DNA of 33,799 nucleotides from Gluconobacter vitians (GTDB lineage Bacteria > Pseudomonadota > Alphaproteobacteria > Acetobacterales > Acetobacteraceae): NCBI RefSeq assembly GCF_015244565.1, contig NZ_JABCQG010000021.1:1-33799 (forward strand), given 5' to 3'. Both the position numbers and the translations under genes were made by a program. The notes beneath the pieces are model-generated. The model had not been told where the DNA came from. It saw only the letters and a program-made list of their open reading frames with translations, and did no database searches. Shown piece by piece: positions 1 through 33,799 of this stretch; position 1 is the stretch's first letter, and each line of letters starts with the position of its first letter.

Positions 1-449
1 GCTACAGGATGCCTTTACGCGCTATGGCGCCCCGGAAATTTTCAATACGGATCAGGGCTCACAATTCACGACGCCCCGTTTTACCGGGCTCCTGGAAGAG
101 CGTCAGATCCGCATCAGCATGGATGGACGTGGGCGCCGGCTGGACAACGTGTTCATTGAGCGTCTGTGGCGGTCGCTGAAATACGAATGCGTCTACCTGT
201 ACGCATTCGAGACCGGATCAGAGCTGAGGGCCGGGCTTGGCAGATGGATCGCCCATTATAACGAAAGGCGTCCGCATACGGCACTGGCTGGACGCACGCC
301 CGATGAGGCGTATCATGGCGCGCCGACGACCTCTGGTCGGGGGTTAACCCAGGACCAGAGGGCCAACAGCAACGCCGTCAGAATGGCGGCATAACAATAA
401 CCGGGTATAGCTTATTCAAACCCAAAAACTGTCCGAACAGACGGGTCCA
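1..449 (+). mobile_element. IS3-family insertion sequence, 3' part (cut by window edge)
   Basis: This holds the end of an orfB-type transposase and about 55 bp of non-coding terminus. The putative right inverted repeat is the stretch ending in ...GACGGGTCCA at 449. I place the end there because IS3 elements usually end in CA, and because reading open from 450 is recognisable MFS transporter sequence. The left end and orfA lie outside the window, so neither the paired inverted repeat nor the target duplication can be checked. The exact boundary is an inference. Confidence 0.6.
2..394 (+). CDS. IS3-family transposase OrfB, C-terminal part (partial)
   Basis: This is the C-terminal ~130 residues of an rve-type integrase core, open to the left edge. 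Two catalytic acidic residues are visible: the Asp in FNTDQGSQFT and the Glu in NVFIERLWRSLKYE. The family signature HYNERRPHTALAGRTPDEAY follows near the C-terminus. The first catalytic Asp lies upstream of the window. The protein catalyses cut-and-paste or copy-out movement of its own element. An internal ATG at 119 gives a shorter open frame, but the conserved FNTDQGSQF motif lies before it, so that ATG is not the true start. Stop TAA is at 392-394. Confidence 0.85.
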   Translation, partial: LQDAFTRYGAPEIFNTDQGSQFTTPRFTGLLEERQIRISMDGRGRRLDNVFIERLWRSLKYECVYLYAFETGSELRAGLGRWIAHYNERRPHTALAGRTPDEAYHGAPTTSGRGLTQDQRANSNAVRMAA

Positions 450-1187
450 CCTCTCCTGCTGCCGGTACAGGCCTTTGACAGCTACGGTTTTCGCATCGCC
501 GCCGGGCTTGGCGCGCTTGCAGGACTGGCGGCTCTGATACTGCGCTTCAGGCTTATTCGGGATCAGCCGCCTGCCCTGCCGGTCACATCGCCCCCCTCTT
601 CCCCTTTCCTGCGTCGTGAGAACCTGTTCCGCACAGTCGCCGTCATGGGCGCTGTCGCTCTGGGCAGTGGCATCACCTATCTCGGCATCTACATGCCGCA
701 TTATGCCCGCCTGCACTTTCATGTTGCCGCATCCCACGCCTATGCCTCAGCGCTGCTGACCTATGGCGGACAGCTTCTGTTCACACCCCTGCGCTGGAAA
801 CTGGCCGACCATTTCGACAGGACCCACAGCATCCGGCCCATGCTGCTGTCCTGCGCAGTCCTGTTCTGCCTGCCCTGGCCGATGTTCCGGCTGGTCGCAT
901 TCTGGCCCGAGAGCATTCTGCTGATGCCGCTGCTCTTCAATGTCGCAGGACTGCTCTATTTCGCAGCCCTCGACGGCTTCATCGGCATGCTGTTCCCCGA
1001 CCGGCTGCGCGGACGCGGCCTGACAATCGGCTATTCCTTCGGGGTAGTCCTGTTCGGCGGTCTGGCTCCGCTGACAAATGCCGCCCTCATGTCCTGGAGT
1101 GGTACGGAGCAGGCCCCGGCCTTCTATCTGGGCCTGACCGCACTGATCTCCGCAACGGCGATCTTCCTGTCACGACGCCTGATCTGA
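450..1187 (+). pseudogene. MHS-type MFS transporter, 3' remnant truncated by IS insertion
   Basis: Reading frame 450-1187 encodes about 245 residues with several hydrophobic segments and no start codon at its left end. The first plausible in-frame ATG, at 645, falls in the middle of a conserved domain. FPDRLRGRGLTIGYSFGVVL matches the conserved cytoplasmic loop and helix of the metabolite:H+ symporter family (KgtP, ProP and ShiA relatives), which places this at the C-terminal half of a 12-TM protein. The N-terminal half is absent, replaced by the IS end at 449. The substrate cannot be told. If the missing half lies on the other side of the IS, this is a simple insertion. Otherwise it is a deletion remnant. 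It is unlikely to make a functional transporter. Confidence 0.7.
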
Positions 1188-1204
1188 AAGGCGAACGTTC
1201 CGGA

Positions 1205-1234
1205 GTTTCCATATTGCCATGACGCAATGGAAAC
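1205..1234 (+). promoter_or_regulatory. Inverted repeat between MFS remnant and TonB receptor
   Basis: Arms GTTTCC (1205-1210) and GGAAAC (1229-1234) enclose a second pair, ATTGC (1213-1217) and GCAAT (1224-1228), with a 2-nt bulge and a 6-nt loop CATGAC. No T-run follows, so a canonical terminator is doubtful. It could be an operator or a leader hairpin of the receptor gene downstream, or a weak terminator of the broken transporter gene. Confidence 0.4.
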
Positions 1235-1364
1235 CCCTGCTTTATGACAGACTATGAAACTACCAATTTTTCCTTGGGAATGTTCTTATGAACGCCTCCT
1301 TTATCTCAAGCCACAGATTCATAACGGTACCGTAGCGTTAGTTTTTTTCAGGATCCCGCCAGAA

Positions 1365-3854
1365 ATGTCTTTCAGAATCCCTTCTCCGTCAGGCCCCGTG
1401 CGTCCCAGCCGACTGCCCGCGTTCTCCTTTCTGATGGGAAGAGGGAAAAAATTTCTGGCGACTGCCACGATCCTCAGCAGCGCAACAGTTCTGGCCGCAA
1501 ATGCGGCCTGTGCCGAAGATGCTACGAAGCCGAAGCACAGCCGCAAGACGGCCCAGCACGCGCCGCGCACCATGGCGGAGCCCAAGGGCGGTCAGGAATC
1601 CATCAGCGTTCTCGGACAGCGCGGTCAGGCCCCTGGCGGCGGCATGATGCGGGCGGAAACGGCGGCGCGTTCGGTCCAGTCGGTCACGCAGGCCTATATC
1701 GAGATGCAGAGCCCGACCAGTTCCCCGCTCGACCTGATCAAGAATCTGCCCAGCGTCAACATTTCGACGCCAGATCCTTCCGGCAATGAAGGCGGATCCA
1801 TCAGCAGCCGTGGCCTGTATGACAACGACATCGGCTTCCTGCTCAACGGCATGCCGATCGCCAACGGATCTTCGACGTCTGCGTCGAACTTTATCCAGAA
1901 CTACATCGACAGCAACAACATCGCCTCGGAATCCATGACGCCGGGTTCGATCTCGGTTGAAGATCCGCTGACCTCCGCCGCGGCTGGTGCGCTGAGCATC
2001 ACCACCCGCGCGCCTTCGCAGAAATTCGGCGGTTTCATCTCCGGAAGCTACGGGTCCTTCAACACGTCGCGCGAGTTCATCCGTCTGGACAGTGGCGAGA
2101 TCGGCCATTCCGGCATCACGAGCTATGCCTCGTTCTCGAACATGCATTCGGACGCTTGGCGCGGTTCGGGCACCAGCGAGCGCAAGCACATGGATTTCCG
2201 GATGACGAAGAAGATCGGTGAGCGCAGCGCCATTGATCTGTTCGTGGGCTACAACCACTCGTTCTATTACCAGAACCGCTATCCGACGATGGCAAACTTC
2301 TACGCGGACAAGAATGGCCTGCCGGTCACAACACCCATCAGCTACACCGCGACCTTCAGCGCGACGTCCCCCAGCAGCTATTACGGCACGCATGGCTCAG
2401 ACAAGGACCAGTTCTACGCGTCTCTGCCGATGCACTTCGCGCTGAACCATCTCTTCAGCGTCACCATTACGCCCTATTACCAGCGCGGCGCCATCACACT
2501 GAACAGCGCCTCGCGCCTGCAGGAAGGCCATACCTATGCGGGAACGGCCCTGCAGAAGGTTGACCTGAACGGTGACGGCAAGATCAGCACGGCCACACGC
2601 GCGGCCGTTTCGAGCAATGCCATGTCCCTCAACCAGCAGGGCGGCGTCGTCGCCAGCCTGCACTGGCATGGCGAGAACAACGACGGCCAGATCGGCTACT
2701 GGCACGAGGAGAATTCCTATTCCCTCAAGACGCCTCTCTCGCGCATGAATCAGGTCACCGGGGCCCAGCCTTCGGACACGGATACGGCCGCCTATTACCG
2801 CACCAGCAGCGGCAACATCTATTATTCGACGAACTATCTCGGCTCCTACAGCCTCAATTCCGGCTTCATGGAAGACACGCAGCACTTCCTGAACCGTACG
2901 ATGTCGCTGACCGGCGGCATCAAGGTTGTCTCCGAAACACTGCGTGGACAGGATTTCCTGACCAGCACGGCCAGCCGCTCGAACCATACCTTCGTCTCAC
3001 CGATGCCGCGCATGTCCTGGTCCTGGGACATCGCACCCCACCACCAGATCTACATCAATGCCGAGGGCGATTTCCGCGCACCGTCCCCCGTCAATCTCAT
3101 CACGCGTTACAGCACCTCCACGGGTGCGATGACCACCTCGGGGGCCAATGTAAAGCCGCAGTATTCCATCAAGGAAGAGCTGGGCTACCGCTATACGGGT
3201 AACGTGTTCCTGGCGGATATCAGCGTCTACAATTTCAACGTCACCAACCGCCTGCTATCGCTCAACACCTACAGCAATGACGTGCCTGTCAGCACGACGC
3301 TCAATACGGGTGGCGAGACGATCCGCGGCGTGGACCTGATGCTGTCCACCAAGCCGCTGTTCCACCGCTTCCGCCCGTATCTGTCATTCGAATACCTGCA
3401 CGCCACAATGGACAACAACCTGCCGGTTGCTGCGGATAACGGTTCGATCGACTATCTGAAGACCAAGGGCAGGACGCCGATCATGACGCCAAAGTTCATG
3501 GGCAGCGTCGGCCTGACCTATACGGAAGGCCCGTTCTTCCTGAATGCCAGCATCCGCTACACGGACAAGCAGTATTCCTCGTTCATGAACGACCAGGCCA
3601 TGCCGTCCTATTTCTCGGACTCGCTGTCCCTGGGCTACCACCTGCCGAAGTTCTTCATCGCGCAGTCGCCGGTCTTCAAGCTGAACTTCACCAACCTGAC
3701 CGGCCAGTACAAGCTGGGTGGCGTCTATTACTTCGCGGAAAATGCGAAGGCCACGACGGGTGTGTATGGCAACAAGATCTCGGCGGATTCCGCACCGTCC
3801 TATTACATCCAGCCGCCCTTCTCGATGATGGGCTCGCTCTCCACCAGCTTCTGA
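1365..3854 (+). CDS. TonB-dependent outer membrane receptor
   Basis: This is an outer-membrane active transporter of about 830 residues that draws energy from TonB/ExbBD. The frame is open from 1254, but the first ~37 residues do not look coding. I prefer the ATG at 1365, with the ATG at 1434 as alternative; the latter gives a compact signal peptide (MGRGKKFLATATILSSATVL... cleaved near ANAACA). A TonB-box-like ESISVLGQ follows, then a plug domain (SISSRGLYDNDIGFLLNGMP) and a long Ser/Thr/Tyr-rich barrel ending in Phe (SMMGSLSTSF). An EF-hand-like segment DLNGDGKIS sits in a loop near 2562-2597. No Fur box is evident upstream, so the ligand may not be iron. A strong terminator follows directly. 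The ligand is unknown. Confidence 0.9.
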   Translation: MSFRIPSPSGPVRPSRLPAFSFLMGRGKKFLATATILSSATVLAANAACAEDATKPKHSRKTAQHAPRTMAEPKGGQESISVLGQRGQAPGGGMMRAETAARSVQSVTQAYIEMQSPTSSPLDLIKNLPSVNISTPDPSGNEGGSISSRGLYDNDIGFLLNGMPIANGSSTSASNFIQNYIDSNNIASESMTPGSISVEDPLTSAAAGALSITTRAPSQKFGGFISGSYGSFNTSREFIRLDSGEIGHSGITSYASFSNMHSDAWRGSGTSERKHMDFRMTKKIGERSAIDLFVGYNHSFYYQNRYPTMANFYADKNGLPVTTPISYTATFSATSPSSYYGTHGSDKDQFYASLPMHFALNHLFSVTITPYYQRGAITLNSASRLQEGHTYAGTALQKVDLNGDGKISTATRAAVSSNAMSLNQQGGVVASLHWHGENNDGQIGYWHEENSYSLKTPLSRMNQVTGAQPSDTDTAAYYRTSSGNIYYSTNYLGSYSLNSGFMEDTQHFLNRTMSLTGGIKVVSETLRGQDFLTSTASRSNHTFVSPMPRMSWSWDIAPHHQIYINAEGDFRAPSPVNLITRYSTSTGAMTTSGANVKPQYSIKEELGYRYTGNVFLADISVYNFNVTNRLLSLNTYSNDVPVSTTLNTGGETIRGVDLMLSTKPLFHRFRPYLSFEYLHATMDNNLPVAADNGSIDYLKTKGRTPIMTPKFMGSVGLTYTEGPFFLNASIRYTDKQYSSFMNDQAMPSYFSDSLSLGYHLPKFFIAQSPVFKLNFTNLTGQYKLGGVYYFAENAKATTGVYGNKISADSAPSYYIQPPFSMMGSLSTSF

Positions 3855-3861
3855 AGCAACG

Positions 3862-3891
3862 ACGGCTCCCTCATATCGAGGGAGCCGTTTT
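3862..3891 (+). terminator. Rho-independent terminator of the TonB-dependent receptor gene
   Basis: A perfect 11-bp stem (3862-3872 with 3878-3888, ACGGCTCCCTC/GAGGGAGCCGT) has a 5-nt ATATC loop and ends in TTTT. It begins seven bases after the receptor stop codon. It sits between convergent genes, and the opposite strand lacks a good T-run, so it serves mainly the plus strand. Confidence 0.9.
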
Positions 3892-3896
3892 CGGTC

Positions 3897-4628
3897 TCAG
3901 GCGACGAGACCGCCATCCACCAGGATGGAAGCACCGGTGATGTAAGACGCATCCGGGCTGGCGAGGAACGACACAGTACGGGCAATGTCATTAACCTTGC
4001 CGTAGGATTCCGTAGCCGTGAACTTGCGGATGACAGCAGCGGCCGCGCCGTCCTCAGGGTTAAGATCCGTGGCGATCGGGCCGGGCTCGACCACATTTGC
4101 TGTGATGCCCTGCGGACCGAGGTCCCGCGCCACACCCTTCGTAAAGCCGATCAGACCGGCCTTCGTTGCCGAATAGAGCGAGATGCCCGGGAACGGCGCG
4201 CGCTCACCGAAGGCCGAACCGATATAGATCAGGCGGCCACCGGTCTTCATGTATTTCAGCGCCTCGACCGTCTCGACCATCGCAGCGCGCAGGTTGAGGT
4301 TCAGAACATCCTCGATCTGCGTGACGGTCATCTGGGCGATCGGGCCATAGGGATAGATGCCCGCGTTACACACGAGTGCGTCCAAACGTCCGAACGCCTC
4401 ATGCGTTTTCGTGATGGCTGCGATATTGCCATCCGTGCTGCCGCCATCGGCCTGAACGGCGACGGCCTTGCGGCCCAGCGCCTTGACTTCTGACACGACT
4501 TTCTGCGCAGCTTTTTCGTTGCGGGCATAGGTGATGGCGATATCAAAGCCATCCTGCGCCAGCTTCAGCGCGATCGCCGCACCGATACCGCGTGATCCAC
4601 CGGTAATGAGCGCTACTCTGTGGGTCAT
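3897..4628 (-). CDS. SDR-family NAD(P)-dependent oxidoreductase
   Basis: This 243-residue classical short-chain dehydrogenase has the cofactor motif TGGSRGIG at residues ~9-16, the NAG motif (LVCNAGIYPYG), the catalytic Ser (YIGSAFGER) and the YxxxK pair (SLYSATKAGLIGF). The C-terminus ITGASILVDGGL is typical of FabG-like SDRs. The Rossmann fold uses NAD(P)H to reduce a ketone or oxidise an alcohol; the substrate cannot be inferred. I chose the ATG at 4628 because MTHRVALITGG is the family N-terminus and AAGGA-like Shine-Dalgarno sequence lies upstream. Further upstream extension has no SDR character. It is divergent from the SulP gene across ~136 bp and convergent with the TonB receptor gene. 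Confidence 0.88.
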   Translation of the reverse strand: MTHRVALITGGSRGIGAAIALKLAQDGFDIAITYARNEKAAQKVVSEVKALGRKAVAVQADGGSTDGNIAAITKTHEAFGRLDALVCNAGIYPYGPIAQMTVTQIEDVLNLNLRAAMVETVEALKYMKTGGRLIYIGSAFGERAPFPGISLYSATKAGLIGFTKGVARDLGPQGITANVVEPGPIATDLNPEDGAAAAVIRKFTATESYGKVNDIARTVSFLASPDASYITGASILVDGGLVA

Positions 4629-4764
4629 GATCCTGTTCCTTCTGACTGCACTGACGAAAGATCCGTCTTTGAGCTGCCAGATCATGAGGCATTTTCGGGC
4701 CGGACCCAACCACCTGTTGGACATTGTGAAGACATCCCTCCAGCAAAGGCCTAGAACACATCTC

Positions 4765-6453
4765 ATGTCGGAACAGCAGAACCCCACCGAGCCCCGTCGC
4801 GGCTGGACGGATATTGTCGCAGGCCTATCCCTTGCCTCGGTGAATATTCCGCAGGTTCTGGGCTATACGCGCATTGCGGCCATGCCGGCAGTCGCGGGGC
4901 TTTATACGGTCCTGCTGCCACTTGTGGCCTTTGCAGCGTTCGGATCATCGCGGCATCTGGTCGTGGCTGCCGATTCCGCGACGGCCGCCATTTTCTCAAG
5001 TGCGATCGGCAAAATGGCACCGCCCGAAAGCGCGCATTACATCGCGCTCGTCAGCATGACGGCGCTGCTCTGCGCGGCACTTCTGCTGGTGGCGCGGGTT
5101 TTCCGGCTGGGGTTTCTGGCGGATTTCCTGTCCCGCACCGTGCTGACGGGATTTCTGGCCGGGGTGGGCGTACAGGTCTGCATCGCGATGCTGCATGACA
5201 TGCTGGGTGTATCCGTCAGCGCGCATAATCCGCTGGTGCAGGCTTACGAAACCTTCCGTCAGATCCCGCATGGGAGCCCCATGGTCGCGGGTCTTTCAGC
5301 GGTCACGGTCGGCATTCTCATGACCGGGCAGCGTCTTGCGCCGCATCTTCCGGCCGGGCTCTGCGTCGTGATCGGCAGTATTGCGCTGAGCATGGGGCTG
5401 AACCTGTCCCATCACGGTGTCCCGACACTGGGGCATGTCGCGGGCGGGTTGCCGCATTTAGGCCTGCCGGATGTTTCCTGGAACGAGCTTCTGGCCCTTC
5501 TGCCCGTCGCGGCGTCGTGCGTGTTTGTCATCATCGCACAGAGTGCGGCCACGTCCCGCGTGTTCGGAGAGCGGTTTCATGAAACCGTTGATGAGGACCG
5601 TGATCTTCTAGGGCTGTCGGCGGCCAATGTTGCCGCGGGACTGAGCGGAACTTTCACCGTCAATGGCAGCCCGACGCAGACGGCCATGGCCGTGCGCTCC
5701 GGTGCCCGCACGCAGTTGGCGCAGGTCACGTTCGCCTGCGTGACGCTCATGGTGCTGCTGTTCCTCACGCGCCCGCTCGAAGCCCTGCCCCGCTGCGTTC
5801 TGGCGGGGATCGTCTTTACCGTCGCGGTCGGCATGATCGATCTGAAAAGCCTGCGCGCGATCCGGCAGGAAAGCCCCGGTGAGTTCTGGCTGGCCGTTAC
5901 AACAGCTGCCGTTGTTGTGGGGGTTGGCGTCGAGGAAGGCATTTTCCTCGCCATCGCGCTTTCGCTGTTCCGCCATGTCCGGCACAGCTACGAGCCGCAT
6001 ACGATGGTGCTTCAGCAGTCCCCGACGGCCGGTGTTCTGGAAGCCCTGCCCGCAAAAGACGGGCTGGAAAGCGCGCGGGGGCTGATCGTCTTCCGTTTCT
6101 GCGCGGATCTGTTCTACGCCAATTCGACGCGCTTTCGTCAGGATCTTCTGGATCTGGTAGAGCATGCGCCCCATCCCGTCCGCTGTGTCGTGCTGGATGC
6201 AAGCCCCGTCACCGACATCGACTATTCCGCCGCCGCCGACCTGCGGGATTTGATCGCGCAACTGCATCAGCGCGGTATCGCGCTGCTCTTCGGGCGGGTG
6301 AGCGTCTATCTGCGCGCCGATATGGACCGGCATCACATCACCCCGGCGCTGGGGGACGGCAATATCTACGCCGAACTGCATACGGCGCTGAAAGCCGCCC
6401 ACCAGATCCTTGGGGACACCGCAGCGTCCCCTCCAACCGTCAGGCCTTCCTGA
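4765..6453 (+). CDS. SulP-family inorganic anion transporter with STAS domain
   Basis: This 562-residue inner-membrane protein has an N-terminal SulP signature ([23 protein letters not shown]), about 10-12 hydrophobic segments, the conserved region [20 protein letters not shown], and a C-terminal STAS domain ([20 protein letters not shown]). SulP proteins carry sulfate, bicarbonate or related anions, usually by H+ or Na+ symport. The substrate here is not decided by sequence, and no sulfate assimilation gene is adjacent. I use the ATG at 4765 ([14 protein letters not shown]), which matches the short cytoplasmic leader of the family; the frame extends upstream without similarity. Its 3' end overlaps the convergent PhnA-like gene by 14 bp. 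Confidence 0.85.
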
Positions 6454-6790
6454 CGAATTCGGATTTGAGGTTCATCGCGCCGATCCCGGGGATCTTGCAG
6501 GCGATGTCATGCCCGTCGCCGCCGTCCGAAAGACGGATGTTCTTCACCTTGGTGCCGCCCTTGACGACCATGGACGAGCCCTTGATCTTCAGATCCTTGA
6601 TGACCGTTACGCTGTCGCCATCCGCCAGGACATTGCCATTGGCATCGCGGATTTCAGCAGAAGCCTCGCCGCTTTCCGCTGCCGTCTCGGCCGGGTTCCA
6701 CTCATGCGCACATTCCGGGCACATCCACAGCGCACCATCCGGATAAACGTGTTCGCACCCGCAGACGGGGCATTTCAGATTGCTGTCCAT
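6440..6790 (-). CDS. phnA: PhnA/YjdM-family zinc-ribbon protein
   Basis: This 116-residue cytoplasmic protein has an N-terminal zinc ribbon ([10 protein letters not shown]...[10 protein letters not shown], four Cys in two CxxC knuckles) followed by the PhnA domain ([20 protein letters not shown]). The C-terminus [22 protein letters not shown] is highly typical of E. coli YjdM. Despite the historical name, the family has no established role in phosphonate use, and no phn operon is nearby. The ATG at 6790 is preferred because [11 protein letters not shown] is the standard start; the longer frame adds 18 unrelated residues. It converges on, and overlaps, the SulP gene end. Confidence 0.9.
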
Positions 6791-6943
6791 GATCGACCTT
6801 TCTCGTTTGTGGCCGGACCCTACTGCACGCGCAGCACATTTCAAAACGGAGCTCGCCCGTTTTCATAATCTGTTCCTTCAGCGCACGGCGCGCTATCAAC
6901 GGCGCCTGACACATCACGCAATGCTGACGGAAAGACCGTTCCC

Positions 6944-7873
6944 ATGCCCGACCCCACGCCCCAGCCCGTTGCCGCGCCCCTTACCCGGGCCGCCATTTTT
7001 CTGGTCCTGAACATCAATCCCGGCACAGACGCGGAAAAGACCATCCGCAGCCTGTGCGCGGACCTCTCGGGCCTGCGTCGTACGGTCGGTTTCCGGGACC
7101 TGAACGGGTAGATGTCCTGTGTTCTGGGTTTTGGCTCTGCCGCCTAGGACCGTCTTTTTCCCGGTCCGCGCCCGAAGGCACTGCACCCGTTTCAGGAAAT
7201 CAAGGGCGTCCATCACGCCGTTTCCACGCCCGGCGACATGCTCTTTCACATCCGCGCCACGCGCATGGATATGTGTTTCGAGATGGCCAAGCTGGTCATG
7301 GACCGCCTGCGCAACGTGTGTACGGTTGTCGATGAAGTTCACGGTTTCAAGTATTTCGATGACCGGGATCTGATCGGCTTCGTGGACGGCACGGAAAATC
7401 CGGAAAACGCCGCAGCATGCGAAGCTGCGATCATCGGCGATGAAGATCCGGCTTTCAAAGGCGGCAGCTACGTCATCACCCAGAAATACTTCCACGATCT
7501 CGACGCCTGGAACACCCTGCCGATCGAAATGCAGGAAAAGATCATCGGCCGCAGAAAGCTCTCCAATGTCGAGCTTGATGACAAAACAAAGCCTGCTTAC
7601 GCCCATAACGCCCTGAACGTCGTGACGCGCAACGGCAAACAGGTCGATATCCTGCGGGACAACATGCCGTTCGGTGAAGCCGGCAAGGGCGAGTTCGGCA
7701 CCTATTTCATCGGTTATGCCCGCTCCCCATCCGTAACCGAGGAAATGCTGCACAACATGTTCGTCGGCAAGCCGGAAGGAAATTACGACCGCCTGCTGGA
7801 TTACAGCCGCCCCGTCACGGGCACGCTGTTCTTTGTTCCGTCAGCCGATTATCTGGACGATATCGACGCCTGA
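6944..7873 (+). pseudogene. DyP-type heme peroxidase interrupted by two in-frame amber codons
   Basis: One reading frame runs from ATG 6944 to TGA 7873 (309 codons, about YfeX length) with no frameshift but with TAG at 7109-7111 and 7145-7147. The N-part (RAAIFLVLNINPGTDAEKT) and the rest are both DyP-like. Homologues read roughly ..SCVxGxGSxAWDRLF.. across the gap, so the second TAG probably replaced a Trp codon. The downstream part keeps the distal Asp motif GFVDGTENP, a candidate proximal His (AYAHNALN) and the distal Arg region (ILRDNMPFG). PPK2 and the YgjP remnant in this window end in TAG, so the codon is normally read as stop. Translation could restart at ATG 7112 or 7238, but a fragment lacking the N-terminal domain is unlikely to be active. 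The 3' end overlaps the convergent NmrA-like gene by 25 bp. Confidence 0.85.
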
Positions 7874-8715
7874 TCGCGCAGGCAGGTCTGAAGGTCCGTT
7901 GCACCCCGCAAGGGCGTGCGCGGACGGTCATAGCGCCCATCCACGAAAATCCCCGTCATGGGGGCGTAAGACTGCGCGGCTTCGGAGCAGAAGCCGTTAC
8001 GACGATAGAATTCCGGCCATTCCGGACGCGGGATTTCGTCCACCTGCACATCCCGCTCCAGCACGGCGCTGAGTGCGGTTGCGACGTCTTCCGGCGTATA
8101 GGTTTCGGGGCCTTCGATGCTGTAAGTGCCCGTCTCTTCCACTGGGGCGACCAGAAGACGGGCCGCCAGTTCGCCCACATCCTGCGGCGCGACCATCGGG
8201 GCTTTGAGCCCCTTGGGAAGCAGGCTGGGAAATACCCCTGACTGCCGCGCAGTCGACAGGGCGCCGTACCAGTTGCTCATGAAATATGCCGCCCGCACGA
8301 TACAGAGCGGCACTCCCATCTCCCGTGCGCCCTGCTCAAAGGTGTACAGGCTCCCGAGATCCCCGCAATGCGGGTTGTCCTGCGCGCCATAGGTCGATTG
8401 CACGACGATCTTTTCCAGAGATGCTCCCCGGACAGCGTCAAGAATGGACTGGATCGTGCGGCGTTCTTCGCGGTCTACATCCAGCGACGGGCTGGCAGGC
8501 GGGTTCAGCAGAAATGCGCGCCGAGCTTTGCAAAAAGCCGTTGTCAGGGCCGCCGTGTCGTGAACATCGAGCACGGCCACGCTGGCCCCTCGGGTAGACC
8601 ACTCAGAGACCTGTTCCGGACGGTGCAGAACGACCGTGACCGCCCGTCCCCGTTCCAGCATGCGTCTGGCGACCGTGCCGCCCACATGCCCTGAGGCGCC
8701 GAGAACGATATCCAT
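7849..8715 (-). CDS. NmrA-like NAD(P)-binding protein
   Basis: This 288-residue atypical SDR starts with a Rossmann motif (MDIVLGASGHVGGTVARRML). NmrA-type residues follow (IVVQSTYGAQDNP and the FEQGAREMGVPLCIVRAAYFMSNW region), with the C-terminal substrate lobe YSIEGPETYTPEDVATALSAVL. Relatives include NAD(P)H-sensing regulators and quinone or azo reductases; the role here is unknown. The ATG at 8715 has a very strong Shine-Dalgarno (AGGGGGAAA), which an upstream TTTCCCCC may pair with. It lies 38 bp downstream of tonB on the same strand and could be cotranscribed with it. Confidence 0.82.
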   Translation of the reverse strand: MDIVLGASGHVGGTVARRMLERGRAVTVVLHRPEQVSEWSTRGASVAVLDVHDTAALTTAFCKARRAFLLNPPASPSLDVDREERRTIQSILDAVRGASLEKIVVQSTYGAQDNPHCGDLGSLYTFEQGAREMGVPLCIVRAAYFMSNWYGALSTARQSGVFPSLLPKGLKAPMVAPQDVGELAARLLVAPVEETGTYSIEGPETYTPEDVATALSAVLERDVQVDEIPRPEWPEFYRRNGFCSEAAQSYAPMTGIFVDGRYDRPRTPLRGATDLQTCLRDQASISSR

Positions 8716-8719
8716 GTCA

Positions 8720-8748
8720 TTTCCCCCTGCACGCTGTTTGGGGGGAAA
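8720..8748 (-). promoter_or_regulatory. Hairpin that would mask the Shine-Dalgarno of the NmrA-like gene
   Basis: On the minus strand TTTCCCCC (8748-8741) is complementary to GGGGGAAA (8727-8720), an 8-bp stem with a 13-nt loop. The 3' arm is the ribosome binding site of the NmrA-like gene, four bases before its ATG. The structure lies in the 38-bp gap after tonB. It could reduce translation of the downstream gene. It lacks the T-run of a terminator. Confidence 0.4.
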
Positions 8749-8753
8749 GCGGA

Positions 8754-9587
8754 TCAGTGTTCCAGATAGAACTCGATGGGAACCGTCAGGGAGAGCGAAT
8801 CACCCGGCACGCTGTCGGGCGGAATGGGCAGCGGTTCGGCACGGTGGATCAGGGCCAGCGTCTCCGCGTCCAGCAGGTCATGCCCCGCGCTGCGTTTGAG
8901 GCTGGCGTTCAGGACATGGCCTTTGCGGTCCATGACGAAATGCAGCAGGGACGTTCCTTCCTGATGCGTGGACTGGGCTTCCTGCGGATAGCGCTTGAAC
9001 CGTTCCAGACGCGCCAGAAGCTCGCCCTGCCAGGTCACGGGATCATGCGACGCATGGCTGGACGTGGTGGCCGAAGCGGCGCTCGGGCTGCTCGTGGGCG
9101 GGGCTTCCACAGTGCGCGGGGCCGTTGTCTTTTCCGCAGGCGGCGCTTTGACCGGAACGGGCGGGAGCGGTTTGTGCACACTCGGCTTGTGCGGCTTGAT
9201 TTTTTCCGGCTTTGGCACCGGGACCGGCGGGTTGGGCGCGGGACTTGGTGTGGCTTCAACCTTGGGCGGATCTTCCGGCTGCGGCTCCGTCGAGGCCACT
9301 GCCTGCTGCGGACCGGGATCGACATCCTGCTGCGGGACCGGAACCGGCGCGGGAACAGGAGCGAGATCGATGCTGATCGCAGCCGGGGGCGGTTCAGCCG
9401 CCAGAATGGGCTGGGGATGGGCGGACGTGACCGCCCAGAACAGGACAGCTCCCGTGAGGACGACAACCCCCAGCGCGGAGCCACCCCAGAGCCTTGCACT
9501 CCGGCGGTCTTCCAGACGGCAGGTTGCGGCGTACCATTCCCGAAAACTCGGCAGCGTCGCTTGCGCGGAGATCAGCCCGTCCGACAT
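8754..9587 (-). CDS. tonB: TonB energy transducer
   Basis: This 277-residue periplasm-spanning protein couples the inner-membrane proton gradient to outer-membrane receptors. A single N-terminal membrane anchor (LWGGSALGVVVLTGAVLFWAV, ~33-53) is followed by a long Pro/Lys-rich spacer (VPVPKPEKIKPHKPSVHKPL) and a C-terminal TonB domain (RFKRYPQEAQSTHQEGTSLL ... FVMDRKGHVLNASLKRSAGH). Its ATG overlaps the exbD stop by one base (TGATG), showing translational coupling. The two TonB-dependent receptors in the window are natural partners, but TonB usually serves many receptors. It is controlled with exbB/exbD from the Fur-boxed promoter. Confidence 0.92.
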   Translation of the reverse strand: MSDGLISAQATLPSFREWYAATCRLEDRRSARLWGGSALGVVVLTGAVLFWAVTSAHPQPILAAEPPPAAISIDLAPVPAPVPVPQQDVDPGPQQAVASTEPQPEDPPKVEATPSPAPNPPVPVPKPEKIKPHKPSVHKPLPPVPVKAPPAEKTTAPRTVEAPPTSSPSAASATTSSHASHDPVTWQGELLARLERFKRYPQEAQSTHQEGTSLLHFVMDRKGHVLNASLKRSAGHDLLDAETLALIHRAEPLPIPPDSVPGDSLSLTVPIEFYLEH

Positions 9588-10021
9588 CAGGGCGTCGTTC
9601 CGGTCGTCTGGCCCTGAAGCGTCACGAGGGCCACTTTGAGATATCCCGCGCTGCGCAGATGATCCATGACGTCCATGAGCGTGCCGTAATCCACGGTCTT
9701 GTCAGCGCGCAGGAAGATGCGTTCGTCGCGGTTGCCCTTGGTCGCGGTCGCGAGCGCTTCGGTTAGTTGGGCGGCGGGCACGTCGTTTTCGCCGAGGGCC
9801 AGATTGTGGTCCGCCTTGACAGTCAGGAAAACAGGTTCGTCCGGCCGGGGTGCTGTCTGCTGCGTGGAGGATGGAAGATCGACGGGCACGTTGACGGTGG
9901 TGAGCGGTGCCGTGACCATGAAGATCACGAGCAGCACCAGCATGACATCGATGAACGGCGTGACGTTGATTTCGTGCGCTTCAAGCACGGTTTCGTCCGC
10001 GTGGCGGATCCGGATGGCCAT
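9587..10021 (-). CDS. exbD: ExbD, TonB-system proton channel component
   Basis: This 144-residue protein has an N-terminal transmembrane helix carrying the conserved Asp (EINVTPFIDVMLVLLVIFMV) and a periplasmic domain with the family motifs PVFLTVKADHNLALGEND and IFLRADKTVDYGTLMDVMD. With ExbB it forms the proton-driven motor that energises TonB. It starts 6 bp after the exbB stop and overlaps tonB by one base, so the three genes form one operon. Confidence 0.92.
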   Translation of the reverse strand: MAIRIRHADETVLEAHEINVTPFIDVMLVLLVIFMVTAPLTTVNVPVDLPSSTQQTAPRPDEPVFLTVKADHNLALGENDVPAAQLTEALATATKGNRDERIFLRADKTVDYGTLMDVMDHLRSAGYLKVALVTLQGQTTGTTP

Positions 10022-10027
10022 GGAAGC

Positions 10028-10753
10028 TTACTCTGCCGCAGCCAGCGTATCGCGGCCGAAGCGGAGCACCTTGCCGCCAGTAATCCCACGCGCCAGATCC
10101 CGCGAAACAAGACGCATCACGAGCGACGTCAGATCCGCGACACAGGCACGGCAGGCTGCCGTCTGGCGGGCAAGATGGTTGTAGATCACCACGGCCGGAA
10201 TTGCGGCGACGAGGCCGAGTGCGGTTGCCAGAAGCGCTTCGGCAATGCCCGGCGCCACGACAGCGAGGCTGGTGGCATGGGCGGCCGCAATGCCCGTGAA
10301 GGACGACATGATGCCCCAGACCGTGCCGAACAGCCCGACGAACGGAGAGGTTGCGCCAATGGTCGCAAGAACACCCGTCCCCCGCATCAGGCGGCGGCCT
10401 TCGGCGGCTTCCAGCCTTTCAAGATGCAGAACGATGCGCTCCTTGATGCCTTCGCGGTCGCCGGGAATATCCTGCGAGCGCTGACGCTCCACTTCGGCGG
10501 CCATGACCATCGCATGCGCAATGCCGGAGCCCGATCCGGTACGCGTCCATTCCTCGCCGATATCCAGCGTCTCGGCGTCTTCGAGCGTGATTTCGGACTT
10601 CTTCAGACGCGAGCGCAGGCGCTGGAGTTCGATGGATTTGGCAATGAAGATTGTCCAGGTCACGAGCGAGGCCATTGCAAGAATTGTCATGACGCCCCGC
10701 ACGACCGGGCCGGCGTCGAGAAACATCTGCCAGGGGGAAAAGCTAAGGGACAT
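10028..10753 (-). CDS. exbB: ExbB, TonB-system motor protein (MotA/TolQ/ExbB family)
   Basis: This ~241-residue inner-membrane protein has three hydrophobic helices: one N-terminal (VMTILAMASLVTWTIFIAK) and two C-terminal (GVLATIGATSPFVGLFGTVWGI and ALLATALGLVAAIPAVVIYN). The latter carry the family's pore residues. It is the first gene of exbB-exbD-tonB. The start is either GTG 10756 or the adjacent ATG 10753; I use the ATG, and neither has a strong Shine-Dalgarno. A near-perfect Fur box lies about 40 bp upstream, indicating iron repression. Confidence 0.92.
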   Translation of the reverse strand: MSLSFSPWQMFLDAGPVVRGVMTILAMASLVTWTIFIAKSIELQRLRSRLKKSEITLEDAETLDIGEEWTRTGSGSGIAHAMVMAAEVERQRSQDIPGDREGIKERIVLHLERLEAAEGRRLMRGTGVLATIGATSPFVGLFGTVWGIMSSFTGIAAAHATSLAVVAPGIAEALLATALGLVAAIPAVVIYNHLARQTAACRACVADLTSLVMRLVSRDLARGITGGKVLRFGRDTLAAAE

Positions 10754-10791
10754 CACGGCACCCGTTGGAACTGCGGAAATATTGAATTGAC

Positions 10792-10816
10792 GATAATGAG
10801 AGTCATTCTCACTATC
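10792..10816 (-). promoter_or_regulatory. Fur box upstream of exbB-exbD-tonB
   Basis: The 25-bp imperfect palindrome has arms GATAATGAGA and TCTCACTATC around a short centre containing GTCAT. It closely matches the Fur consensus of GATAAT-type hexamers. It lies in the 155-bp gap between the DUF4405 gene terminator and exbB, in position to repress transcription into exbB. Confidence 0.85.
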
Positions 10817-10875
10817 AAGGATGATTCGGGTGCTCTTCCGTGTCGTATCGTGTCCGCAGTCCTGAAAGGGCCCTC

Positions 10876-10906
10876 ATAAAAAAAGCCCCGGTCAGACCGG
10901 GGCTTT
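10876..10906 (-). terminator. Rho-independent terminator of the DUF4405 gene
   Basis: A 10-bp GC-rich stem (AAAGCCCCGG at 10882-10891 with CCGGGGCTTT at 10897-10906) has a TCAGA loop. On the minus strand it runs into a stretch of T residues. It begins a few bases beyond the stop of the minus-strand DUF4405 gene and insulates it from the exbB promoter. Confidence 0.92.
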
Positions 10907-10911
10907 CTGTC

Positions 10912-11460
10912 TCACTCCTGATGCGGATGATGGCCGCCATGGCCCGGCCCGCCAGCATGCGGATTTTGCAGCGCTGCAACCACGGCGTCATTGACAGGAT
11001 GCCCTGAAGCTTTTGCAATATCCTCAAGCGTCTGATCCCCTGACGCGACCGTATAACCCTGCGACTGGAGCCGATGGACCAGTCCGTCCGCATCCATATG
11101 GAGCAGCGGCGCAAGCTGTGTGAGCGGCGCATGTTCCAGAACCGGCAGTGCCATGAATGCCGTCTGCCTGTTCCCCGCATGTCCGCTGGGCGCCTGAAAG
11201 AAGAACGGGATACAGGCTGCGAACGCGATGATCAGCGGCACATAAAGCGTCTTGCGACGGGCATAATTGACCAGCGATGTCCAGTTCTTCACCAGATGCA
11301 GGATGAAGGGTGCGAGAAGCACCATGCTCAGCCATTCATGGATGGGATGCAACGCTGTTGGCCCCCAATGGAAGAACAGCGCCACGCCCGTTACGCCGGA
11401 GACAATGAAGAACCCGGTCGTCAGTGGGGTTCCGTATCGGTTCATGAATGTCTTGAACAT
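10912..11460 (-). CDS. DUF4405-like small membrane protein with His-rich tail
   Basis: This 182-residue protein has three or four hydrophobic helices (TPLTTGFFIVSGVTGVALFF, HEWLSMVLLAPFILHLVKNW and TLYVPLIIAFAACIPFFFQA). Conserved His residues lie in the first two hydrophobic regions, as in DUF4405 and cytochrome-b-like small membrane proteins. The soluble C-terminus includes a short helix-hairpin-like stretch (TLEDIAKASGHPVNDAVVAA) and ends in a His/Gly-rich tail (GGPGHGGHHPHQE) that could bind metal. The role is unknown. It lies 52 bp after the methyltransferase stop end on the same strand and has its own terminator. The family assignment is from pattern recognition only. Confidence 0.7.
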   Translation of the reverse strand: MFKTFMNRYGTPLTTGFFIVSGVTGVALFFHWGPTALHPIHEWLSMVLLAPFILHLVKNWTSLVNYARRKTLYVPLIIAFAACIPFFFQAPSGHAGNRQTAFMALPVLEHAPLTQLAPLLHMDADGLVHRLQSQGYTVASGDQTLEDIAKASGHPVNDAVVAALQNPHAGGPGHGGHHPHQE

Positions 11461-11512
11461 GTTGCTTTCTTGTGCCGGGACACGCCCAGACGCAGGTTGA
11501 GTTAAAAGGGAA

Positions 11513-12118
11513 TTACTCAGGACAATAGCGGCTGACTTCGAGCCCCGTCCCCACAGGCAGGGGCACGCTCAGCATGTGCGGGATTGCACGGACGGCCTCC
11601 CGATATTTCTGTGCATCCTCGCCACCGGGAACGCGCATATTGTCCGCTACGATAATGGCGCCCGGACTGAGTTTCGGCAGAACGGCCTCAAGACAGGGCA
11701 CGTACAGATCCTTCCACAGATCCATCAGGACGAAGTCGATGCCATCATCCATCTGGCCGATCAGCTCCAGCGCATCACCGTGGCGGAAATCAACGTAATC
11801 CGAGAGCCCGGCGCGTTCAGCCATCTCGCGGGCATAGGCGATCTTGGTCGGCTCAAGCTCCATCGTCACCAGCCGTCCGCCCGCACTGCGTGCAGCTTCT
11901 GCCAGCCAGATGCTGGAATAGCCGTAGGATGTTCCCAGTTCGAGGATGGTCGGCTTGTCCAGAGCCCGCGCCAGGATGCTGATGAGCTGTCCTGTCCGGC
12001 GCCCTACCGCCAGAAACCGCTCCGAGTTTGGCCGCTGAACCCCGGCAATCCGCTCCTGCCGTTCGGCTTCAAGCCGCTCGTGATAGAGTTCGAGAACCTG
12101 TGTGACACGATCATCCAT
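11513..12118 (-). CDS. SAM-dependent O-methyltransferase (family 3 like)
   Basis: This 201-residue class I methyltransferase has SAM-binding motif I (ILELGTSYGYSSIWLA, ~58-73), the acidic motif II (RLVTMELEPTKIAYARE), FRHGDALELIG, and FVLMDLWKDLY, which resembles the metal-binding Asp motif of catechol or caffeoyl-CoA-type O-methyltransferases. VADNM is the further metal-proximal motif of that family. The substrate is unknown. The ATG at 12118 is preceded by a GGAAA-rich Shine-Dalgarno. It follows the Sel1 gene on the same strand after ~100 bp, and may be transcribed separately. Confidence 0.8.
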   Translation of the reverse strand: MDDRVTQVLELYHERLEAERQERIAGVQRPNSERFLAVGRRTGQLISILARALDKPTILELGTSYGYSSIWLAEAARSAGGRLVTMELEPTKIAYAREMAERAGLSDYVDFRHGDALELIGQMDDGIDFVLMDLWKDLYVPCLEAVLPKLSPGAIIVADNMRVPGGEDAQKYREAVRAIPHMLSVPLPVGTGLEVSRYCPE

Positions 12119-12222
12119 GAGAGTGTTTCCTTTCTCCAGATGCCCATCCTGTCACGGTTTCAGACGCTGTCACGTCACCATTCTGTATGAAAGAAAAACC
12201 GTTTGTAGTGGGCTGTTTCAGG

Positions 12223-12951
12223 TCAGGCTGCATGGGACACCCTCTTGTCTGAAGACACGGCGTGCTTCGCCAGACACCGGCTCAGAACAGGCTGAAAAAC
12301 AGGCTTCTGCACATATGGCCGGATCAGGCCAAGCACGGCCTCGGACACTCCATCGACTGCCGCATCCAGTGCCTTTGTGAACGCCTCCACCGCGTCGGAC
12401 CATTCGCCGCCCTCCAGTGAAAGTCGCCCCAGATTGAGCCATGCCCAGCAATCGCCGCCCTCGGCGGCGGCCTGATAGAACTGGCGCGCGCCTTCCGGAT
12501 CAGGCCTCCCTCCCGGTGCGGTCCCCTCTTCATGCATGAGCCCCAGCATGTTCAGCGCCTTCGCGTTCCCGGAGCGGGCCGCATCGACATAAAGCCGGTA
12601 GGCCCGACGGTAATCCTTCGGCACGCCCTCTCCCGTGAAAAAGAGATCGGCCAGATTGAACATAGCCCACCCGTCTCCGCCACGCACGGCAGCCTCGAAG
12701 CAGCAGGCCGCCAGTGCCGGATTGCGCGTCACACCCCAGCCACGCTCATAGGCGCGGCCAAGCATGTTCAGCGCCACGGGATGCCCGCTCCGTGCGGCAA
12801 TTGCGAAACAGGAAAAGGCGTCTTCCGCACATCCCGCATCAAGATGGGTCTGCGCCAGGATCAGCTGTGCCTTTACCTGCTGCGGAACAGGCAAAGGCAC
12901 AACGGGATGCGATATCCCGTTATCCTGACAGTCCTGTAGACCTGATGACAT
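12223..12951 (-). CDS. Sel1-repeat protein downstream of siderophore receptor
   Basis: This ~242-residue soluble alpha-solenoid holds about four to five Sel1-like repeats of ~36 residues, for example GHPVALNMLGRAYERGWGV, GWAMFNLADLFFTGEGVPKD and GNAKALNMLGLMHEEGTAP. Such repeats mediate protein-protein contacts. There is no signal peptide. I prefer ATG 12951 (MSSGLQDCQ), which has GAGGA five bases upstream; ATG 12963 is the alternative. It starts ~40 bp after the TonB-dependent receptor stop on the same strand, so the two are probably cotranscribed and iron regulated. Fiu/PiuA-type receptors are often accompanied by a TPR/Sel1 gene and the oxygenase PiuC; no piuC is seen here. Confidence 0.8.
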   Translation of the reverse strand: MSSGLQDCQDNGISHPVVPLPVPQQVKAQLILAQTHLDAGCAEDAFSCFAIAARSGHPVALNMLGRAYERGWGVTRNPALAACCFEAAVRGGDGWAMFNLADLFFTGEGVPKDYRRAYRLYVDAARSGNAKALNMLGLMHEEGTAPGGRPDPEGARQFYQAAAEGGDCWAWLNLGRLSLEGGEWSDAVEAFTKALDAAVDGVSEAVLGLIRPYVQKPVFQPVLSRCLAKHAVSSDKRVSHAA

Positions 12952-12991
12952 CGCGTTCCTCATGAAGCCCGGTCATTCATGACAGGTCGGC

Positions 12992-15316
12992 TCAGAACCC
13001 GACGCCGAAATTGCCCATGAACGTCCGGCCAGACTGTGGCACGGCGCGGCCCGTATTGAAGGCCGAAGCATAGTTCAGATGATCGGACAGGTTATTGGCG
13101 TTGAACTGCACATGATACCGGCCGTACTGGTAGGAAATCATGGTATTCAGCGAGAAATTGTACGGCATGCGGGCCGTGTTCGCCTCGTTCGCCCAGTAAC
13201 CGGAGCTGTACTGAGCGCCACCGCCGACACTCAGCTTGCCCTGACCCGGCTTGAGCAGCAGCGGAGACAGATTATAGGACGTCCAGACCGAGAAATTGTT
13301 GTGCGGAAGCTGCGGGGCCTGTTTGCCGGCCGTGGTAGACGAATTGGTCACCTTGCCGCCCATGTAGGAATAGGCGCCGTAGATTTCCCATTCCTTCGTG
13401 ATCTTGCCCGTCAGGCTCAGCTCCGCACCGCGGATCTCACGCCCGGTTCCTGCATCCTGGAAGCCGGTAATGATATTACCGCTTTCGTCATAGGTGTACG
13501 AGTTGTTCTGCTCGATCTGATACAGCGCCGCCGTCATGCCCAGATGCTTGTTGAGGAAGTCCATCTTGGTGCCGACTTCGAACAGGTCGCTGCGCTGCGG
13601 CTTGAGGTTCTTTCCGTTGACCGGGACGTCTCCAACACTCGCCTGATTGGTGATTTCAGACGAGGCATCCGTGCCGACCGGCTTGTAGGAGCGGGAGAAC
13701 GTGAAATAGACGGTCTTGTTGTCGTCCAGGTCATACATCAGGCTCGCGGACGGGCTGAACTTGTTGGACGACTGGGACTGCACGCCCGAAGAAGCTGCCG
13801 CCGCACTCCAGTATGTGCTCTCGAAGCTGTCCCAGCGGAACGTTCCGAACAGGGACAGACGCTTGGTGATGTGGATCTTGTCCGCCAGGAAGAGACCCAG
13901 ATCGCGGAAATCCGCCGTCCGGTGGCCGCTGGAGGGCCAGGTGATATAGGTGCCGGGCGAGGAATAGGACGGGTTGCGGATCGTCTGGTCGTTCACCCGG
14001 TTCACATATGTGCCCATGATCCGGTTGTCCTTGGTGTAGTTGATGTCCACACCCGCGCTGACGTCGTGATGCAGGAAGCCCGTGTTGAACTTCGCCCGCG
14101 CCATCATGACGTTCTGGATGCCCCAGCCATCCTGCTGATAGGCCACGCCACCGCCAGCGCCGTAAGGCAGCGTCGAATTGCCGCCTGACAGGAACGACGT
14201 GACACAGGTCCCGGTGCAGGCATTCGGGGTCGTTGCGGAGTAGTCACGATGGTAGTGCGTAAAGCGCGTATCGTTGTTGAACGTCAGCCAGCGCGCGATT
14301 TCCGACGAGAACTTCGACGTTACCATGTGGATGTTCGAATTATCCATGTTGAAGCTGCGCGCATAGCTCGTATCGCGGTTCAGACCATGGCTCGTGATCG
14401 GAGAATAGATGCCTCCGATCTGAATCATCGGAACACCGTAATCCGGCGTGCCACGGCTGCCGAGCCACTGGTAATTCAGGTGATAGGTTGTTTTCGTCCC
14501 GATCCCGAAACCAAGATCCGCAGCCACGCCATAACGGTCCGTGCGGATATTATCGCGGTCGGCCACGTCCTGCTTGTTATACATGCCGTTCACGCGCAGG
14601 GCCGTGTGCTTGCCAAGCTGGTAGTTCACATCCGCCGTGCCGCGATACTGCATGCCGCTGGCGAAGGTCTGGTCCAGATCATAATGGTTGCCCAGATGCG
14701 CCTTTTTAAGCGTCTGGTTGATCACGCCCCCCACATTGCCCGCGCCGAAATACTCGCCGCTCGGTCCTTTGATGACTTCGACGCTCTCGGTATTGAACGT
14801 ATCCCGCACATAGGTTCCGAAATCCCGCAGGCCATCTTCATAGATGTCGCCACGCGCCTGCTGGCCGCGGATACGGAACTGGTCGCCGTTCAGACCGCCA
14901 TTGCCTTCGCCTGTGGACATCGTAATGCCCGGAACATTGGCGAGCGCCTGATCCAGCGTGAACAGGCGCTGCTGGATGATCAGGTCTTTCGGCACGACGC
15001 TGATGGTCTGCGGCGTATCACGGACCGTACCCGGCATCCGGCCGATATCGAGGGACGTGTTGTTCGTATTGCTGCTCTCAGCGTCCACCTGACCGTGAAC
15101 GCGCACGGCGGAGAGGTTGATCGTGCTGTCGGTCGCGGTTGTTCCTGCCGTGTCTGTTCCGTCCTGCGCCTCGGCCTCGCCGGCTTCAGCTACACCCAGC
15201 CCCGCACCGAGCGCGAGCATGACAAGGGCAGACCATTTCTGGCCTGAACCCTCACGGGAGGACCGGAAAGACGGACCCGACAGGGAGGAGAGCGAAAAAT
15301 CGTTTTCTTGCGGCAT
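12992..15316 (-). CDS. TonB-dependent siderophore receptor
   Basis: This 774-residue outer-membrane receptor begins with a long N-region and a signal segment (WSALVMLALGAGLGVAEAGEAEA). A TonB box (STINLSAVRV) follows, then a plug with the siderophore-receptor signatures (RDTPQTISVVPKDLIIQQ, DQFRIRGQQARGDIYEDGLR and VEVIKGPSGEYFGAGNVGGV). The beta-barrel ends in Phe (RTFMGNFGVGF). The overall pattern is like the FhuA/Fiu subclass of ferric siderophore receptors, and the exact ligand is unknown. ATG 15316 has AGGTG upstream. A Fur box about 190 bp upstream supports iron repression. The following Sel1 gene appears to be in the same operon. Confidence 0.92.
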   Translation of the reverse strand: MPQENDFSLSSLSGPSFRSSREGSGQKWSALVMLALGAGLGVAEAGEAEAQDGTDTAGTTATDSTINLSAVRVHGQVDAESSNTNNTSLDIGRMPGTVRDTPQTISVVPKDLIIQQRLFTLDQALANVPGITMSTGEGNGGLNGDQFRIRGQQARGDIYEDGLRDFGTYVRDTFNTESVEVIKGPSGEYFGAGNVGGVINQTLKKAHLGNHYDLDQTFASGMQYRGTADVNYQLGKHTALRVNGMYNKQDVADRDNIRTDRYGVAADLGFGIGTKTTYHLNYQWLGSRGTPDYGVPMIQIGGIYSPITSHGLNRDTSYARSFNMDNSNIHMVTSKFSSEIARWLTFNNDTRFTHYHRDYSATTPNACTGTCVTSFLSGGNSTLPYGAGGGVAYQQDGWGIQNVMMARAKFNTGFLHHDVSAGVDINYTKDNRIMGTYVNRVNDQTIRNPSYSSPGTYITWPSSGHRTADFRDLGLFLADKIHITKRLSLFGTFRWDSFESTYWSAAAASSGVQSQSSNKFSPSASLMYDLDDNKTVYFTFSRSYKPVGTDASSEITNQASVGDVPVNGKNLKPQRSDLFEVGTKMDFLNKHLGMTAALYQIEQNNSYTYDESGNIITGFQDAGTGREIRGAELSLTGKITKEWEIYGAYSYMGGKVTNSSTTAGKQAPQLPHNNFSVWTSYNLSPLLLKPGQGKLSVGGGAQYSSGYWANEANTARMPYNFSLNTMISYQYGRYHVQFNANNLSDHLNYASAFNTGRAVPQSGRTFMGNFGVGF

Positions 15317-15397
15317 GCAACACCTGAACTCTGGAAACTACGCCACAGACCTTCCGACAGCTTTTCATCCGATCGGACCAGGTGCTGCTCCCTGCGA

Positions 15398-15418
15398 CTG
15401 AAACACCCTTGGTTTCAG
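15398..15418 (-). promoter_or_regulatory. Hairpin in the long leader of the siderophore receptor gene
   Basis: Perfect 7-bp arms CTGAAAC (15398-15404) and GTTTCAG (15412-15418) flank a 7-nt loop. It lies in the ~190-nt untranslated leader expected between the Fur-boxed promoter and the receptor ATG. No T-run follows. A role in mRNA stability or sRNA pairing is speculative. Confidence 0.35.
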
Positions 15419-15502
15419 CCTGCGCACCCATGATCCGCCATCGGAAAAGAAACCGTCGCGACGTTCTGACTGAGCCCTGTTTCCCTCACTCCAGTTGTTA
15501 AT

Positions 15503-15521
15503 GCAAATGATTCTCATTAGC
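15503..15521 (-). promoter_or_regulatory. Fur box upstream of the siderophore receptor gene
   Basis: GCAAATGATTCTCATTAGC is a near-palindromic 19-mer matching the Fur consensus (AATGAT..TCATT core). It lies in the divergent gap between the receptor gene (minus) and the pstS-like gene (plus). The distance to the receptor ATG (~190 bp) implies a long leader. Confidence 0.8.
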
Positions 15522-15663
15522 AATATTGTGTAATACTAATGCTGTGTCCCCGTCGCCACACTTCCAGGCCACAAAGACAGCCATGGCCATGACATTCCCT
15601 GCAATGATACTGACAGCACAGCCAGAACATCCAAGCGGAGCGTGGTCGGACGTGTTTCATCAT

Positions 15664-16641
15664 GTGAAGTTTCTCGCGCGCGGCATGAGCGCTGCTTTTG
15701 CCCTCATGATCTGCGGGACCGCATATCCCGCTGATCTGACAGGCGCCGGCTCAAGTTTTGCCGCACCCCTTTACCGGGCCTGGGCCGATAGCATCCATCA
15801 TCAGACCGGCCTGTCTCTGACATATCAGAGCCTTGGTTCCGGTCAGGGGCAAAAACGCGTCATGGCCCGGAGCGTGGATTTCGGAGCCTCCGACCTGCCG
15901 CTTCCGGGCAGGGTTCTGGATGCAGCAGGCCTCTACCAGTTCCCGACGGCGATTGGCGCGATCGTGGTGGTCATCAATGTTCCCGGAATTCCGGCCAACC
16001 AGATGAAGCTGGACGGACCCACACTCGCCGCGCTGTTCGATGGCAGGATCACCACATGGGCCGACCCGCGTCTGCGGGCACTCAATCCCGGTCTGCGGCT
16101 TCCGGATCTGGACGTATTGCCCATCCATCGCGAAGAAGCCTCCGGCACCAGTCATGTCTTTGCGGATTATCTTCACAGCGTTGCTCCGGACTGGAAAACC
16201 GGCATGTGGGGCGATGGGGCCGAAGCACAGGGCAATGACGGCGTTGCAGCCAGCGTGCGTCAGTCCATCGGAGGCATCGGATTTGTGGAATATGCCTTTG
16301 CGCGGCGGGACCGGCTGAACACCGTAAAACTGAAAAACCGTGCGGGCCAGTTCGTCGCACCGGGAACGGATGCGTTTGCAAGTGCGGCCCTCAGCGCAGA
16401 CTGGCCCCATGCAGACCATTACGCCGTAAATCTTCTGAATGCCCCGGCACCACAGGCTTGGCCGATCATGAGCGCGACCTTCGCGCTGGTCCCTCTCCAC
16501 CCAGCGAATAAGGCCGCAGCCTCTGCCACAAAGGTCTTTTTCAGGTATGGCCTAAAACAGGGTGACGATATTGCACGGGATCTGGATTACGTGCCGTTGC
16601 CTGCCCCCGTAAAAGACAGGGTCCTGTCCGGCTGGCCCTGA
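15664..16641 (+). CDS. PstS-like periplasmic phosphate-binding protein
   Basis: This is a periplasmic substrate-binding protein of about 325 residues. The mature N-terminus DLTGAGSSFAAPLYRAW is the classic PstS start, with SGQGQKRVMARSVDFGASDLPL, WADPRLRALNPG, IHREEASGTSHVFADYL and the QSIGGIGFVEYAFA region as further phosphate-binding signatures. The frame is open from 15526 with ATGs at 15583, 15589 and 15604. I prefer GTG 15664 because it gives a normal signal peptide (VKFLARGMSAAFALMICGTAYPA); earlier starts add ~27 odd residues before it. No pstCAB permease genes are present, so it either feeds a distant Pst system or acts alone. It is followed by an OprB porin gene and ppk2. Confidence 0.82.
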   Translation: MKFLARGMSAAFALMICGTAYPADLTGAGSSFAAPLYRAWADSIHHQTGLSLTYQSLGSGQGQKRVMARSVDFGASDLPLPGRVLDAAGLYQFPTAIGAIVVVINVPGIPANQMKLDGPTLAALFDGRITTWADPRLRALNPGLRLPDLDVLPIHREEASGTSHVFADYLHSVAPDWKTGMWGDGAEAQGNDGVAASVRQSIGGIGFVEYAFARRDRLNTVKLKNRAGQFVAPGTDAFASAALSADWPHADHYAVNLLNAPAPQAWPIMSATFALVPLHPANKAAASATKVFFRYGLKQGDDIARDLDYVPLPAPVKDRVLSGWP

Positions 16642-16731
16642 GCGGACGTCATAATAACTTCACTTCCCATCCCCCTCCCCTTACTGTGAATGGTCGGAAC
16701 ATTCCAGCACCTTGGGTAAAGGGGGCCCGTC

Positions 16732-18186
16732 TTGTCAGGCCGCGTTCCGGATCGTTGGCATCTGGCCGGTCTGTGCAGTGTTCTGGGTTTGCTGATCGGA
16801 ACGGGACACGCGGCCACAGCACCGCTGGTGACGGACGTGCTGCCCTCCGGTGTGCCGCTGCCCTCTCCCGCGCCCGGTTTTGTCCTGCCGCCTGAAGACA
16901 CCGGCACCGAGCTTCTGGGCGATGCAGGTGGGGCGCGGTCCTGGCTGGCCCGCAAGGGGATCCGGTTCAATCTTCAGGATGTCGAGGAAATCTGGGGTCT
17001 GACCTCGGGCGGACAGCATCCCGGCCCGACCTATGACGGCATGACAGCCGCGACACTCCTGCTGGAAACGCGGCGGGCTTTCGGCTGGCATGACGGGCTG
17101 CTCAATATCAGCGCCATTCAGGTGCGGGGACGTTCGCTCGCCGGAGAGCGCCTTGGGTCGCTGAACCCGGTGAGTGGTTATGATGCGGGCCGCACGACGC
17201 GCCTGTTCGAACTCTGGTACGGGCAGGGATTTTTCGGAAACCGGCTGGATATCCGCGTCGGTACGATCGATCTGGATACCGAGTTCCTTGTCAGCCAGAA
17301 CGCGTCCCTGTTCCTGAATGCCAGTTTCGGCTGGCCGCTTTCGACGTCCAGCAACCTCTATTCGGGCGGCCCGTCATGGCCGTTTTCCGCCGTCGGGACA
17401 CGGATCAAATGGTCCCCCGCCTATCCGCTCGTGCTCATGCTGGCCATCACCGACGACAACCCGACCAAAGGGCCGTTCTACAGCGACATCAGCCCGACCC
17501 GCATCGACCCGTCGGGCACAACCTTTTCCACCAGTGGCGGCACATTGTTCATGGGGGAGGCACAGCTCTGGGTGGATGCCGCCCAAAGTCTTTCGGGAAA
17601 GGACGCACCCGCCCTTCCGGGAACATGGAAAATCGGCGGCCTGTACGATACCGGGCGCTTCCCCGACCCGCGCTACGACAGTCATGGCGGCCTGCTCGGC
17701 AGTCCCGACAGCACGGGGAAACCGCTGTATCATTCCGGAACCTGGCTGGGATATGTCGTGCTGGATCAGGCCCTGTGGCGTACGGTGAGCGAGCCCGTCA
17801 AAGCCATCAACGCCTTCGTCCGCGCCACTCTCGCCAGCGGGACGCGCAACCGTTTCACAACGGAAGTGGAGGCCGGTCTGACCTTTCAGGGCTTCGTCCC
17901 GTCCCGCCCCAATGATGTGATCGGGATCGGCTGGGGCACCGGGTTTTACAGTCATCGCGCAAAGGAAAACGCGCGTGACATCATCCGCCTGTCGGACAGT
18001 TCGGGCAGGCTTCTGGTTCCGGAACATCATATCGAGCTGACATGGCAGCTTCCCGTGCGCGACTACATCACCCTTCAGCCGGACTTCCAGTATTTCTGGA
18101 ACCTTGGCGGAAAGGAGCCGGAAAAAGGCGCGGCTTCTGCATCCCGCGGCGCCGTTCTGGGACTGAACATGACCACCACGTTCTGA
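16732..18186 (+). CDS. OprB-family outer membrane porin
   Basis: This 484-residue porin has a signal peptide (HLAGLCSVLGLLIGTGHAA) and the typical OprB entry (ARKGIRFNLQDVEEIWGLTS). Repeated amphipathic strands follow, with an SFGWPLSTSSNLY segment, and the C-terminus LNMTTTF ends in Phe as needed for barrel assembly. OprB porins usually pass sugars, but placement directly after a phosphate-binding protein and before PPK2 suggests phosphate or another anion. The start is TTG 16732, supported by AAAGGGGG six bases upstream; no in-frame ATG gives an intact signal peptide. It lies 90 bp after the pstS-like gene, likely in the same operon. Confidence 0.85.
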   Translation: MSGRVPDRWHLAGLCSVLGLLIGTGHAATAPLVTDVLPSGVPLPSPAPGFVLPPEDTGTELLGDAGGARSWLARKGIRFNLQDVEEIWGLTSGGQHPGPTYDGMTAATLLLETRRAFGWHDGLLNISAIQVRGRSLAGERLGSLNPVSGYDAGRTTRLFELWYGQGFFGNRLDIRVGTIDLDTEFLVSQNASLFLNASFGWPLSTSSNLYSGGPSWPFSAVGTRIKWSPAYPLVLMLAITDDNPTKGPFYSDISPTRIDPSGTTFSTSGGTLFMGEAQLWVDAAQSLSGKDAPALPGTWKIGGLYDTGRFPDPRYDSHGGLLGSPDSTGKPLYHSGTWLGYVVLDQALWRTVSEPVKAINAFVRATLASGTRNRFTTEVEAGLTFQGFVPSRPNDVIGIGWGTGFYSHRAKENARDIIRLSDSSGRLLVPEHHIELTWQLPVRDYITLQPDFQYFWNLGGKEPEKGAASASRGAVLGLNMTTTF

Positions 18187-18288
18187 AAACCTGTGTTGTG
18201 ATTTCAATTAACTTTCAAACTTCGGTGCCCCTGTGCCCGGTAAGGTTCCGTTTACGGCCCGTGATGCCGATGACAAAGGAACCAATCC

Positions 18289-19206
18289 ATGACGCAGGAC
18301 AACGATTTCGTGGGCCTTTCGGCAGACGAACAGGCCCGGGAGCGCATGCGCTACGACATCATTGATGACCTGGACGAGGAATTCGAGCTTTCTCTGGAAG
18401 AGAACGAAGGAAAAAGCCTCGATCCTGCGGAACGTGCTTTCCGTCGCACCTATTTCCGCGAGCTGATCCGCCTTCAGGGCGAGCTCATCAAGCTTCAGGA
18501 CTGGGTCAAGGCCACGGGCGAGCGTATTGTCGTCGTGTTCGAGGGCCGTGACGCTGCCGGCAAGGGAGGCGCCATCAAGCGCATCACCCAGCGCCTGAAT
18601 CCGCGCATCTGCCGCGTCGCCGCCCTGCCCGCCCCGAATGACCGCGAACGTACGCAGTGGTATTTCCAGCGCTATGTGGCCCATCTTCCCGCCGCTGGTG
18701 AAATCGTCCTGTTCGACCGCAGCTGGTACAACCGTGCCGGCGTCGAGCGCGTCATGGGGTTCTGCACGGAGGAAGAATACGAAGAATTCTTCCGCTCCGT
18801 TCCGGAATTCGAGCGGATGCTGGTCCGCAGTGGCATCCGGGGCATCAAGTTCTGCTTCTCGATCACCGATGAGGAGCAGGAATCACGCTTCCGCGCCCGC
18901 ATCGAGGACCCGCTGAAGCAGTGGAAGCTCAGCCCGATGGACCTCGAAAGCCGCCGCCGCTGGGAAAACTATACCCTGGCCAAGGAAGTCATGCTGGAAC
19001 GCTCCAGCATTCCCGAAGCCCCGTGGTGGGTCGTACCCGCGGTCGACAAGAAGCGTGCGCGCCTGAACTGCATCGCGCATCTGCTGTCCCTCGTGCCCTA
19101 CGAACCCGTCAATCGCCCTGAAGTCGTCCTGCCCGAGCGCGTGTTCCATCCGGACTACGAACGCGAACCCACGCCCGAGGACATGCTTGTTCCGGAACGC
19201 TACTAG
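18289..19206 (+). CDS. ppk2: PPK2 polyphosphate kinase 2
   Basis: This 305-residue cytoplasmic kinase transfers phosphate between polyphosphate and a nucleoside diphosphate. Walker A is FEGRDAAGKGGAIKRI (~83-98), the Walker B/lid region is EIVLFDRSWYNRAGVERVMG, and GIKFCFSITDEEQESRFRAR, DPLKQWKLSPMDLESRRRW and PWWVVPAVDKKRARLNCIAH are family blocks. The single-domain length fits class I PPK2. A good AAAGGA Shine-Dalgarno precedes ATG 18289. It lies 100 bp after the porin gene. With pstS and oprB upstream it suggests phosphate capture linked to polyphosphate metabolism. It ends in TAG, which shows that amber is a normal stop here. Confidence 0.93.
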   Translation: MTQDNDFVGLSADEQARERMRYDIIDDLDEEFELSLEENEGKSLDPAERAFRRTYFRELIRLQGELIKLQDWVKATGERIVVVFEGRDAAGKGGAIKRITQRLNPRICRVAALPAPNDRERTQWYFQRYVAHLPAAGEIVLFDRSWYNRAGVERVMGFCTEEEYEEFFRSVPEFERMLVRSGIRGIKFCFSITDEEQESRFRARIEDPLKQWKLSPMDLESRRRWENYTLAKEVMLERSSIPEAPWWVVPAVDKKRARLNCIAHLLSLVPYEPVNRPEVVLPERVFHPDYEREPTPEDMLVPERY

Positions 19207-19242
19207 ACCGGGCGCGGAAAAACCGTAACACGCCACAACTGA

Positions 19243-19283
19243 GGGGTGAGCCACGGGCCGAATTCCGGCCTGTGGCTCACCCC
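19243..19283. terminator. Hairpin between convergent ppk2 and dhaK-like genes
   Basis: A long stem (19243-19260 with 19266-19283, core GGGGTGAGCCAC/GTGGCTCACCCC) encloses an AATTC loop. It lies 36 bp after the ppk2 stop and 26 bp after the stop of the opposing kinase gene. There is no clean T-run on either side, so it may act as a bidirectional barrier or 3' end stabiliser rather than a textbook terminator. Confidence 0.65.
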
Positions 19284-19309
19284 CGACAGGAAGCAGTTTT
19301 CCGTAAGGC

Positions 19310-21067
19310 CTACCCCACGCGGCTGGTCAGGGGAGGATCCTCTCCCACAGACGCCAAGCCCGCTTTCAGATCCTCGCCCACGATCCGCGCGCAGAGCGCG
19401 AGTGAGAGCGCACCTGCATCGGGATGTCCCTTGCTGCGCTCGCCATGCATTTTCGCACGGCCCATCCGTGGGAGCAGATCACGCGTGGCCTGCGCCGCTT
19501 CATGAGACGCTTCCGCCCCGATCCGCCAGGACTCCACAAGCCCGTGCCCGGCGGCCAGAGCCTCTTCCATTGTCTCGACGAACGGCACCAGCGCATCGAC
19601 GAGCGTCTTGTCGCCGGGCTTTGCACGGCCAAGCTCCATGATGCGCTCCATGCTGTTCCGCGCACCGCCTGAAAGCTGCTGTGCATCGGGCAGGCTGTTG
19701 TCATCGAAGGCCAGACTGAATGCCCGCAACCCTTCGCCCCAGAGCGCACCGGATGTTCCCCCGGCCCGGTCCGCCCAGGCATCCGCCGCAGAAGCCAGCA
19801 CCGTCGCAGGCCCCGCACCGGCATCCGCCGCAGCCCGTGCCACTTTCGCCGCCGCCGCAGAGCCACGCGCCATGCCCTGACCATGATCCCCGTCGCCCGC
19901 TACGGCATCAATATGCCCGAGATCGGACTCCACCTCTGCCAGCGTTTTTGCCAGATGGTCCATCACGGCCGCCACACATGCCCCGCCCCGGCGCCCCTGT
20001 GCCGTCCCGGAGCGCATGTACAGAACCTCCGTCTCCTCCGGCACTTCAAGCCGCGTGATCCCGTCTCCGGCTAGCAGACCGTGGCTCAGCGCAGCAGATT
20101 GCACAGGCGCACGCCAGTACTGCTCCAGATCCTCATCCAGCCAGGTCAGTGTCAGCGAACAGCCCGCCATATCAAGGCTCGTGACATATTCGCCCACCAG
20201 AGGCGCCACGAGCGTCAGACCTGCCTTTTCGAACATTGGAACCAGCCGGTCCCAAAGAACAAACAGTTCTTCCTGCTTGGTGCTGCCCAGACCGTTCAGC
20301 AGAACCGCCACCCGGCGCGACGCCCCTTCCGGAAGCTCGGCCAGCAGGCGGTCGATCAGGAGATGCGCCAGATGCTCCGGATCCGGAACATCCTGCTCGT
20401 CAATGCCCGGCTCGCCATGCACGCCCAGCCCGAGCGCCATGCGGTTCTTCGGAACTTCGAACAGCTTTTCCTTCTCGCCCGGAAGCGTGCAGCCATCGAA
20501 CGCCACACCAAACGTGCAGGTCTGCCGGTTCACCCGCTGCGCAACTTCCTCGACTTCATCGAGCGTCAGCCCCGCTTCGGCCGCAGCGCCTACGATCCGG
20601 AAAATTACCAGATCACCGGCAATTCCGCGCCGCTTCTCCCGTGTGGAGGCATCCGAGCTGGCCACATCATCCGCTGTCGCCAGAACGCGGACGTCGTAGC
20701 CCTCTTCGCGCAGGCGGTCCGCCGCGATCCCGAAATTGAGTACATCCCCGGCATAGTTGCCGTAACCGAGAACGATCCCGCCTCCCAGATCGGCCTGACG
20801 CGCAATGCTCTTTATGGCCTGCGTGGAGGGCGAGGCGAAGATATCCCCCGCCACTGCCGCATCGCCAAAGCCCGGTCCGACATAGCCCGCAAAGGCCGGA
20901 TAATGTCCCGAGCCGCCGCCGAGGACGACGGCAACCTTGCCGCGACGGCCCGGCGTGGCCCGAAGCACACCGCCGCGCACGTGGCGTACGAGATCGGGAT
21001 GGAGAAGGCTGAACCCCCGGAGGGCGGACGCTGCGAAAGTCGATGCGTCACCGCAGATCTTGGTCAT
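19310..21067 (-). CDS. Two-domain dihydroxyacetone/erythrulose kinase (DhaK-DhaL fusion)
   Basis: This 585-residue ATP-dependent ketose kinase has an N-terminal DhaK domain (VVLGGGSGHYPAFAGYVGPG, GNYAGDVLNFG, and GVHGEPGIDE with the His that binds the ketone covalently) and a C-terminal DhaL ATP domain (VAGDGDHGQGMARG Mg-binding Asp cluster, GGTSGALWG, and SKGHPDAGA). Known relatives phosphorylate dihydroxyacetone or, in some actinobacteria, D- or L-erythrulose (DerK/LerK). As the last gene after an erythritol-type operon and a sugar importer, I infer an L-erythrulose kinase giving L-erythrulose-1-phosphate. Dihydroxyacetone kinase is the main alternative. GGAGACG precedes ATG 21067. Confidence 0.88.
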   Translation of the reverse strand: MTKICGDASTFAASALRGFSLLHPDLVRHVRGGVLRATPGRRGKVAVVLGGGSGHYPAFAGYVGPGFGDAAVAGDIFASPSTQAIKSIARQADLGGGIVLGYGNYAGDVLNFGIAADRLREEGYDVRVLATADDVASSDASTREKRRGIAGDLVIFRIVGAAAEAGLTLDEVEEVAQRVNRQTCTFGVAFDGCTLPGEKEKLFEVPKNRMALGLGVHGEPGIDEQDVPDPEHLAHLLIDRLLAELPEGASRRVAVLLNGLGSTKQEELFVLWDRLVPMFEKAGLTLVAPLVGEYVTSLDMAGCSLTLTWLDEDLEQYWRAPVQSAALSHGLLAGDGITRLEVPEETEVLYMRSGTAQGRRGGACVAAVMDHLAKTLAEVESDLGHIDAVAGDGDHGQGMARGSAAAAKVARAAADAGAGPATVLASAADAWADRAGGTSGALWGEGLRAFSLAFDDNSLPDAQQLSGGARNSMERIMELGRAKPGDKTLVDALVPFVETMEEALAAGHGLVESWRIGAEASHEAAQATRDLLPRMGRAKMHGERSKGHPDAGALSLALCARIVGEDLKAGLASVGEDPPLTSRVG

Positions 21068-21088
21068 GGTACGTCTCCGTGTCAGATT

Positions 21089-22111
21089 TCAGACGGCATC
21101 ACGGTTGAGGTAGCGGCGGGCCAGCGCATCGAAGGAAATCGCCAGCACGACGATCCCTCCACTGACGACCGACTGCCAGTACGGCGAGATGCCAAACAGA
21201 ACGATGATGTCTTCGATGATGCCGATGATGACGGCGCCCAGAACCGCGCCGATCGGGCTGCCAATGCCACCTGTCGTCGCCACGCCACCAATGACAGCCG
21301 CGGCAATCGGCCCCAGCACCCAGGTGTCACCGATGGAAGGCTGGGCCGTGCCCAGACGCGCCACCATCAGGATGCCCGCCAGCGCCGAAAGGAAACCGGC
21401 CAGCGCGAACGCGCCCATGCGGATTGCATTGACCCGGATCCCCAGCATCCGCGCTGCATCGGGATTGCTGCCAATGGCGTAGATGTAACGCCCGACCGGT
21501 GTGCGCAGCATGACGAACGCCACGATTGCCAGACAGACCAGCAGCACCAGGAACGGCACCGGCACGCCCATCACAAGCCCGCGGCCCAGGAACGTGATGT
21601 CCCGCGGCACACCCGTGATCGCAACACCCTTGGTCGCCACCAGATTTGCGCCGCCATACACGCCGGCCATGCCGATCGTCAGCACCAGCGAATGCAGACG
21701 GAGCTGTGTGATCAGCGCGCCGTTCAGCAGGCCGCACGCCCCACCCATCAGCAGGCACAGCCCCAGCGACAGCCAGGGATTGAGCCCGAGCTGCACCATG
21801 AGGATGCCGCCCACCACGCCCGCAAGCCCGCCAATCGCACCGACGGACAGATCAAGCTCGCCGAGGATCATCAGGATGGACTGGCCGATCGTGACCAGCC
21901 CGATAAAGGCCAGTGCCCGGGCGATGATGACCATGTTGAAGGTCGTCAGAAAATGCGGCGAAAGCGCACAGGACGCGCCGAAAATAATGACAAGCGCCGC
22001 CACGACCCCACCCAGCGGATTGACGGCCAGACGGGAGATGAGCGCCTTGAACGGCGGCAGTTTCGGCGGCTGCTGTGAGGGCGCTGCCGGAACAGTGGTT
22101 TCAAGCGACAT
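21089..22111 (-). CDS. Ribose-type ABC transporter permease
   Basis: This 340-residue inner-membrane protein of the RbsC/BPD_transp_2 family has about 8-10 helices, with the conserved blocks ILMILGELDLSVGAIGGLAG, GRYIYAIGSNPDAARMLGI and VIGGVATTGGIGSPIGAVLG. I use ATG 22111 (MSLETTVPAA), preceded by GGAGAA; the longer frame from 22147 lacks support. It overlaps the ATPase gene by 11 bp, so the two are translationally coupled. It probably imports erythritol or L-erythrulose, by context. Confidence 0.9.
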   Translation of the reverse strand: MSLETTVPAAPSQQPPKLPPFKALISRLAVNPLGGVVAALVIIFGASCALSPHFLTTFNMVIIARALAFIGLVTIGQSILMILGELDLSVGAIGGLAGVVGGILMVQLGLNPWLSLGLCLLMGGACGLLNGALITQLRLHSLVLTIGMAGVYGGANLVATKGVAITGVPRDITFLGRGLVMGVPVPFLVLLVCLAIVAFVMLRTPVGRYIYAIGSNPDAARMLGIRVNAIRMGAFALAGFLSALAGILMVARLGTAQPSIGDTWVLGPIAAAVIGGVATTGGIGSPIGAVLGAVIIGIIEDIIVLFGISPYWQSVVSGGIVVLAISFDALARRYLNRDAV

Positions 22112-23606
22112 GACGGTTCTCCGGGGCGCCGATAATCGCGCCGACAAGCGTGTTGACGTCAGTAGTGGCCTGATCGAACGATCCCGTGATCCGGCCGGAA
22201 TACATGGTGATGATCCGCGAAGCGCAGCGCTGGAGCTCGGTCATTTCGGACGAGACGAGAATGATCCCCACGCCCTCTTCCGCGAGTTGCTGTATGATGC
22301 GATAGATCTGGAACTTCGTACCGATATCGATGCCCTTGGTCGGCTCGTCGAAAATCAGCACCCGCGGCCGCCGCGCCATTGCCCGGCCGATGATGGCCTT
22401 CTGCTGGTTTCCGCCCGACAGATGCGCGATTTTCTTGCCAGCCGAGGATGTCCGCACATCGAACTGACGGATCGTATCAGCCACGACCTCGTTCTCACGT
22501 GCCGAGGAAATGATCCCCCCGCGTTTCATGCGGTCCAGAACCGAGAGGCTGATATTCTCCCGCACACTCAGGAGCGGGAAAATGCCGTGATGCTTGCGCT
22601 CTTCGGACAGGTAAACCATGCCCAGAGCCACGGCCCGGTCAGTGCGGCCCTTCGGGATTTCTTCACCTTCGAGGAAGGCATGACCCCCCGTCGAGCGCAG
22701 ATATCCGAAGATCGTCTGCATCAGCTCCGAACGACCAGCGCCCACTAGCCCCGCAAAGCCGAGGATTTCCCCGCGCCGCAGAACAAAGGATGCATCCGAG
22801 AAACCCGGTCCCGACATATCTTTAACGCTCAAGATGACGTCAGATTCAGTCGCAACCACGCGCGGCTGGAACTTCTCCTCAAGCGGCACCGAACTGCCCG
22901 ACATCAGCCGGATCAGCTGATCTTCCGTCATCTCCCGCATCGGATAGGTGCCCACACTGCGGCCATTGCGCAGCACCGTCACCGTATCGCCCAGCGCAAA
23001 GATTTCTTCCATCTTGTGCGACACGAACACGATTGCGCAGCCATCGTCGCGCAGCGTGCGGATGATGCGGAACAGATGCTCCGTCTCGTTCGCCGTCAGC
23101 GAAGACGTTGGCTCGTCCAGGATCAGTACCTTGAACTCTTCGCGGCACGCTGCCCGTGCAATCTGCAGAAGCTGCTGGTCCGGCACGCTGATCCGGTTCA
23201 CGAACTGCCCCGGCTTCGCATGAATGCCGAACCGCTTGATCAGCTCCGCAGCCGCCTTTTCCATGGCCCGGCGCGACACCGTCAGATGCCCGAAGCCGGA
23301 GCGGTTGAACGGCATGAACATGTTCTCGGCCACCGTCATCGGCCCGAACAGGTTCAGCTCCTGCGGCACATATGCGACCTTCTCGAACAGTGTCCGGTCA
23401 TGCAGCGCATCCCGCCCTTCGATCAGGACAGCCCCCTCATCCGGCACGACCAACCCAGTCAGCGTCTTGATGAGCGTGGACTTTCCAGCACCATTTTCCC
23501 CGGCGAGAATATGGATCTTCCCCGGCTCCAGCGTCAGATCGACATGATCAAGCGCCACCACGCCGGGATAGGTCTTCCGAACGGCTTCAATCTGAAGAAC
23601 TGTCAT
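22101..23606 (-). CDS. Ribose-type ABC transporter ATP-binding protein (two ABC domains)
   Basis: This 501-residue RbsA/XylG-like ATPase has two fused nucleotide-binding domains. Domain 1 has Walker A GENGAGKST (~36-44) and Walker B VLILDEPTSSLT. Domain 2 has a degenerate Walker A (GLVGAGRSELMQ), the signature LSGGNQQKAIIGRAMA and Walker B VLIFDEPTKGIDIG. An A-loop Tyr region (VRKTYPGVVALDHV) is at the N-terminus. It powers the permease downstream and lies 25 bp after the binding-protein gene. One domain is typically catalytically weak in this family. Confidence 0.93.
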   Translation of the reverse strand: MTVLQIEAVRKTYPGVVALDHVDLTLEPGKIHILAGENGAGKSTLIKTLTGLVVPDEGAVLIEGRDALHDRTLFEKVAYVPQELNLFGPMTVAENMFMPFNRSGFGHLTVSRRAMEKAAAELIKRFGIHAKPGQFVNRISVPDQQLLQIARAACREEFKVLILDEPTSSLTANETEHLFRIIRTLRDDGCAIVFVSHKMEEIFALGDTVTVLRNGRSVGTYPMREMTEDQLIRLMSGSSVPLEEKFQPRVVATESDVILSVKDMSGPGFSDASFVLRRGEILGFAGLVGAGRSELMQTIFGYLRSTGGHAFLEGEEIPKGRTDRAVALGMVYLSEERKHHGIFPLLSVRENISLSVLDRMKRGGIISSARENEVVADTIRQFDVRTSSAGKKIAHLSGGNQQKAIIGRAMARRPRVLIFDEPTKGIDIGTKFQIYRIIQQLAEEGVGIILVSSEMTELQRCASRIITMYSGRITGSFDQATTDVNTLVGAIIGAPENRHVA

Positions 23607-23631
23607 GACCGTTACTCCCTGCCCTGCCGCG

Positions 23632-24573
23632 TCAGAGGCTCTTGGCCGTCAGAAGATCAATGCCGGTATCGATGTATTTGGGCGTCTTCTGCCCCATCGC
23701 CCGCTGCCAGGCCGACACGACAGCCCAGTAGCCCTGCATTTCCGGACGGCTGGACGCAGAGGATTCAGCAACGCCCTCCTTGATGAGCTGGATCATGTCG
23801 TTGAGGTTATCGAGCCCCACTTCCTTGACCTTACCCGTCTTGCCGCCTTCACGAATGGCCTGCCCCACGCCGACCGGGCCAGACGCATCACACTCGACCC
23901 ACCCGACCAGATCCGGATGCGCCTGCATGATGGCGGATGCCTGCTTCTGCGCGGTCTCGATGCTGTCATTGTCCACGCCGGTCGCGACGACCTTCATGTC
24001 CGGGTATTTGGCAAAGACCTTCTTTTCGCACTCGGCCCGCAGCGTATGGTTCGGCGCCGTCGGCACCCCCATCATGATTGCCACTTCGCCCTTTTTGCCC
24101 ACAAGGTTTGCCAGCCGCTCGGCCGCCATTGTCCCCTGCTCGCAGAAATCCGCGCCCACTGCGGTGATGTCCATGCCTTCGGGCGGCAGGGAATCAAACA
24201 CCGTCATGGGGATCTTCTCGTCCACCGCTTCGTCCATCGTCGCGCGGTTGCCCTTCTCGTCCAGCAGATCGAGGATCAGCCCGTCCGGATGGGTCGCAAT
24301 GGCACGCTCGATGATGTCGTTCTGGGACGACACATCCGCCGTCTGCGGCGCGCGGTATTCGATCTCAACCTTGCGGCCCGTCGTCTGCGAAATCATCGCC
24401 GCAGCCGCCTGCGCCCCGTTATTCGCCTTGTCGAACCAAGGATGCACGGTCTTGGGGATCAGCACGAACCGCAGAGGTGCGCTGCTATCCGCCGCATGGG
24501 CCTGACCTGCCGCCAGCGGCGTCAGAAATGGCGCAGCCGTCAGCATTGCGGCAAAAGCAAATGCCGTTTTCAT
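23632..24573 (-). CDS. Periplasmic sugar/polyol-binding protein (ribose type)
   Basis: This 313-residue periplasmic-binding protein of the Peripla_BP_4/RbsB family has the signal peptide MKTAFAFAAMLTAAPFLTPL...GQAHA. Ligand-pocket blocks follow: IPKTVHPWFDKANNGAQAAA, HPDGLILDLLDE, MGVPTAPNHTLRAECEKKV, and LVGWVECDASGPVGVGQAIR. It captures the ligand for the ABC importer encoded directly downstream. By operon context this is probably erythritol or L-erythrulose rather than ribose, since the neighbours are EryA/EryB-like and no ribokinase is present. Confidence 0.9.
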   Translation of the reverse strand: MKTAFAFAAMLTAAPFLTPLAAGQAHAADSSAPLRFVLIPKTVHPWFDKANNGAQAAAAMISQTTGRKVEIEYRAPQTADVSSQNDIIERAIATHPDGLILDLLDEKGNRATMDEAVDEKIPMTVFDSLPPEGMDITAVGADFCEQGTMAAERLANLVGKKGEVAIMMGVPTAPNHTLRAECEKKVFAKYPDMKVVATGVDNDSIETAQKQASAIMQAHPDLVGWVECDASGPVGVGQAIREGGKTGKVKEVGLDNLNDMIQLIKEGVAESSASSRPEMQGYWAVVSAWQRAMGQKTPKYIDTGIDLLTAKSL

Positions 24574-24627
24574 AATCGTATTCTTTCAAAGAACCGGCCG
24601 GATCAGTTCCGGACGGAAAGTTTTACT

Positions 24628-25110
24628 TCAGCAACTTGCGCCGACAGGGCTCTGCTGGCGGTATTTCTTTCCTAGTGCATCAATACCCGCGACATTCTTT
24701 GCCGAAGCACTGCGTGGATCGAACGTGCAGGCCAGCCAGGCTTCGGCAATGGATTTCGCGACTTCCGGCCCGATGACACGAGATCCCATCGTGATGATAT
24801 GGGCGTTGTTCGACAGCGCTGCCCGCTCGGCGGAATATGTGTCGTGAGTGAGTGCGGCGCGGATGCCAGGAATTTTGTTGGCGGAAATGCACACGCCAAT
24901 CCCCGTCCCGCAGCACAGGATACCCCGGTCAAAATCTCCATGCAGAACCGCCAGCGCCACACGCTCGCTCAGTTCCGAATACAGTTCCACACGATCTTCA
25001 TCAGGCTGGGACATGTCGATGACAACATGGCGCCCGAGCGTCGAGAGATGCTGAACCAGAAGCCGTGCCAGACCTTCGCCGGCACTGTCTCCACCAATCG
25101 CAATACGCAT
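24628..25110 (-). CDS. RpiB-family sugar-phosphate isomerase (EryI-like)
   Basis: This 160-residue RpiB/LacAB isomerase has its catalytic Cys in [20 protein letters not shown], with the [20 protein letters not shown] block and [20 protein letters not shown]. RpiB normally interconverts ribose- and ribulose-5-phosphate. In erythritol loci the homologue EryI isomerises D-erythrulose-4-phosphate to D-erythrose-4-phosphate, which is the role I infer here. ATG 25110 has GGAG seven bases upstream. It lies 85 bp after the tpi-like gene; that gap holds a 7-bp hairpin (CTGTTCC/GGAACAG). Confidence 0.88.
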
Positions 25111-25142
25111 GAGTGTTCTCCGTCTCTTAAAGTTCAGTCAGA

Positions 25143-25161
25143 CTGTTCCGCTCGGGAACAG
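25143..25161 (-). other. Small hairpin between the tpi-like and rpiB-like genes
   Basis: Perfect arms CTGTTCC (25143-25149) and GGAACAG (25155-25161) have a 5-nt loop. No T-run follows, so it is probably an mRNA stability or processing element inside the operon rather than a terminator. Confidence 0.35.
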
Positions 25162-25195
25162 GATATGACGCCGTGGCACTCTGACGTGGCCGTCA

Positions 25196-26023
25196 TCACG
25201 CCGCGATTTTGCGGGAAACCAGTTCGCTCACACTGCCCACCAGCTTCATGAAATCCGCTGGTTCCCAGGCGGCGCGCCCGACAAACACACCGTCCACATC
25301 GGGCAGTGCGACGTAATCGCGGATATTCGCCTGAGAAACGCTGCCGCCATAAAGCAGCGGGATCCGCACGCCACTCTCAGCCACCATGTCACGCACGACA
25401 GCCCGCAGCTTTGTGTGAATTTCGGATACGAACGGCGCTTCGGCCGGACGCCCCGCCAAGCCGATGGCCCAGACAGGCTCATACGCAATCAGCACGCGCC
25501 CGAGATCCTTCTGGGACACGCCATGCAGCGCAATTTTCGTCTGACGTGCCAGCGTCTCCTGCGAGACCCCGAAGTCGAATTCATCAGACGTGTCACCAAT
25601 GCAGATCAGCGGCCGCAGCCCATGCCGGAGCGCCGCATGAACCTTCCGGTTCACCGTCCAGTCCGTCTCGCCAAAATGCTGCCGGCGCTCCGAATGGCCG
25701 ATCTCCACGATGGAGGCTCCGCATTCGGCAATCATCGGCGCGGAGACTTCCCCGGTCCAGGCGCCGCTATCCTCCCAGTGCATGTTCTGCGCGCCCACCA
25801 TCAGCGCACTGTCTTCCAGCACCGAACACACATCCCGCAGGGACGTGAAGGGCGGGATCACAAATGACTGGATCCCTTCGGGCGGCTGGAAAGACTCAAG
25901 AGCCCTGGCCGCCGCAATGGCTTCGGCCGGTCCCTTGTTCATCTTCCAGCTTGTCCCGATCCAGACAGTCTTCTGATCCACAACCGACCTCCCGAAAGAC
26001 TGCCCAACTGGCTGAATGCTCAT
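25196..26023 (-). CDS. Triosephosphate isomerase homologue (EryH/TpiA2-like)
   Basis: This 275-residue TIM-barrel protein has the classic catalytic residues: Lys in GTSWKMN (~24-30), His in EIGHSERRQHFGET, and Glu in IAYEPVWAIG (~170s), with loop-7/8 motifs PLLYGGSVSQANIRDY and VDGVFVGRAAWEP. In erythritol loci the TpiA2 paralogue (EryH, or LerI by function) converts L-erythrulose-1-phosphate to D-erythrulose-4-phosphate, the four-carbon analogue of the TIM reaction, and I infer that here. Unlike housekeeping TpiA it carries an N-terminal extension (MSIQPVGQSFGRSVVDQ). ATG 26023 has GGGAGAA upstream. It starts the second half of the locus behind a 121-bp gap with palindromic operators. Confidence 0.88.
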   Translation of the reverse strand: MSIQPVGQSFGRSVVDQKTVWIGTSWKMNKGPAEAIAAARALESFQPPEGIQSFVIPPFTSLRDVCSVLEDSALMVGAQNMHWEDSGAWTGEVSAPMIAECGASIVEIGHSERRQHFGETDWTVNRKVHAALRHGLRPLICIGDTSDEFDFGVSQETLARQTKIALHGVSQKDLGRVLIAYEPVWAIGLAGRPAEAPFVSEIHTKLRAVVRDMVAESGVRIPLLYGGSVSQANIRDYVALPDVDGVFVGRAAWEPADFMKLVGSVSELVSRKIAA

Positions 26024-26058
26024 GCCGATTCTCCCAGCCCCACTGATATTCAGAACAC

Positions 26059-26070
26059 TTTAGCGCTAAA
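26059..26070 (-). promoter_or_regulatory. LacI-type palindromic operator upstream of the tpi-like gene
   Basis: TTTAGCGCTAAA is a perfect 12-bp palindrome with the CG centre typical of LacI-family operators. It lies 36 bp upstream of the tpi-like ATG in the only sizable gap inside the locus. It implies a LacI-type repressor encoded elsewhere. Confidence 0.6.
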
Positions 26071-26071
26071 C

Positions 26072-26092
26072 AATAACATTACAAATGTTATT
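26072..26092 (-). promoter_or_regulatory. Perfect AT-rich inverted repeat beside the operator
   Basis: Arms AATAACATT (26072-26080) and AATGTTATT (26084-26092) are exact reverse complements around ACA. The repeat abuts the LacI-type palindrome (one base between). It may be a second operator or an overlapping promoter. A weak minus-strand hairpin, CGATCGTATCG then TTATTTTT near 26096-26116, could partly terminate the upstream transcript. Confidence 0.55.
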
Positions 26093-26144
26093 ATCTCTAA
26101 AAATAACGATACGATCGAAAGGTTCCCACCCCTTCACGCGAACG

Positions 26145-27137
26145 TCAGGCTGCCCGCTCCAGCAGGACAGCTTCCGTCACCACACTGTCGATCTCCACAT
26201 CGCGCCCGGCGACCAGTCCGCGTTTACCCATTTTCTCATGATAGAGATGGGTCGCTTCCATGGGTGACAGCGCGCCATCCGTTACGCTGCGCATGGCTTC
26301 GATCAGCAGGACGGGATCATCCGCATCCACGATCTTGCGGCCAAACAGCGCAGCACGGGCCCCGCAGCACTGGGCCTGATGCAGAAGTTCCAGACAGTCG
26401 CGGGTCGTGCCGCTTCCGCCGCCCATGATGCCCACGATCACTGATGGGTCGAACTCGCAGAGCTCCGTCAGTGCTTCCGCGCCATTGAACGGAACCTTGA
26501 GGAAAACCGGCCGCTCTTCACGCCGAAGCCCGGCCAGACAGCGGACGATCATGTCATTGAGGAAAAAGCCTTGATCCGCGTGGGAAATCCGCCCTTCATT
26601 GGGATTGAAAACCTCAAGGAAATAGGAAAAACGCCGCTCTGCCGCTTCCTCGCGAAAGCTTGCGAATTCTTCAAGCGCCAGACTATCCTGATCGGCATCG
26701 CCGTTGAACGTCATGGAGTACAGGCCGAGATTGGTCTGTGCCTTTTTCAGGGACGCCGAACGGAATGGAACTGATTTCTGGGTCTGATAATTGCTGCCCC
26801 GACCGCGCCACAGATCGGTCGTGTCATTGGCGCGGATCGCCGACTGGATGCGCGTGCCTTCAAAAGCATCCTCGTGAACCAGCGTCTCCAGAATTGACGC
26901 CGAAGTCAGCATGATGTCCACGGTATCCTGACTGAGGATCGTCCTGATCACATCGACATATTCCCGCCGCGTGCGGAAACGGGACCGCTTGTCCTGTACA
27001 GGCGACGGATGACGCTGCAGACCCGTGGCGCTGATCCCGGCGGCCATGTCGGAATCCTTGGCATCCGCAAGAATGAAGTCGGTCCGGCTGTCCTGACCGG
27101 AGACCATGCGGGCAATCTTTTCTTCATAACGGTTCAT
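26145..27137 (-). CDS. Class I aldolase-like TIM-barrel protein of the erythritol locus
   Basis: This 330-residue cytoplasmic protein has no signal peptide. The C-terminal half resembles the DeoC/LacD/FbaB class I aldolase group: PVFLKVPFNGAEALTEL has a candidate Schiff-base Lys, IVGIMGGGSGTTRDCLELL is a phosphate-loop-like glycine motif, and RAALFGRKIVDADDPVLLIE matches the GRNI..DDP block of those aldolases. The N-terminal block (DFILADAKDSDMAAGISATG) contains DAKDSDMA. It starts 3 bp after the EryB-like gene and so is cotranscribed with eryA and eryB. It occupies the place where a tetrulose-phosphate racemase (EryC) is expected, but EryC belongs to a different TIM-barrel family. An aldolase or epimerase acting on a tetrulose phosphate is my inference; the exact reaction is unknown. 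Confidence 0.72.
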   Translation of the reverse strand: MNRYEEKIARMVSGQDSRTDFILADAKDSDMAAGISATGLQRHPSPVQDKRSRFRTRREYVDVIRTILSQDTVDIMLTSASILETLVHEDAFEGTRIQSAIRANDTTDLWRGRGSNYQTQKSVPFRSASLKKAQTNLGLYSMTFNGDADQDSLALEEFASFREEAAERRFSYFLEVFNPNEGRISHADQGFFLNDMIVRCLAGLRREERPVFLKVPFNGAEALTELCEFDPSVIVGIMGGGSGTTRDCLELLHQAQCCGARAALFGRKIVDADDPVLLIEAMRSVTDGALSPMEATHLYHEKMGKRGLVAGRDVEIDSVVTEAVLLERAA

Positions 27138-27140
27138 GGT

Positions 27141-28850
27141 TCATGCCCTCAGGGCTGGATGTGAAAATGATGCTGCTGGCAGTTCACCCTTCAGCTGATG
27201 ACGGTCCTGCCCTTCCTTCCAGGTCTGCTGGCATTGCTGTTCCGTCTCCTGCGCATTCCAGCCGAGCGCCTCTCCGACGATGTTCCCCGCTTCGCGCACG
27301 ACGTCCGGCGTCAGAAGGCCGCTCAGGGCAATCGGCGTGCGACGGAACAGGACATCCGACAGCGTCCGCACCAGTTCATCCGTAGCGATGAATGCCAGTT
27401 CACGGCGCGTATAGGTGGGCAGACTGCGCAGCGGCGCATCCGGCTGCTCCTGACAGAACACCGCAAAGGCCCGCGCGCGGGAGCCGTACCGCTCCAGCAG
27501 CGCCGCCGCTCTGGTGCGCGGGAGACCATATGTGACGAAGAACTCGTCTAGATAGGAGGAATATCGTTGTGGCTGGGGGTAGTCTCGACCGCCACCGATC
27601 GGGAAATCCCGCGTGGACAGACGCCGCTCTATACTCAGCATGTCCAGCACCCTGTCTGCGGTTTCTTCCGCCAGACCACGGAATGTGGTCCATTTTCCAC
27701 CGACCAGAGACAGGAGCGGCGTGTCGCCCACAATATCTTCATGAATGATATGGTCGCGACTGATGGCGCCCGGATCGGCCGCATCGGTCGCAGGCAGTGG
27801 CCGCACGCCGCTATAGCGGTAGATCACATCGTCTGCGCCAAACCGGAATCCCGGAAACAGGCTGCCAAGCATACGCAGCATGTAGTCCTGTTCGTCATCC
27901 GTGCAGACGGCACTGTCAGGATCATCAATCCGCAGATCGGTCGATCCGACAAGCACATGATCATAGAACGGATAGGCCAGACAGATGCGTCCATCCGGCG
28001 TTCCGAAATACATCATGCGGCCATTCAGTTCCCGCAGAAGCCCTTCATGGCGCAGGAGAAGATGGCTGCCTTTCGTTCCGCCGATATAATGGGTCGGATG
28101 ACCCAGAACGCTGTTGATCCGATCAATCCACGCGCCCCCGGCATTGACGATGATCCGCGGGCGGACGTGGCGCGTCTCGCCGCTTCTTTCATCCCGGAGA
28201 GCCAGAACCCCATCCGTAAAGGACAGCGGCACCGTATAGGTCGAAACGGCACAATCCGTCCCCACATCAAGACCGTCGCGCACGCATTCATAGCCGAGAC
28301 GTTCGGGCTGGGTGATGGCGGCATCATAATACTGCGCCGTCGCCATGACATCCGCCGCCATATGCGGCCATTCCTCGTGCGTCCTGCGTTTGAGGAACAG
28401 GCTGTGACGGGGCATCACACGGGCCCGGCGCCCAAGAAAATCATAGATCTGGAGACCAGCTTCCAGAACGAGCGCGCCTCGGTCGGTCATTTTGCCGCCC
28501 AGCCCCAGAAACTTCCGGAACGAAGGAATGATACCGCCGAACCAGGACCGGATCGGCAGAACGGTTGGCAGCGGCTTGACCACATGCGGTGCATTACGCA
28601 GCAGCAGGTTCCGCTCCAGCGTGGACTGCGCCACGAGCCGAAATTCGCCGGTCTCAAGATATTTGATACCACCGTGAATCAGACGAGATGGTGCGCATGA
28701 CGCACCGGAGCAGAAGTCACCCCGATCCACCAGAAGAACGCGCAGCCCCTGCAGGGTCAGTTCGCGGAACAGGCCTGCCCCGTTGATCCCGGCCCCGATG
28801 ATCGCAACGTCGAAGGCCGCATTATCCGTGATGCCAGCAAGTCCGTTCAT
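27141..28850 (-). CDS. eryB: FAD-dependent polyol-phosphate dehydrogenase (EryB/GlpD-like)
   Basis: This 569-residue GlpD-family flavoprotein has an N-terminal dinucleotide motif (DVAIIGAGINGAGLFRELTL, ~13-32) followed by LVDRGDFCSGASCAPSRLIH and GGIKYLETGEFRLVAQSTLE. PFYDHVLVGSTD and the SGVRPLP block are central catalytic and FAD motifs, and the C-terminal helical domain is DAO_C-like. Glycerol-3-phosphate dehydrogenase GlpD is the housekeeping relative. Here the four-base overlap (ATGA) with an EryA-like kinase gene points to erythritol-4-phosphate dehydrogenase, giving a 3-keto tetrulose phosphate with electrons passed to quinone. GlpD function remains an alternative. Confidence 0.82.
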   Translation of the reverse strand: MNGLAGITDNAAFDVAIIGAGINGAGLFRELTLQGLRVLLVDRGDFCSGASCAPSRLIHGGIKYLETGEFRLVAQSTLERNLLLRNAPHVVKPLPTVLPIRSWFGGIIPSFRKFLGLGGKMTDRGALVLEAGLQIYDFLGRRARVMPRHSLFLKRRTHEEWPHMAADVMATAQYYDAAITQPERLGYECVRDGLDVGTDCAVSTYTVPLSFTDGVLALRDERSGETRHVRPRIIVNAGGAWIDRINSVLGHPTHYIGGTKGSHLLLRHEGLLRELNGRMMYFGTPDGRICLAYPFYDHVLVGSTDLRIDDPDSAVCTDDEQDYMLRMLGSLFPGFRFGADDVIYRYSGVRPLPATDAADPGAISRDHIIHEDIVGDTPLLSLVGGKWTTFRGLAEETADRVLDMLSIERRLSTRDFPIGGGRDYPQPQRYSSYLDEFFVTYGLPRTRAAALLERYGSRARAFAVFCQEQPDAPLRSLPTYTRRELAFIATDELVRTLSDVLFRRTPIALSGLLTPDVVREAGNIVGEALGWNAQETEQQCQQTWKEGQDRHQLKGELPAASFSHPALRA

Positions 28851-30451
28851 GGCCGGGCTTCCTGCGGAATAAAGCCGATTGCAGCATAGTTCAGGACAAC
28901 ACCTGTCTCCACGGCAACTGGCTCCGGAACAGGCTCGACCTGCGTTGTTCCACCGTCATAAAGGTCCGACCAGAAGGGCCGCATGGCTTGGGTCAGGGCG
29001 ACGTAACGCCGATAGATCCCTTCATAAATACGACGCCGTTCGGTCTGGGGCGTGTAAATCTGCATCGGAATGGTCTGGGCGGAAACGGCTTCCTCCAGAT
29101 CGGCATAATGTCCGATCGCGACACTGGCCGTCAGGGCAGCGCCAAGCGCACCCGCTTCCCGCACTTCCGGGATTTCAACATCCGAGCCCAGAATATCAGC
29201 AAACATCTGGGCGATCACAGGCTGCCCGCTGCCGCCACCGGACACGCCAATCCTGCGGACCGGCCCCGTCTGACGCAGTGCATCGACATGTTCGCGATGA
29301 TTGAAGATCGTGCCTTCCACCATCGCCTGGAACAGGTCCGCGCGATCATGCCAGGACTGGACCCCGAACAGCGAAGCGCTGGCTGGCACTTCATAAGGCG
29401 AGCCAAACAAGAATGGATGATACAGCGGAACCTGATGACGCCCGCCCGGCTTCGAAAGACGGCTTTCCATTTCCGCCGAAAGCTGGCGGGCCGCGTCCTG
29501 TTCCTCGGGCTTCAGAAGTTTCGCCAGCCATTCGAGATTGCTGGAGGACGCAGGTGAAATGGCCATGCAATTCCACAGGCCGCGGCGATATCCGGCGCGA
29601 CAGGCCCAACCCTCTCCGATAACCGGCCGATCGCGGAACACTTCATTGATCGAGAATGTTCCGGCCGTGATGGAAAGATCATCGGCCTGCGTATATCCCA
29701 TCCCGACTGCCGCAGCCGTAACATCATGCAGCCCGACTGAAACGGGCGTCCCAGCTTTCAGGCCGGTCAGGGCTGCGGCCTCGGCTGTCAGGCTGCCACC
29801 GCTTTCGCAGGACAGCCGCATTTCCGGCAACGCCCGACGGATGCCCTGCAACCCCAGGATTTCCAGCAGTTCGTCGCTGTAATCCTGTGTATGCAGATCC
29901 GTGAAAGACGTACTGGCTTCCGTCAGGTCCGTCGCGATCTCACCCGTCAGACAGTAGCGGATCCAGTCCTTGGCAAAGATGACAGACCCGATTGCTGCAT
30001 AACGCTCCGGCTCGTTCTCACGGATCCAGGCCAGAAGCGTATTGGCCGAATAGGCATAGGGGCGCTGCCCTGCCACCGGGAGAACTAGATCTGATATCCC
30101 ATCGCGCTGCCACCGCTCGTGCAGCACAGTGGCACGGCTGTCGAGCGACATGATCCCTCGGCCTAGAGGTTTACTTGAGCGGTCAAGCAGAAAAACACCA
30201 TCTCCGTGTGCGGTCAGGCCAATTGCGGCAATATCCGAACCGTCAAGCCCGGCATCTGCCAATGCATCCTGAACCGACCCCGTTACAGCCTCCCAGGCCT
30301 CGTGCATGTCCCGCTCAACATGGTGAGGCCGGTCCATATGCTGCGCAACACGGCGACGCCCCGTCCCCATGATCGCACCGGTCGGCGAAAACACGACGGC
30401 TTTCGTCGTCGTGGAACCACTGTCGATCCCAATGGTGAAATCCTGGCGCAT
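28847..30451 (-). CDS. eryA: FGGY-family polyol kinase (EryA-like erythritol kinase)
   Basis: This 534-residue sugar kinase has the N-terminal FGGY phosphate motif (FTIGIDSGSTTTKAVVFSPT), GLTAHGDGVFLLD around the catalytic pocket, and VSVGLHDVTAAAVGMGYTQA. The C-terminal adenosine motif is GVSGGGSGQPVIAQMFADIL and EVREAGALGAALTASVAIG. It phosphorylates a polyol with ATP; erythritol is inferred from the partners EryB, TpiA-like and RpiB-like. Xylulose or glycerol kinase is less likely. It is the first gene of the operon, with a strong GGAGGG Shine-Dalgarno seven bases before ATG 30451. The upstream region carries a palindromic operator. Confidence 0.82.
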   Translation of the reverse strand: MRQDFTIGIDSGSTTTKAVVFSPTGAIMGTGRRRVAQHMDRPHHVERDMHEAWEAVTGSVQDALADAGLDGSDIAAIGLTAHGDGVFLLDRSSKPLGRGIMSLDSRATVLHERWQRDGISDLVLPVAGQRPYAYSANTLLAWIRENEPERYAAIGSVIFAKDWIRYCLTGEIATDLTEASTSFTDLHTQDYSDELLEILGLQGIRRALPEMRLSCESGGSLTAEAAALTGLKAGTPVSVGLHDVTAAAVGMGYTQADDLSITAGTFSINEVFRDRPVIGEGWACRAGYRRGLWNCMAISPASSSNLEWLAKLLKPEEQDAARQLSAEMESRLSKPGGRHQVPLYHPFLFGSPYEVPASASLFGVQSWHDRADLFQAMVEGTIFNHREHVDALRQTGPVRRIGVSGGGSGQPVIAQMFADILGSDVEIPEVREAGALGAALTASVAIGHYADLEEAVSAQTIPMQIYTPQTERRRIYEGIYRRYVALTQAMRPFWSDLYDGGTTQVEPVPEPVAVETGVVLNYAAIGFIPQEARP

Positions 30452-30470
30452 CGAACACCCTCCAGACGGC

Positions 30471-30555
30471 GTGACTGATCATCAAGCGATCACAACGATG
30501 AGCACCCATAACATCTATTATGAGATTATGAACACATTTATCTGTGATTTATCAC
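30471..30555 (-). promoter_or_regulatory. Putative operator region of the eryA promoter
   Basis: GTGAT-TT-ATCAC at 30544-30555 is a perfect short palindrome. A second GTGA...TCAC dyad spans 30471-30493 with TGATCA inside it. Repeated GTGA/TCAC half-sites ~20-100 bp upstream of eryA suggest a DeoR/SorC (EryD-like) or CRP-type regulator. No regulator gene lies nearby in the window. Confidence 0.4.
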
Positions 30556-30920
30556 GATTTAATGTGACATATATCGTCAGATTGGACGGGCCGTTGTCTG
30601 GAAAAGCACAAGACGAAAACAGAACATTTTCCAGATGACCATTGGAAATATCAGTCGGCTCAGGACCTGTTGATTTAATTAAGGAAATCTAATTCAGGTT
30701 CTGCAATGAAACTGAAAACGAAACGGTTTGCGGTGGTGCGACAAAAGGTGGTGAATACAAAGCTGCATATACTCCTCTGGATAGTCTTTTTGCAGCACAA
30801 TAAGTGCTGGCAGACCGAAGTTATGCGGAAATTCAAGCGCCTCAACCGCACCGAAATCATGTTCTAAAAACTCAAGACTGATGACATTTCACAACACGCT
30901 ATAACCGCTATCCCCGAACG
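30556..30920. other. Gene-poor spacer upstream of eryA
   Basis: No convincing gene is seen. Short open frames on both strands (for example 30675-30860 minus, ending near 30675) have no recognisable domain, weak codon bias and no Shine-Dalgarno. The stretch around 30660-30870 (GGACCTGTTGATT then a low-quality frame with MRKFKRLNR) faintly recalls a decayed IS, but I cannot support an assignment. Confidence 0.4.
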
Positions 30921-30921
30921 C

Positions 30922-30958
30922 AAAACCCCCGCTTGGTCTCTGACCGAGCGGGGTTTTT
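30922..30958 (-). terminator. Strong bidirectional-looking terminator next to a tRNA end
   Basis: A 12-bp stem (CCCCGCTTGGTC at 30927-30938 with GACCGAGCGGGG at 30942-30953, one T-G wobble) is flanked by A-runs on the left and T-runs on the right, so either strand could terminate here. On the minus strand it follows a tRNA-like 3' end by six bases. That is the arrangement expected after an rRNA operon or tRNA gene. Confidence 0.85.
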
Positions 30959-30964
30959 CGAAGA

Positions 30965-30978
30965 TGGTTGCGGGGGCA
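30965..30978 (-). other. 3' end of an initiator tRNA (tRNA-fMet), possible att remnant
   Basis: The minus strand reads TGCCCCCGCAACCA, which equals the 3' end with CCA of alphaproteobacterial tRNA-fMet as I recall it. The terminator follows directly downstream. Sequence further upstream does not form a tRNA: there is no CGCGGGG acceptor arm and no T-arm. A GCTCATAA motif, like the fMet anticodon loop, lies 36 bases from the end, versus 38 in a real tRNA. So this is either a 3'-end duplication left by an integrating element or a decayed tRNA copy. Confidence 0.5.
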
Positions 30979-31729
30979 CACAACCAAAGAAAACTGCGCA
31001 TTATGAGCGGTTTCGTGAAGAATATTACGGCATGATATAGTCGATTGACAAACCGTTGTTTTTATCAAAATTTTGTTTCGACATAACCTTTGTAACCTAT
31101 TCCACAGCAATACCCGGATATGGAGGGTACGTAATGTCCCATTATGCGCTCCCACGCCAATACGCTTACGTTCATAAAGCGCCTACCACCATATCGCAAA
31201 AGCTCACTCGCTTGGTGATCTAGAAAATTCGACTCCTCTATCTAAAGGTTTCCACCCCAGGTTTTGATCACACATATTCTCTCCTCCGATGATCCGTCTT
31301 TCGTCGAACCCATCAAGCAGAAGCCGTCTCGTATAATTTTAAATAAATAATTATTGAATTATTACAAAATAATTCATGAAGAACTATATTTTTTATTATA
31401 TGTAAATTTATACTAATCATAAATACTCACTAAGTATATTTTTTTATTTCAACAGCTTCAAAATTATGCTTGGTTCTATGAAAATTTTATTTATCAGAAC
31501 CAGAAATCTAATCGCAGAAGGAATCGTTCCAACTATACTTTATTATTTTGACATCAGATCGTTCTGCAATATAGTCTCTACACATAATGTAACGATACTC
31601 CATCAGTGCCGGTGGAGAGTCGGGTTTGTCCGGCTAGGACAGAAACGCATGGAGTGGATCAATGGCGGTCCACTGGCGCCAAATGGGCGATGACACATTC
31701 TTGTTTGATGTGTCGTCTGGAAATGTATT
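30979..31729. other. AT-rich gene-poor stretch, possible island DNA
   Basis: Base composition drops far below the neighbours, with long A/T runs at 31330-31460. That segment holds a perfect inverted repeat, TGAATTATT (31355-31363) and AATAATTCA (31368-31376), around ACAA. The open frames here are short and unrecognised; one at 31466-31693 (plus) lacks similarity I can name. I see no tRNA, CRISPR or known ncRNA. The composition suggests recently acquired or decayed DNA. Confidence 0.5.
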
Positions 31730-31860
31730 GTGGACAGGGGTTTCCTGAAAGCCGGGCACGCACCGACCCTGCTGGCCGCTTTTCTATATTTCGACGTCTC
31801 ATTCATGATCTGGGTTTTGCTGGGTCCTCTCGGCATTGCGATCGCGCATGACCTGAACCT
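31730..31860 (+). pseudogene. NarK-type nitrate/nitrite transporter, 5' fragment cut by IS5
   Basis: From GTG 31730 the frame reads a nitrate/nitrite MFS N-terminus ([20 protein letters not shown], then [10 protein letters not shown]) for ~44 residues. It then enters the IS at 31861 and ends in non-homologous IS sequence at 31924. The rest of the ~400-residue transporter is missing. What follows the IS on the other side is an unrelated gene, so this is a deletion or recombination scar, not a simple insertion. GGA eight bases upstream may be the Shine-Dalgarno. Confidence 0.7.
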
Positions 31861-33151
31861 GGAGGGATCGAAGAACTGTTTGTTGATGCGCTTGTCTGAT
31901 GATTTTAGTTTTTTGGCGCTTTGATTGAGGGTTTCCGGGGTGACTTTCGCTCTGCGTTTTGAGCAGATCACGGTCCATCGCCAGTGGGAGGACTACGCGC
32001 TCGCGTTCAATCTTTCGAGGAAGAGGAAGCGGCGCATATTATAGACGATATTGGCAAGGCCGATCCTCATGGTGGCCCGGGTGATACCGACAGTTCGGAC
32101 GAACAGACCCATTTGCGATTTCTGATCGGCAAAGACATGCTCGACACGAGATCGGATCACCGACTTTCCAGCATTCGATTTCTGGATATGCCGGGGCATA
32201 GGTTTGAGATGCGGCTTTTTCCTGTGAACCTTCGAGACAAAGCCCTGCTTGTCCATGAAGTCCTCATTGGCTTTGGAGCGATACGCCGTGTCAGCCCAGA
32301 CGCTTGAGGCCGTATTGGTTTTATCCAGAAGGCCCTCGCGCAGTCTGGCACCATCACTGGCAGCAGCATCCGTTGTCTTCCATTTCCGGATGAACCGGAA
32401 CTTCCGGTCGATGGAAACATGGGACTTGTAGCCAAAGAACGGAATGGCGAGGTCCGTGGCTGGGATCGTCCCGTCATCCTGACGCTTCGCTTTGGTAAAC
32501 TTCAGTGTCCAGCGCGCATGACGGTCCTTATGCGACAGCTTTGCGGGTTTGTCCTGCCAATCTTCAGGAATACGCCCTGCCCGGAGGTCAGCTTTCTCAG
32601 CGTTCGTATTGCGCTGCTTTGGGGCGGCTACCAATGTCGCATCCAGGATCTGGCCGGACATTGGCAGATAACCGGCGGTCCGCAGAGTGGCATCAAACCG
32701 GTCAAACAGTCTTTCAATAGCTCCCGCCTGGGCCAGACGCTCACGGAACAGCCAGACCGTTTTGGCATCAGGTACCCGGTCCGACAGTCCCAGACCGAGG
32801 AAACGCATGAAGGACAGGCGGTCGTTGATCAGATATTCCGTTCGCTCGTCGGAGAGATTGTTCAGCGTCTGGATCACCAGAATCTTGAACATCAACACGG
32901 GATCAAACGGCGGTCGTCCACCTTTGCTCCCATCTGAATAGGCCAGAGCCTTCTCCAGATCAGGGCGGAACACCTCAAAATCCACAGTCCGGGAAAATGC
33001 CTCAAGCTGATCGCCAAGCCCGCTTAACCGGGCCAGCCGCTCTTCAACATCAAAGAAACCAGGCCGCTTCATCTGCCATCATCCCCAATCAACGCAGGAG
33101 AGATGGAATCACAGAGGAACCCTCAAATCCAGAAGGTTTTTCGAACCCTCC
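31861..33151 (-). mobile_element. IS5-group insertion sequence, complete (~1.29 kb)
   Basis: The element is bounded by imperfect inverted repeats GGAGGGATCGAAGAAC at 31861-31876 and the reverse complement of GGAGGGTTCGAAAAAC at 33136-33151. These follow the pattern of IS5 termini. It contains one full-length transposase on the minus strand. Flanks are ACCT on the left and AGCT on the right, so there is no matching 4-bp target duplication. The flanking genes also do not match each other. Both facts point to recombination between IS copies or an adjacent deletion. Confidence 0.82.
31993..33072 (-). CDS. IS5-family transposase
   Basis: This 359-residue DDE transposase has the N-terminal DUF772 region (GRPPFDPVLMFKILVIQTLN, LSDERTEYLINDRLSFMRFL) and the first acidic motif (GQILDATLVAAPKQRN). 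The second Asp lies in SSVWADTAYRSKANEDFM, and the catalytic Glu region is SVIRSRVEHVFADQKSQMGL. It looks intact with no frameshift, so the element may be active. The C-terminal motif NIVYNMRRFLFLERL is typical of the group. Confidence 0.92.
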   Translation of the reverse strand: MKRPGFFDVEERLARLSGLGDQLEAFSRTVDFEVFRPDLEKALAYSDGSKGGRPPFDPVLMFKILVIQTLNNLSDERTEYLINDRLSFMRFLGLGLSDRVPDAKTVWLFRERLAQAGAIERLFDRFDATLRTAGYLPMSGQILDATLVAAPKQRNTNAEKADLRAGRIPEDWQDKPAKLSHKDRHARWTLKFTKAKRQDDGTIPATDLAIPFFGYKSHVSIDRKFRFIRKWKTTDAAASDGARLREGLLDKTNTASSVWADTAYRSKANEDFMDKQGFVSKVHRKKPHLKPMPRHIQKSNAGKSVIRSRVEHVFADQKSQMGLFVRTVGITRATMRIGLANIVYNMRRFLFLERLNASA

Positions 33152-33153
33152 AG

Positions 33154-33393
33154 CTTCAGGTGATGCAAACCCAGTGGGGTAATTGCTCACCAGGTGGCAC
33201 CGTCACGCTGAACCCACATTTGGTCAAAGCCCCGCGTGACTGCATTGATTACGTGATCCTGCATGAACTGTGCCATCTGAAGGAGCACAATCATGGTCCG
33301 GCCTTCTGGTCCCTTCTGGAACGTGTCATGCCGGATTGGGAGCGCCATAAGGCAAGACTGGACGGAATGGCGGAAATGATGCTGCAAAAATAG
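33154..33393 (+). pseudogene. YgjP/DUF45-type metallopeptidase, 3' fragment
   Basis: About 79 C-terminal residues of a SprT/YgjP-like zinc metallopeptidase remain: QTQWGNCSPGGTVTLNPHLV, then YVILHELCHLKEHNHGPAFW with the HExxH zinc motif intact, then the C-terminus PDWERHKARLDGMAEMMLQK. The open frame begins at 33103 inside the IS, but homology starts at the IS edge, so the N-terminal half is missing. A fused product starting in the IS is possible but probably inactive. The stop is TAG at 33391-33393. Confidence 0.75.
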
Positions 33394-33622
33394 CTCTATT
33401 TGACTGCCATGAGGGGGAAAGCGGAGTGTCCGCTATCGGAGAGATACTGGAGAAAAACTGACAGTAATGCATTCGCACTGAGCGAAGCCTCAACAGCCAC
33501 TTTCTCCGTAGAACAAAATCCATTTAACAGGGAGCGAACGCATCTATTCATAGAGTTCGTCGGAAAATAAATCTTATCTACGGACAGCTCTGAGGCTGGC
33601 TGCAGCCTGCGAGTACCGTCTA
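33394..33622. other. Non-coding spacer between YgjP fragment and next IS
   Basis: I see no gene. Short frames on either strand are unrecognised. The sequence is lower in GC than the chromosome average here and may contain decayed mobile-element DNA. Confidence 0.4.
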
Positions 33623-33799
33623 GGGCCTGTTAGCACTTGAAACACTTCCCATATTATAGGGATGGAAGAAGGAGACGGAACAGGCACTTTTACGGACGAG
33701 ACATGGGCGATCTGGGAACCTCTGATTGAAGCGGTTCGCCCAAGGGGCAAGACGCCGCCCCATGATCTGCGGCGTACGATAGCAGCAATTTTCTGGCGC
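33623..33799 (+). mobile_element. IS5-family (IS427-like) element, left end, cut by window edge
   Basis: The presumed left terminus GGGCCTGTTAGCAC begins at 33623, right after CTA, consistent with a TA-type target. A transposase frame opens 39 bp inside. The other end lies beyond the window, so the boundary cannot be confirmed. Confidence 0.6.
33662..33799 (+). CDS. IS5-family transposase N-terminus (DUF4096 type, partial)
   Basis: 46 codons run open to the window edge. FTDETWAIWEPLIEAVRPRG and HDLRRTIAAIFWR match the N-terminal DUF4096 domain of IS5/IS427-type OrfA proteins (FTDxxWxxIxPLLP... LRRxxxAIxWR pattern). OrfA and OrfB of such elements are usually joined by frameshifting; OrfB is outside the window. 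Confidence 0.75.
   Translation, partial: MEEGDGTGTFTDETWAIWEPLIEAVRPRGKTPPHDLRRTIAAIFWR

Follow-up and report, generated by a model that had tools for sequence, protein, structure and literature searches.

What does the third gene of an apparent erythritol operon do in Gluconobacter vitians, where the racemase gene eryC would be expected? The gene lies in a stretch of 33,799 nucleotides (contig NZ_JABCQG010000021.1), here called the window. The preliminary description read the locus as a Brucella-type erythritol operon with EryA, EryB and both isomerases in place, in which an aldolase-like protein either replaces EryC or splits the C4 unit. The analysis presented here indicates that the protein, designated P0001, probably splits a C4 sugar phosphate, giving a three-carbon intermediate of glycolysis, instead of standing in for the racemase.

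The operon and its relationship to ery genes

The window contains nine genes in the same direction, all on the minus strand. The first encodes an FGGY-family kinase (28847..30451, 534 residues, assigned by Pfam) and the second a GlpD-like FAD oxidase or dehydrogenase (27141..28850, 569 residues, Pfam DAO/DAO_C). The third encodes P0001 (26145..27137), and is followed by genes for a TpiA-like protein (25196..26023) and an RpiB-like protein of the EryI/DerI (D-erythrulose-4-phosphate isomerase) type (24628..25110). Three genes then encode a sugar ABC transporter, comprising the periplasmic binding protein (23632..24573), the ATP-binding protein (22101..23606) and the permease (21089..22147), all recognised by both Pfam and NCBIfam, and the last gene encodes a dihydroxyacetone (DHA)-type kinase with Dak1 and Dak2 domains (19310..21067). 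The kinase and oxidase genes overlap by 4 bases, and only 3 bases separate the oxidase gene from that of the aldolase, which fits a single operon. The gene for P0001 is confirmed as an open reading frame of 330 codons, carrying the motifs FLKVPF at residue 212, MGGGSGTT at 238 and GRKIVDADDP at 266. Promoter and terminator scans gave scores no better than those for shuffled sequence. No regulator was recognised in the upstream region (30452-33799) with the reference set used; species of the frateurii group have a divergent DeoR gene there. An IS5-family transposase gene is found upstream of the operon (31993-33072).

Orthologues of P0001 are present in 15 other Gluconobacter genomes, and are 73-94% identical. 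In G. oxydans 621H, GOX2217 is a TPI, GOX2218 an RpiB-like protein and GOX2222 a DHA kinase (PMC6191907). GOX2216, entered as hypothetical (PMC2241609), is therefore the likely counterpart of P0001, gene order rather than sequence being the ground for this. There is no study of the P0001/GOX2216 gene among the literature matches listed, most subscription journals lying outside the search.

The kinase and oxidase had been taken to be EryA and EryB, and this part of the preliminary description has to be given up. The window kinase is 28% identical to EryA of the Shinella ery operon and 44-45% identical to a different group of FGGY kinases. Similarly, the oxidase is 29% identical to Shinella EryB and 50-51% identical to a different oxidase group; in the oxidase tree, a branch with 100/100 support separates the window oxidase from EryB, which groups with GlpD. 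By sequence comparison, then, the two proteins are not orthologues of EryA and EryB, and the pathway is therefore not a Brucella-type one that merely lacks EryC. In Rhizobium tumorigenes (L033, L037) and Shinella zoogloeoides (L035) these better matches form a second kinase/oxidase pair, alongside an ery-type operon. The Shinella EryA, EryB and EryC were named from the content and order of their operon, which agree with the published description of the ery genes (PMC3599248); the records themselves carry the labels FGGY kinase, glycerol-3-phosphate dehydrogenase and TIM barrel protein, and no ery names. It is worth adding that an eryB-like gene in L011 was read as glpD, because it is sited in a glycerol operon with an MIP channel and an FGGY kinase.

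That the gene directly after the oxidase is not eryC was borne out. P0001 has no match to PF01261, and hence no sequence relationship to EryC of this kind. The Shinella EryC query found no relative in the genome (E ≤ 0.1), while matching both of two control records, and the two PF01261 proteins of the genome match EryC at chance level only (best E 0.3, in a comparison of seven sequences). A canonical EryC elsewhere in the genome, on whose absence the preliminary description depended, was not found in these searches.

The two isomerases are much as had been described. The TpiA-like protein is 48-50% identical to EryH, nearer than the housekeeping triose-phosphate isomerase (TIM) is, and branches with EryH in a tree that held one housekeeping sequence only; it also passes the general triose-phosphate isomerase model of NCBIfam (380.4 bits, cut-off 293). 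The RpiB-like protein, which is the sole PF02502 match in the genome, is 62-65% identical to EryI. It falls just under the cut-off for NF051858, the rhizobial D-erythrulose-4-phosphate isomerase model (236.5 bits, cut-off 240), and passes the general RpiB subfamily model (159 bits, cut-off 135). The operon therefore has isomerases of the EryH and EryI types, and no EryA and EryB orthologues.

Gluconobacter makes L-erythrulose from erythritol in the periplasm, and LerK of the mycobacterial tetritol route is a DHA-kinase-like enzyme. The DHA-type kinase of the window, 57% identical to the one that adjoins the second kinase/oxidase pair in Shinella, is a candidate L-erythrulose 1-kinase. Together with the ABC transporter, the EryH-type TPI and RpiB, it would provide a separate route that needs no EryC, from L-erythrulose via L-erythrulose-1-phosphate and D-erythrulose-4-phosphate to erythrose-4-phosphate. 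LerK, LerI and DerI are reported to take L-erythrulose to erythrose-4-phosphate without EryC (PMC10733421). Since the substrate of EryH could thus come from the DHA-type kinase, with no racemase involved, a replacement need not be assumed merely because EryC is absent. A gene run is found on a plasmid of Agrobacterium salinitolerans (L036, 6335-12471), consisting of transketolase, class 1 fructose-bisphosphatase, class II aldolase, DeoR, TPI and RpiB, which could process erythrose-4-phosphate via sedoheptulose bisphosphate.

Predicted fold and conserved residues of P0001

P0001 reaches no Pfam or NCBIfam cut-off, the best scores being 22.9 bits for NCBIfam (cut-off 297) and 13.5 bits for Pfam (cut-off 27). 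Among 13 diverse members of the family, the best matches were no stronger than E 0.003 for Pfam and E 2.6e-8 for NCBIfam, and neither these nor P0001 gave a Pfam match to the Aldolase_II or F_bP_aldolase domains found in OtnC types. The sub-threshold NCBIfam matches are to the ADH synthase model NF005556 (12 of the 13 members), LsrF (7) and archaeal class I fructose-bisphosphate aldolase (FBA; 2), and in P0001 the match to NF005556 starts one residue before the lysine of the FLK motif. A profile search of PDB sequences identified LsrF, at E about 5e-4 and in the C-terminal part only. Alignment with hhalign gave nothing against E. coli FbaB and YihT; against LsrF it gave a probability of 17%, and was sensible in the C-terminal part only.

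A model based on nine sequences predicts a (beta/alpha)8 barrel with moderate confidence (mean pLDDT 61.8, pTM 0.62); an earlier model from 16 close orthologues (pLDDT 52.7) was too poor for use. The best 50 of the 71 PDB matches to the model (E ≤ 0.001) are all class I aldolases of the dihydroxyacetone phosphate (DHAP) type, with a best E of 7.4e-6. They include LsrF, ADH synthase, LacD, a Slackia FBA, sulfohexulose-1-phosphate aldolase, YihT and archaeal FBA, with query TM-scores of 0.35-0.55 and rmsd values of 4-15. Six residues are invariant in all 48 aligned members of the family. In the predicted model, E175 is at the end of strand 5, K214 in strand 6, G239 and G240 after strand 7, and G266 and R267 after strand 8, and these sites at the strand ends match those of the class I aldolase superfamily. 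The lysine in strand 6 is the Schiff base of class I DHAP aldolases. K214 is thus a candidate for the Schiff base, and G239-G240 together with G266-R267 for the phosphate site. On the strength of the model, the fold class can be assigned with moderate confidence as that of a class I Schiff-base DHAP aldolase. The preliminary description had called for family and structure searches: these gave a fold class and no named family. P0001 looks like a working class I DHAP aldolase that belongs to no named sequence family of Pfam or NCBIfam.

Distribution, gene neighbourhoods and the split operon

The family is sparse. Relatives are found in 7 of 385 genomes in the class sample, 4 of 398 in the phylum sample and 17 of 150 in the family sample, these samples overlapping and each count including the genome of the window itself; G796 and G870, of the same genus, gave no match in the family sample. 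A further 46 plasmid records hold a relative, all with less than 60% identity, and among the plasmid matches listed (40 of the 46) it is called a hypothetical protein wherever a product is given. Three scans of viral contigs provided one truncated relative (L078, 375-1064), followed by long open reading frames that by eye resemble phage tail genes, as though a prophage boundary fell within the aldolase gene.

In the tree, the clade of the window gene comprises 23 rows (support 100/99), and in 21 of these the aldolase directly follows the same kinase-oxidase pair. In the other two (L097 and L098) a D-erythronate dehydrogenase (scores of 349 and 384 bits against a cut-off of 325) and a xylose-isomerase-like protein are encoded upstream of it, and a DHA-type kinase downstream. 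The xylose-isomerase-like proteins match neither the NCBIfam OtnI model nor any other at E ≤ 1e-8. In L097, the dehydrogenase and the xylose-isomerase-like domain form a single reading frame of 662 residues (2028-4016). After the DHA-type kinase of L097 there is a dehydrogenase scoring above the cut-off of the L-rhamnose 1-dehydrogenase model (415 against 400 bits), which is a misfit for a pure C4 locus. L088 has an additional dehydrogenase of the GolD/DthD family (342 bits, cut-off 286) and, further on, a nucleoside-hydrolase-like gene, which again counts against a pure C4 reading. No informative residues separate the erythronate-linked from the kinase-oxidase-linked members.

Outside this clade the neighbours are different. 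A PfkB kinase gene is next to the aldolase in 9 of the 13 loci fetched (one contig being too short), and an ADP-dependent glucokinase-like gene lies within three genes in 3 of the 13. In the further alphaproteobacterial loci L044-L049, PfkB adjoins the aldolase in all six, and a D-lyxose isomerase gene is also present in three. In L047, L048 and L049, from genomes of 1.4 Mb, the aldolase gene is found by genes for D-lyxose isomerase, two PfkB kinases, an RbsD-type protein and two FGGY-like kinases. Lichenicola has DhaK and DhaL beside the gene and yet falls outside the window clade, where the branches are long. The common theme of the loci is a kinase that makes a sugar phosphate, placed beside the aldolase.

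Within Gluconobacter, the arrangement of the operon varies. In 10 of the 15 genomes, as well as in L089-L092, the aldolase is in one operon with genes of the EryH and EryI types. The DHA-type kinase gene is within the fetched stretch in 8 of the 15, while in L003 and L006 the stretch ends before it. In the remaining five, namely G. frateurii, G. japonicus, G. sp. Gdi, G. thailandicus and G. cerinus (L010-L014), the operon is split. The first locus has, in all five, the order DeoR, kinase, oxidase, aldolase, TPI, DeoR and then other genes. RpiB is elsewhere in the genome in four of the five, and the second operons that were fetched (L111-L114) all have the order TPI, DeoR, RpiB, transporter, DHA-type kinase.

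The two TPIs of the split species differ at three positions. In the numbering of the window TPI these are S25, E107 and A252, which are shared by the EryH proteins, the TPIs of the second operons and those TPIs of unsplit operons that were examined; the EryH-like TPIs examined that have an adjoining RpiB all have this S/E/A pattern. In the split species, the TPI next to the aldolase instead carries N, then L or V, then G, as does a separate TPI copy in the other species. The housekeeping TIM of the window's own genome has N/I/S, so that the N-type pattern equals it at the first position, resembles it at the second, and at the third matches neither TIM nor EryH. The asparagine at the first position is an active-site residue in TIM. 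Among the 15 Gluconobacter genomes, only G. frateurii NBRC 3264 has no S/E/A copy and only G. morbifer no N-type copy, so that each type is present in 14. The genome of the window has a second copy of its TPI, 81% identical (G000:C14; L052, 7336-8966), with N-type residues at the three positions and a gene for a DeoR-type regulator directly downstream. Separate N-type copies occur in nine further Gluconobacter genomes, and a DeoR gene again follows them in the three of these nine that were looked at.

The residues suggest that triose phosphate is the substrate of the TPI paired with the aldolase, which would agree with a release of DHAP by the aldolase. The draft genome of G. frateurii NBRC 3264 keeps the aldolase operon and has no RpiB and no S/E/A TPI, an assembly gap being a possible reason. 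Genome-wide searches for RpiB, covering 9 of the 15 genomes, missed it only in this one, and the other six have it in the fetched operon. A synteny check for the missing second operon led to a flanking gene that belongs to a large paralogue family. In the genome as assembled, the aldolase would therefore not feed EryH and EryI, which suggests that the aldolase branch can stand without them. Against a strict rule linking residues to partners is L088, where kinase, oxidase, aldolase and DHA-type kinase come with a TPI of the S/E/A pattern, and the stretches fetched contain no RpiB. Alternatively, recombination between the two tpi copies may have split the operon by chance.

Proposed reaction, alternatives and comparison with known systems

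We propose, with moderate confidence, that P0001 belongs to an unnamed family of DHAP-handling class I (lysine Schiff-base) aldolases, and is most likely a lyase acting on a C4 3-keto-4-phosphate. A C4 polyol or acid would be phosphorylated by the FGGY kinase, and the GlpD-like oxidase would then oxidise the neighbouring carbon to give the 3-keto-4-phosphate. K214 would form an imine with the ketone, the C2-C1 side would be cut off, and DHAP would be released together with a one-carbon fragment, after which TPI would convert DHAP to glyceraldehyde-3-phosphate. We infer the catalytic residues, substrate, products and direction of this reaction from the predicted fold, the gene neighbourhoods related to C4 metabolism and the split operons of the frateurii group, all of which support the lyase reading. 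What speaks against it is that, in most of the Gluconobacter genomes and in L089-L092, the aldolase holds the EryC position in one operon with the EryH and EryI types.

There are two versions of the proposed lyase reaction, and we cannot choose firmly between them. In one the substrate would be 3-oxotetronate-4-phosphate and the second product CO2. This is a tentative possibility, which gains from the fact that the same substrate could be made by the DHA-type kinase in the erythronate loci, and that published OtnC enzymes already span two aldolase families (PMC12540250). In the other, which we find slightly less likely, tetrulose-1-phosphate would be cleaved to DHAP and formaldehyde, the reaction of EC 4.1.2.2. 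In its favour, two rhizobial loci have the kinase-oxidase pair next to ery operons, and the use of erythritol by Propionibacterium pentosaceum and S. meliloti has been suggested to involve a cleavage of this kind (PMC10733421). Formaldehyde would be expensive for the cell, and among the nine operon genes there is no recognised formaldehyde-handling gene.

Three other functions have to be weighed against the lyase reading. The aldolase could act on C5 or C6 ketose-1-phosphates, for example cleaving a pentulose-1-phosphate to DHAP and glycolaldehyde, with the operon serving the use of a pentitol or similar polyol. The PfkB, glucokinase-like and D-lyxose isomerase genes beside members outside the window clade point in this direction, and many polyols are substrates of FGGY kinases, but the window clade itself is tied mostly to genes of the EryH/EryI, DenD, DthD-like and DHA-type kinase kinds, and we regard such a function as improbable. 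More doubtful still is a fructose- or sedoheptulose-bisphosphate aldolase that joins erythrose-4-phosphate, supplied by EryI, with DHAP. The predicted class I fold is compatible with it, class II fba genes adjoin the second kinase/oxidase pair or a DeoR-TPI-RpiB run, and erythritol carbon has been reported to reach central metabolism via Tal or Fba (PMC11508834). Against it, the gene is retained in a Gluconobacter draft genome that has no RpiB, relatives of it adjoin erythronate genes, and there is no bisphosphatase among the nine genes of the operon.

The remaining alternative, and to us the least probable, is the functional replacement of EryC. P0001 would epimerise D-erythrulose-1-phosphate to L-erythrulose-1-phosphate, and the kinase-oxidase branch would join EryH and EryI and end in erythrose-4-phosphate. 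An aldolase scaffold can work as an epimerase by retro-aldol cleavage and re-addition, as in AraD. The position between the oxidase and the EryH-type TPI, the presence of an EryI-type RpiB and the fact that no EryC was found in the genome all speak for this, and a single pathway would then fit every gene of the unsplit operon. However, since the adjoining pair is not EryA and EryB, its product may be of either chirality, and the DHA-type kinase could make L-erythrulose-1-phosphate directly. Relatives of P0001 have no EryH or EryI beside them in L097, L098 and the PfkB-linked loci, and the G. frateurii draft genome has the aldolase with neither RpiB nor an EryH-type TPI. Of the two readings offered in the preliminary description, cleavage of the C4 unit is thus favoured by fold, family, neighbourhoods and split operons, and the replacement of EryC has become the less likely.

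If the lyase reading is right, an unnamed enzyme family gains a chemistry, the release of DHAP from C4 phosphates, and the catabolism of tetritols and tetronates is linked. It would also provide a candidate for the EC 4.1.2.2 reaction, which is wanted for synthetic formaldehyde assimilation (PMC10733421), and correct the view of the operon as a Brucella-type ery operon without EryC. In addition, the three-residue TPI pattern suggests a quick sequence test to distinguish C4 from C3 isomerases.

Compared with the class I DHAP aldolases LsrF, ADH synthase, archaeal FBA, LacD and sulfohexulose-1-phosphate aldolase, which are its top fold matches, P0001 has the same predicted barrel, the lysine in strand 6, and the glycine and GR motifs after strands 7 and 8. 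It differs in being below every family cut-off, in having no detectable sequence similarity in its N-terminal half, and in its gene neighbourhood. The EryA-EryB-EryC-EryH-EryI systems of Brucella and rhizobia (PMC10733421, PMC3599248) have the same order of kinase, oxidase, TIM-barrel gene, TPI and RpiB, and share the EryH and EryI types, whereas the window has a kinase and oxidase of other subfamilies, an aldolase-family gene in place of eryC, and an added DHA-type kinase. The mycobacterial LerK-LerI-DerI route from L-erythrulose to erythrose-4-phosphate (PMC10733421) likewise has a kinase and LerI- and DerI-type isomerases; the operon differs from it in having no polyol dehydrogenase and an extra kinase-oxidase-aldolase branch. 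EC 4.1.2.2 (erythrulose-1-phosphate formaldehyde-lyase) fits the predicted fold and the operon. It is described as a side activity of known aldolases (PMC10733421), and no gene for a dedicated enzyme is found among the literature matches listed.

The closest parallel to the erythronate loci is the tetronate pathway DenD/LtnD-OtnI-OtnK-OtnC (PMC12540250, PMC10580937). The aldolases of L097 and L098 are behind a D-erythronate dehydrogenase and an isomerase-like gene, and the end product, DHAP, would match; in contrast to that pathway, a DHA-type kinase and a class I aldolase stand where OtnK and OtnC are expected. The published OtnC enzymes are Aldolase_II or F_bP_aldolase proteins (PMC12540250, PMC10580937), and P0001, as an OtnC-type decarboxylase, would be a third scaffold. 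We therefore put forward, tentatively and as something short of an even chance, that the family is a third, class I scaffold for the conversion of C4 compounds to DHAP. In Gluconobacter it would act as a dedicated tetrulose-1-phosphate lyase or 3-oxotetronate-4-phosphate decarboxylase, and in the erythronate loci it would replace OtnC as the DHA-type kinase replaces OtnK, and in the frateurii group an EryH-type isomerase would have turned back towards a true TPI that serves it.
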